Source: Zingiber officinale (taxonomy: Eukaryota; Streptophyta; Magnoliopsida; Zingiberales; Zingiberaceae). From it: 64,000 nt of DNA. Where the stretch lies: positions 55,460,722-55,524,721 of the forward strand of contig NC_056000.1 of NCBI RefSeq assembly GCF_018446385.1, written 5' to 3'. Made by a program: the position numbers and the translations under genes. Shown here piece after piece: positions 1 through 64,000 of this stretch (its first letter is position 1; each line of letters opens with the position of its first letter). A model generated the notes under the pieces. The model searched no databases. It was not told the origin of the DNA and saw only the letters and a program-made list of their open reading frames with translations.

Positions 1-229
1 GCACAAGTTGGCCGAGCGGGATGCGAAAATAATTACAAACCTCCAAAATAAAGGGATGGGTAGGAAACCTAAGGCCGCCCTGGAATTGGTCCAGAAAGAA
101 ATAAATGGTGCCGATCGGCGGGTCATGGGGCCGGTCAGACGGGTCGGCTACAACTATTTCATAGTCATCGGGAATCCCATACGTCCGAACAAGGCGCCAA
201 GCGCCCTCCTCATCAAATCGGCTCTCCAT
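1..229 (-). CDS. Gypsy antisense ORF, N-terminal part (putative gypsy-type transposon domain), runs off the window
   Basis: Read on the minus strand, an ATG at 229 opens a frame that stays open to the window edge (76 codons). It begins MESRFDEEGAWRLVRTYGIP and continues through DPPIGTIYFF, GLRFPTHPF and VCNYFRIPLGQ. The same protein start is found at 21001 (plus) and 57922 (minus), so this is the N-terminus of the plant domain annotated as putative gypsy-type transposon (PF04195-like, from memory). The frame lies antisense to the element, upstream of its polypurine tract and LTR at 921-1631. Unlike the copy at 57922 it has no stop in the visible part, so it could be the best-preserved copy here. 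Its biochemical function is unknown to me. Confidence 0.72.
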   Translation of the reverse strand, partial: MESRFDEEGAWRLVRTYGIPDDYEIVVADPSDRPHDPPIGTIYFFLDQFQGGLRFPTHPFILEVCNYFRIPLGQLV

Positions 230-920
230 AGTCAGGTACCAAGGGCCCTGAACTCCAGCAGCGGGTTCAGAGGAGCTTGCCATCTCGAAGGAGCAAAAAG
301 ACAGCGAGAAATCGAAGGAATGGGAGCAAAGAAGGTAGAACAAGTTGGGAGGGCTTTGTAAGGGGAGGGGAGAAGCTTACTGAGGGAAGGTAGACAGAAA
401 GGATCACCAAAGAGCCGAAGACCACCGAGAGGCGAAAGCTGGGACGGCCGGAATGATGCAGCAGCAGCGGACACCTTCGACTGAGAATACGGCGAAGACG
501 AGGGCTTTATACGAACGAGGCTGGTCGGCCTCGTCCGTTGGATGCAGGTCACGGAAGACGAAGTCATCATCTAGCCGTCCGTTTCGAAATAACCAGCGTC
601 CCATCGTACGGATCATCACCGCCACGCAAGAGGAGCCACGTGGCGCTCTGTCGCCAGGCACAATTAATGCGCCCATACCGCGCATGCTTCGACTTAATGA
701 AAAGGATTTGCGTGATTTTCGAGAAGATCTAGACAAGCAAACATCCATGTTGAGCGACAAGACAACCGGAATGAAGAGCCGAACGGCTGAATTTGGAGGA
801 AGGGTCGAACGGCCCCACTGACACTATAAGCGACGGAAAGGCGACGACCGCCCGCTCGGACACATAGTCCAGTCAGTCGGACTCACTGCCTCCTTCGACT
901 AGACTTGAAGGGAAGGCAAG
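230..920 (+). other. Gypsy element 3' internal region: leader of the antisense ORF and polypurine tract
   Basis: This stretch separates the antisense ORF start (229) from the LTR (921) and matches 57923-58619 in layout and in scattered sequence. Both contain the same tail, 'cagtcagtcggact' followed by 'tccttcgactagact'. The last bases (about 903-920, ACTTGAAGGGAAGGCAAG) are purine-rich and abut the LTR, as expected of a polypurine tract. No convincing protein is coded here. The region presumably holds the promoter and 5' leader of the antisense ORF. Confidence 0.6.
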
Positions 921-1631
921 TGATACGGCGGTAAGAATGGGGGGCCCACCCTCCGAAGGGTCCCAGCCTAAGGACGGATGGAGGGCTGGCCCAGCGGATA
1001 ATGGTCCGAGCGGAGCTATAGATAACCCATCCATGGGCTTGGGTTTCTAACGCCAAGGCAGGAGGATCTAAGGGCCGAGCAGTAGTCCGCTCGGCTGGGA
1101 CCTAAGGGCCGAGCGGGTGGTCCGCTCGGCCAAGATAAGAGCGAGGGGAGAAAAAGGTGGCCGAGCGGCCTATGCGCTCGGCTCGGGATATGGAATATCG
1201 GCAGAAGCATGTCTGATGATTAGGACGTACATAAGATCGCACGATGGAGGATCTTGCCGTCACATCATGGAAAGGTTGATACAGTAGCAGTATGGCCTCA
1301 TGGACGCCTTTTCTGACGGGTCCATATCTGGGCATGGCCCTTCTGACAGACCCATGCCTGGGCATGGTCAAACGCAGGTGGCTGCTTTGATTGGCGCGCC
1401 CAGGCTTCTTCGAGGGGTCTATATAAGGCCTCCATTTCTTCACCGGAGGTATGCTCATCTTCATCTTGAGGCTACCTTCTTGTCATTCCTCGCCTGACTT
1501 GAGCGTCGGAGGACCGTCGCCGGGACGCCCCTCCCGGCTCGGTTTTGTTGCAGGTTCGCCGGAGTACTCGAAGATCCAGCAGAGAGCGCCACGTGCCCAG
1601 CGTCCGCTGACTCTTGGTTCGGACAGGATCA
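921..1631 (+). mobile_element. Gypsy 3' LTR (copy C), 711 bp
   Basis: The LTR starts TGATACGGCGG directly after a polypurine tract and ends TTCGGACAGGATCA, so its ends are TGAT...ATCA as in the LTR at 58620-59404. A TATA box (TATATAAG) lies at 1420-1427. The block CTTGAGCGTCGGAGG at 1498-1512 is shared with the LTRs at 52329, 58620 and 49915, and in near-identical form with that at 19237. The U3 part contains GGCCGAGCGG hairpins (1107-1131) and two copies of a roughly 30-bp unit ending CTGGGCATGG (1311-1372). Unrelated AT-rich DNA follows, so this is the right-hand end of a plus-oriented element whose body lies outside the window. Confidence 0.85.
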
Positions 1632-3190
1632 AAAGTAATATAGTTATAAATATCTTTTTCCTGGGGAATCTACTTCTAATTAAAAAAATGCTCTAAACTA
1701 ATAATTAAAAAAACCAAAATGAAGAAAAGAACAAATCTTCCAGCTACTTAAAATTAATTATGAAAAAGGTAAACAGAACAGAAAATAAAACTCTCAATCT
1801 AGGTGACAAAAAGTGAATACGTTTGCCCTTAGCGTCTTCATCAATTCGTCCCAAGACTAATACAGAGGAGATAAATCACGGATAACTGTTAATCTTTGAA
1901 ATAGTGACTAGCATATAAAGGAAATATTTACCTCGATTTTATTAAAATTCGAACTCTAGATTTTATGATGACAACAAAACTCTCAATCAAGAAGCATCAG
2001 AGTGTGAGAGATTATATTAGATCAGTTACACCATTATATAATATATATTTTTAAAATTATGATCCTCAAGAAAATGAACCTAAGTGGGATATATTTTCTT
2101 TTGTACCTCCTACTGGGCACGACCTGAAAACAACTCCGAAGAAGCAAGATTTGTATAAAAATTTATTTATTAATTAACACAAAAGCATATGCTAAGTAAG
2201 AAATAAGGGATTATTTAAATTTAATAAAGAAAAAAATACGTGTGGCAATACCTACGCACAGAAATGAAACAAATTAATGCTATTTTTATATTAGAAAATT
2301 ATAATATATATTTTATAAATATTAAATTTGTCAAAAAAGATTCCTAATCACAATCACAATTTCACATACAATCTTTAATCACAAAAAAAATTTATTTTCA
2401 CTCTCTATATACAAAGTATTATCTGTTTCAACTCCCTCATACAAATATTATTACCTAAATTACTCCTCAGATTTTTTTAAATACAAAAAGTAGTATAATT
2501 CCGGTTAAATTAACACTTTACACTAGAATCCAATACTTTATACTAGAATCGACTATATTTTCTATCAAAATTAACCCTCATATTTTTTCGATACAAATAA
2601 TCTAAAATGAATATAATTCCTATTAAATTTAGCACATTAAACTAGAATTGAGTATATTTTCTATTAAATTAAGTATGATTTTTTTCCTCCATAATATAAT
2701 TCTTCATAAATTAAGCATCATTTACCATTTAAAGAAATTTAATATGTTTTTTCAATTAAATATCATTTAAAGAAAATTTAATATATTTTTCATTCAATTG
2801 AGGTGAAAAAAGAATTATATACTGAATTAAAAGAAATTATATTGATTTTTAAATTTTTATATCTAAAAATATCATAAATAATTAGATAAATATATTTGAC
2901 TAGAAAGTACGAATAAATATTTTTACGATGAAAATTACATACAAAAATTTATTTACCAATAGATTGCATGCAAATTTTCCGTTAAAAAAATTTCTGAATT
3001 CAACTTCTGCACCTTTATGGAAATAAAGGATGAAGTTGGGTGTGTGTCTTCCCCATTCCAAATAAAAAACAATATTTTAATATCATGAAATTAAATGTCT
3101 TGTCTTGTCCAAATACAAGTTAATAATTTCAAAATTTTTATTTATTTTCCTTTTTTAGTAAACTCATAATTCCACAGCCAATGCGTAAGA
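1632..3190. other. AT-rich intergenic DNA, no gene seen
   Basis: About 1.5 kb of AT-rich sequence between the gypsy LTR and the DUF630/632 gene. Around 2510-2700 a degenerate motif (ACTAGAATC followed by TATATTTTCTAT and AAATTAA) recurs about three times, perhaps an old repeat. No reading frame of interest and no recognisable transposon ends were found. Confidence 0.5.
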
Positions 3191-3196
3191 GAAACT

Positions 3197-3250
3197 CACG
3201 TGATGTAAAGACGCCATCACGTGATCGGCCCAACGGGCCGAATCCACGTG
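3197..3250 (+). promoter_or_regulatory. Cluster of three G-boxes (CACGTG) upstream of the DUF630/632 gene
   Basis: CACGTG occurs at 3197-3202, 3218-3223 and 3245-3250, about 370-420 bp before the start codon at 3620. The first two share the flanks tCACGTGat and the third is cCACGTGg. G-boxes bind plant bZIP and bHLH (for example PIF, ABF) factors. Three in 54 bp suggests light, ABA or related control, which is inference. Confidence 0.5.
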
Positions 3251-3619
3251 GCGAGAGCACGGCTGACACTGGTTCAAAAAAAGGCGTTTATTCCTTGGGC
3301 TACCACATGGGGTCGCCGCCACCGCCCTCTTTGCTTCATCTCGCTTCCTTCTCTTACGATCACCCCTAAACACACCTACCTTCTCATTAATTGGTTCCTC
3401 GATGGCGGGTCGCGTATTGTGTAGGTCGTCGACGAGATGGTGAGAAGGGGGGTTGTGATGAAGTTGTCCCAAATCTTTTCACTTTTTGGTTCGACTTTTT
3501 AAGCAGAGCGAAAGGGAGGCGGTAAGCTTACACCCCTGCGCCGAGCAACGTACGCTATATTTGCTCCCGCTTTGGTCCCGTCACCTCCGGTCGTCGTAAT
3601 CTACCACGCCGTCGTCGTG

Positions 3620-6600
3620 ATGGGGTGCGCGCATTCGCGAGTGGACAACGAGGAGGCGGTGACGCGGTGCAAGGAGCGGCGGCAGTGGATAAAGTCGGCG
3701 GTGGCGGCGCGGAACGCGTTCGCCGCCGCGCATTCTGCCTACGCCGTCGCGCTTAAGAACACCGGCGCCGCCCTTAGCGAGTTTGGACAGGGCGAGACCC
3801 ACGATCTGGGCGCCTCCTGCTCCGCCGCTGCCGGAGTCGTCGCTGGGAGTTTGGTCTCTGGCTCTGAAGTCGTGGCCCAGGCTATTCAGCCGCCCATCGA
3901 CACACTCCCGCCTCCCCCGCCTCCGCTGCCGGAGTTCTCCCCGTCCCCGCTCCAGCGTTCCATTAGCATGCCTGACCTCCCCAAGAAGTTTGCTTCCAAA
4001 GCCCAGCGGGATGCTTCTATTCGCGAGGACGATGACGAGGGCGAAGACGACGCGGAGGAAGAGGAAGAGGAGGAGGATGAGGAAGATGATGTAGATAATG
4101 GCCTCGAACATCGACGACGTCCTGCTGGAATCGCAGCGAGCTCACCATCACCTTCCCCATCCCCGGTTCCCCCGCCACCTCCCCCTCAACACAGCCCTCC
4201 TCCTCCCCCGCCGCCAATGCCACAATCGAAGCACTCTTGGGATTATTTCTTCTTCGCGGACGAGAACATGCAGGGGTCGTCGGTGACCCAAGCCGAGGAG
4301 GTCCGACCTGAAAGGAATGATGCTTCGGTTCCGGCTAATCACCACACGGTTGGTGGTAACGATGATCAGGTGACGCCTAAAAAACTGGTTTTGGAGATGC
4401 CACTGCCATCTAAGGTTCCAAGGAAGCTGAAGCAGGGAAACAATGTACACCACCAACACGCAGTGTCAGCGCCACCACTGGATGCTAAGAAAGGGAAAAT
4501 CGTGCCTGCGACGCGCCCCAGCGTTAGTCTTCTGAAGGTGCTTACAGATCTTGATGACCTTTTTCTTAAAGCCTCAGAGAATACATATGAAGTTTCCAAG
4601 ATGCTTGAGGCCACTAGAATGCATTACCACTCTAATTTTGCGGATGCTAGAGGTATTTTGATTCATAATTTTCTAATTTTCTTTTTTCAAACATGCATCT
4701 ATCAGCATGTGATTTTTACCACTTTGGGATTACTAAAGATGTAATCTTTCAGTGTAATCCATTTCCAGAGTCTGATTCTGTTCGTCAATAGCTTGTATCC
4801 CATTGCCTAAAGTCATATGAGTATGTATATATAGTTTTAATAAATTTGACTCCCCATCCTTCTATATTTGCCCCAAGCAAGCATAGGAAAGATAAATTTA
4901 AAATAGTTTTCTTTCTTTCCAAGTAAGCAATATAATGGAGTTATTGAACATCTTCCATCGTTACTATGTTTCAAGCTCATTATGTCTGCTATCCATTATC
5001 TTTTCTGTATTCTCATGTAGATTTTAAGTGGTCATGAGAAAATCTAGTGTAATGTTAGTCAATTGTGCTTTAAATCTCGCTTATGATTTGTCATATGGGT
5101 GGGTTATTCTGCTAGTTGAATTAACCTTGTCTTCGTACCTACTTGAAAATCCAAGTAATTTCTTGATTCACTCTCATGATTTGTTTTCCTTTCTGGAAAT
5201 CATTGCTAATGTTTCTTATTACTGCTGAACTTCTGCAGGTCACATAGATCATTCTGCTAGAGTCATGCGTGTTATTACTTGGAATAGGTCATTTAAAGGT
5301 ATTCCTGATCCGGATGGTGGTAATGATGATTTTGATAATGACGAGTGGGAAACTCATGCAACTGTGTTGGATAAGATTCTAGCATGGGAAAGGAAGTTAT
5401 ACGATGAAGTTAAGGTAAATCTCACAGTTGTTAAAAAATTTCATTGTTGAAAACATGAATTTGTTTGCTTTCAAGTTCCTTTTTCTTTATTAAAAAAAAC
5501 TTGCGATGGCTATTTGAGGTAGCAAGTTTTATAAGCATTTTGTAGCCACATGATGTGATTTTCAAATGATAGTTCGAGATGAATACTTGGATCATTTGTA
5601 AGCTTTTTATGTGGAATAGAGAATAAGCACCTAACCATCATTTTTTCAGGGGATTGAAGGTGGAACCTTTAACTGTAGTTGATATTTTCTTCTAACCTTC
5701 TTTACAATGATTCTGCATGATAAAAAGGGGTTTGCAGATTATGATCAAATTGCAACACATTTTGGAGTTTCAAGAAATTGTTGATTAACATAAAATTCAT
5801 TATGTACTTGCTTATGCTTGTTGACCATTGTATTTGCATCAAGTTGGGCCTTGATACAAGGACAAAATTATCATGTGCAGTAAGTATGCAGATGGCAGTT
5901 TTTTGGCAACAATACATTACTACACAGCATATGATTTGAATTCCCTAATTCACAACCAATTGAAATTTTTATATTGTATGGTAGAAATCTTATCTAAGCT
6001 CTAAGCTTCAATAACAACACACTGCAAAGTAATTGAGAAATTCATATGCTTAGAAGACGATGAAACCTATATTTGAAGATGCCAATTTTGGTTGCAAATT
6101 TGTAATATTAATGGCTAATAAATGTTTTCAGTGAACTGTAGCTGTATAAAACTCAGTTGTAATTAAATTATCCAAACAATATCAAGAATTATAAACTTGC
6201 CCAATGTGGTAGTTGTTTTTTTGCACCAGAATACTAAATAGCTTAAATGCCTTCTTTCATCTTTGATTTTGTTCGATATCTTGATCATGCTTTAGAGCTG
6301 TTAATTATTCACTTTTAATAGTGTCCTTGTGTGATGTTTTTATCGTTTTTTAATGAATTTTTATCCTCATTCTACCAAAACATTTGTCACTTCATCATAA
6401 CTTACTGATCACTAATGTGGTTTAATTTGGAGTTTCTCCTTTTCAATTTTTAGTAAATTATGCACCTATTCGTGCTGGTTTTTGGTTCACTTCCACTTGG
6501 ATGTAAATCATGATATCACGACCTAGGCACAGATAAGATGAGATAACTAGAGTTGTCCCATTAATTTAGTAGGCCACCAAACATTGCACTAAAATGCTTA

Positions 6601-9600
6601 TGCAACCCATTCATTACCACAATACTCCTGGTGAGACCAAATTAAGATGTAACACATCAACCTTTGTCAGGAATACTCTTCACCTCTTAATAGATTTGCC
6701 TAGTTATCATTGGACAATGAATCTCACATCTGATTATTATCAAAACCTTCAACCTAAAACTGTTTATTTATTTTATATATGAAAAATTCAAAATAGAGTT
6801 TGTGTTAATCTTCCATGATTGTCTTCTTTGATCTCAGATCGTTCATTCTGATGTGTTTTTTTTCAAACCTTTACCTAACTGTGACCCCTAATGGAGTGAA
6901 GGCAGGTGAGCTTATGAAAATCGAGTATCAGAGGAAGGTTGGTTTGTTAAATAGGCAAAAGAAACGTGGTGCCAGCATTGAAGCACTAGAAAGAACTAAA
7001 GCAGCTGTAAGCCATTTACACACAAGATACATAGTTGATATGCAGTCAATGGATTCAACTGTGTCAGAAATCCAGCGTTTGCGTGATAAACAGCTTTATC
7101 CAAAACTAGTGGAACTTGTTGAAGGGTAAGTGCTCAAGGCTGTGGCCTAATTCATTATATTTATTGAACATAGCATGACAGTTAACCATCACTTTTTCAT
7201 TTGTTTCTTGGTTTGTATTTGTCCACTATTGTCTAGAAACAATAACCTCTTTCTTTGTCATGCTATATGATTGTCTCTTATGCAAATGTTACTGATGCCT
7301 GCCACAAAGCCTCATGTGAGAATTAAGTTAGAATCTAACCTTGTGCATAAAAATAAACTCAAGAACGTGAATCTTTATCATATGGAAGCTTCTGCTATCA
7401 CATTAGTAGATAAATGAGCCTGAACAGAGTTCACTGATGAGATGAGATTTGTGGAGCCAATAGTTTGGATTTGTGCTTTATTTTTTATTGCATGTAACAG
7501 ACTGTTTTTTATCATACTATTTGAATGTAGTTCCTGTTACTGAGAAGGAAAATCAGACATTTTTTTTCCTATTCAGTATTTCTACCTCCACAGGGTGTTC
7601 CTTAACATTGAAATAAACACCGCTCAACTATATTACTCAGTCTCTCAGATATGAGGGTTCAACATAGGTATGGATCATGGGGACACAGGTACACGACAGA
7701 TTAGGATCCTAATTTTGGTCACATGGGTCTGTGAACATGGCATGTTAGTATATCAAGGCTCAAGATTTAATATGCTAGGTTACTTACTAGTTGAGGCAGA
7801 GCAGTGGCGAACACCTTTTCCTCTCCGGTAGCATGCTTTTTTCCTTTTAGAGATTGGAGGTACCATTTCTTGTATAGACACAACAATGGGGGCCGAATGC
7901 CTTGGTCTTCCTAACAACATTTAGCATGTCAAGACTCAAGATTAATATGTTGGGTTACTAATTGGACACAACAACAAACACCTTTTCTTCATCAATGCGA
8001 CATATCTTCTTCCTTTTAGAGATCAGAAGCACCATTTCTTCCTTGTCTAGACACAACAACAGAAGACCAAATGTGTCTTGGCCTTCTGAAACCCTACTAT
8101 TTCTTAACACTAGTCTTCTTTTTATTCTACTGAAAGTACTCGGGTCTTCCTCAACCCTACTCTTCGTTCATCATTTGAGACATCGTGCAAGATATAAGTC
8201 TTATCCACTTCTTCCTCTTTTCTTTCCCCTCAACTTCTTTTTTTTCCCGTACATCACTTATCTCTATTTTCTTGCCCTCTTTCTCCTTCATTCTTCCTCT
8301 CCCCTCTTCATCTAATGAAACAAAGGAATCTACCTTGTTGGACACTTTTTTATACTTAAGCCTTTTTGTTGTCTGATTTTTTAACATGGGTACAAGTTTC
8401 ACAACCATTCAAAGCTTAAAACAAAAATATTAGAACTACCACCAAACAAAGGGTGAAGTCTTGCAAAATTTAAGGTAAGGTTGCTTACAATAGACCCAAT
8501 GGTCCAACCCTTCTCTAGGATTCCGCACCGGCAAGAGCTTCATCTACCGGGTTGTCCTTTTTCTTTTTACATGAGATTGAAAGAGATGAGGAAGAGAAGG
8601 AAGGATTTTCTTTCTTCTTTCTTCTTTTTTGGAAAATTAGTAAAAACATATCTTTTGATTAAAATTGTTAGTTCTAGTTGTCTTTAGTTGGATGCCATCA
8701 AATTAATTTGATGTATGATACTGATTAAAGAACTTGTGTAACTTTATTTATGTGTGTGATTGCAATAGAAGTCTGAACTTAATTGCAATATAGGGCATAA
8801 CTTTGAATTAAATACTATTTTTATCGTTTTTTCTGATGAATTAGCAGTTGTCTTTCTGCAACCTTACGTAATTTGAACAATTTTATTTTATTTTTTGCTG
8901 TTGTTGAGAAACTAGCAGCTGTCTTGGCAAACCTGGATGCATAAATACTACTATTTGACTCAGGATAGGAAGTTCATTGTTTTTCCTGGATAATGCTCAT
9001 TACAGATTTCTATATAGAATTGAAAATATTGATGTGGGCTAGTAAGTCCAATGATACAATTGTTCACATTTGGAGAATAGTTAATCCCGTATTTATAGGC
9101 TTGAAAACAACGGTCCTAGAACTAAAAAGGAGATAAATTAATGTTAGGGCCATCCATTATATCTCTAATTTCTGATCAACTTCTGAGTGCAGCTATATTG
9201 CAAATCTTTGCTCCCAATATACCTGAAAACAAAATATAACTAGATGATATAGTAATTATGACACATTGGTAGCTGATCTGGTGAAGAGTTTGGGGTCAAT
9301 ATCTGTCACCACTTGTGCAGTTATCTTTTCTCATAAAATGCTCTTAAGGTTAAAGAAATGGTGAATATATTTAGATTTTTACTTCAGAATTAGATCGTCA
9401 ACTAATTCTTTAAACTGAGAAAAGCAATATTAGATTATAGAAAACACATCTTCATGTCTATCAACTTCATAATGTAGGTCTAATACAATGATTGGTATTC
9501 CTGTTCATAGTGATGAATTAAGGAAACAATGTGGTTGTGATTCCTCGTTGGAGCTTCGAGGAAGGGTGGTATGGTATTGGATCCTGAGTGGTTCATGGGA

Positions 9601-10755
9601 GTGTTAGTAGGTTATTTCTCTTACAATAGAATAAAGCCATTGTTGTCATTTGGAACCTTACCAATTATACCAAACTTTAAATGCCTTTCGATGGCTTGAC
9701 ATACAAGTTCTTGACAAATGTCTAAGCCGCTAAAGCCAGAAAGAATTGTCAATAATCTTATAATTGATCCAAAGTTTGGTTATATTGCAGATGAATGAAA
9801 GTGAGGAAACAAAACAAGATAATCAAAAGAAGTCTAGTGAACCAGAATTACAGTGTACATAACTTCATAGTTGACGATCCATATCATGTCTGGATGTGAT
9901 GCCTTTGCAATGTTAAATGTTTATTTCTATTAACTCATATTCTTCACTATCAGGATGGCACAAATGTGGCAGGCTATGCACGCTCATCACATTGCCCAGC
10001 TGAAGATAGTTGAGGATCTTAAAATCGTCGACCTTCCATGTGTGATGAAGGAGACGACTGAACATCATTTCAAACACACTTTGCAATTGCATGATATCGC
10101 AGAAGAGTGGCATTTGCAGTTTGGCAAACTTGTTAGCCATCAGAAAGAGTACATTGATGCTCTTAATAGTTGGTTGAAGTTAAACCTTATCCCAATCGAG
10201 AGCAGCTTGAAAGAGAAAGTATCTTCTCCGCAAAGACCAACTCATGCTCCAATCCAAGCTCTTCTTCACACATGGCACGAGCATCTTGAAAAACTGCCAG
10301 ACGAGTTGGCAAAGAATGCCATCCACAGCTTCTCAGTAGTCATAAAGACAATTTTGACTCTCCAACAGGAGGAGCTAAAGCAGAAAGACAAATGCAATGA
10401 AATCCACAAGGAGTATGTACGAAAGAGTCGGGCATTTGAGGATTGGGCCCAAAGGTATTCACAGAAGAGGATGGCATCCACAGTGGGTGAGACAGAAAGT
10501 GGAGAGGTAGCAAATCCAAAGGACCTTGTGGAGGAAAAGAAGTTAGTTGTGGAATCAGCTAAAAGTAGGTTTGATGATGAAATGGAGTCCCACAAAAGAC
10601 TGTGTAAGCAGGTGAGAGAGAAATCCGTTACGAGTCTGAAGACACATTTGCCTGAGCTTTTCCGCGCTATGTCAGACTTCGCGGATGCTTGTTCGAGGAT
10701 GTATGCTAGTTTGAAGATGATCACAGAGCACCAGGAGCAGCAGATAAGAAGCTAG
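3620..10755 (+). CDS. DUF630/DUF632 protein (NRG2 / REL2 family), 744 aa, four exons
   Basis: Exons 3620-4652, 5239-5414, 6902-7125 and 9954-10755 join in frame with GT/AG borders and give 2,235 nt (744 aa plus stop). The protein starts MGCAHSRVDNEE, the DUF630 signature (about residues 1-60); MGC is a classic N-myristoylation/palmitoylation start, so I prefer it over the in-frame ATG at 3572. Next come a proline-rich stretch, an acidic run (about 135-160), a second proline-rich stretch, then DUF632 from about residue 305 (LLKVLTDLDDLFLKAS, MRVITWNRSF, AGELMKIEYQRKV, LYPKLVELVEGMAQMW). The family includes Arabidopsis NRG2 (nitrate signalling) and rice REL2 (leaf rolling); which relative this is cannot be decided here. 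Often mis-annotated as 'bZIP', though no bZIP motif is visible. Intron 3 is 2.8 kb with a SINE relic. All exon frames are intact. Confidence 0.93.
8457..8563 (+). mobile_element. Relic of an Au-type SINE (3' part) in intron 3 of the DUF630/632 gene
   Basis: The order of segments follows the Au SINE body: CTTGCAAAATTTAAGGTAAG, then GCTTACAATAGACCCAATGG, then CACCGGCAAGAGCTTCATC and ACCGGGTTGTCCTTTTT. It aligns with the well-preserved copy at 14326-14490 but has many substitutions and no recognisable tRNA-related head. Read as an old, 5'-truncated or decayed insertion. Confidence 0.7.
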
Positions 10756-10978
10756 GCCAAAGTTTGTAGAGCTGAATACTCTACCTTGTATTTAAGGTTT
10801 CCTATGCTAAACTTTATAATTTGAGTGTTAATTTGCATGGGGGTATATTCTGTTATGTTAGTTCTTAGGCTGCATGATACTTGTTACAACTATGGGAACC
10901 TCTACAACTCTAATAATGAACTTTTCTTTTTAAACATTTAGCGACGTAATTTTTGAGAAGACACCACCACACTCTTTT
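10756..10978 (+). other. Probable 3' UTR of the DUF630/632 gene
   Basis: AT-rich sequence after the TAG stop. AATAAT at 10912-10917 is a candidate polyadenylation signal. The true end cannot be set from sequence alone. Confidence 0.4.
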
Positions 10979-11752
10979 AAGTGTTTATAGGATGATTGCT
11001 TTTCATTTTATAACTTATAAAGTTTTTTCTCTATTTTTTAAGCGGCTCTTTATTGAAAAGATAATTATTTGTCAATTCAGCTTTCTTCCACCTGATTTGT
11101 GGCAATTCAAAATTTAACAATAGTCAGTAGATAAGTTATTTTTTTAGCAACATCATGTTAATGAGCAGAGTCAAAAATTGTTTTTAAGTTTAAGCGATAC
11201 TTTATTGAAAAAATAATTACTTGTCAATCCAACTTTCTTCCACCTGATTTGTGGCAATTCAAAATTTAACAATAGTCAGTAGATTAGTTATTTTTTTAGC
11301 AACATCATGTTAATGAGCAGAGTCAAAAATTGTTTTTAAGTGTTTATAAGATGATTGTTTTTCATTTTATAACTTATAAAGTTTCTTCTCTATTTTTTAA
11401 GCGACACTTTATTGAAAAGATAAATACTTGTCAATCCAGCTTTCTTCCACCTGATTTGTGGCAATTCAAAAACTTAACAGTAGTCAGTAGATACAAGTTA
11501 TTTTTTTAGCAACATCATGTTAATGAGCGGAGTCAGAAATTGTTTTTAAGTGTTTATAAGATGATTGCTTTTCATTTTATAACTTATAAAGTTTCTTCTC
11601 TATTTTTTAAGCGACACTTTATTGAAAAGATAATTGCTTGTCAATCCAACTTTCTTCCACATGATTTGTGGTAATTCAAAAACTTAACAGTAGTCAGTAG
11701 ATACAAGTTATTTTTTTAGCAACATCATGTTAATGAGTAGTCAGAAATTGTT
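10979..11752. repeat. 210-bp tandem repeat, four copies, just downstream of the DUF630/632 gene
   Basis: Units start near 10979, 11187, 11340 and 11550. The marker GTGTTTAT(A/G)(A/G)GATGATTG recurs at 10981, 11341 and 11551, and TTAGCAACATCATGTTAATG recurs four times. Units 3 and 4 are spaced exactly 210 bp. Unit 2 lacks the first roughly 57 bp, so it is about 153 bp. Copies differ by few substitutions, so the amplification is fairly recent. No open frame or transposon end was found in the unit. Confidence 0.9.
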
Positions 11753-13480
11753 TTGTGTCCGGTTTCATGCCTAGCTCAACCATACTTAGGGATTGTCTTC
11801 TTAGTACGGTACGATAGTTGAGATATCGGGTATTATCATATAAGATTTTGAGATTGAAACTTGACACATTCGAGCATGTCTTCTCCTATATCTTAATCAT
11901 TTGCCTAATGATTAATAATCGTTCATGATTTATTTTTTTCGTATTAATCTAAAAATGAATGCACTAGGATATTAAGGGCGAGCAAATTTTCTATTTTTTT
12001 ACCCCATGAGTTGGTTCAACTAGCACACCTAGTCCTATTCAATTCACTCATTTTATTTCTCTAGATCAATTTTAATTTTGGAATAATTGCTTGTTAATAA
12101 ATATTATATTTCTTAAAAGTCAAATATACAATAAATATGGAATGAAACTTTTCACATTTCATTGATGATACCATCTAAAATTATTTTACATTAGAATTGA
12201 ATCATTAATGAAATTCATTCTCATTCCGTTTTATTCATCCAAATGCACCCTTACGTTAGTATCTAAATATGTTAATATTATGTATTTAATTTCAAAACTC
12301 ATGGCCTTAGCTTGTGTGTGTCATGTGGAAGAGTCAAACTTTAACCTAAGAAATTGTCCAACAACGTAATTCACACAAATTCGAAGAGCTCCCATACAAT
12401 CTAAGACATGAACTCTATTTCATGACATCCTAAAAAAAAATGAAAACAACATAAACATACCCTTCATTCGCTCGATGTTCTTGCTCACCTTGCAGGTTTG
12501 GACTACTGCATGATAGGCTCGCTCAAGGACTCCTCGCCCGGCAGGCCACAAAATAATGGAGAGGTTATCCTATAGGTTCCTCATCTCTCTTCTCTTCCTC
12601 TGCTAGCGCGCATACAACAAAAGAAGCTCTATTTTTTTTTTCTTTTTTTCATAAACATCACTTTCTCCCTCGTCTAGAGACAATTACTTTATGACCACAA
12701 CAAAATACAACAATCACAATAAGTTCTATTATTTTCACCATATAAAAGAATTAAAAAATCAACTTAGAAAGTCAAAACCTTAAAGTTAAAACATAATTAA
12801 GACACTAAACACTTTTAATGGCTATACTAGATTGAAAAAAAAATTGAACACAAGTATTGAGGAAATTTAAAAATCAAGATTAACCAATTGGTCAAAGCGA
12901 ACACAAGGAGCGTGCTTGACAAAATTCCCTTACAAAAAGATACATGGTAAAATGAGTAAAAAAGACATGAAAAATCAAGATTTGACCATTATTTTCAAGA
13001 CTAGAATACACACTTGCAATAAAGTATGAAATCATGCTTTGCACATTATATATTATGACAGGTTATCCCTTCTAAGCATTCAATAAAAGGTTGAAGAGAA
13101 ATTCTAAAACATAAATAACATTGATGAGTTAGAAGGTTTAAAAGTTAATCTAACCATATTCCACAGCAATTGAGAGTGGCAGCAAACATCCCAAGCCTTC
13201 CATCTTAGTATATTACCTAAAAAATTACTTTCCCTTCCACCTAATCATGAAATCTATTCAATTTCACAACAGAACTATACAAGTACTACAACCCATAACA
13301 CTGTCAACCATGATGGTGTTAGCATAGATCACTGCAAGAATTTCATGTCCTCGGACATCCTGTAAGTTTCATAAGTTTTAAGAGGAATAAGTTGTGTAAA
13401 TAAATTGATCTACATTTTTACTTATGAAAGCATGAATCATCTAATAAATACTCTGAAAGAAAATAAAAATTAGAAAAAAT
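11753..13480. other. AT-rich intergenic DNA between convergent genes, no gene seen
   Basis: The neighbouring genes face each other here. I find no conserved frame or transposon termini. A short GC-richer patch near 12470-12570 contains no recognisable feature. Confidence 0.45.
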
Positions 13481-13673
13481 AACGTGCACAGCCCTCTATC
13501 AAGAACCAGAAAGAGAACAGACTTTATAATCACAATTCACAAATCTATTTTGCTATTACACTAATTCCTCTGTAAGAGAGAGTCGAGACCCATCACAACA
13601 AAGAAAAGTTTTGACTGCACCCAACTAGAGAAGAAACATATGCTGCAAACCTTTGAAGTTTTGAGTTCATAAC

Positions 13674-16650
13674 CTACTTTATGTATTGTGAAACCCACTT
13701 GAAGCCATCACCATACCCCATCTTACGCACAATGCTGCACATGAAAACTTCGAGGGGACGGACATTGGAGTCTGCAAGATTCACCTTGCCTTTGCCAGTT
13801 GTGAAATTGTTCAGGCCTAAATGAAAACGTAACTCATCCTCTGATGCTGCATATGGAATGTCAATCTTGTTTCCGAGAATGAGAAATGGAACATTCGCCA
13901 AGGCATCATCAGATAGAAGTGCATCTAATTCCTTCTTCGACTCTGCAAATCTCTCCTTGTCATATGCATCCACTAGGTATACCACTGCATCCACCTATTC
14001 AGGAAAACACTAATTTTAAAAATGTAGAATAGTCAACATACACACCAGCAGTGTAGCTCATCAATTTTGAAAATGGAGCTATGATGACATATGCAAATAT
14101 CTACAGTATCAGACCTGATAAGTGAAAACAATTTCCAAACAAATTTAGCATTTGCACAGTTGCATTACCGCTATAACTTAAGCTTGCTACCGCAAGAATG
14201 GGTGAAGTGTGTGAATAATAATGGTCCCTGCATCCTTCAAGTATTGACCAAAGTTGCTGAAAAGCATACTATTCACGATTCATATCATATGATATATTAT
14301 GATTCACATATAACAATGTTGTTGTGAAGGGGAGCCTTGGCGCAACGGTAAAGTTGTTGCCATGTGACCAAAAGGTCACGGGTTCGAATCCTGGAAACAG
14401 CCTCTTGCAAAAAGCAGGGTAAGGCTGCGTACAATGGATCCTTCCCCGGGACCCCGCATGGCGGGAGCTTCGTGCACCGGGCTGCCCTTTATATAACAAT
14501 GTTGTTGTCATATGAATCAAAAATTGATCCAAAAAAGAACCTCAAATTGATAACCTTGGAATCAACTCTTTATCAATTTAGATATGTTAGATGATTTTCC
14601 ATTTATTATTATGTAAATCAATGCATGGATGTTCTAGCAAGTTATAATTATGACTTATGATATGGCTTCCTATAACATATATCTCACTGAGCCTTTCATT
14701 AGAGTTAATGCCAATGTATCAATTTTATAATAATCAGCACATAAGCCTTGTTTCTAAGCAAGGATGTTGGAAACATTGGTTCTTTCTCATGTTATGGGGC
14801 GGAGGAAAGAAACATGAGATAAAACCAATAGTTTTCCCAAAGAAATAATGGAATAAACTGAGTGTAAGGTGACTTTTAGCTTAATCAGTTGGCAACTAAC
14901 ACATGACATTGTCAATCATGAACAATTTATTTATTTACCCTCCCATTTTTTTTATCAGTAATAGACTAATAGTAAAAAAAAAGTTTTATTTTCCTTGCTC
15001 TTCATTTTTTTCTCTTTCTCTCTCTACTCTTCAATCTCATCTTTCTTATTTTCTATCCTCAAAGTAAACAAGGGCTTAGGGATTCAACTAATTTATAGGT
15101 TATTTAAGTAAAAAAGATTACTAGATTCATGCTTGGGTGAAAGGTACAGTAGTTGGATAAACTTGTTGGACAAAATTTTAATTAAAAAGTAACTGAAGTT
15201 CCACATAAAAATAATTGCTAAGAAAAAAAAATACAATCATAAAAAAAGGAAAGAACAATCCTCACAAATCTAAACTTCACTTTCAAAAGAACACCTATTT
15301 CTGGTGTCCTTGTAGCTTTATGTATGTCTTAGTTCAACACTACATGATGTCTTGGTCCATCAAAATAAAAGCCTTTTGTACGGACTCGGACAACCATAGC
15401 AGTAGTAACTAAGTAACCTTCCCTCAAAAACAGAAATTGAATCAAAAAGTTCTGGCAACAGAAAAATTAGACATATCATAATTGTGCTAATATGAAGAAA
15501 GTTTGATGGTGAAACTAACAAAAAACTATCAAGTAATATAAGGATGATTCCCATGCTTTTAATTTAAAACACCTAACAACTACTCAGTAGATCTCATGCT
15601 TTAATCCAAAGGCAACTAATATATTTTATAATTGGAAGAGTTGAATCACCAAAGACAATATTAATCAAAGTAATAAATAATTTAATACGTGCAAATACTA
15701 CTATGATATTGCCATGCATAGAGCTCAACGGATCAATAAGAATCATGTAACTAACCTCAAAAAGTAGGGACAATGGTGCGACTAATGACTTAATGCTACC
15801 AGTTATAAAAGACTGAATTTTCCCCATACATAACAACAGAAAACAATGCATCATGCAAGAAGAATCAATCTCAAGCAAGAAAAGGAAATGGGAACATGAT
15901 CCAAATGTTTCTTGAAATACATAAGCAATCAAGTATCAAGGACTGCAAAGTGCAGCTTTGGAAGAGATGAAGAACAATCAACCATTCTCAGCTAGTGATA
16001 GTAGCTCTTTCTCTTTTGGCTGAGAATGAAGGGCAACCAATGGTAGCAAGTACTGCTTTCTTCAGAAGAACGGAGGAGGAATAGGGATGATGAATCTGTC
16101 ACACATACAAATTGTATTTGTTTTATTTCTTAATTTCCATCTTCTGTTATGACTTCAATATTACTTAATTATATGACCGCCCAACTGATAGATCCAACCT
16201 CCATCCTAATAAAATGTCGTAGGGCAATTCTCCTACTCTATTTTCAGGAATAAAAAAGCGACCAAGGACAAGAAACGCGGAGAGACAATCGACCTTGGCG
16301 TAGTAATCCTTCCAGACACGCCGAGCGATCTGATGTCCTCCCAAGTCAAAAGCCTTGAACTTGATCTTCCCGATGCTCAGCTCCTCTGACGTCGGGTACT
16401 GCGTAGGCTGGTGCTGAGCCAACCTCTGGATTCACACAAGACAAATCCAAAAGGATCGGCCTCAAATCAAAGCAAATCAGGAGGCAAAACACGCGCGGAA
16501 AAGGAAATCGAAGAATCCGACCTCATCCTTGAGCATGTGAAGCAGCGTGGTCTTTCCGGCGTTGTCCAGCCCTAAGAAGAGGATTTTGGCCTCCTTCTGC
16601 CAGAGGCCGAGCGAGGCGAGGACGCCGTAGAACCAATCGACAAGGAACAT
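13674..16650 (-). CDS. SAR1: SAR1 small GTPase (COPII coat initiation), 193 aa, three exons
   Basis: Minus-strand exons 16650-16522, 16425-16294 and 13994-13674 join in frame to 193 aa, the normal plant SAR1 length. SAR1 on the ER membrane recruits Sec23/24 and Sec13/31 to build COPII vesicles. Visible features: hydrophobic N-terminus [17 protein letters not shown] (membrane anchor), P-loop GLDNAGKTT (27-35), switch I region around T51-T55, DLGGHQ with H74 (the residue whose change blocks GTP hydrolysis in plant SAR1), NKID at 129-132, and the C-terminal [10 protein letters not shown]. The start at 16650 is preferred over an upstream in-frame ATG because it gives the conserved MFLVDW start. 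Intron 1 is 96 bp; intron 2 is 2.3 kb and carries an Au SINE. No defect is seen, so the gene should be functional. Confidence 0.97.
14308..14508 (+). mobile_element. Au-type SINE with 18-bp target-site duplication, in SAR1 intron 2
   Basis: Element 14326-14490 is flanked by perfect direct repeats ATATAACAATGTTGTTGT at 14308-14325 and 14491-14508. The head is tRNA-like, with an A-box TGGCGCAACGG (14338-14348) and a B-box GGTTCGAATCC (14391-14401). The body reads CTCTTGCAAAAAGCAGGGTA, GGCTGCGTACAATGGATCC, CCGGGACCCCGC and ends CACCGGGCTGCCCTTT, which is the Au SINE consensus as I know it from grasses and other angiosperms. It is inserted antisense to SAR1. Perfect flanking repeats imply a fairly recent insertion. 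Confidence 0.93.
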
Positions 16651-17001
16651 CGTCGCCGGCGAGAAAGAACTCACCAACGAAATCCAGCTAATCGAGGAGG
16701 AAGAAGGATCAGATCGGGAGTCGGAAATCTGACCAAACTCAGACCGAAATGGAAGCCCTAAAAGTGAAGGAATCGATCAGATTCAGAAGAAAGGAAGAAT
16801 TGTTGAGACTTATTAACGCACCTTCGCAAGCATTCACACGATACAAACAAACAAACAAACAAATAAATGGCTATTTTTGGCAACCTTTATTATAAATGAT
16901 TAAATTTTAAATATTTGTTTTTGGCAAAATTCTAAAAGGAGACCTCTAATTTCATTTATTCCCAAAGCGCATCTCATACTTTTTTTTTTTTTATACTTTA
17001 A
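16651..17001 (-). other. SAR1 5' leader/promoter region
   Basis: Sequence upstream of the SAR1 start codon on the minus strand. It contains a short (CAAA)n run near 16845-16865 and a poly(T) tract before 17001. No clear TATA box was assigned. Confidence 0.4.
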
Positions 17002-17147
17002 GGGCGTGTTTCGTTCGAGGTTATCATTGATAACCTTGATAGGTTATCAACGATAACCTTATTTAATTTAAGTAATCAATGATTTCCGGTAATATAATAT
17101 TCCTATCACGTCATCAATCAGAGAATCAGAAAATCTTAGAAACCTTA

Positions 17148-17369
17148 GGGGACGTTTGGTTTGTGTTTTCTATGCCGTTTTATGTTTTTATTTTCTGAGA
17201 AAATGGAAAACGCGTTTGGTTTGTGTTTTTCACATTCATTTTTAAGAAAATGAGAGAGCGTTTTCTAAGAAAACGAAAAACGCAGAAAAGTCATTTTCTG
17301 AAAAACGAAAAACGTGCGTTTTTCATAAAATGAAAATGAGAATGAAAATGGGGCAAACCAAACACACCC
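17148..17369. mobile_element. Tourist-like MITE, 222 bp, nested in the larger Harbinger-like element
   Basis: The left end GGGGACGTTTGGTTTGTG and the right end (reverse complement GGGTGTGTTTGGTTTGCC) form terminal inverted repeats. They are flanked by TTA at 17145-17147 and 17370-17372. The body is built of A-rich 'gaaaaacg' and 'gaaaatgag' runs without coding potential. Confidence 0.82.
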
Positions 17370-17578
17370 TTAGGTTTTCCACGATTCCGGAATTATCAAT
17401 ATTTTTTTTCAAAATTACCCTCCGAGACTAGCATGTGGTGAGTAGGAGCAGGCGAAGACTGTGGGGCTACGACAGCGACTGCGGAGCAACGTCGACGACT
17501 AGCAATGGCGGTGACGGCGAGAAGGAGGCAACAACGAGCAACGACAGCGAGCAAGTGGGGACGGCGATGGCGAGCAGG

Positions 17579-17795
17579 CGGTGACTGTGAAGCAACGACG
17601 GTTGAGGCCAGCCATCACCTGGACGAAGACGTGCGTAATAGAGGAGACGATGCCGGAGATTCGCGGAGGAGGCGGCCCGTCAGCGGAAAGAAGGAGGCGA
17701 CTGCGAAGCAATGGTGACGGCGACGATGACGAGCAAGCGGTGACTGTGAAGCAACGACGACTGAGGCCAGCCATTGCCTTGACAGAGACGACGCG
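17579..17795. repeat. GC-rich imperfect duplication inside the Harbinger-like element
   Basis: A segment at about 17579-17633 (GGTGACTGTGAAGCAACGAC, then GAGGCCAGCCAT) recurs at about 17738-17795 with a few changes, about 159 bp apart. Both strands have open frames here (minus 17499-17906, 135 codons), but none resembles a known protein, so I do not call a gene. It may be a captured host fragment. Confidence 0.55.
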
Positions 17796-18296
17796 GAGAC
17801 TGCGCCGAAGGTTCACGAAGGAGGCGGTGTGCCAACGGCTTGCGGAGGAAGCGAATCCAAGAATTATGTGGAAGAAGATGTCGACATAGTGAAAAAATGG
17901 GGGCAAGAGGGAGAAGCATAGTAAAAATAAAAAATAATTAAAAATTTAATCACATATCTAAATTATTTAAATTATATTTTAAAATATATATAGATTTATT
18001 TTAAATTTTAAAAATTATAAATCAATTATATTTATTTATTATATATATTATCAACTTATTAATTAATATAATAATAATAATAATAATAATTTAATTTATT
18101 CCAAAAAAGATAATCATGTAATTGATAAGGATAATATGATAAATATTAAATTAGATTATAGCATTACTTAAGTTGAATCGAATAAGATTATAATTCTCTT
18201 TTATTCCACATAATCTTGGCTATCGGATTATTTGGTGATCATATAACTAAACTTATGCATAATAACTTGAACTAAACATATCCTAAGGGTATCTCA

Positions 18297-18461
18297 TTAG
18301 AGAGTGGATCCTGGACCGTACTTTACAATTTAGAGGATGAATCATTACATTGATTAGTTAATTTGGATGTGAGATCCATCCAAATCAATTAATCAATCTC
18401 TATGATTCATTCTTGATCCGTAAAATGTAGACTAGAGGATCCAGTCTAATCTCACTAACAT
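18297..18461. mobile_element. Foldback (long inverted-repeat) element, about 165 bp
   Basis: The left arm (about 18297-18370, with GTGGATCCTGGACC, GATGAATCAT and GATTAGTTAATTTGGATG) pairs with the right arm (about 18377-18461, with CATCCAAATCAATTAATC, ATGATTCATTC and GAGGATCCAGT). The arms are about 70 bp with mismatches around a spacer of about 6 bp. This is the structure of a small foldback MITE. Its family and target duplication are not clear. Confidence 0.6.
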
Positions 18462-18465
18462 GATG

Positions 18466-19236
18466 AAAACCTTAAATGACCCCCAAAATCCAACCAAAAC
18501 TTATCGTCCATCCGCAAGGTCAATTGCTCGCATAACTCGACTTACCCATACACTCAAACCCGCCTTCTCTGCTTCCCGCCTATATATTATTTTTTGCCTT
18601 GCAATCCTACCAAAATAGCGATTTTTTTTTTTCAAAATCTTAAATTAAACTTCAAAACATATTTTATCGGTCGATTTTTGACGAACTTTGTCTCCTTTGA
18701 TCAACACTATTGTTTTCCAATATAGTGTATAATTACAATATTTAAGAAATCATATATAATTTTTACTTTTTTCCTTTTATATATTTACATTCCTTATCAT
18801 TCAATACATACCTGTCTATTAAATTATAATAAATATACCTATTAAATCAGAAAAGAAGAAGATAAAAATTAAAGATTTAATTAGTAAAATTTATTTAAAT
18901 ATAAATGATATATTAAGAAATAGAGTTTTATTAAATTTAATATATAATTTAGTAAGGAAGTTAATTGATTTTGTATTATTATTTTAATTATCTAATAGTT
19001 TTGGATAAAATTATAAGATAAACTTGAACGTGTAGTAAGTACTCTTAAAATAAAATAATGGCTGCACTACGGAATTTGTAGTTTTTGCTTATTCGAGTTT
19101 TTTTTAGGTCTGTCTAGTAGTTTTGACAAAAAAAATTGTTACGTGAACTTATACTAATTAAAATTTATAAATAAAAACTCTATTGTACTACCCTTTAGAA
19201 TCTTTAAATCCTCCTATTTTTTCATTTTATATTGAA
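18466..19236. other. AT-rich intergenic DNA, no feature seen
   Basis: AT-rich sequence between the foldback element and the gypsy LTR. No open frame, transposon end or RNA gene was recognised. Confidence 0.45.
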
Positions 19237-20226
19237 TGATCCTGTCTGAAAGTTGGGGAAGTAGATGTTGATGACGTGGTACTTTTGTTGATCTCCGATG
19301 GACTTTGCTCCTGCCTGCAACACAAGTAGCGTTAGTGCCGAGCTAGGAAAGGGATCCCAGCGATGATCCTTCGACGCTCAAGTCAGTTTCCGGCGAAGCA
19401 AGAAGCAAGGATAACTGTAGTGCAACTATAGAGATCGCGAAAGAAGCATACCTCCGCTGATGTCTGACCCCCCTTTATATAGGACTCCTGTGACGTGTGC
19501 GCACGCTTCTTAAAGCGGGCACGTAATCCCAAGCTTCCCCTGAAGAGACATGTCAGTAAAATATCCCTGACACAGTACCTTAACGGGTCTAATATATCTC
19601 TAACGTGACAGTGGAAGCTTCCGCCGTACGATCTTTTACCCGACCATACCGCCCGTCGGTAGCACTAACTCCCAAAAGGATGTTGAAGGATATCCCTTAG
19701 TATCTGTTGCGCAGCCGAACGGGATGACCACTCGGTTGAGAGTTCCCTGTCCCAGTATCGTTCGTTGTGGGGCCAAGTGAGGTAGCCGCTCGGCTGGAGT
19801 CTTCGTTGTCTAGCTGTTGAATCTATTACTTGGCCGAGCGAGGTAGCCGCTTGGCCGATACTTCCATTGTCTGGTTCTTGTACGTGCACCTTAGTCGAGC
19901 GGGATAGTTGCTCAGCTGTATTATCGTTGTCCATGCGTGGTATGCTCGGCTATGCTCCTACTCTGTTGATGCTGGTCATCGATGTATGGTCGAGCAGGAT
20001 AACCACACGGCCTGCTTCTGCGGACACTTGGCATTCGTCCTTGTCTTGAACGTCTTAGCTCAGTTGGTGCCGAGCTAGTGATGATATCGGATCAGGCCTT
20101 TTCGTATCTCGATCGGGTGAACCACTCTCCTGCTTGAACTATGATAGGGGGCATTAACCACCTTGACTTTGACCTCCATTGCGGCGATGACCTTTCCCAA
20201 GGTGGGCCCCCCTTATCACCGCATCA
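19237..20226 (-). mobile_element. Gypsy 3' LTR (copy D), about 990 bp
   Basis: In plus orientation it begins TGATCCTGTCTG (complement of the CAGACAGGATCA end) and finishes at CCGCATCA before the complement of a polypurine tract. A TATA box on the minus strand lies near 19476-19483. The conserved LTR block reads CTTGAGCGTCGAAGG on minus (19368-19382). Between about 19690 and 20110 there are five or six degenerate units of about 60 bp built on GGCCGAGCGAGG and CCGCTCGGC. Confidence 0.75.
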
Positions 20227-20944
20227 CATGCCTCCCCTTCAAGTCTAGTCGAAGGAGGTTGTGGTCCGACTGCCTGAACTACTGCGTGAACAGATTCCAT
20301 CCCGATCGGCTTTCCTGCATGTGCGGACTGATCAGGCTGGGCCTGACCCTCGCCGATCAGCCTTTTGAAGGTGGTCGCTCGGTCATAAGCATGCTCCTTT
20401 GATCCGATCGGGCAAGCAAAGGCTTACACTTACTTTTTCCTCCGTCTGTCTCGGGCGGACACAGGCTGGCCTGACGTCACCCTAATTTCTCGGGAAGCGT
20501 GTAAATCCTTTTTATTAAGGTAGAACATGTTCCCATGCCAGCCTTAATTGTCGACCCATGGTAGCTCGCCACGTGTCACGCCCACAACCGCCGCACGCCT
20601 GACACGACAGGTATTGATGGCGACGTTTGGCGGTTTAAATTCAACGGTCGGATCTTCGTATAGGTTTTCACGACCTAGATCAGAAGGCTTTGGTCGACTG
20701 AGTATAGCGTCTATAAACCCGTAGCGTAGGCTTCTCGCCCGCATTTGCGTCTTCCTCCACGTTTCCGGCGACCGCTGCTCCTCTGCCCCTTCGCTCCGAC
20801 GACCTCCTGCGTTTCTTTCTCGGCGATCTCTTCCCTTTTCAGTAAACTCTCTCCTTTGTCTCTGTTTTGCTTTGTTCTGGTGGCCTTCCAATGGTCTTTT
20901 CGCTCTTTCGATTGCATTTCTTCCACTGTTTCTTCTTTTTATCG
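20227..20944 (+). other. Gypsy internal region: leader of the antisense ORF
   Basis: Corresponds in position to 230-920 and 57923-58619 in the other copies: polypurine tract complement, then a stretch with TATA-like CTATAAACCC (20711-20720) and a pyrimidine-rich leader before the ATG at 21001. It is probably the promoter and 5' UTR of the antisense gene. No own protein is supported. Confidence 0.45.
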
Positions 20945-21000
20945 CAATGGCGAGCTCTTCGCAACCGTCGGCCACCATTTCCAGACTCTAGTACACCACC

Positions 21001-23221
21001 ATGGAGTCCCGGTTCGATGCGGGCGACGCGGAGGCTCTGAGAAATACCTTTGAACTCCCCCCTGGGCATGAGATCGTTCTACCTTCTCCGTCAGATCGAT
21101 CGAATAATCCCCTGATCGACACCATCTGTCTGTTCAGAGACTACTTCGTCACCGGTCTGCGATTCCCCATCCATCGTTTCATTGTCACCGTTTGTAAATA
21201 CTTCAGCATCTCCCTCCCCCAACTCGTACTAAACTCTTTCCGTCTATTGTGCGACGTCACTGTCTTGTTCTGGCTGCACGACATCCCTCTCACTTCTCGA
21301 GTCTTCCATTACTTCTATTACCCCAAGCAATCTGAGTCGGGGACCTTCCTTTTCCAGTCTCGGGTTTGCCTAGTTTTCTTTGACAAAATGTCCACCTCTA
21401 ATAAACACTGGAAAGAATACTTCTTTTTCATGCGCCTACCCGAGCGGCCAGAGTTCACGACCCGTTGGCAACTTGAAGTGGTGCCTCAGCTCGACCTGAA
21501 GTGGTATAAGAGCCGCTCGGACTATCTTCATTCGGCTTCCATGCTAGCCGATCAGAAATACCACATTCATAAGCTGTTGTTGGAGGGCGTATTGTACATC
21601 TTTGGCTTGAGTCCGATTCGCACCGGGCTGCCGACCAACCTAGGTATGCAACCACTTTATCCTTTCCCTTTGATACTAACTGATCTTTCTTTCTCTTCTA
21701 CAGCTGGAGTCATGATGCGAGCACGGATGGGCGGCAAAGCGAAACTTTCGAACGATGCGATTGAGGCAGTGGCCGCCGAAGAGCTGGCGAGCTGAGATCG
21801 GCAACCAGCCGGCTCTCATGAAGACCCACTCGGGTCGAGCGAGGATACGCCTGCAGAAGTAGGCGAAGGTGCGACCATCCGTACGCTGAGCGGAGGAGCT
21901 ACCTCGAGCTCCCAGCCTCAGACGGAGCAGCGCCCCATCCTTCCTGCAGAGGAACCCTCTGGATCGACCTCTTCTGACATGCCGTTGACCCGACGCAAGA
22001 GGCGCCGAGCGGAGCCGTCTTCACGCTCCGCTACCTCAGGTGAATGATTGGTCGAGCAGGTCGAGACTTCGACTCCAGCTCCGCTCCAAGTAACTGGGGA
22101 GGCATCCTCGTCTGACCAGATGCCTTCCTTGGTTGAGCTGCCGCTAGGTGCCGTGACCGCATCGCCCGTGGCTTTCATACCGTCACCACCAAAGCACGTA
22201 GCAGTCCAACAGTCTAGGATCCTACCGGCTTCTGGCGTAGCGGTCTCCTCACACTCGGCTCCGGGCGGCCAACGCTCTATCACGGCGATCCTCCACTTGC
22301 CAACGGAGGATTACAGCTAGCCGAGGGCCCAGTCCCGGACCCCTGAGCACCAGATCCTCATTCGGAGGCAGCTCGTCGAAGTCTGGCAGGACGCCCAGGC
22401 CCGCACGATGATACTTCCTCCCGACACCTTGGCCAACAATCATACCCAAATGGCCACCTGGATAAGTTCTTTACTGCAAATTCATGGTTTGCCTCCATTC
22501 AACCCTAACCTTTATTTGTTTACTTGCAGTATTGGGTGGAGAGTCTGGCCATGTGTCATAGGATGGCTTATTTGGAGGATGAGTTCAGGAAACTCAAGGT
22601 CTCGAGCGGCACCTCTTCCTCCCAAGGGCCATCCCTCTCCGATGTCAAGAAGTTGAAGGCCGATCTGGAGAAAAGTAACAAGCTCCTAGAGGCCGAGCGG
22701 AAAATGTCTACCAACCAGGAGGTGATGCTGGCCCAATACAAGAAACAAGTCGTCACCTTCGATAAGAAAATAGAGTCGGCCACCGCTCGAAAGTAATGGG
22801 TCGGGCCATCAATGACCTCGAGCTGAAGAACTAGGAGGTCAGGAAGCTCACCCAGAAGCTCAAGGAGGTTGAAGACTTCCTGGTGATCGAGCGGAACAGC
22901 TGTTCGGCTGAAGAAAAATCCCTCCGAGACCAAATAGCCGCCGCCAAAGATGAGCTGGAGGGCTCCCGGACGATCCTACTCATCTACCAGGATGCCGAAG
23001 GGAGCAGGTTTGAAACCATGAAGCAAGCCTACCTCCGTTCGGACGAGTTCTGCGACAGAATCACCGATCGGGCCCTTCGCCTTTTTGACTTGGCAATCGA
23101 AGGGACGATCGGCCAGCTTCACAAGGGGAGCCACTTGCTGACCGCTATGACGGGCAAAGACATAAGTCGGAATAAGCTTACAACCACTATGCCTGACAAC
23201 GTGTTAGACTATTTAGTGTGA
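21001..23221 (+). pseudogene. Gypsy antisense gene: transposon domain, linker and coiled coil, with two introns; broken
   Basis: Exon 1 (21001-21643) codes MESRFDAGDAEALRNTFELP, then PLIDTICLFRDYF, RVFHYFYYPKQSE, SNKHWKEYFFFMRLPERPEF and LLEGVLYIFGLSPIRTGLP: the 'putative gypsy type transposon' domain, about 214 residues. A donor at CTAG|GTATGC and an acceptor CTACAG|CTGGAG (21704) join it to AGVMMRARMG; this frame stops with TGA at 21793. A low-complexity Ser/Pro/Glu linker follows in shifted frames. A second acceptor near 22530 opens YWVESLAMCHRMAYLEDEF and a coiled coil rich in K, E and L, interrupted by TAA (about 22794) and continued to 23221. Same exon order as 55814-57922. The function is unknown; the copy is disabled. 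Confidence 0.75.
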
Positions 23222-23814
23222 AGCTGAGAGCTTGATCTGTATAATCCTTCTTTTGTAAGCTTTTCCAAGTATTAATGCATGCTCCGCCGTTCGACGCGAC
23301 TTTTTCTTATTGTTTTCACATTATGTTTTTCCTCTAATCGTGTTGTAGCCTCATAATTCTTTCGTTCAGCCGTGATTTTCATGCGCGTCCCCTCGACTCA
23401 CCTTTCTTTTTAAGTCGCTGGGCATGAAGTATTCTAGGGCGTTCTCTCGAACGAGCCCTTCATTTGCCCTTTTGGGGGCTTTCGTACAACCCTTGTCTAC
23501 CATCAGTCGTTCGACCGTCTGCGTAGTCTTGGGTCTGTCGTTGTCGCTTGTCTAGTTGATGGAAGCTTCGGATACGACGTCGCCGCTCGACGGTTCGAAG
23601 TAGGCTCGCGTTTAACGTCGTCGCTCAACGATTTGACGAAGACCCACATTTAGCGTCGCCGCTCGACAATTTTTTTATACTTGCACTCGGGTTTAAGGTC
23701 GCTGCTCGACCGTTGATGGAGACGCACTTAAAAGAGGTCTTTGCTTGTTTATTCAAACTTTTCCCTACACTCGGCAGATACATAGTAGCCACAAAATACA
23801 GGATTCACTTGCGC
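23222..23814. repeat. Decayed repeat-rich spacer between antisense ORF and integrase
   Basis: Degenerate units containing CGTCGCCGCTCGAC, GACGAAGACCCAC and TTTAGCGTCG recur at about 23575-23725, spaced roughly 50-60 bp. Position and composition (GTCGAGCGG on the other strand) match the 64-bp minisatellite at 54495-55465, so this looks like a diverged version of the same array. Confidence 0.5.
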
Positions 23815-24770
23815 ACCTCTTGTCCAGCCCTGTAGGGTTGCAGATAGTGCGCGCTCCAAGGCATCTCGAGCTGCCTCCCCTCTTCGTCCTCCAAATAATA
23901 GGCACCCGAACGGAGCCTCTGCATGACCTTGAATGGTCCTGCCCATGGTGCCTCGAGCTTGGCGACATCGCCGACCGACTTCACTTTCTTCCAGACGAGG
24001 TCGTCGACCTAGAAAGACCTCGGGATCATCCGCCGATTATAATTCTGCCTCATACATTGTCGGTAGGCTGTTAGCCGAACAACAGCATTTGCTCGTGCTT
24101 CATCCATCAAGTCGAGCTCCATTTGCCTCCATTCGGTGTTCCCTTCGTCGTAGTATTGCACTCGATCGGATTCTACTCCCACCTCCACTGGAATGATTGT
24201 TTCGTCGTCGTACACTAATTGAAATGAGGTTATGCAGGTCACCTCTTTCGGAGTCGTGCGAAGAGCCCATAGCACGCTGGGGAGCTCGTCGACCCAGCTG
24301 CCTCCCATGTGGTTGAGCCGAGCGCGCAAGACTCTGAGGATTTCTCGGTTGGTGACTTCCGCTTGCCCGTTGCCCTAGGGGCAGGCCACTGAGATGAAGC
24401 ACTGCTGGATACCATATCCCTTGCACCACCCCTTGAGCCTCCAGCCAGCGAATTGTCTTCCATTGTCTGAGACGAGCCGACAAGGGATGCCGAACCGGCA
24501 TATGATGTTCTGCCATACGAACTTTATGACCATCTGCTCAATTATTTTGGCTAGGGACTCGACCTCGACCCATTTGGAGAAGTAATCCACCGCAACGAGC
24601 AGGAACTTCCGCTGACCGACGGCCATGGGGAATTGTCTCTTGATGTCTATGTCCTATTGGTCGAACGGATAAGATATAGTGGAAACCTTCATTTCCTCCG
24701 TAAGCCGATATGAGAGGTTGTGATATTTTTGACAGGATACGCACGTGACCATCGTCCGAGCGACATCCTC
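23815..24770 (-). pseudogene. Ty3/gypsy integrase relic
   Basis: Minus-strand reading from about 24770: CVSCQKYHN (the CxxC half of the HHCC zinc finger), then AVDYFSKWVEVE (first catalytic Asp), LVSDNGRQF (second Asp), GNGQAEVTNREILRVLRARL (catalytic Glu), WVDELPSVLWALRTTPKE, and a C-terminal part ending AGQEVRK with a stop at 23815. At least three in-frame stops (after PFDQ, after SVACP and after RMIPRSF) break it, and the N-terminal half of the zinc finger is missing at the truncation point. The D,D,E residues are all still present. No chromodomain is seen, consistent with a non-chromovirus (Tat-like) lineage. Confidence 0.88.
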
Positions 24771-24775
24771 CTTAC

Positions 24776-25084
24776 GAAATTATTTCGAGTGCAAACAAAT
24801 TATTTCGAGTTTCTTTGTTTTTCAAACTTACTTTAATTTATTTATTAAAAATCTTATTAAGTCCAAACGGAAGTCAAACCTTTTTTCGAATTTAACTAAC
24901 TACGTTGTTATCTTTATATTAATTTTTTATTTTCATATAATATAAATAATTTTAAATTATAAATCTTTATAAATTATATTTTATATATTTAAATAAAAAA
25001 TATATAATTAAACATCAATTAATAAATAAATTTATTCATTTTTTAAAAACTTTATTGTCACTAATTAGTATTCAAACTCCGCTT
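24776..25084. other. AT-rich DNA between gypsy truncation point and LINE
   Basis: Starts abruptly at the gypsy break (TTACGAAATTATTTCGAGTG) with two copies of AAATTATTTCGAGT at about 24777-24809. No gene or element ends were recognised. Confidence 0.4.
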
Positions 25085-26938
25085 GTGACGACTAGCCATG
25101 GTCGGTCCCAAGCCCGAAAAAAGGAGGAGGGGTGCGTTAGGTTGCCAGCCAACGTTAAAACTATGATAAATATTCAATGAATGAATTTATTTAACCATTG
25201 TTCTAATACTAGGTTGTTCCTCAAGGAACGCGTTGCGGGGTCCAACTGTAACGTCTCGGCAAAAATCGCTATATCTCCAGAACTCGGGTGTAGTGCTAAA
25301 TATGCAAGAATTCGCGTTGCAAGGTCTGATTGTAACGTATCGACAAGGACCGCTACATCTCCATGAAAACTTGGGTGTAGTGTTAAATAGATAAGAGTTC
25401 TCATACAATAGGTTGGATAAGAACAAATATGATAGAAAAACTAATAATCTAAGATTTGGAACATGGAACATAGGAACCCTTACTGATAAATCAATGGAAG
25501 TAGTAGAAATGATGATTAGGAGAAGAATTAGTATTTTATGTGTACAAAAGATAAAATGGGTAGGAGAGAAGATAAGACTAATAGAGAATTTGAGTTTTAA
25601 GTTATGGTACACAAGAAAGATTAAAGCAAGAAATGGAATGAGTATTGTTGTATATAGTTCGTTAAAGGATGAGATTGTAGTAGTTAGAAAAGAGGATAGA
25701 ATTATAGTCCTTAAGATAATAGTGACGAAAGAAACTAGGAACATAATTAGTGTATATGCACCGCAAGTAGGATTAGATGAAGCTACCAAATCAAGGTTTG
25801 AGATGACTTGGATGAAATATTACAAAACATTCTGCCAAATAAAATAATTTTAATAGGAGGTGATCTAAATGGATATGTTGGAGTGAAAAATGAGGAATAT
25901 AAGAAGGTATATAGGGGTTGTGGGTTTAGAACGAGAAATGAGGAAGGGAAAACTATATTAGATTTTGCTATAGCATATGATCTCATATTAGCTAATACAT
26001 TTTTTTTTAAAAAAATAGAAGAACACTTAATTACGTTAAAAAATGAGAATAATAAATTGTAAATTAACTTTCTTATGATTAGGAAGAAGGATAGAAAGAT
26101 TTGTAAAGATTGCAAAGTCATCCCTGAGAAAACTTAACTACTCAACATATGTTAGTAGTATTGGATATACGCCTCAAGCATAACATCAATAGAAATAAAA
26201 TATATACGACTCTTGAATTAAGTGGTGGAAGTTAAAGGATGGGAAATAAAATATATTCAAGGAGAAGGTAGGAGTACAAGTATTAGGTGAAATATACGGT
26301 GATTCTAATATAATATAGGATAAGATGGTATCAAAGTTGAAAATAGTAGCTAAGAGTATACTCGATAAATCAAATGGGCATGCACCACTAAGTAAGGAAT
26401 CTTGGTAGTGGAATGAGAAAGTATAAGAGAAAGTGAAGGAAAAATGAATAGCTTAAGGAATTATATATTTGTAAGAATGAGGAAAACCTAAAAAAATATA
26501 TAATAGCCAGGAAAGAAGCTAAGAGAGCAGTGAATGAAGCAAAGAATGAAACTTTTGAACGATTAAATAAAAAATTGATACAAAAGAAGGGGAAAGAAAC
26601 ATTTATATAATACCTAATGTGAGAGAAAGGAAGACAATAGATCTTATCCAAATAAAATGTATTAAAGATAAATGTAATAGGAGTATTAGTAAATGAGGAA
26701 GAAATAAAAAAGCAGTGAAAGATGTATTTTCATCAACTTTTTAATGAAGATTTAGGTGATCAACTTAACTTAGATAATTTAAGTAGATCAAATGAGCATA
26801 AAAATTTAAATTTTTATCGTAGAGTTTAAACTTCAGAAGTAGAATAAGCTTTAAATGGGATGCACAATGGAAAAGCTATTGGACCATATGATATTCTGAT
26901 AGAGGTATAGAAGTGCCTAGGAAAATAAGGTATTGAAT
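25085..26938 (+). mobile_element. RTE-type LINE, 5' half (endonuclease and start of reverse transcriptase), degenerate
   Basis: Begins with the GGTCGGTCCCAAGCCCG leader common before plant RTE-like LINEs. The frame at 25413-25847 gives LRFGTWNIGTLTDKSMEVVE, ISVYAPQVG; the next frame (25808-26062) gives ILIGGDLNGYVG: an endonuclease/exonuclease/phosphatase domain split by a frameshift. These proteins are often mislabelled 'craniofacial development protein 2-like'. The usual QETKW motif reads QKIKW, so the catalytic Glu is lost. The RT region follows with many stops. The element is interrupted at 26938 and resumes at 41224. Confidence 0.85.
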
Positions 26939-27284
26939 AGGGGTGGTAATTTTTAACTTGATACGAAAACACGACCCGAACCGAATACGAAAAAATTATG
27001 TTAGGGTCAGGTCTTATTGGATTCGGGTTGGCTTCAAGTTGACCTAATTGACATAATTAATACATGGGTCAGGTTCGGGTCAACATGAAATGACCCGATT
27101 ACAACCTGTAAACCTGTTTATAAATATTTTCACTTCAGGTTTAGGTCGAATTCTGATTGAGTTCAGGTTAAAATAAGCATATTTTTATAAAATAGGTCTT
27201 TTCGGGTCTGGTTCGGATTGAGTTTCAGTTAAGATGAACATGTTTTTATAAATGGGTCATTTCGGGTCGAGTTCAGGTCAAATA

Positions 27285-28076
27285 TGTTAGTACCCCAAGA
27301 TAGTTTTGATGTGATCAACCAAATCAGGTTAGGTCCTATTGGTATTTAAGCCTTGTGTCTAAGTGTGCAGGAACTTAGGAGCACAGGAAGTCGAGCAAAA
27401 GACGCATCTAGATAGAAGGATGGCACGGGAGAGAGCCGATGGCCTCGGTGTGTCCGAGGGACGAGATGTTGCGGAAGAGTATGCGGGCAGACGAGAAGGT
27501 GGCACGCGACATTATCGAGGGACGAGAAGCCGAAGTGGAAGATTGCTCGAAAGCTAGAAGATGAGTTCGGATAAGTCCTATTCCGGATGGCCGAGATCAT
27601 CCAAGCGAGTGGAGCCGGAGTAGAAGACTCGGACCAATGTGAGCAGAATCGGAGCGGAAGACCTGGACCGAAAAGTCAACTAGAAGTTGACTTTTTGGTC
27701 CGGGCGCCCGGAACCAAAATTTATCCAAAACGCAACGTGGAGCATTGCATTACGACGGGGATAAAGTTTTATTCTCCTAGAGGCACCTGGAACCCTTCCA
27801 AGTGCCCCGACTAGGGCTATAAATACAACCTTGGTTCCAGAAACTTAAACAGAACACTTGTAAACGCTTCTAGTTTATTATACTACTTGTTTGTGAGCCA
27901 TCAACGTTGTAAGAGGCTTCTCCGCCTAAAGGAGACTTTGATAGTAAGCTTCAACTTTCTTGGATTAACAACCTCCCTGGTTGTAACCATGTAAACCTCG
28001 TTGTGCCTCTTCTTTCTAGTGTTTTATTTATTTTATGCAAGTGTTAGTTTAATTAAGCCATAACGTTCGAGGAACA
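27285..28076 (+). mobile_element. Copia-1 5' LTR, first part
   Basis: Starts TGTTAGTACCCC and is homologous to 38473 onward. It is interrupted at 28076 by Copia-2; its last 60 bp reappear at 31936-31999. A candidate TATA (CTATAAATAC) lies near 27817, and the GGCTTCTCCGCC motif near 27914 recurs in the other copia LTRs here. No host gene is present in this stretch. Confidence 0.85.
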
Positions 28077-31000
28077 TGTTGGACCCCGTGAGTGTTTTGA
28101 TGTGATCAACCAAGTTATGTTAGGTCATGCTAGTTATCTCATCCCTGTGTCTAAGTGCGTAAGAACTTAGGAGCGCAGGAAGTCGAGCAGAAGACGTAGC
28201 TAGCCAGAAGGATGGTATGGGAAGGGAGCCGATGGGCTCAGTGCGTCCGAAGGACGAGAGAGCTGCAGAAGAGTACACCGGTGGACAAGAAGAACGTGCA
28301 CGGCGTTCGAGGGACGAGAAGTCGGGACGGAAGCCTGCTCGAGGAAAATGTCGGGAATTGGGTTCGGGTGATCCGTATTCCGGTTGGCCGCAATCACCCA
28401 AGCTATCGGAGTATCAGAAGCCAAAAGGAAGTCAAAAGGAGCTGGAAAGCTAGCTGGAGGCGCCTTCAATGAAGTGCTGAAGGCGCCTCAGACCAGTCTG
28501 AGGTGCCTCCAAGGCTGTTTGAGGCGCCTCAGACCCAGCCAAAGTTGCCATTTGGATTCAGATAAAATTTTATTCGATCAAACAATTGGAGGCACCTTGA
28601 ACCCCTGTTGGAGGCGCCTTGGACCCTCGAGATAGACTTTTCAGGAGCTATATAAAGTTCCCTGGAGCTAGGAAATGAATATCAATCAAGCAATCAACTC
28701 TGTATTCATTTCTAGCAATAGTTCTGAGATTCTAGTGTATAAAAGGCTTCTCCGCCTTCAGAGAAGGAGATCTTTTAGAGATTTTTCTACTGCTTTGGAT
28801 TAACAACCTTCTTGGTTATAACTAAGTAAATTGCCAAGTCTTTTTCTTTATTTCTGTTAGTTTATTTTATTACTATTACACTGTTTGAGTTGAAAGAATC
28901 GTGGAGGGTATACTTTTATTTTGCAGACAATTCACCCTCCTCTTGCTGGCCCCGCTGCACCAACAAGTGGTATCAGAGTCCGACAACCTCAGAAGGACTA
29001 ACCGCCGACTTAAGTACAAAGATCAAGATGATGGGCAGCGCAAACATTCATCCTCCGAAGTTCGACGGAGACTTCGCTACGTGGAAATACAAAATGGAGG
29101 TATTTTTCAAAATAGAGTTTGATATTCTTTTTATTATGAAATATGGTTTTGCATCACCTAAAGACAAGGAAGAATACAACTAGACGAAGAACGAGCAAGC
29201 AGATTTTGCGGTCAACGGAAAGGTGGAATTCCACTTGCTCAGCGTTCTGTCACCCCAGGAGGTAAGTCGGATTGGAAACTATGACTCCGCCAAAGACCTC
29301 TGGGAAAAATTGCTAGAGCTTCACAAAGGTACCTCAGAAGCAAAATTGGCAAGGAGGGACATCCTCCGGACTCAGCTGATGAACCTCCGGATGAACAATG
29401 GTGAGAAGGTAGCGCAACTTCAAGCGAGAATCAAGGAGCTGGCAACTGACAAATCTTGGCGAATCGGTAACGAAGCGAGGCTCTATCTAGTATGCGCTCA
29501 ACGCCTTCCCTAGAACTCCGGAGTGGGCGTCCTTAGTAGATGCATACTACATCTCTAAGGACTTTGAGGTAAGTAGTTTAGAAAGTTTATTTTCTACTTT
29601 CGAACTTCACGAGTCTCGACTTGTAGAGCCTAAACAAGTAGAGAAGTCGAACCTTAACATTGCCCTACAAGCTGAAAAGGACGACCCCGACTCCGAAGCG
29701 TCGATCGATGAAATCGAAGCAGCGCTACTGGTAAGACGTTTCAATAAATTTCTTAAAACTAATAATTTTCGATCGCAGTCAAGGAAGAATCAACGTAAAA
29801 GGATAGTCCGATGCTACAACTGTAACGAGGGATGACACATCAAGGATGACTGCCTCAGATTAAAGAAAAATGACAAGGAAAAGTTTCGAAGATCGACGCC
29901 CTCTAAACGCAAGAGTTTGAAGGCAACATGGGACGATTCTTCAACCTCCGAGTCAGAAATCGAAGGCTTCTCAGGAGTGGCATTGATGGCCAACCATCTC
30001 TTTGAAGATGACTCAGACTCAGAGATGAGCATAGATCAAGGGGGAGAATCAGAAGAGGAAAGCTACGATGAGGGGGAGCATCACCAAGTGAGGTAAGTGA
30101 GGTAAGTAAGGTACGTGATCGCACCCCTACTCAATCTTTTCAATTTATCAAAGTGCTTACGAAAGATCTAGCAAAATTAGAAAAATAAAACGCTGAATTG
30201 AAAAAGAAACTAAAAAATTCACGCTCATTAGAATTATTTGACAATTTAAAATTAGAAAATTAAAAATTAAAAATTGAATTTGAAAAATAATAATATATGT
30301 TTAAATACATTCCCAACATCAAAACTTAGAATTTACGGAAAATTAAATTGGTATATTAGAAAAAATCAGGGACATCTTAGAAAAGTTCCCAACAGTTATA
30401 TACCCCCTAAATTTTTTATTAATCCAGTAGATAGAAACCTTTACTGGATTCCAAAATCTGTGCTAGATTAAAAAGGGTAACGCTTTCAGCAAGAAAATTA
30501 AATATTACAATTTCTTTATGAGGTTTTATCTAAGGAAGTGGTTGTTGTTCCAATAATCAAGAAGACCCAGTGCCTCGCCACGACCTGGAAACCAAAATAT
30601 AGAAATAAAATGTTTAATTAACTTTCTGGTAAAACATTAAAATTAGAATTATATAACGCTTTGAAAAGTTGTTTAAAACATTTTCTTGGAAATATTTCTT
30701 GCATAAAATTTTGACTTAGACAAATCTTTTTGAAAAAGAATTTTTACTTAGAAATTTTTATTTAACCCTTAAATTATTTTTACCCCATTCTTTTTGCTGT
30801 GATCAAAGGGGGAGAATTAGGTACAAGTTTAGAGGGAGTTAAGAAAATTAAATTTTTTTAATTTTTTATCTAATTTATGTTATGAATTATATTATTACAA
30901 TTTTTGCTTAAACTTAGTTTAGTAATTTTTTTAAAATTATTATTTGTTTGTTTTTATCCTAACTTGAACTTGGGTTGATGCACATCAAAAAGTTGGAGAT

Positions 31001-31935
31001 TGTTGGACCCCGTGAGTGTTTTGATGTGATCAACCAAGTTAGGTTAGGTCATGCTAGTTATCTCATCTCTGTGTCTAAGTGCGTAGGAACTTAGGAGCGC
31101 AGGAAGTCGAGCAGAAGAGGAAGCTAGCGAGAAGGGCGACACGGGAAGAGAGTCGACAGGCTTGGTGCGTCCGAAGGACGAGAGAGCTGCGGAAGAGTAC
31201 ACCGATGGACGAGAAGAACATGCGCGGTGTTCGAGGGACGAGAAGCTGGGACGGAAGCCTGCTCAAGGAAAATGCCAGGAATTGGGTTCGGGTGAGCCCT
31301 ATTCCAGTTGGCAGCAATCACCCAAGCTATCGGAGTATCGAAAGCTAAAAGGAAGTCAAAAGGAGCTGGAAAGCTAGCTGGAGGCGCCATCAATGAAGTG
31401 TTGAAGGCGCCTTCGCAGCCTGCACTGTTTGAGGCGCCTCAGACAGCTTGGAGGAGCCTCAGACCAGTCTGAGGCACCTCCAAGGCTGTTTGAGGTGCCT
31501 CAGACCCAGCCAAAGTTGTCGTTTAGATTTGGATAAAGTTTTATCCGATCAAACTATTGGAGGCGCCTTGAACCCCTGTTGGAGGCGCCTTGGACCCTCG
31601 AGATAGACTTTCCGGGAGCTATATAAAGGCCCCTGGAGCTAGGAAATGAACATCAATCAAGCAATCAACTCTGTATTCATTTCTAGAAATAGTTCTGAAC
31701 TTATAGTGTGTAAAAGGCTTCTCCGCCTTCAAAGAAGGAGATCTTTTAGAGCTTTTTCTACTGCCTTGGATTAACAACCTTTTTGGTTGTAACCAAGTAA
31801 ATTGTTGAGTCTTTTTCTTTATTTCTGTTAGTTTACTTTATTACTATTGCACTGTTTGAGTTGAAAGAATCAAGGAGGGTGTACTTTTATTTTACAGGTA
31901 ATTCACCCCCTCTTGTTGGCCGCGCTGCACCAATA
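28077..31935 (+). mobile_element. Gag-only Ty1/copia element (Copia-2) inserted in the Copia-1 5' LTR
   Basis: 5' LTR 28077-28965 and 3' LTR 31001-31935 both start TGTTGGACCCCGTGAG and end at GCTGCACCAA(C/T)A. The element is flanked by GAACA at 28072-28076 and 31936-31940, the 5-bp target duplication. The primer site TGGTATCAGAGTC lies at 28968-28980. The internal region is 2.04 kb with gag only. The LTRs carry many palindromic GAGGCGCCTC-type motifs (28466-28615 and 31380-31590). The 3' LTR is about 46 bp longer than the 5' LTR. Confidence 0.9.
29028..30475 (+). pseudogene. Copia-2 gag pseudogene (UBN2-type gag with zinc knuckle)
   Basis: From ATG 29028: MMGSANIHPPKFDGDFATWK, then ILFIMKYGF, and after a TAG at about 29180 (EEYN stop) VEFHLLSVLSPQEVSRIG, YDSAKDLWEKLLELHKGTSE. 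This is the copia gag type called UBN2 / gag-polypeptide of copia. Near 29815 a zinc knuckle reads CYNCNEG, stop, HIKDDC, where the expected Trp (TGG) is TGA. Farther on, LNWYIRKNQGHLRKVPNSYI and FFINPVDRNLYWIPKS match a segment in Copia-1 near 34800-34910. No pol follows. It is broken by several stops and shifts. Confidence 0.82.
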
Positions 31936-32015
31936 GAACATTCGTGTTATTTTTGCAGGGTTATCCACTCCCCTATAATCGACCGCCAAGGGGCTTACAA
32001 TTGGTATTAGAGTCG
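31936..32015 (+). mobile_element. Copia-1 5' LTR remainder and primer-binding site
   Basis: After the GAACA duplication, 31941-31999 resumes the Copia-1 LTR (TTCGTGTTATTTTTGCAGG ... GGGGCTTACA), matching 41033-41091. TTGGTATTAGAGTC follows at 32001-32014; copia elements normally have TGGTATCAGAGC, complementary to initiator-Met tRNA, so one or two bases have changed. Confidence 0.82.
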
Positions 32016-32056
32016 GTTCACTTCAGGAGGACTAACCGCTGAACGAAGCACACGAG

Positions 32057-34545
32057 ATGGCTAGACCGAGTATCAATCTACCGAAGTTCGAGGGGGAATT
32101 CGCGAGCTGAAAGAAAAAGATGGAGGTATTTTTTAAAACAGATTTTGAATTATTAATAATTATGAAATATGATTTTGTTGTCCCGAAAGATAAAGAAGAA
32201 TATCAGTGTACTCAGAAGGAGCAAGCCGACTTCATGGCAAACAGTAAAGCAGAGTTTCATCTGCTTAGCATTTTACCACCTCAAGAAGTCAATCGTATCG
32301 GAGCCTACGAGTTAGCCAAGGAGCTTTGGGAGAAATTTCTGGAACTACATGAAGGGACCTCAGAGGCAAAACTAACGAAATGAGACATACTCTGAAACCA
32401 TATCAGCAACCTCTGGTTAGAAGAAGGCGAAGTCGTCACACACCTCCACTCAAGAATCAAGAAACTCATCATCGGACTCATGAATTTCAGAGAAAAGGTA
32501 AGAAACCTATATTCGCTAAGGTACGTGCTTAACGCATTTCCTAGACTTACTGAATGAGCATCATTAGTAGATGCTTATTATGTATCTAAGGATCTAGAAT
32601 CAAGTACTTTAGAAGAAATGCTTTCAACTTTTGAAGTCCATGAAACGAGATGTGTAGATCTAAAGAAGGAGCCAAAGCACAATATTGCCTTAAAGGCAAA
32701 GATAGATGAACGAGATTCTAAATCTTCTCTTGAGGATGATGAAATAACATTTATGGTAAGTAGATTTAAAAAATTATTTAAATCTAAAAGATTTAATCAA
32801 ATGCAGGGTACAAAAAGGAAAAAAAGATAAAGTGCTACCACTGCAATGAAGAAGAGCATGTTGGTGCAACATCCGTCAGGTCAAGGTTGACCTGGTTGAC
32901 CAAGCTGAGTCTTGGTTTGAGTTTAGATGTTTGACAATAAGAAATTGACTGAAGAAGAGTCAAGTAGGTCAAGGTTGACCGGATACTTGACTGGGAAGTC
33001 CTAACTGGGATGTTAGGCAGATGGAAGTCCTAGTGAGTGAAGCTAGGTGAAAGTCCTGGTGAGTGAAGCCAGGTGAAAGTCCTAGTGAGTGAAGCTAGGC
33101 AGATGGAAAACCCTAGTGAGTGAAGCTAGGTGAAAGTCCTGGTGAGTGAAGCCAGACAAGGGAAAATCCAGATGGATCAAGGATGATCGGACATCTGGTG
33201 TTGGGAAGTCCAAGTAGGTCAAAGGATTGACTGGATACTTGGCACGAGGAAATACAGATAGGTCAAAGGGATTGACCAGACATCTGATGGAAGTCCAAGT
33301 AGGTCAAAGGGAGTGACCAGATACTTGGCATGAATAGAAAAGTCCAAGTGGGTCAAAGGGATTGACCAGACACTTGGTGGGAAGTCCTAGCAGGTCAAAG
33401 GAGTGACCAGATGCTAGGCATGGTGTACCAACAGGTCAAGGTTGACCGGGTGTTGGTTTGGTAGGCTTGGGACTTGGTTTTGGGCAAAAACCCGGATCGA
33501 TCAATGGATCGATCCGAGCCGGATCGACCGGTGGATCGATCCAAGCCTTTCTAGCGGAGGCTCGGATCGATCCGTGGATCGATCAGATGTCCCAATCGAT
33601 CGCTGGATCGATTGGGGGTTTCCACGATGAGAGCGCGGATCGATCCATGGATCGATCCGGCGCTTATCGCGAGGAGCGCCCGGATCGATCCGTGGATCGA
33701 TCCAAAGCCTCCCCGATCGATTGGGAACATTCGAATCGATCGGGATCCGACCGTTGGCGTCGATAAAGGCCGCAGGCGCACGATTCCTTCGGTATCTCTT
33801 CACCGATTCACTCCAGATCTCTCGCCAGCTCCTCCACAGCACTCACAAAGCTCAGATCGCCAGTTCTTGAAGGATCTTGGAAGTTCTCCAAGTCCAGAGG
33901 CGGATCAAAGCCAAGAAGGGAAGCTAGGGTTAGGGTTTATACTCATTGTAAGCTTGTAAGCTTGTATTTCTTGTATCCTTTCCCTCTCTTCTTGTATTGA
34001 GTCTTGTAGGGCTTCTCCGCCCTTGGTAGTTACCATAAAGGAGAGTTTTATTAGTGGAGGGTGTGTGTGTTGGTGTGGATCCTTGGATTAGTCACCTCTT
34101 GTGAGGTGGATACCAAGTAAACCAACCGTGTTAGCGTTGTGTGATTGTTTCTTTGTATTTTCGCTGCACATCTTTGAAGAAACAAGCAACGCCGAGCAAC
34201 GAGCGAACGCGACGAGCTATTCACCCCCCCCTCTAGCTACTTTTGGTCCTAACAGAGCATGTGAAAGATAACTGTTCAAAATTAAAGAACAAGGACAAGG
34301 ACAAGGAAAAGAATAAGAAGGCAGCCCAGAACAAGTATAAAACTCTAAAGGCAACATGGGACGAAATATCGTCCGAATCAGAGATCGAAGTAATTGTCAG
34401 ACTTGCGTTAGTGGCAAGTCACCAAGAAGATGAAGATGAAGCAAGCTCATCTGAAATGAGCATCGAGAGCATCGATGAAGGGGGAGCGACATCGGAAGAA
34501 AGCAGCACTTCAGGGGAGCTTCAGATTGCGGGATCGACAAGGTAA
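32057..34545 (+). pseudogene. Copia-1 gag pseudogene, split by a solo LTR
   Basis: ATG at 32057 opens MARPSINLPKFEGEFAS and hits TGA (32108-32110) where Trp is expected. The frame then reads KMEVFFKTDFELLIIMKYDF, ADFMANSKAEFHLLSILPPQ, YELAKELWEKFLELHEGTSE, with further stops. A zinc knuckle CYHCNEEEHV near 32831 is cut by the solo LTR at 32858-34254; the frame resumes at 34260 with KDNCSKLKNKDKDKEKNKK and an acidic-serine tail (to 34545). A lysine/asparagine-rich stretch with stops continues to 34954. Gag-type only; no enzyme domains. Confidence 0.8.
32858..34254 (+). mobile_element. Solo LTR (copia, SIRE-like) of 1,397 bp in Copia-1 gag
   Basis: Starts TGTTGGTGCAACATCC and ends TTTTGGTCCTAACA, flanked by GAGCA at 32853-32857 and 34255-34259. 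Inside are two repeat blocks: about 32990-33420, units containing AAGTCC(T/A)AG(T/G), GTGAGTGAAGC and GGTCAAAGG; and 33490-33740, many copies of the palindrome GGATCGATCC (about twenty half-sites). The downstream GGGCTTCTCCGCCCTTGG and the late CGCTGCACA resemble the Copia-1 and Copia-2 LTRs, so it is a related family. A solo LTR arises by recombination between the two LTRs of a full element. Confidence 0.9.
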
Positions 34546-35245
34546 GTCAGGTATTGTCTCTTCCTTTTGATAAGTCATTTCCGTTTACAAAACACTTATC
34601 GAAAAATTATTGTAAATTAGAAAAAAGAAAATAAAGAATTAAAATTAACCTTAGCTATATCTTGTCAATTAGAAGATCTCAACAAGATTAAAACTAAAAA
34701 TGAAAAATTGAAAATTGAGAATGCAAATTTAAAGGATCAAATAGAAAACTTAAAAAATTTTGCATGTTTAAATTTGTCTGCTTCAACTTTCATGAACTAT
34801 AAAGGATTAAATTGGTAATTTAGATATTACAAGGGGAAAATTAAAAAATTATCTAGAAAATATATTCCTTGAAAATTTTTAATTAACTTAGTAGGAAGAA
34901 ACCTATATTGGGTTCCAAAAATATGCTCAAGTTAATTATTTTTTTAGGGCTTTTTGTAACAACCCACCATTCTTACTACTATTCTCTAAGGGCGACCGTT
35001 ACCTAACTACTACTCTACTTACTAGTGTCACTGACGCTATTATTAGTAAGTGCTTAGATTTGTCACGGTTCAGAGGAATTCCTATCGAAAAATTTCGGCA
35101 GAGTCTCCCCTGTACCGGTGACCAAATCCATAGTACATAAGATATATACGCAGCCACAGGCGGCTGGAACTCATTTTTCACAACCACGCAGTTATAAAAA
35201 TAACAGTAAAACAACCAACTATATCACTCCACAAATAATTAAAGT

Positions 35246-35590
35246 GACTAAATGCATATGCGGAAATAAACTCAACTACAATCTCACAAACTTCATAATA
35301 GTGTTAAAGAAAAGAACTAAAGCATAAACTCTAATCAAATAGGTCCTGCAGGTTTGATAACACTCTCTGGATCTCTCCATAGTCGCAGTCATCACACACC
35401 TTCATCACCACCACCATAATACAAGTGAACTACTTACAAATGCGGAATAAACTTAAATACAGTCTCAATCTCAAAATAACACTTAAGGAAATCTAAAAGA
35501 ATTAAACAAAAAGCCTTAACAGTTTTGTCAGCTAATTCTGGATCTCTCCACAGTCCAAACATCACACACCTTCATCACCACCACCATCCT
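35246..35590. repeat. 178-bp tandem duplication in the gypsy solo LTR
   Basis: Two copies, both ending CATCACACACCTTCATCACC followed by ACCACCAT, and both containing ATGCGGAA(A)TAAACT and CTGGATCTCTCCA. They have diverged by substitutions and small gaps. Confidence 0.75.
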
Positions 35591-36309
35591 ATCGCCTCCC
35601 TTTCATATCTTAGCTTTTCCTTTATCTGCAGTAGGAGGAAAGAAAACAAAACTATAAGCGAAAACGCTTAGTAAGTACTAATCTATCTCACAAAAACTTC
35701 GAAGTGCATAAAAGTAATGCAATAATACGGAAACTGAAATGCTAAAGCAAAGCTGCATGTACTCATGGTATACAGGAATAAAACTGAATACTAAACATGT
35801 TCACTAACTGACAGGAAAGTAATGAAACAACTACTGTAAGCTTAGAATTAAAGAACTAAACTTTTATTGATTCTAAGCATAAACTTGTTTCATTTTCTTA
35901 TATCCTTATACTAGAAATTAATCTTTTAATTTCTCTTTCACTTTCTTCTTCTTGTTCTTCTTACTTTACTTTTCTTCTTTTCTTTTCTTTTCTTCTCTTT
36001 TCTTTGTTCTTTTCTTCTTTGGGCTCAGGCTTAGTACCATCTTTGTTTTGCGCGCTCTCTAATAGTGACTGAGGTAGCGAGTCTCTAGTCCTATGAGGTA
36101 AAGACCTTGGTCTTACCAGGGCCAAGACCTTGGAATTGATCACCTGGATTTACTTAACGACAACCTTAGAAGTCGGGTACTAGTCTCTTACTTTAATTTA
36201 CTAGTTATCTCTTTTAATTAGACCTTGGTCTTTTCTTTACTCATTTTTCTCATAATCCTTTATTAGAGTTTATTGGAATCCTTTAGATATACCTAACAAG
36301 TATAGGATT

Positions 36310-36755
36310 ACAATTAACTAAGCATGCTATATAAAAACAATACAAGGAATACAAATCTAAACTCTCTCTAAGCATGTTATAAAACAAGACAAAAGAAAAG
36401 CAAATCTGGACTTTCTAAACATGCTGTAAATAAAGGAAAGAAAGCACATCTGAACTTACTAATCATGCTATAGAATAGAGCAAAAGAGAGAGCTAGTTTG
36501 ACCTTTTAAAACATGTTGTGATAAGAGCAAAGAAAGCTAATCTAATCTTACTGATCATGCTACAAAATAAAGCAAAAGAGAGTAACTTTGAGCTTACTGA
36601 TCATGCTATAAAATAAAGCAAAAGGAAGCTAATTTTGGACTTTCTAAACATGCTGGATAGGGTAGCAAAAGAATGCGACTTTAAGCTTCCTAAACATGCT
36701 GTAAATAGAGCAAAAGAATACAACTTTAAGCTTCTTAAACATGCTGTCCAAAAAC
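36310..36755. repeat. 55-60-bp tandem repeat in the gypsy solo LTR
   Basis: About eight units with the consensus AGCAAAAGA, AA(C/T)TT, CTTACTAATCATGCTATAAA or CTTTCTAAACATGCTGTAAA. Unit length varies slightly. Confidence 0.75.
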
Positions 36756-37866
36756 TAAATCCCTAATCAACTTTGATTCTGTACAACATGACCTGAAAGC
36801 AAGGAAGGAAACTATAACAGAATATAGAGCTCAGACTGTATACTAATGCTTGCAAGAACTAATCCAGGAACTAGCATAGATGGTTGGAAACAAAAATGAA
36901 ACCCAATGAAAATCCATCTGATGCAAATTCGACATACTGTCAAGCTACATGATCCAGTTGCAAACCCAATGGTAGGAAACAAAGGCATCATTAATCAAGG
37001 TTAAATCCACTACACCCTTTTTCCTTCCTAAAGGCCACGACAGGTTCAACAAGAACAAGGAGAAACAAAAACTTGATCTCCTGCAAGCTTAGATTCGGCA
37101 CAAACAATACTACATACTCAATCAAACAAAAACTAGTTCTTGGAATCTCTGTGAAGCCCACGGCAGAACACCCAAAAGCCAAAATCTTCATAGCATGGTT
37201 CAGATTCAAGAAGAAAAAAAGGTTGAAGCTACTCCTACCACAGGTGAGTAGTACTTACCGACGGTTCTTGGACTTACAACCGAGAAGAGGAAGGGGATTC
37301 TAGGGTTCGGGTAGCTCCAAATCTCGGCTTCCTCTTGTGCCCGCAAGTTCTTCTCCGTCGGGATGACCACCCACGGTGAAGGATGGCTGGAATAAGGCTT
37401 CGCCGGCGCCGGAGACCCAAAACCTAGCTTCCTCTTGGTTTTCGCTGAGAGAGAAGGCGCCGTCGCGAGGGAGAAGGAGAAGGAGAAGAAAATTTTCGGG
37501 AGAAAATGTTTTGGTTTTTTTTTGGAAAATCAAAACCTAATTCCCTTTCTTATATTCGGGTTTAATCTGGTTCCAACTATGGCTTATATATATATTATTC
37601 CCTATTTAGTTAACAAAGCCCGTGTAGCTCAGCTGGTTGGGCCATGTCTGGTTGGGTCAGTCCGACCCGAGGTCATGGGTTTGAGCTTCGGTTTTAACAA
37701 ATTTTTTTGTCAACTTTCTTTCGTTTTGTAAAAATATCAAACGATCTCCAAAAATTACGTAAAAATACTCTAAAAACTCCTAAAAATCTCTAGAATATTT
37801 TAAAAGTATTTCCAAATATTTTTATGGACTTTTAAAACTCGAAATAGGGAAAATTGGGTCGTTACA

Positions 37867-38472
37867 CTTTTAGAGTGAAAGTTAAATATTTAATTTCTTT
37901 AAAAGATTTTGTCTATAAAGTAATTGTTGTTCTAATATCCAAGAAGGTCTAGTGCCTCACCACAGCCTGAAATCCAATTACTGAAATAAAATATTTAATT
38001 GACTAACTGTGAAGCATTTAATCAATTTAACTTATGATTTAAATAGTTTGTCAAAAATTTTGTTAGAAAAATTCTGATCGTTACAATTTATTTAACAAAA
38101 ATTATATTTGTTAGAGTTATTTTAGTAATTTTTTTTTTTGACTTTATCCAAACAATCTGTTAGAAAATTTTCTATGAATTAGTTATCCAAATACAAAACT
38201 GTTAAAAATATATTTAAAATTCACTTTTTGTGAAATTTTTTCTGATTTTTTCCTTAGACTTTAAGTTTAGATTTTTCAAAGTCATTTTAAAAATACCCTA
38301 TTTAATGTGATCAAAGGGGGAGAAGGAAAGATTAAGTCTACGAGGAGGATAAATTTAATTTTTTTTGCACATTACTGAGTTATAAATTTATTACCTTATT
38401 ATTATTTCTTTATATTTATTTTTTTATTACCCTAACTTAACTTGGGATTGTTTACATCAAAAATGGAGAGAT
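37867..38472 (+). other. Copia-1 internal remainder up to its 3' LTR
   Basis: Resumes the Copia-1 interior after the solo LTR; it matches 30485-31000 of Copia-2 (for example AGTGCCTC(A/G)CCAC and GATCAAAGGGGGAGAA). It is AT-rich with no frame of note. Confidence 0.7.
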
Positions 38473-41091
38473 TGTTAGTACCCCAAGATAGTTTTGATAT
38501 GATTAACCAAATCAGGTTAGGTCCTGTTGATATTTAACCCTTGTGTTTAAGTGTGCAGGAACATAGGAGCACAGGAAGTCAAGCAAAAGACACATCTAGC
38601 GAGAAGGACAATACAGGAGTGAGCCGATAGGCTCGATGCATCTGAGGGATGAGATGCTGCGGAAGAGTATGTGGGCAGACGAGGAGGCGCGCGATGTTTC
38701 CGAGGAGCGAGAAGCTAGAGCGAAAGATTGCTTGAAGGCTGGAAATGAGTTTGGGTGAGCCCTATTCTGGATGGCCGATATCACCCAAGCGAGTGAAACC
38801 GGAGTAGAAGACCCAGACCAATGTGAGCCGAACCAGAGAGGAAGACCTCGATCGAAAAGTCAACTGGAAGTTAACTTTCTGGTCTAGGCGCCTGGAATCT
38901 TTCTGGGCGCCCGAAACCAAAATTTATCCAAAACATAATGTGGTGTGTTGCGTTGCGACGAGAATAAAATTTTATCCCCTAGAGGCGCTTGGAACCCTTT
39001 CAAGCACCCCGACCAGGGATATAAATACAGTCCTAGTCCCAGAAACTTAGACAAAACACTTGTAAACATTTTTAGTTTATTCTACTACTTGTTTGTGAGC
39101 CAACAACTTTGTAAGAGGCTTCTCCGCCTGAAGGAGACTTTGATAGTGAGCTTCAACTTCCTTGGATTAACAATCTCCCCAATTGTAACCAAGTAAATCT
39201 CATTGTGTCTCTTCTTTCTTTTAAAATTTTAGGGATGTCCTAAGGCAATCGCCTTAAGATTTTTTTTCTATTTATTTGATAAGTATAAATTCACTATTTG
39301 AATGCATATTATATTTTGATTGTCTTAAACTCATTTACTGAATATCCGTAATATAATTCATAGCATGAGAGAATTTGTGATTGGATCGCAACTAGTTATT
39401 ATCTCTACATGTGTAATTATGAATATATTGAAATTTCCCTAGTTGTTGAATTGATGCATTCAGACATCAACAATTCTGTAAGACTAGCACGGGTTATACT
39501 CCTTGTTTCAACCAAGTAGTTGTTTTCTGACTGGCTGGAGACATTGGGATGTCGAGAGTTAAACGTGGATGCTAGTTATAGTAACTAGTTCATTGGAGTG
39601 ACTAGCTGTAAGACTTCATATGGTTCTCTACATATACATAGATATGTCTGTGAAGTTCTTATTGTAGCACGAGTGCACGTTTCCTTCAACTTGAGGTATA
39701 CAAGTCATCTTGGTCATGGAGACTTATACTTTGATATCTTAAGCAAGCATCTCATTGAGATGTGGACCCGCGATAATTGGGTATAAGTTGAAGTGCCCAA
39801 AGGTATTTGGATAGCCCATAAAGGATTCACCGCTCCTTGAGAGGAGACGTATACCCTATAGTCACTCGTTAGGATTATTACTCAAAGTCTTTGGTCAAAG
39901 CATCACATGTTAAAAGTGCGAGACTCTTGTATACATGTATGAGTAATTTGAATCCGCAGAACGATGAAGTATTACTTGGAGTAGGTGTGATGTAGTCAGC
40001 CTAGTGGGGACAAGACACATAGACCATATCCTGAACTAAGTGAGTATAAGAAGAGTGAAAGGAACGAGGCACGACTCACTGTAGCCGCTGAAGGGTTTAG
40101 AATTAATTCTAAAATCAACTATGATTTTTCAGCTAATTAGGGACCATGATGTATTACTAGGTGTCACTTATGATCGTTTTATAATTAAGCAGTTAATTAT
40201 GGACGACCAAGATAAACCAGAAACCTATTGGGTCACACGCACTAACGAGTATCTAAAAGATGTAAAACAAGTTAAAGAATAGAATTCTTAGATCAAGAGA
40301 TGAATGTTTGATTAGACTATACATAAGACAAATATGGAAATATTTGTCGCAATGGAAGCACCGATGAGCCACATCTCTTATGGAAGAGTTGGACCATATT
40401 TGGTTTAATCATGAACCAACTTAGTTTAATTGTGAACCAAACTAAGGGGTTAATGGGCTAATTTTTTGTTAAGGGATAATGGGTTGGATTTGTGCTTTCT
40501 AATTCAACTCATTAATGAGGGCTATATATTGATATGGTTGAGAGGAGATTATATACACGAGATCATTAATTGGCTTGTAAGGTTTTTAGAAACTTTTAAC
40601 CCAATTTCTCTTCTCCTCTCCCTCTCTCCTCTCTCTTTGCCGCCGCCAACAAGGGGAAGCCCTTCCCCTTGTGTGCTTCTCTTCCTCTTTCTCTTGATCC
40701 CTCTTTTTCGCTTGTGGCTAGTAGAAGCGAGGTTCGACAACGTCTCTACGGTTGATATCCTTCTCGTTACAAGTTATCCGTAAGGTACACCTAGCGTAAA
40801 TTTACTTTCCGTAAAAATTTAATCATGCGATCATGTTTGGCATATTGTATCCTTGTATGCATGTGGTGAATGTGATATAATAATTTAAGAATTATTATTG
40901 TTTCATTTTCCGCTGCGTAAATTTATGAAATATGTTTTAGCACACACTGCATCAGGCATATCCCAACACTTTGTAGTTTCTTTTTTATTTTATGCAAGTG
41001 TTAGTTTAATTAAGCTATAATGTTCGAGGAGCATTCGTGTTATTTTACAGGACTATTTACCCCCCTCTAACCAGCCGTCAAGGGGCCTACA
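38473..41091 (+). mobile_element. Copia-1 3' LTR, interrupted
   Basis: Starts TGTTAGTACCCCAAGATAG and ends CAAGGGGCCTACA before the AAATA duplication. The LTR proper is 38473 to about 39226 plus 40969-41091; a 1.74-kb insertion separates the parts. It pairs with 27285-28076 and 31936-31999. Confidence 0.85.
39227..40968 (+). mobile_element. Probable solo LTR nested in the Copia-1 3' LTR
   Basis: The right end is ATATCCCAACA, and the left end TTTTAGGGATGTCC looks like a decayed TGTTGGGATGTCC, giving inverted LTR-type termini. A TATA-like GGCTATATATTG (about 40519) is followed by a CT-rich leader, which suggests plus orientation. CTTTG follows the right end and CTTTT or CTTTC precedes the left, so a clean 5-bp duplication cannot be claimed. 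No coding sequence. The left boundary is uncertain by about 10 bp. Confidence 0.55.
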
Positions 41092-41214
41092 AAATATAGA
41101 TAAATAGGTCGGGTTCAGAACGAACAATTTGACCTGAAATATTAATCAGGTTGGGTTCGGATTTTGATGTTCCAACCCGTCAACCTGCCAACCCGACCTG
41201 AATTGTCACCCCTA

Positions 41215-42604
41215 GTATTGAATGACTTACAAAAGTATTTAACATGATATTATAAACAAAAAAAAATACATGATCAATGAAGGATAAGTACTCTAGTTCC
41301 CTTATATAAGAATAAGGGAGACATACAAAATTATACAAACTATAGGGGTATTAAACTAATGAGTCATACCATGAAATTTTAGGAAAAAGTAATAAAAAAA
41401 AATTAAGGAAGGTGACCACAGTGATTAAAAATTAATTTAGGTTCATGCCTGGAAGGTTAACAATGGAAGTTATATATCTTCTTAAATAATTAATTGAAAA
41501 ATATTGGGAGCAAAAACGAGATCTACACATAGTATTCATTGACTTAGAAAAAACTTATGATAGAGTCTCAAGATAAATTATATAGAGAATTCTAAAAAAG
41601 AGAGATGTTAGCATAACATATATTAAACTAATTAAGAATATATTTAAGAATGTAACGACTAGAGTAAAGACTTCCGGCGGAGTAATTGAAGTATTTCTAT
41701 TAAAGATAGGGTTAGATCAAGGATCAGCTCTAAGTCCCTATCTTTTTACACTAATTATGGACAAACTTACTGCACATATTCAAGACACAGTACCGTGGTA
41801 CATGGTGTTTGCAAATAATATTATTTTGGTAGATGAAACACATGAAGGAGTAAATGCTAAATTAGAATTTTAACGGAAAACACTAGAAGACATATATTTT
41901 AGGCTTAGTAGAATAAAGACAGAATATATAAAATTTAAGTTTAGTAATATTTGATATAATGAAATAATTGTTAAGATAGGAGACGATGAGTTGCTCGAAA
42001 CTGAGAGGTTTAAATATTTAGGATCATTTTTGAAAAATGATGGAGGGATTGAAAGAGATGTCTTACATAGAATACAAGCAGGATGGTTAAAATGAGAGAG
42101 AGCGTCAGATGTTTTATGTGATTGTAAAGTATCTCTAAAATTTAAAGGAAAATTCTACAAAATCACAGTTAGACCTACTATGTTATATGGAGTTGAATGT
42201 TAGACTATGACTTAAGCACATGAGTAGAAGATGAGAGTTTTAGAGATTAGAATGTTAAAGTGGATATGTGGACATACGAGAATGAACAGAATAAGAAATG
42301 AGAACATTAGAGAGAAAGTCGAAGTTGCATCTATTGAAAGAAAACTCCGAGAGACATGTTTAAGATGGTATGGATATGTACTTAGATATCAATAAATGTT
42401 TCAATTAAGCGATATGAAACTATGACAAATACACATATCAAATAAGGAAAAGGAAGACAAAAAAAGACTTAGTTAGCTATGATAAACCAAGATAAACTTT
42501 ATTTAAATATAGATAATGGTGTAATTAAAGATAGAGCTCAATGGTATAAAAAGATCTATGTAGTCAACTCTATCTAGTAGGATAAAACTTGATTATTGTA
42601 TTGT
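41215..42604 (+). mobile_element. RTE-type LINE, 3' half (reverse transcriptase and C-terminal part), degenerate
   Basis: Continues the LINE after the second copy of GTATTGAAT. Readable pieces: STLVPLYKNKGDIQNYTNYR, GLDQGSALSPYLFTLIMDKL, MVFANNIILVDE (the RT active site, usually FADD), ERFKYLGSFLKNDGG and VLEIRMLKWICGHTRMN. All fit plant RTE-clade LINEs. There are several stops. The GATAAAACTTGATTATTGTA end near 42585-42604 resembles the simple tails of this clade. Both catalytic Asp codons read AAT instead of GAT. Confidence 0.85.
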
Positions 42605-43751
42605 CACTCCGTATTCGAATTTATTTATTTTATAAAAAAAATTATTATTAAAGGAACAAAATTTATCAAATCACAACTGTTCAATTAAAAAAATAAAATA
42701 AATATAAAACAATATACAAGAAGGTAACATTAATAATACTAATATAGCATGTGAAATGAATACGATTATTTTAGAAGTCAATTTCAGATTGTACTGATGA
42801 GCTTCAATTGTTAAATGTATTGTACTTCGAAATTATCCGGTAAACAAATCAAAAAGAAAAATCATCTATACATGTGACTTATTAAAACAAAAGATCACAA
42901 AAATACCCCAAGTTGCTAAAATAATAATTTTACTAATATCTAATCAGAAGTGTATTTACTCCAAATGTACACCACATACGACGGAGCAACATGGCCACAT
43001 CTTAGATTACCCAGGCTTTAACCTGAGGGCCCGATGGAGTTGAGAAGAAGCTACTCGAATTTGCAACCAAAAAAATGAAAAACATGAGAGAAAAAAAAAC
43101 AGCCTGAGGTGATGGCGCCGACCGACGATCACGACCCTCAGCCCGAGTAGATCAGCCCTTCCGACTCCGCCATTGAGATACATTCCCAAGAACAAAGAAT
43201 CAACCCAAATCCACCCCACAATATGAAGAGTAGAAATGTTCAATACTTCTAATTAGATTGGGTTTTTACCACCAAAGCTAATTTTCTCAGTAGAAGAGGC
43301 AACAAAAAGCTGATTCAAAATAAGATTCATCGTTTGCTCAAAGTTTGAAATAGGCAACTTTTAGCATGACAAAATTACACAACACTCAACTCCCGAAGGC
43401 CACACCGTAACATTATAAAAGTTAACCACAAAACTCTGGCCACAACAAACACGCTTGAGCCTTGAACGACCACAATATACAGGAAGGCAAAAGCATGAAA
43501 CCCTGTGCTAGTCATTGATTGTGCTGGGGATTCGAGCTAATTAAGTTTGATAAACCTGGAGTATGTTGAAATCCAACACAATATACAACAATATTACTAG
43601 TAGACCAAAATGCAACGTCAACTCCTACAAATAATCTATTTAGCCGACTGAGCAGACACCGAAAATATCCATCATTTTCCTCCCATCTCCCATACCATGA
43701 CTTCAGACTTGGGGCTTTTCCAGCTGCAGGGAGAAGACCCTCGACTGGCAC
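42605..43751 (-). other. Intergenic DNA and 3' UTR of importin-alpha
   Basis: 42605 to about 43000 is AT-rich without features. From about 43000 to 43751 the sequence is more mixed and is probably, at least in part, the 3' UTR of the minus-strand importin gene. The small frames at 43007-43243 and 43512-43751 have no homology I recognise. Confidence 0.4.
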
Positions 43752-46700
43752 TTAACTGAAGTTGAATGGACCAGGAGGAACTTTGTTCTGGTCATTTTCA
43801 AAAGTAAATCCTGCTTGAGCAGCAGCATCACCAGTGGGCATTGCTTCATCTTCCTCCTCTAACCAATATGTTTCAAGAATCTTCACTGCTTTCTCATAAA
43901 TTTCAGTATTATCATGGCTTTGAAGATTTTCAATCTTCTCCAAACCCTCTGCTTCATCAATCATCTGAGCATACAAGTTCACACCTCCAGTAGAACCAGA
44001 ATTCTTCTCAGCTTCACCAATTTTCAGGATATTTTCGAGTCCCTCCAAGCAAACAATAACTATCCTTGGGTCTGGACAGATGAGGAGATCACACAAGGGT
44101 TTGATACAGCCCTGACTAACCAAATATCTAGTCAAGTACAAAGAAACCAATTAAGCAAAGAGATTACACCTGGAAGGTTTTGAAAAGAGAGAGAAAAGGC
44201 CACATGCACACAGAATACATACTTTATCTGATCATGAGTACCACCAGAAGTAGCATTGGAGATTGCCCATGCAGCCTCCTTCTTGATGTCAAATTCAGCA
44301 GTTTGCAATAGATGCACCAGTGGACCAATAATCCCAGCCACTATAACAGCCTGTGATCAATACATTACTAGGTATGGCTTACTCAAGGTCATTAGTTATT
44401 TGGCAAATTCCACTGAGGAAAGAGATTTTCTCAAGTCTAAGCTCGAAATCTCTACAAACTAGAGCTTCTGCAAATTAGTCAGCAGCTCTTTCATCTTGTG
44501 CTTATTTTTTATTATACTAATATATATCTAGAATCCTCAATTTACATAAGATGAATTGTTATAAGATCTTTTATAAAAAAACAAATAATATTAGGTAATT
44601 ATGTAAAATTGGAATATTTAAAGGACTGATGAACAAACCATAAAGCAGGTTAGGTAATCATTGACACCAAGGATCAAATGACTTACATTACTGGAAGATA
44701 TTAAATACAAAAATGCTGATAAATAGACTGATAAGAATTTCAAATTTACTATATCTGTCAACAAACCTGTATCTGATCCTTGTTTCCAGCTGTAATGTTT
44801 GAGATGGTCCAACAGGCTTCCTTCTTGATGCTTTTCTTATGATTGTGAGTCAGGAGGTTCAGAAGGCAAGGAAGTGCTTGGTGATTGATAACATACTGAA
44901 GCAGAACAATAAATAACACTATTAAGAAACAGAGCAGAATATATGACAATCAATTAAACTGAAAATTTGAGAAAATATATTGAAACAAAAGGAACAAAAA
45001 ATATGGGAAAATAGTGTCTTGCTTCCATAGAACAAGATGAATATCTTGAGAAATCCAAACAAACTTGATGATAGTAGAATGAAAAATTGAACACCAAATA
45101 TGAGAATATAGATTGGAATTGCATAAACAAGAAGGAACCAGGTAGGATTTTAAAATATATGGGTGTTGATGACCACTACAGGTACATAAGCTTCACAAGA
45201 TCAACATCCAAAGATTTTATCAGACATGTTCATGTGTTGCTTGCTTCTCCAAACAACTAACCCTAGTTACTACAGACATCAGATGGTGCATTAAATCAAA
45301 ATGCATACATAAAAAAGAATGATGAAAAAGTATTCATGTACGTCCGAAAAATTATCTTCTCATGTAACTTCAATATAAGACATCTTCATTCTTCATACAG
45401 CATGGGGAGAGAGACATGGCATGGGCTAGAGATATGTTAACAGCAGTGATCTAGATAAGGGGTGACAATAACATCCTAAGGTTCCTCAACCTCTAAAACT
45501 ACATATTCATACAAGATCCTGCAGCTCTAGTGATCTATAACTGGAATGAGGTATAAGCTATTCTCTGTCCCAATTTTTCCTCCTCAATAACCCTCATTGT
45601 CTCTTTTCCTCCTCCTTGTCTTCTCCTAAGTTTGACAGGATAAAAAAACTTGTCACAAGCGTGGATCGAAATGTTTGGCGTGTGTGTTTACAAAATGGAG
45701 ACACAAAACTCAGCAGGAAAAAAATCCAAATTTTGAACACAGAGTACAAGGACACAATAATTTAATATCATAATTTGGTGGGTTACCCATTTAAGGGATT
45801 TTGTTATTTAGTTAAATTAGTATTGAACCAAGTTCTTAGGAGGATTTATTTGTTGCTATTTGGAAAACTATAGGCAGAATTGGGCTTGGATTGGTTGGGT
45901 CTCAAATTGGGTTCAATTTAGATTCTAACCAGGGCCACTTCAGATCTTTACTAGCTGAACCAAACTTGAACAACTGGTCCAGTTTAGTGGTAAAGAAAGG
46001 TTAGGTTCACCTAAGGTCACATACAACACCATGGTTTAAAATTTCATACTATGGTGGATGGCATAGTCAAAATGTATGTTTTAATAAATCACCAAAATTC
46101 GATACTACTCAGCGCACAAAGGAAATTTATAATAATCATTGTACCAATTATGTAAATGAATATCATGTCATTATTAAAATTTGATACTCCTTGACATGCT
46201 ACAAAATTTATCAAAATGAATTGAAATAATGATTGTATGGTTGTTTTTTTAAGCATCTGTTCGTACACTACAATGTCAAAACCATATCATTTCAGATCAA
46301 TCATAGAATTTGGAATTAGTGGAATTAGGCATATACTTGTGTTCTCTTCTTTTTCATCTCCTTCCTTCTTCCCCTCCAATTCTCTACCGGCATTGTAGTC
46401 GAAAAACCAGGAAGGTACCAAAATAATATTGACCTTGTGCAACACCTCTACAATTTTTTACCTAAGATCTCTCCTCATAGTCTACCTCCTCTTCTAGTTG
46501 TTTTGCTTGCGATCCAACCACCTCCAGGGTCCTCCATCAGCAAGTAGTTGATGCTCTTCCTCCCTCCAGAAAAGGATCTTTAATGCCTTCTTTCCTTTGA
46601 GACATGCAATAGACATGTCTTCTTCCTCCATGTCCTCTTTTCTTCCTCTTGTTCTTTTTTCATCTTTCTATTTTGTTCTCCTCTCTCTTATCCACTTTTT

Positions 46701-48985
46701 CTACTTGATTCATTTGAGGAAATAGACAAGTTCATTTCATAGGACTCATTTTCCATTGTCATACCCATTTCATTTCATATTGATATGGGTACTAGAGGAG
46801 GTTATGCTAAGTTCGAGTACCACAGGCCATCTCTTATCAATCATTTCCTTCAAGTAATTTCCTCACTCACCTTCCTCTTATTTTCACCCACTCATCATAG
46901 GATGTCCCCCACATGGTGTATGTTAGCACAAATAGCAAGCATTGGCACTCCAATAGCTTAGTATACAAATGCAAAATCCGTGAAAATAAAAATCAAGTTC
47001 AGAGAAACCAGGGATATCTTGGTAAAGAAAGTTATACTCTTATCTGCCAACTAGTTTGACAGGTTGGTCATATAGTCTAAAGAACAAGGTCAAAAACTAC
47101 AGAACCTACCATATCAATGTCTTTTGGATGTTGTAAATTACAATAATCTAATACCACTATGACAAGCTACAAGTATCACAGTCATAATTGTAAGGTAGTT
47201 TCCAAAATAATATGCGTGTATTATTTATTATTTGCTAGTAAGTTGAACTTGGTTTGTTGATTTACTTTGGAAAAAAAGTGTAAATTATGTATTTCATTCC
47301 TAGGTCAGATTCATCCACTGCACTTGGAGTATCAATAAGAGACAAAAAATTGGTGCACAATCTTGATCAAATCATGAAGAACATCATATATATATAAGAG
47401 TGGTCATTCAACAGACCTGAGTTTGCACATCGTCTCCTGTGACAATGTTGCCAACTGTACGAAGGGCTGGAATAAGCACAGAAGGTGAGGGATGGCTGCA
47501 CTTAGAACCAATGAATATAAGAATTTTGCAGAGAGGAATTGAAAATTATAACTATAGTATATCTTACAGAAGAAGTTCTACAAGCCGAAGGCAGACACCA
47601 GCCTCAAGGACAGTTTGTATTTTGTCATTGGTACCATCTGACAGATAAGAAAGTGCCCAACATGCATCTGTCAGTACTTCTTCGTCAGTTGAATGAATTA
47701 ACCTCTCAAGTGCTGGAAGAGCAGGCTTAACCTGCCCATCAACATACACACAACAGCCACATGTAAAGGAATATGTGATTTGGGGTGGCCCTGAATAATA
47801 CACTAATACAGCTACAGACAGACCTGTTCAAAAGCTGGCTGTGGCTTCCCTCTACAGAAGTTTGACAGGGTCCAAGTGGCATTTCTTAACATGGAGAGTT
47901 TAGCAAGCTCATTCAGCTGTTGCAGGAGCGGGAATAATGCTCCATTACCAAGGACAAGATCTCGACATCTTGGTGAATCACCAGCCACATTACCCAAGGC
48001 CCACACAGCCTAAATTTACATATAAGAAATTTGCTAAATTATACCCACCAGCCAAATTCGAAAGATTGTAAGGGGTACTTAAAAAACTCTTGTTTGCAAT
48101 AAATTTTACCTGTTCACGGACATCATCATTGGGGGAACTGAGAAGTTTGACAAAAATGGGAACAGCTCCATGGTCTATCACAATCTTAGTGTGTTCTGAT
48201 GTCCCTGAAGCAATATTGGTGAGGGCCCAAGCAGCTTCAAACTGCCACATGCCGTTAAAAGCATTTAATATTTATGTAAATAAAAAGCAAAAGTGAAATC
48301 ACAACCAACTCTTGAAACCTAGATAAGAAAGAAGCTTACCTGAAGTTGAGGGAAATCTTCCCTCATAAGGAACTCAACAAACCGAGGAACTACCCCAGTT
48401 TGTATCACCTCCTCAATTGGGGGGCTTCGTTCTGATAAAATGGAAAGTTATAAACAGTAAATCCTTTCCAAATACATGTTACAAGGCAAAAAAATATATA
48501 AATAATTTTATTAATCAATTAATACCTATAGAGAGTAATTTCCTGAACTGCGTGGTTGCTTCTATCTGCATAGCGTTGTCATCAGAATAAACGCCGGCTA
48601 CCATTGCAGGGAGGCTCTCCAACTGTGAATTATCAGATCAGTCCAAAAACGAGCTACAGACACCGAAACAAAAACCAACAAAGAGAATATAACCATCCGA
48701 TCAAACTAACGACCACAGAAAACCGATTCAATAAACGAAATCAATCGATAAAAACAACGAAACTAAAGTCACCTTTTTCTCGATCGCAGCGGTGTGGATG
48801 GGCTGCGGAACGGGCGGGACAGCCTGCATCCCCTCCCGCCGTTTCTTCAGGAGGCTCTCCTCCCGCCGGTTCTTCCGGATTTCAACCATGTTGTCCTCCC
48901 TCCGCCGCCGTCCCTCCTCGGCATCGACGGCCACCTTGTACTTGTTCCGGCGGACCTCCGCTCTCTCGCTCGGCCGTAGCGACAT
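43752..48985 (-). CDS. IMPA: Importin subunit alpha (nuclear import receptor), 531 aa, ten exons
   Basis: Minus-strand exons 48985-48773, 48622-48526, 48431-48340, 48241-48110, 48009-47824, 47731-47568, 47495-47417, 44895-44767, 44350-44223 and 44127-43752 join in frame with GT/AG borders to 1,596 nt (531 aa). Importin-alpha binds nuclear localisation signals and bridges them to importin-beta. Visible: an N-terminal importin-beta-binding domain rich in Arg/Lys ([37 protein letters not shown]), then armadillo repeats with the Trp...Asn signature lining the NLS groove ([42 protein letters not shown]), and an acidic tail ([10 protein letters not shown]) ending FNFS. Length and order match plant IMPA proteins. 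Intron 7 is 2.5 kb and shows no recognisable element. All frames are intact. Confidence 0.97.
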
Positions 48986-49909
48986 CCTCCACAGCCGCCC
49001 ACTAGCCTACCAACTGCGATCAAGAAGAAGAAGAAGAGATGGAGCAATCAAGATCGGAGCAAAGAGTCGAAACCCAAACGCCAAACCCTAGCGGAGCTCA
49101 AAGGTAAAGGAAGGACTCGAGTAATGAAAAAAAAAAAGGTTTTATATTGCTCGAACTGTGGAATTGATACTTCTCCAATCTCCGTGAGACCGTGACGACG
49201 AAAACATTCAATTTAATACATAGAATTTCGTGGTATATTTCAAAATGGCCATTTTAATTTACATGTCTTCTCATCAGCCGGTTTCATATCCCTGTCTCAA
49301 TTTACTTCCTATAATTTGTAAAATTATATTATAGGATATGTTTTTTATCCTATAATATTTTTTAGCATTGAATATATTTTAACTAATTTCTCCAAGAGAA
49401 ATTCTAACTCTATTTTAAAAGAAAAAAAAATATCTTTGATCCCAAATGGTTTAATTTTATTAGTCCACAGTAAACATAGATAGATAAATCATGAAAAATA
49501 TTTTATCATATCATAATGACCATTTATATAAAGGAGGTCAGATATCTAATGAATCATTTAAATTCAATCTGATTGAATCTATGAATGCAAATCGATATAT
49601 GTCATGCATTAATTTTTAGTATAATTCACACATATAACTCTAGATAATTGTTTTTGATTATTCTTCGACCGTGTGTAAACACAGTGACACCCCTTCAAAT
49701 GCCCCTTATTCAATTGTACTTCTTCGGCTGTTCACCAGCTATGAGAGTACATTAAGAAAATACAACTGTCCAAAGAAAACTCTTGATAATAGACTTTTCT
49801 AGCTCGTTAGCTATCCAAGAATATTAAAAAAAAAAAAAAAATAGAAATATGTAGTCACTCTTATCTTTATCTAGAAACAATAACAAGAATTATGAAGGCT
49901 TAGTAATCC
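48986..49909 (-). other. Importin-alpha 5' leader/promoter and AT-rich intergenic DNA
   Basis: The first roughly 120 bp (minus strand, including AAACCCTAG-type sequence) is a likely 5' UTR. The rest is AT-rich with poly(A) runs near 49131 and 49830. No element ends were found. Confidence 0.4.
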
Positions 49910-49973
49910 CTACATGATACGGTGCGTGATCGTGAGATCGGAGAGATGATGTGATCAGAAGTCGAGACCACGG

Positions 49974-50105
49974 GATGGTCAAAAGTCAAGCTTACGTGGT
50001 GGTCAAAAGTCAAGCTTATGTGGCGGTCAGAAGTCAAGCTTACGTGATGGTCAAAAGTCAGGCCTACGTGAGAGTCAAAAGTCTGGCATATGCGAAGGTC
50101 AAGGA
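49974..50105. repeat. 24-bp tandem repeat in the solo LTR
   Basis: Four to five units of GTGGTCAAAAGTCAAGCTTA followed by CGTG, with substitutions (GGCCTACGTG, GGCATATGCG) toward the 3' side. Confidence 0.8.
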
Positions 50106-50218
50106 GTCGGTCTATGTGTAATTCGAGGGGCCCAGTTACAAGATAGGTTGGGTTAGGGACGAAGGGTGTCTCAAGACTGGACCTGGGTGTCAAGTAATAG
50201 CTCGGAGACCAAGATTAC

Positions 50219-50915
50219 AGGTCGGGATGTGCCAGCTAAGGATACAGGTCAAGGCTTATAGCCTTGTGGCGCAGGTTAATGAACAAAAGCGTACAGGTCG
50301 GGATGTACTAGTCAAGGACACAGGTCAGGGCTTATAGCCTTGTGGCGCAGGTCAATGAACAAAAGCGTACAGGTCGGGATATACCAGCCAAGGATACAGG
50401 TCAGGGCTTATAGCCTTGTGGCGCAGGTTAATGAACAAAAGCGTACAGGTTGGGATGTTCCAGCCAAGGACACAGGTCAGGGCTTATAGCCTTGTGGCGC
50501 GGGTCAATGAACAAAAGCATACAGGTCGGGATGTGTCAACCAAGGATACAAGTCAGGGCTTATAGCCTTGTGGTGCAGGTCAATGAACAAAAGCGTACAG
50601 GTCGAGATGTGCCAACCAAGGACACAAGTCAGGGCTTATAGCCTTGTGGCACAGGTCAATGAACAAAAGCGTATAGGTCGGGATATACCAGCCAAGGATA
50701 TAGGTCAAGACTTATAGCCATGTGGCACAGGTCAATGGACAAAAGCGTACAGGTCGAGATGTACCAGCCAAGGATACAGGTCAAGGCCTATAACCTTGTG
50801 TCACAGGTCAATGGGGAAAAGCGTACAGGTTGAGATGTACCAACCAAAGATACAGGTCAGGGTCTATAGTCTTGTGTCGCAGGTCAATGGACAAAAGCAT
50901 ACAGGTCGGGACTCA
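50219..50915. repeat. 76-bp tandem repeat in the solo LTR, about nine units
   Basis: The unit start GGT(C/T)GGGAT recurs at 50296, 50372 and 50448, exactly 76 bp apart. Each unit carries CCAAGGATACAGGTCAGG, CTTATAGCCTTGTGG and CAATGAACAAAAGCGTAC. Later copies decay, and related shorter pieces run on to about 51330. Confidence 0.9.
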
Positions 50916-51941
50916 GGATAAGTGGAAGCAGACTGACGGATACAAGCCAGGACTCAGGATAAACGGAAACAGACGGACACCTACCGATCGAGACCCAGGA
51001 TAAGCGGAAACAAACGGAGACATGCAGGTCGGGATGCAGGATAGATAGAACCATATTAAAGCTTAACAGGTCACGACTTATAGCGTAAGGCAGGTCGGGA
51101 GATCACAGAATAAGTCATATAGGACAGGGATGGACACACAAATCTGGAGTTGTGAAGGGGTAAACGCAAATCAGGAAATATAGGTCGACACCTACAGGTT
51201 AAGATTAGCATATACAAGGACCCAGTCCAGGGTTAACAGATCGGGAAAACATACACGCCAAGCCTGCGCAAGTTAGGATGTATGAAGCAGTAAACACAGG
51301 ATAACTACAGGTCAGTGCCCACAGGTCGGCATTAGCAGGTATGAAGAGCCAACACAGCGATAATGAAATAAGGAGGTCGGGCGCTACACGACAAGCAAGC
51401 CAAGGAATCGTAACAACCTGTCAGGGAATAATCACTGTCTGTCAGAGAATATGCCAATGGTCTAGTGCTCACAGTCCTCTGATTCCTTCCTAGACCTATA
51501 GGACGATGCCACGTGTCATTCACCGTCCAACAAGGCCTGACATTCAACATTCCCTGACACCTGTCAGACTCCAGAAGCATCCGTTGCAGTATAAAAAAGG
51601 AGGCTTTGTCCCTTACGCAGGTATGCTCACTCGTCTTTTCGCACTCATCTTCTACTTTTCGTCCTTTCTCTGTGTTTTCGGGGAAAAAGTACCGGACTTG
51701 AGCGTCGGAGGGTCTGACCCGGGGACTTTTTCCCTGGTTTATAGTCTCTAACGACTGGTGGGCTGGTATGAGTGTGCATAGATTCCTTGTTGCATCGTCT
51801 CCGTCATCACCCCTGTCATTCGCCCGTGTGAGCCCTTCCGGTGGGTGCCAGGTCGACCAGGCTCCTCAATGACTTTCCGTCAACACCGACTCCAACATCG
51901 CCCACCTCTGTCCGACTCAGCTTCCGGATGAGATCACTACA

Positions 51942-52269
51942 TATTTACTTTCTCTAAAGTATTTACTTCAATTATTAAAAATCCTAGCTCAGCCTAGACT
52001 CCTTAATTTTTAGAAAATAGAAATCCTAGGGAAAATCTTATTAAATATGGGAAAAAGATAAGGTATATTGCAAATTATATATATTTAGGGAAATGATACC
52101 TTAAGAATCTTACGGCGCACACTCCGTGTACATTGAAAAAATATTTCGATTTGATTTTTTTATATACTTAATACTATAACTTAACACCTAAATTTTAAAG
52201 ACAAAATCTTATTAATATAACTAAGAGTTAAAAAAATCAAGAAAACAATATATATATATATATAACTAA
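51942..52269. other. AT-rich DNA between solo LTR and gypsy array, ends in (AT)n
   Basis: No gene. An (AT)n microsatellite begins at about 52244, before the inverted LTR fragment. Confidence 0.5.
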
Positions 52270-52294
52270 GGGTCCCGGGCTCTTACCACCGGAT

Positions 52295-52331
<37 letters not shown>

Positions 52332-52351
52332 GTGGTAAGAGCCCGGGACCC
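52270..52351. repeat. 23-bp perfect inverted repeat of the LTR 5' end around an (AT)n loop
   Basis: 52270-52292 is the exact reverse complement of 52329-52351, which is the start of LTR A. The loop is ATCA followed by about 16 AT repeats. Because ATCA follows the left arm, that arm is an inverted copy of the complete LTR terminus (TGATCCGGTGG onward), while LTR A itself has lost its TGAT to the microsatellite. Confidence 0.9.
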
Positions 52352-53031
52352 CCTAACGAGGGGTCAATGCCACGTGGAGGTCAGAGGGCCAGGTGGTCCG
52401 TCGAAGAAGGGTGAGTCGACCGGACGCATGAAAAAAGGGCAGGCCGATCGGCCTGCCCGTAAACGTCTGATAGTGAAAGACGCCCTGACAGGGGTCGGGA
52501 AGGCCTAAGAGAAGGCAGGACATAATGGGCGCTCCGGCCGGCCGGCGTAGGGAATTAAAGCCGTCCGGACGACGCTTTTCGCGTCGGCCGTCCGGACGGA
52601 CATCCCGGCCGGGCGGTGGATGAAGGATAGGAACATCTTCTGACAGCCGTCAAGTCCTATGGCTAGGCCAACAACAAAGTGTTATGTTGTCCCATCGAAG
52701 ACGTGATTGAACTGTAGCAGTATGGTGTCAGGTAAGCTCTCTGACAGGTACATACCGAGGTATGGGCTGCGGACACGTATGCGCCTCGGTGGACGTGCAT
52801 TAGTTCTTTCACCGCTCTATATAAAGAGCCTCTTACTTCGCCGGAGGTACGCATTCTACAATCTTTGGAGCCACCTTTTGCTGTCCGCTTACCTGACTTG
52901 AGCGTCGGAGGGTCGCCGCCGGGAACTCCAGGATCGCCGGAGATTCGTACGACCAGTCGAAGACCTACACCCTCGACTAGAAGTGCGCCACGTGCCCAGC
53001 GTCCTTTGGTTCGGCGATTCGGACAGGATCA
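52329..53031 (+). mobile_element. Gypsy LTR A
   Basis: Lacks the TGAT start (replaced by an AT repeat), ends TTCGGACAGGATCA. TATATAAA at 52818-52825; shared block CTTGAGCGTCGGAGG at 52897-52911. Compared with LTR B it has two gaps of several tens of bases: one near 52500 (LTR B has TTCCGACGCTTAATGAAATA and more) and one near 52931 (LTR B has CCCTTCCCGGCCCGACTTC). Confidence 0.9.
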
Positions 53032-53034
53032 ATT

Positions 53035-53053
53035 TGGCGCCGTTTGTGGGAAC
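53035..53053 (+). other. Gypsy primer-binding site (unit 1)
   Basis: TGGCGCCGTTTGTGGGAAC starts three bases after the LTR. Its first ten bases, TGGCGCCGTT, are complementary to the 3' end of plant tRNA-Asp plus CCA; the rest diverges. Unit 2 has TGGCGTCGTTTG at 59408. The cognate tRNA is not certain. Confidence 0.6.
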
Positions 53054-53067
53054 GCTCCTGCATCGGA

Positions 53068-53511
53068 ATGGGAACAATGGACGAGGCTGGATGACAACAC
53101 ATGGTGACGCTTTCGAACGAGGAACTCAACGCTCTGATTGAGATGAGGGTCGTCAAGCTCGTGGAGCAAAAACAGAAAGCCATAGCCGAGCGACCGGAGC
53201 AACAAGCAACATCAGCGTCTGGTGGCCGAGCGGAAGCACCACCAGCGACAGTACCATTCCATCGGGCCCTATTCCGGGCGCCTCCTGGTGCTGTAGCAGT
53301 GAATCGCAATCGGGGATCTTCGTCAGATGAAATACCAATATGGGACAACAGAAAAGGCAAGGCCCTCCGAGCAGACGCTTCTCCCGAGCGGAAGCACCGA
53401 CTGCCACAGTCCCATTTCCCTCAAAAGCAGATACTTCATCTCCTAAATTCAACTTATAGCAAGCCCCTCCTTCTGGAACCTCAAGAGCGGGAGTTTGATG
53501 TCAGGCGATGA
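53068..53511 (+). pseudogene. Short gag-like ORF, unit 1, with an early stop
   Basis: The ATG at 53068 reads MGTMDEAG and then TGA (53092-53094), where unit 2 has CGA. After an ATG at 53101 the frame is open for 136 codons: MVTLSNEELNALIEMRVVKL, VEQKQKAIAERPEQQ, ending EPQEREFDVRR. Position right after LTR and primer site suggests the N-terminal part of gag. It has no zinc knuckle or capsid core that I can recognise. Confidence 0.6.
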
Positions 53512-54494
53512 ATCGACCGCATACGAGGGGGTTGGGTGGATGAGCTACCGAGCGGATGAAGATGGATTGACACTTAGATCCACCATGAAGCGCAAATTAT
53601 CTCCAGCCTATCCGGGGCAGGGTGAAAGGTGCACCAATAGGATATGTGCTGTATATTTTCCGTTTGGTTGTATATTTGAAATGTAGAAGGCAAAATGTTA
53701 TAATGTGCGCAATTGGCGTTATCGGCCGAGCGGCCTATCTTCATGGCGTATAAGATCCGAGCCAAGCGCTCGAGGCCGAAGGCCCCGAGCCATTCGGCCG
53801 GAAGTATAATATCTGAGCCAAGCGCTTGATGAAGAAGGCTTCGAGCTGTTCGGCTGGAGGTATAGTATCCGAGCCAAGCGCTCGATGACGAAGGCTCGTG
53901 GAGCAACGGGAGCAGAAGGCTCAAGTAAAAGGATAACGCAGCAGGCCGCCTCCACCTCTGGTAGGCCGAGCGGCCATGGAGGACCGACCGGGAAGTTTCG
54001 CCATCCTCCTGGCCTTGATAAATTTCGACGAGTACATTGTATCCACCTCACTCCACGGGTATTCGGGAGTTGAGAAATTGAGTCAGATCTTATGTTGATC
54101 GGCAGGTTAGTCTTTCAGATATAGTTTCTTTCGGGAATAGAATTCATTGTAATTTTCCGAAAGAAGGCCCGTGCCGTTCGGCCGAGCGTATATCATCAGA
54201 GCCAAAGGCTCGACGAACGAAGGCCCCGAGCCATTCGACCGGAGGTATAATATCTGAACCAAGCGCTCGATGAAGAAGGTCCCGCGCCGTTCGGCCAGGA
54301 GTATGTTATCCGAGCCAAGCGCTCGACGAAGAAGACCCCGAGCCGTTCGGCCGGGAGTACGTTATCCGAGCTGGGTGAAAGGTGCGCTAAATGTAAATTT
54401 ATATACATTTCGGTCGCCTATGTCCTTGTAATGCAGGAAGCAGAAATAATTAAAGGATGGCAGATAGCTCCGCCGATCGGCAGTGTCGAAGTTA
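53512..54494 (+). repeat. Gypsy unit 1 spacer with two blocks of a 60-bp repeat
   Basis: Blocks at about 53740-53905 and 54190-54372 consist of three units each: GAGCCAAGCGCTCGATGAAG, AAGGCCCCGAGCCGTTCGGC, CGG(A/G)AGTATAATATC. Between them lies unique-looking sequence including TTCTTTCGGGAATAGAATTC and its partial inverse TTTTCCGAAAGAA near 54128-54164. No coding region is supported. The same blocks occur in unit 2 at 60113-60275 and 60545-60735. Confidence 0.75.
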
Positions 54495-55465
54495 GCCGTA
54501 AAGGCCGTCGAGCTCCGACGTTAAAAATCGAGAGACGAGCCGGCGTCTATAAACGTCCGAGCGAAAGACCGTCGAGCTCCGACGTTAAATATCGAGAGAC
54601 GAGCCGGCGTCTATAAACGTCCGAGCGGAAGACCGTCAAGCTCCGACGTTAAATATCGAGAGACGAGCCGGCGTCTAAGCGTCCGGCGGAAGACCGTCGA
54701 GCTCAGACGTTAAATATCGAGACGAGCCGGCGTCTATAAGCGTCGGCGGAAGGCCGTCGAGCTCAGGCGTTAAATATCGAGAGGCGAGCGGCGTCTATAA
54801 GCGTCCGGCGGAGACCGTCGACCTCGAGCGTTAAATATCGAGGAGCGGCGCGTCTATAAGCGTCGGCGGAAGACCGTCGAAGCTCACGTTAAATATCGAG
54901 GCGAGGCATCTATAAATGTCCGAGCGGAAGACCGTCGAGCTCCGACGTTAAATATCGAGAGACGAGCCGGCGTCTATAAACGTCCGAGCGGAAGACCGTC
55001 GAGCTCCGACGTTAAATATTGAGAGACGAGCGGCGTCTATAAGCGTCCGGCGGAAGACCGTCGAGCTCAGGCGTTAAATATCGAGACAAGCGGTGTCATA
55101 AGCGTCGGCGGAAGGCCGTCGAGCTCCGAGCGTTAAATATCGAGAGGCGAGCCGGCGTCTATAAGCCGTCGGCGGAAGACCGTCGAGCCGACGTTAAATA
55201 TCGAGACGAGCGTGTCTATAAAGCGCCGAAGAAGACCGTCGAGCTCGGCGTTAAATATCGACGAGCGGCGTATAAGCGTCCGGCGGAAGGCGTCGAGCTC
55301 AGGCGTTAAATATTGAGAGGCGGTGTCTATAAGCGTCGGCGAAGGCCGTCGAGCTCCGACGTTAAATATCGAGAGACGAGCCGGCGTCTATAAACGTCCG
55401 ACCGGAAGACTGTCGAGCTCCGACGTTAAATATCGAGGGACGAGCCGGCATCTATAAAAGTCAGA
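54495..55465 (+). repeat. 64-bp minisatellite, gypsy unit 1, about 16 copies
   Basis: The consensus unit holds GTCCGAGCGGAAGACCGTCG, AGCTCCGACGTTAAATATCG, AGAGACGAGCCGGCGTCTAT and AAAC (64 bp). Outer copies are nearly perfect. Inner copies (about 54680-55340) carry many one- to four-base deletions that shorten them to 55-60 bp. Confidence 0.92.
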
Positions 55466-55813
55466 GCGGCTCGCATGCGAAAACCTAGCGAAAACCCCTT
55501 TGAGGTAAGGCTCGAAGCAAAAGATGGTTAATCGGAATTAAAAATGCTAGCAAGTGAACGAGTAACGTTCATGCGCCGAGCGGCTGCTCAGTCGCATAAT
55601 GAGACATTAAAGACAATCGACTTGTCTGACGGAGCGTAGTGCCGAGAGGAAGGGTTTTAAAGAACACTTCAGTTGTGACGAGAGAAAAATTTCTTGCCAA
55701 AACAGAAGTTGAAGGAACAGAAGAGATTATCTATTATACACTGGGTGAACCAAAAAAGTTGTGCCGAACGGTTGGAATACAAAAAAGTTCATACACAGAA
55801 AAAAAAACGCTTA
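55466..55813 (+). other. Gypsy unit 1: junction between minisatellite and antisense gene
   Basis: A 'gcgccgagcggctgctcagtc' patch and an A-rich stretch. It lies just past the antisense gene stop, so it probably holds that gene's 3' UTR. No frame is supported here. Confidence 0.45.
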
Positions 55814-57922
55814 TCACGCGTCAAAGTCAAAAAGAGTGTCGGGGATGGCGTCCATCACGGTCGCGAGGTCCTCGGGGGGGATGTCCAGCTCGGCGGGCAG
55901 GTGGCCCTTGGTCTTCAGGTAATCCACCGCCGCCTTGATCGCTTCTTCGAAAGTGAGGGATATCTTGTCGGTAAACTTCTCTCCAAAATCTTCCGAGCGG
56001 AGATACGCCTTCCTCACTTCGTCAGAACGGGCCGACTCCCCCTCTTGATATTCTTTGAGCGTGGCGTGGGCAGCGTCGCTGGTGGCTTGGAGATCCTTCA
56101 AGTCTCCATCAAATCTTTGGAGATCGGCCGAGCGGCTCTCCTTCTCGGTAGCCAGCAGAGCATCCAGATCCTTGATGCGTTGCTCCAGCCCTCGGATCTC
56201 CACCTTCATCCGGTCCATATCTTCGATGGCCAGGAGCTTCCGGGTGGTCGCCGTCTTGATCTCCTTATCTCGTTGCTTGATCATCGCCCCAAGCCGAACG
56301 ACCTTGCTCGCCAGATCGGAAGCCCTTTTCCGTTCGGCTTCCAGCGATTTTTTGGCCTTCTCCAGAGCGGCCGTCGATTGTTGATTGTCCCCAGCGGCTT
56401 TAAGTTTTCTCAGTTCATCCTCTAGCTCGGCCAACCGATTGCTAATGGCAATCTGCTCCACCCAGTTCTACGAGCAAAGGGGAATAGGTTAACAACTTAA
56501 TTCAATTACACGAATAAAGAAAAAGAGCATACCCCGGTGGCCTGTTGGAGGTTGCTGTCGCCGAGCTGCCCGGGAGTCATCGCTTTTATGCGGCGCCGAG
56601 CATCCTCCCAAGCTTTTGCAAGAGGTCCCGTCAAGGTGATCTGCTACTCGGAGACCACTGGCCGATCAGCAGCAGCCATGTATGCCTTTGAGGGGAGGCG
56701 CAGAACGGTCTTAATTAAATTCGAGCCGCTCGGCTCACTCTGAGAGGCATCGGCCTTACCGGTGGACGAGGAGGGAAGGTCGCCTAAACGCCTGATACGG
56801 CGCAGAGTTCTAGAAGGGCTGGATGGCGGCACCTCAAAGCTGGCCCTCGGAGAGCCATGTGGGGTCGGAGTACTCTCGAGGGAAACCGTCCCGGACAACA
56901 TCGGAGCATCCGCGCCCCGCTCGGGCGGTGGCTCATCAAGTGGAGTAGAGGCGGCGCTTTCGAGTGACTAGCGGAACATCGTCGGCCGAGCGGCCCTCCA
57001 CCTCGGTTTGGGTAGGAGGTTCTGTGTCGCCCGCTGCCTCCTCGTGGGAGGTAGTAGCTGCCACGGCTTCAGGGGCATTCTGAGTCCCCTCACTTGCTTC
57101 GCCGGTCGGATCAGTTAGACCAAGGCCTCGCTCGGCGACCTCTTTGTTCGTCACCGCCTCAATCTGAGCGGCTTTCAGTTTGAGCTTCTCGGTCGCCTTG
57201 GCGTGCCACATGACTTCAGCTGCAGAAGCAAAAAATAAATCAGTTAGAACAAAACAAACGAGAAGATAAGGGAACTTACTCATACTGCAGGGCAGATCGG
57301 CTGGGGTAGAGGACAAGCCAAATATGTGCATTACTCCCGGAAGGAGCAGCTTGTCAATATGATAACGCTGACCAACCAGCCGTTCGGCTGCATGAAGGTA
57401 GGCCGCGTCACCTCTAAATTTGCCGAGCTCCGGTTGCGCCGGCATCGCCGTCTGCCACTTGGTACGAAAAGTCGGCCGTTCGGGAAAACGTATATAGAAA
57501 AAATGCTCCTTCCAATGTTTGTTGGAGCTCGGCATGCCATCGAAGAGGACGAAACCTATCCTAGATTGAAAAACAAAAGTTCCCCACTCGGCCTGCTTGG
57601 GATAGTAGAAGTAGTGGAAAATTTTTGGGTCTAAGGGGATGCCGTTCAGTTTGAACAAAACTATTACTCCGCTCAGCAGCCTGATAGAGTTGGAAACTAC
57701 TTGGCCGAGCGGAATGCGGAAGTAATTGCAGACTTGCAGGAAAAATTCATGGGGTGGGAAGCGTAGTCCGGCCAGAAATTGGTCTCGGAAAAAAAGAACT
57801 GTGCCGATCAACGGTTCATGAGGCCGATCGGCTGGTGTGGCTTATACTATTTGGTGGTCGGAAGGAATGTCGTAAGTCCGAGCGAGACGCAACGCGTCCT
57901 CCTCGTCAAAACGACTTTCCAT
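55814..57922 (-). pseudogene. Gypsy antisense gene, unit 1: transposon domain, linker, coiled coil; broken
   Basis: Exon 1 starts at ATG 57922 (MESRFDEEDALRLARTYDIP), has TAA at codon 27 (57842-57844), then runs open: HEPLIGTVLFFRDQFLAGLR, VCNYFRIPLGQVVSNSIRLL, IFHYFYYPKQAEWGTFVFQS, SNKHWKEHFFYIRFPERPTF, LLPGVMHIFGLSSTPADLP. An intron of about 60 bp (donor near 57281, acceptor CTTCTGCAG at about 57223) leads to EVMWHAKATEKLKLKAAQIE and a Glu/Ala/Thr-rich linker that shifts frame near 56940. A second intron (about 56534-56470) leads to WVEQIAISNRLAELEDELRK and a coiled coil of about 210 residues ending PDTLFDFDA at 55814. Product role unknown. It is antisense to gag, and the layout matches 21001-23221. 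Confidence 0.78.
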
Positions 57923-58619
57923 GGTCGAATACCAAAGACCCGGAGCACCGCCGTTGACTGCGAAGTACTAGTCATGATCGAAAGACAGGAATGCGGGATA
58001 AAAGGGGAAGGTTCAAGCAAGGAATGGAGGAAAACCGACTGAAGAAAACGATTAACAGCAAGAAGAAAACGTTGGGAACGAGAAAGAGGGTCTTACGAGC
58101 AAGAAAGATGATCGACGGGGGCCTGGGGTTGCCGAAGAGTTGAGGGGCGAGGTCGCCGGAGAAAAAAACGGGCAGAGGAGCGCCGGAGGAGGAGGAAGCA
58201 ACAATGCGGCGGAAACGGAGTCGTGGGCTTTATATCACCGCTCGGGAGCAACCTCCACCGTCCGATCCAGGTCGTTGATAACGAGGTCATCATCCAGCCG
58301 TTCATTTCAAACGGCGGCTGTCCCATCGGAAGTGACGCCACCGCCATACGCTGACAAACACACGATCGCCACGTGTTAGCAGGATATTGGCCGCATTTAA
58401 TGAGCTCCCCTTACCGTGCGCAGCGCACGTGATGGGTAGTAGGGGAGAGCATCGGACATGGATTCCAAGAAAACACAAGGCATGGGCAAGATACCGCCGA
58501 ACGGATGAGCATCCTTATGCCTGGCCGAGCGGCCCCATACAACAATCATTGCTCAGTCAGATCGGCAGTACAGTCAGTCGGACTTCGCCTCCTTCGACTA
58601 GACTCGAGGGGGAGGCAAG
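57923..58619 (+). other. Gypsy unit 1 3' internal region: antisense leader and polypurine tract
   Basis: Contains the presumed promoter and leader of the antisense gene and ends in the purine-rich ACTCGAGGGGGAGGCAAG (58602-58619) touching LTR B. The ORF at 58387-58860 crosses into the LTR and has no homology, so it is not called a gene. Confidence 0.55.
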
Positions 58620-59404
58620 TGATCTGGTGGTAAGAGCCCGGGACCCCCTAACGAGGGGTCAATGCCACGTGGAGGTCAGAGGGCCAGGTGGTCCGTCGAA
58701 GAAGGGTGAGCCGACCGGACGCATGAAAAAAGGGCAGGCCGATCGGCCTGCCCGTAAACGTCTGATAGTGAAAGACGCCCTGACAGGGGTCGGGGTTCCG
58801 ACGCTTAATGAAATAGTAAATAATGACCGAGCGAAAGGCCTAAGAGAAGGCAGGACATAATGGGCGCTCCGGCCGGCCGGCCGGCTCAGGGAATTAAAGC
58901 CGTCCGGACGACGCTTTTCGCGTCGGCCGTCCGGACAGACATCCCGGCCGGGCGGTGGATGAAGGATAGGAACATATTCTGACAGCCGTCAAGTCCTATG
59001 GCTAGGCCATACTCTAAGTCTGACAACAAGGTGTTCTGTTGTCCCATCGAAGACGTGATTGAACTGTAGCAGTATGGTGTCAGGTAAGCTCTCTGACAGG
59101 TACATACCGAGGTATGGGCTGCGGACACGTATGCGCCTCGGTGGACGTGCATTAGTTCTTTCACCGCTCTATATAAAGAGCCTCTTACTTCGCCGGAGGT
59201 ACGCATTCTACAATCTTTGGAGCCACCTTTTGCTGTCCGCTTACCTGACTTGAGCGTCGGAGGGTCGCCGCCGGGAACCCCTTCCCGGCCCGACTTCTGT
59301 GCAGGATCGCCGGAGATTCGTACGACCAGTCGAAGACCTACACCCTCGACTAGAAGTGCGCCACGTGCCCAGCGTCCTTTGGTTCGGCGATTCGGACAGG
59401 ATCA
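58620..59404 (+). mobile_element. Gypsy LTR B, 785 bp (shared by both units)
   Basis: Starts TGATCTGGTGGTAAGAGC after the polypurine tract and ends TTCGGACAGGATCA. TATATAAA at 59170-59177; CTTGAGCGTCGGAGG at 59249-59263. It is the most complete LTR of this family in the window. It serves as 3' LTR of unit 1 and 5' LTR of unit 2. Confidence 0.95.
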
Positions 59405-59440
59405 ATTTGGCGTCGTTTGTGGGAACGCTCCTGCATCCGA

Positions 59441-59884
59441 ATGGGAACAATGGACGAGGCTGGACGACAACACATGATGACGCTTTCGAACGAGGAACTC
59501 AACGCTCTGATTGAGATGAGGGTCGTCAAGCTCGTGGAGCAAAAACAGAAAGCCACAGCCGAGCGACCGGAGCAACAAGCAACATCAGCGTCTGGTGGCC
59601 GAGCGGAAGCACCACCAGCGACAGTACCATTCCATCGGGCCCTATTCCGGGCGCCTCCTGGTGCTATAGCAGTGAATCGCAATCGGGGATCTTCGTCAGA
59701 TGAAATACCAATATGGGACAACAGAAAAGGCAAGGCCCTCCGAGCAGACGCTTCTCCCGAGCGGAAGCACCGACTGCCACAGTCCCATTTCCCTCAAAAG
59801 CAGATACTTCATATCCCAAATTCAACTTATAGCAAGCCCCTCCTTCTGGAACCTCAAGAGCGGGAGTTTGATGTCAGGCGATGA
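59441..59884 (+). CDS. Short gag-like ORF, unit 2, intact (147 aa)
   Basis: ATG at 59441 after the primer site (59408): MGTMDEAGRQHMMTLSNEEL, NALIEMRVVKLVEQ, to EPQEREFDVRR and TGA. The intact counterpart of 53068-53511. Charged, Ala/Pro-rich middle (ASASGGRAEAPPATVPFHR is typical in style). Position and the lack of other frames suggest the N-terminal gag remnant. No known domain is recognised, so function is inference from position only. Confidence 0.5.
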   Translation: MGTMDEAGRQHMMTLSNEELNALIEMRVVKLVEQKQKATAERPEQQATSASGGRAEAPPATVPFHRALFRAPPGAIAVNRNRGSSSDEIPIWDNRKGKALRADASPERKHRLPQSHFPQKQILHIPNSTYSKPLLLEPQEREFDVRR

Positions 59885-60857
59885 ATCGACCGCATAAGAG
59901 GGGGTTGGGTGGATGAGCTACCGAGCGGATGAAGATGGATTGACACTTGGATCCACCATGAAGCGCAAATTATCTCCAGCCTATCCGGGGCAGGGTGAAA
60001 GGTGCACCAATAGGATATGTGCTGTATATTTTCCGTTTGGTTGTATATTTGAAATGTAGAAGGCAAAATGTTATAATGTGCGCAATTGGCGTTATCGGCC
60101 GAGCGGCCTATCTTCATGGCGTATAAGATCCGAGCCAAGCGCTCGAGGCCGAAGGCCCCGAGCCATTCGGCCGGAAGTATAATATCTGAGCCAAGCGCTT
60201 GATGAAGAAGGCTTCGAGCCGTTCGGCTGGAGGTATAGTATCCGAGCCAAGCGCTCGATGACGAAGGCTCGTGGAGCAACGGGAGCAGAAGGCTCAAGTA
60301 AAAGGATAACGCAGCAAGGGGGCCGAGCGGCCATGGAGGACCGACCGGGAAGTTTCGCTATCCTCCTGGCCTTGATAAATTTCGACGAGTACATTGTATC
60401 CACCTCACTCCACGGGTATTCGGGAGTTGAGAAATTGAGTCAGATCTTATGTTTATCGGCAGGTTAGTCTTTCAGATATAGTTTCTTTCGGGAATAGAAT
60501 TCATTGTAATTTTCCGAAAGAAGGCCCGTGCCGTTCGGACGGGCGTATATCATCAGAGCCAAAGGCTCGACGAACGAAGGCCCCGAGCCATTCGACCGGA
60601 GGTATAATATCTGAACCAAGCGCTCGATGAAGAAGGCCCCGCGCCGTTCGGCCAGGAGTATGTTATCCGAGCCAAGCGCTCGACGAAGAAGACCCCGAGC
60701 CGTTCGGCCGGGAGTACGTTATCCGAGCTGGGTGAAAGGTGCGCTAAATGTAAATTTATATACATTTCGGTCGCCTATGTCCTTGTAATGTAGGAAGCAG
60801 AAATAATTAAAGGATGGCAGATAGCTCCGCCGATCGGCAGTGTCGAAGTTAGCCGTA
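59885..60857 (+). repeat. Gypsy unit 2 spacer with two blocks of the 60-bp repeat
   Basis: Near-identical to 53512-54494; blocks at about 60113-60275 and 60545-60735. One difference: unit 1 has CCGCCTCCACCTCTGGTAGG at 53947, missing here, where GGGGGCCGAGCGG follows directly. Confidence 0.75.
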
Positions 60858-61843
60858 AAGGCCGTCGAGCTCCGACGTTAAAAATCGAGAGACGAGCCGG
60901 CGTCTATAAACGTCCGAGCGGAAGACCGTCGAGCTCCGACGTTAAATATCGAGAGACGAGCCGGCGTCTATAAACGTCCGAGCGGAAGACCGTCAAGCTC
61001 CGACGTTAAATATCGAGAGACGAGCCGGCGTCTATAAACGTCCGAGCGGAAGACCGTCGAGCTCCGACGTTAAATATCGAGAGACGAGCCGGCGTCTATA
61101 AACGTCCGAGCGGAAGGCCGTCGAGCTCCGACGTTAAATATCGAGACGAGCGGCGTTATAAGCGTCCGAAGGAAGACCGTCGACCCGACGTTAAATATCG
61201 AGACGAGCGGCGTCTATAAATGTCCGAGGGGAAGACCGTCGAGCTCCGGCGTTAAATATCGAGAGACGAGCCGCGCTTATAAATGTCCGAAGAAGACCGT
61301 CGAGCTCGGCGTTAAATATCAAGAGGCGGGCGTCTATAAACGTCCGAAGGAAGACCGCCGAGCTCGACGTTAAATATCGAGAGCGAGCCGCGGCTTATAA
61401 AGCGTCCGGCGGAAGACCGTCGAGCTCCTACGTTATATCGAGAGACAAGCCGGTGTCTATAAGCGTCCGAAGCGAAGACCGCCGAGCTCACGCAATATCG
61501 AGACGAGCCGCGCTTATAAACGTCCGAGCGGAAGACCGTCGAGCTTCGACGTTAAATATCGAGAGACGAGCCGGCGTCTATAAACGTCCGAGCGGAAGAC
61601 CGTCGAGCTCCGACGTTAAATATCGAGAGACGAGCCGGCGTCTATAAACGTCCGAGCGGAAGGCCGTCGAGCTCCGACGTTAAATATCGAGAGACGAGCC
61701 GGTGTCTATAAACGTCCGAGCGGAAGGCCGTCGAGCTCCGACGTTAAATATCGAGAGACGAGCCGGCGTCTATAAACGTCCGAGCGGAAGACTGTCGAGC
61801 TCCGACGTTAAATATCGAGGGACGAGCCGGCATCTATAAAAGT
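60858..61843 (+). repeat. 64-bp minisatellite, gypsy unit 2, about 16 copies
   Basis: Same unit as 54495-55465. The first five and last five copies are nearly perfect; copies at about 61140-61520 are shortened by small deletions. The pattern of decayed copies differs from unit 1. Confidence 0.92.
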
Positions 61844-62192
61844 CAGAGCGGCTCGCATGCGAAAACCTAGCGAAAACCCCTTTGAGGTAAGGCTCGAAGC
61901 AAAAGATGGTTAATCGGAATTAAAAATGCTAGCAAGTGAACGAGTAACGTTCATGCGCCGAGCGGCTGCTCAGTCGCATAATGAGACATTAAAGACAATC
62001 GACTTGTCTGACGGAGCGTAGTGCCGAGAGGAAGGGTTTTAAAGAACACTTCAGTCGTGACGAGAGAAAAATTTCTTGCCAAAACAGAAGTTGAAGGAAC
62101 AGAAGAGATTATCTATTATACACTGGGTGAACCAAAAAAGTTGGGCCGAACGGCTGGAATACAAAAAAGTTCATACACAGAAAAAACGCTTA

Positions 62193-64000
62193 TCACGCGT
62201 CAAAGTCAAAAAGAGTGTCGGGATGGCGTCCATCACGGTCGCGAGGTCCTCGGGGGGGGTGGCCCTTGGTCTTCAGGTAATCCACCGCCGCCTTGATCGC
62301 TTCTTCGAAAGTGAGGGATATCTTGTCGGTAAACTTCTCTCCAAAATCTTCCGAGCGGAGATACGCCTTGCTCACTTCGTCAGAACGGGCCGACTCCCCC
62401 TCTTGATATTCTTTGAGCGTGGCGTGGGCAGCGTCGCTGGTGGCTTGGAGATCCTTCAAGTCTCCATCAAATCTTTGGAGATCGGCCGAGCGGCTCTCCT
62501 TCTCGGTAGCCAGCAGAGCATCCAGATCCTTGATGCGTTGCTCCAGCCCTCGGATCTCCACCTTCATCCGGTCCATATCTTCGATGGCCTGGAGCTTCCG
62601 GGTGGTCGCCGTCTTGATCTCCTTATCTCGTTGCTTGATCATCGCCTCAAGCCGAACGACCTTGCTCGCCAGATCAGAAGCCCTTTTCCGTTCGGCTTCC
62701 AGCGATTTTTTGGCCTTCTCCAGAGCGGCCGTCGATTGTTGATTGTCCCCGGCGGCTTTAAGTTTTCTCAGTTCATCCTCCAGCTCGGCCAACCGATTGC
62801 TAATGGCAATCTGCTCCACCCAGTTCTACGAGCAAAGGGGAATAGGTTAACAACTTAATTCAATTACACGAATAAAGAAAAAGAGCATACCCCGGTGGCC
62901 TGTTGGAGGTTGCTGTCGCCGAGCTGCCCGGGAGTCATCGCTTTTATGCGGCGCCGAGCATCCTCCCAAGCTTTTGCAAGAGGTCCCGTCAAGGTGATCT
63001 GCTACTCGAAGACCACTGGCCGATCAGCAGCAGCCATGTATGCCTTTGAGGGGAGGCGCAGAACGGTCTTAATTAAATTCGAGCCGCTCGGCTCGCTCTG
63101 AGAGGCATCGGCCTTACCGGTGGACGAGGAGGGAAGGTCGCCCAAACGCCTGATACGGCACAGAGTTCTAGAAGGGCTGGATGGCGGCACCTCAAAGCTG
63201 GCCCTCGGAGAGCCATGTGGGGTCGGAGTACTCTTGAGGGAAACCGTCCCGGACAACATCGGAGCATCCGCGCCCCGCTCGGGCGGTGGCTCATCAAGTG
63301 GAGTAGAGGCGGCGCTTTCGAGTGACTAGCGGAACATCGTAACATCGTCGGCCGAGCGGCCCTCCACCTCGGTTTGGGTAGGAGGTTCTGTGTCGCCCGC
63401 TGCCTCCTCGTGGGAGGTAGTAGCTGCCACGGCTTCAGGGGCATTCTGAGTCCCCTCACTTGCTTCGCCGGTCGGATCAGTTAGACCAAGGCCTCGCTCG
63501 GCGACCTCTTTGTTCGTCACCGCCTCAATCTGAGCGGCTTTCAACTTGAGCTTCTCAGTCGCCTTATGACTTCAGCTGCAGAAGCAAAAATAAATCAGTT
63601 AGAACAAAACAAACGAGAAGATAAGGAACTTACTCATACCGCAGGCGATCAGGGGTGAGAGGACAAGCCAAATATGCATTACTCCGAAGGAGCAAGACAT
63701 CAATATGATAACGTGACCAACCACCGTTCCGGTGCATGAAGGTAGGTCACCCTCTAAATTTGCCGAGCTCGGCAGCGTATCGCCCCGCCACTTGGTACGA
63801 AAAGTTGGCCGTTCGGGAAAACGTATATAGAAAAAATGCTCCTTCCAATGTTTGTTGGAGCTCGGCATGCCATCGAAGAGGACGAAACCTATCCTAGATT
63901 GAAAAACAAAAGTTCCCCACTCGGCCTGCTTGGGATAGTAGAAGTAGTGGAAAATTTTTGGGTCTAAGGGGATGCCGTTCAGTTTGAACAAAACTATTAC
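62193..64000 (-). pseudogene. Gypsy antisense gene, unit 2, partial (start lies past the window)
   Basis: Coiled-coil exon (about 62828-62193) matches unit 1 with few changes. It lacks about 12 residues before the C-terminus: after YLKTKGH it runs PPRGPRDRDGR and a shifted tail, from a deletion of about 37 bp near 62257. The linker exon (63326-63544 and 63002-63259) and exon 1 (63599-63991, FHYFYYPKQAEWGTFVFQSR, SNKHWKEHFFYIRFPERPTF) follow. Between about 63560 and 63790 there are many small deletions relative to unit 1, which scramble the frame. Exon order matches the other copies. Confidence 0.72.

Follow-up and report, generated by a model that had tools for sequence, protein, structure and literature searches.

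The closest described counterparts of the locus analyzed here are found in Retand elements of the Ty3/gypsy group, where antisense ORFs encoding the TRP28 domain were reported in 97% of recently active clusters, and where Smc-type antisense ORFs and tandem arrays occupy the same region of the element (PMC11963269). DNA binding by TRP28 is, in the same paper, a program prediction. Transposase_28 was also reported in 23% of Retand elements and a plant mobile domain in 57% of Ogre elements (PMC6317226). The Ogre extra ORFs with this second domain (PF10536) offer a parallel, as they likewise carry an extra-ORF domain in a related gypsy lineage, and the host relatives of the plant mobile domain, MAIN and MAIL1, act in silencing (PMC6317226, PMC5418596). 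Another antisense gene, gene23 of the maize element Grande, is described as having its own promoter and encoding a nuclear protein (PMC7264820, PMC11963269). Outside retrotransposons, the VANC protein is coded by the element itself, binds short motifs that are tandemly repeated in the non-coding DNA of the element, and removes methylation (PMC5735166, PMC10398659). The role of the antisense ORFs is presented in print as unsettled (PMC7264820, PMC11963269), in agreement with a previous sequence-only reading of this DNA.

In the window, that is, the whole stretch of 64,000 nucleotides of Zingiber officinale DNA that was analyzed, the antisense gene is almost certainly the TRP28 accessory (extra) ORF of Retand/Tat-type Ty3/gypsy elements, as indicated by its PF04195 domain and its antisense position between pol and the 3' LTR. 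It is a known kind of gene, here better resolved with respect to its start, promoter, introns and copy count. As in the Retand ORFs, the domain, the antisense orientation, the position between pol and 3' LTR, the tandem repeats of the region and the nearby Smc-type (coiled-coil) ORFs occur together (PMC11963269). In contrast, TRP28 and Smc are ORF Finder ORFs in that paper, the word "intron" being absent from its text as available, whereas here they appear as exons of one three-exon gene; and its arrays are highly variable between families, whereas here a dyad core is common to the arrays of two diverged copies. The three-exon model suggests that surveys based only on ORFs may divide one gene into a "TRP28" ORF and a "Smc" ORF. 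The gene also resembles Grande gene23 by description, being antisense, beside the 3' LTR and equipped with a putative promoter of its own (PMC7264820). Neither a three-exon TRP28 gene with a coiled coil nor a conserved dyad core was found described in the parts of the literature searched, a scope which did not extend to the primary papers on Grande gene23 and on Silene Retand or to the 2011 survey of extra ORFs.

Copies, elements and gene anatomy

The copies of the gene and the landmarks of the elements that carry them were as follows.

20947-23221, plus strand: copy A gene, running opposite to a minus-strand integrase remnant
24378..24653, minus strand: integrase core (PF00665; Pfam, E = 1.8e-12) of the element carrying copy A
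20227..20240, minus strand: polypurine tract of copy A, with the 3' LTR edge at about 20226 and the LTR toward lower coordinates (from a three-way alignment)
57975-55814, minus strand: copy B gene, between two LTRs
52327..53031, plus strand: LTR left of copy B, with an AT repeat in place of its first bases
58620..59404, plus strand: LTR common to B and C, TGATC..GATCA
62193..64000, minus strand: copy C gene, a tandem duplicate of B with the middle LTR in common, cut by the window end
1..283, minus strand: copy D, the initial 94 codons of exon 1, open throughout and truncated at the window end; 3' LTR edge near 921

The PF04195 profile (Transposase_28, "TRP28") matched exon 1 of copy B with E = 4.7e-8 and 33.6 bits, exceeding the curated cut-off of 26.2, and copy A with E = 1e-3 and 19.7 bits, under this cut-off. 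Among the protein relatives, which include Zingiber officinale proteins, P0001, P0003, P0005 and P0008 exceed it. A plant mobile domain identity was rejected, PF10536 having no match in 10 protein scans with E up to 10, in which HMMER filters drop most weak matches. Copy A is antisense to pol, the integrase being on the minus strand, and sits between pol and the polypurine tract at the 3' LTR edge. Tandem repeats between pol and the 3' LTR, a trait of Retand, were found as arrays in B and C and as a four-site array in A. No reverse transcriptase on which the Retand grouping could be based was recognised in these elements, since A ends behind the integrase, B and C have no room for pol, and D is cut by the window end.

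The sequence-only reading had counted four copies. Three are independent (A, B with C, and D), because the copies at 55814-57922 and 62193-64000 are tandem duplicates with a common LTR. Exon 3 is 99.05% identical between B and C, and the LTRs are 98.7% identical, the pair around B (52327-53031 vs 58620-59404) showing 9 substitutions over 703 aligned sites. The left LTR of B is separated from the repeat arrays by only 0.7 kb, holding an ORF which we take to be gag-like and which had no Pfam match; pol is thus missing, and B and C are elements without pol.

Several other features of the window were recorded. The left LTR of B lacks its first bases, and across the AT repeat it is faced by a short inverted duplicate of the LTR end (52270-52345); this may reflect an unusual integration event or a second element that was rearranged. 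Exon 1 of copy C contains a cluster of small indels relative to B (63570-63800, minus strand; 7 gap events, 93.7% identity, the remainder being about 99% identical), which may be an assembly error. Long open frames of 248 and 265 aa run opposite exon 3 in B and C (55679-56425 and 62061-62858, plus strand), as a mirror ORF. Close behind the truncated pol of element A lies an ORF (25395-25847, plus strand) that presumably resembles a LINE endonuclease and had no credible Pfam match. Host gene exons with DUF630 and DUF632 domains are present at 3503-4741 and 9934-10752 (plus strand), and other tandem or nested repeats at 50135-51042 and 10927-11757, with spacings of 76 nt and 152/210 nt.

The order of the gene (domain, intron, linker, intron, coiled coil), beside the 3' LTR and antisense to the element, was borne out. 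The start had been placed at MESRFD; the true ATG lies 18 codons upstream (A 20947, B 57975, D 283). The reading frame of D is open from this ATG, which is also where the ginger relatives P0001 and P0003 begin; between it and MESRFD, the frame is interrupted by a stop in A and by a frameshift in B. The position just inside the 3' LTR, as previously described, corresponds to about 640-720 nt from the LTR edge. A polypurine tract and an LTR edge are common to A, B and D (edges at about 20226, 58620 and about 921), and a TATAAA lies 228-259 nt ahead of the ATG in all three. LTR and ATG are thus kept apart by a stretch of this length, carrying the putative promoter from which the gene would be transcribed, an arrangement also reported for Grande gene23 (PMC7264820).

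20712..20717, plus strand: copy A TATAAA, putative antisense promoter
58229..58234, minus strand: copy B TATAAA
506..511, minus strand: copy D TATAAA

The exons and introns of the two copies that could be followed to the end are given below.

20947..21643, plus strand: copy A exon 1, coding for an N-terminal leader and the TRP28 domain; in-frame stop before MESRFD
21644..21703, plus strand: copy A intron 1, 60 nt, GT..CTAACTGAT..ACAG
21704..22461, plus strand: copy A exon 2, Ser/Thr/Pro-rich linker with the basic run RRKRRR; three in-frame stops
22462..22529, plus strand: copy A intron 2, with AT in place of GT at the donor and an intact acceptor
22530..23221, plus strand: copy A exon 3, coding for the coiled coil and the C-terminal segment; interrupted by one frameshift and one stop
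57280..57975, minus strand: copy B exon 1, frameshift before MESRFD and one stop beyond
57220..57279, minus strand: copy B intron 1, 60 nt
56533..57219, minus strand: copy B exon 2, frameshift and one stop
56468..56532, minus strand: copy B intron 2, GTATGC..GTAG
55814..56467, minus strand: copy B exon 3, open; coiled coil

From the intron signals and the ginger gene models, the transcript is very probably spliced at both introns. Intron 1 has the same length in A and B, and its GT, CTAACTGAT and CAG are kept though synonymous sites are saturated. Judged by eye, it is cut at the same joint in four ginger gene models (P0003, P0005, P0009, P0012), whereas the joint lies elsewhere in P0004 and in P0013, a more distant protein. 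Four models contain both exon-2 and exon-3 sequence; for intron 2, the exact joint is seen in P0012, the acceptor alone in P0006, and neither of the two in P0004 and P0009, as judged by eye against the exons of B. The frame through intron 1 is open in A, B, P0001 and P0010, and P0002, P0007 and P0008 end at or close to CTAACTGA within this frame (by eye), so that intron 1 may optionally be retained as coding sequence. The premise of the previous reading, that an intron on the antisense strand is not lost when the sense RNA is reverse-transcribed, is sound as general knowledge.

Selection and decay of the copies

The protein was very likely under selection in the past of the family. Over 214 codons of exon 1, A and B differ at 42% of sites without a single indel, the differences falling 82/52/133 on the three codon positions, and pN/pS is 0.34 (95% 0.27-0.42) with a saturated pS of 0.85. 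Exon 3 is looser (A-B 0.55, 0.45-0.67), and over 76 codons D gives 0.22 against B and 0.41 against A. The five other frames contain 2-13 stops per copy with pN/pS of 0.47-1.58; only the frame of the antisense ORF is constrained without many stops. These pN/pS values (0.22-0.55 between the diverged copies) reflect the ancestry of the copies and not their present state.

In their present state, A and B are pseudogenes, each with stops and a frameshift, A having in addition the AT at its intron-2 donor. Every fully readable copy is thus a pseudogene, and D is open over its visible 94 codons. Retention of the gene in copies lacking pol had been taken as a sign of usefulness, a point that did not hold: the gene of the pol-less copy B is broken, a linker stop is present in both B and C and is therefore older than their duplication, and the exon 3 comparison of B with C (189 ungapped codons) yields 3 silent changes and 3 replacements, a count without statistical power. 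Both the broken state of A and B and this 3:3 ratio would fit a dead gene carried along passively by the element. Nevertheless, the pN/pS of 0.22-0.55 between diverged copies, as well as the published frequency of TRP28 in recently active Retand clusters (PMC11963269), make this very improbable.

The predicted protein and the dyad array

The predicted product has about 680-715 residues and consists of the TRP28 domain, a linker with a basic, NLS-like patch, and a coiled coil. The linker, previously called acidic, is only mildly so (net -6 over 251 positions in copy A) and contains a basic run. In a scan of 23 rows for a run of at least 3 K/R or a K-K/R-x-K/R pattern, the linker matched in winA, winB, P0003, P0005, P0006, P0009, P0010, P0012 and 11/11 Abeliophyllum proteins, and no linker match was found in P0004, in the cut winB piece or in winC as read. 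The run is thus present in 6/8 ginger-type proteins; the match of P0013 sits at the start of the linker. A cruder Fourier test over the whole coil segment, run first, was significant in one of five sequences (p = 0.004 for P0012, 0.089-0.156 for the other four). The coiled coil was supported by a windowed a/d heptad test: 0/500 shuffles reached the observed value for four sequences, two control segments were negative, and P0016, the one Abeliophyllum protein tested, gave p = 0.03.

P0001 is 92% identical to copy B over the queried part of exon 1. A third protein search returned 33 matches at E<=1, among them TRP28 proteins of Abeliophyllum, a eudicot, in which TRP28, basic run and helical segment follow each other in the same order as in ginger. 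The TRP28 similarity between ginger and Abeliophyllum spans about 146 residues in the aligned pair, vs 69 residues in the Pfam model. Homology of the C-terminal parts was rejected (3-column hhalign alignment; 12 comparisons in which 146-687 of 1000 shuffles scored as well in local alignment). The predicted fold had low confidence and no structural match, and thus supports no DNA-binding fold; sequence searches against solved structures gave one and three matches, every one with E>1.

Next to the 3' end of the gene, A and B/C carry repeat arrays with unlike unit lengths and one dyad core, CGTCG-N5-CGACG, which the sequence-only reading had not mentioned and which was found in addition to the features it listed.

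23573..23716, plus strand: copy A dyad array of four sites, with dyads at 23578-23592, 23616-23630, 23654-23668 and 23697-23711
54501..55457, minus strand: copy B dyad array, 64-nt units
60858..61851, minus strand: copy C dyad array, 64-nt units

The 64-nt tandem repeats of B and C lie between the 3' end of the gene and the gag-like ORF, and their core in gene orientation is TTTAACGTCGGAGCTCGACGGTCTT. In copy A, the sites recur every 38-43 nt in the corresponding interval that separates gene and pol, where Tandem Repeats Finder made no call. Exact GTCG-N5-CGAC occurs 18 times in the 64 kb, always in the arrays (A 3, B 6, C 9), vs 0.33 expected; with one mismatch allowed, CGTCG-N5-CGACG occurs 24 times, 23 of them in the arrays and one at 4102, vs 0.47 expected. 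With a matrix built from 27 B/C instances, the four sites of A rank 1, 2, 3 and 5 outside B/C; among 2000 first-order random sequences of the A region, 0.1% attained the best score and none the sum of the four sites. Reciprocally, behind the four sites of A from which a second matrix was made, the next 23 ranks are all B/C sites in identical orientation.

The distance from the stop codon to the first site is 352 nt in A (358 nt when measured to GTCG), 390 nt in B and 387 nt in C. The DNA between gene and array showed no alignment above chance (0.473 vs 0.451 for shuffles, 400-nt flanks), and the dyad core therefore looks to be under selection. B and C being duplicates and the array of D lying beyond the window, the core rests on two independent arrays. 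Two of the four dyads in A are imperfect owing, in each case, to a G-to-A change at a CpG; at one of the perfect sites, the two outer bases have changed jointly. The centre reads NNGCT in A as well as in the B/C arrays, so that the site is not fully symmetric. The three arrays have CpG o/e values of 2.03, 2.02 and 2.05, vs 0.82-1.31 elsewhere in the elements, a difference due in part to the motif itself. Further arrays of 56-nt repeats occur in B and C (53748-54371 and 60121-60728), and exact dyads with 5-nt arms and a 5-nt spacer are found 3 times in the 56-nt repeat stretch of B, vs 0.61 expected.

Putative function and alternative explanations

We hypothesize that a dedicated TATA promoter, situated between the 3' LTR and the ATG, drives transcription of the antisense TRP28 gene, that the transcript is spliced at two introns to encode a TRP28-linker-coiled coil protein, and that this protein would enter the nucleus by means of its NLS-like patch and dimerise by its coiled coil. 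The dimer would then recognise the CGTCG-N5-CGACG dyads arrayed between the 3' end of the gene and pol. Coiled-coil proteins are expected to dimerise, and dimers commonly read dyad sites; the dyads lie at a similar place beside the gene that codes for their putative reader. Binding of the dyads by the TRP28 protein is, on this basis, a real but still doubtful possibility, and the complete chain from the gene up to this binding is a tentative proposal. Against the proposal stand the small number of independent arrays (two), the low confidence of the predicted fold, the two imperfect dyads of A, the weak outcome of the first coil test, the broken state of every fully readable copy, the partly asymmetric centre NNGCT, an asymmetry which a pure homodimer site need not have, and the high variability of arrays between families in print (PMC11963269).

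A possible alternative, also a tentative one, is a nuclear accessory protein serving another step, for example LTR transcription, RNA export or the nuclear entry of the integration complex, while the array would serve a host factor or an insulator. The constraint on the protein has no demonstrated tie to the array, and retroviral accessory proteins offer a parallel (PMC7264820); this reading does not account for a core kept next to the gene at a similar distance, with flanks that otherwise cannot be aligned. Dyads could also be RNA hairpins (a packaging, 3'-end or stability signal), as each would allow a 5-bp stem and one site of A carries the paired outer change, or they could be a by-product of repeat slippage. 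Folding was no better than that of dinucleotide shuffles (z +1.35 and +1.58 in A, -0.90 and -0.94 in C, where 35-39 of 200 shuffles were equally good) and did not support the hairpins, and slippage leaves unexplained a core common to arrays with 38-43-nt and 64-nt spacing, which renders both improbable. Finally, the transcript rather than the protein could matter, by pairing with the sense RNA and feeding siRNA control, as raised in print (PMC7264820); in view of the codon-position constraint in the antisense frame and the intact reading frames of relatives, we regard this as quite improbable.

If the TRP28 protein does bind the dyads, it could keep the CpG-rich array and the element open to transcription in the manner of VANC, an anti-silencing role that is speculative and rather unlikely at present. 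VANC of the VANDAL transposons is similar in that an element protein is paired with a short motif in the element's own non-coding tandem repeats (PMC5735166, PMC10398659), a functional analogy for which no kinship is claimed. VANDAL is a DNA transposon, whereas a retrotransposon is concerned here; binding and demethylation by VANC were shown experimentally, whereas the present system is known from its sequence; and the targets of VANC diverge fast, whereas the dyad core is kept. A local decrease of CG methylation was reported in sunflower Retand, and also in several other lineages (PMC12844716). A two-part self-protection of Retand independent of VANC, in which a spliced antisense gene for a nuclear TRP28 dimer would be combined with a CpG-rich dyad array, bound so as to leave the element unsilenced, is an unlikely proposal when taken as a whole.

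The role of the antisense gene in this abundant lineage of plant retrotransposons is left open in print (PMC7264820, PMC11963269), and the dyad array provides a concrete candidate for its DNA target. With a conserved dyad array beside the gene, the question of its role thus becomes a direct test of binding and methylation.
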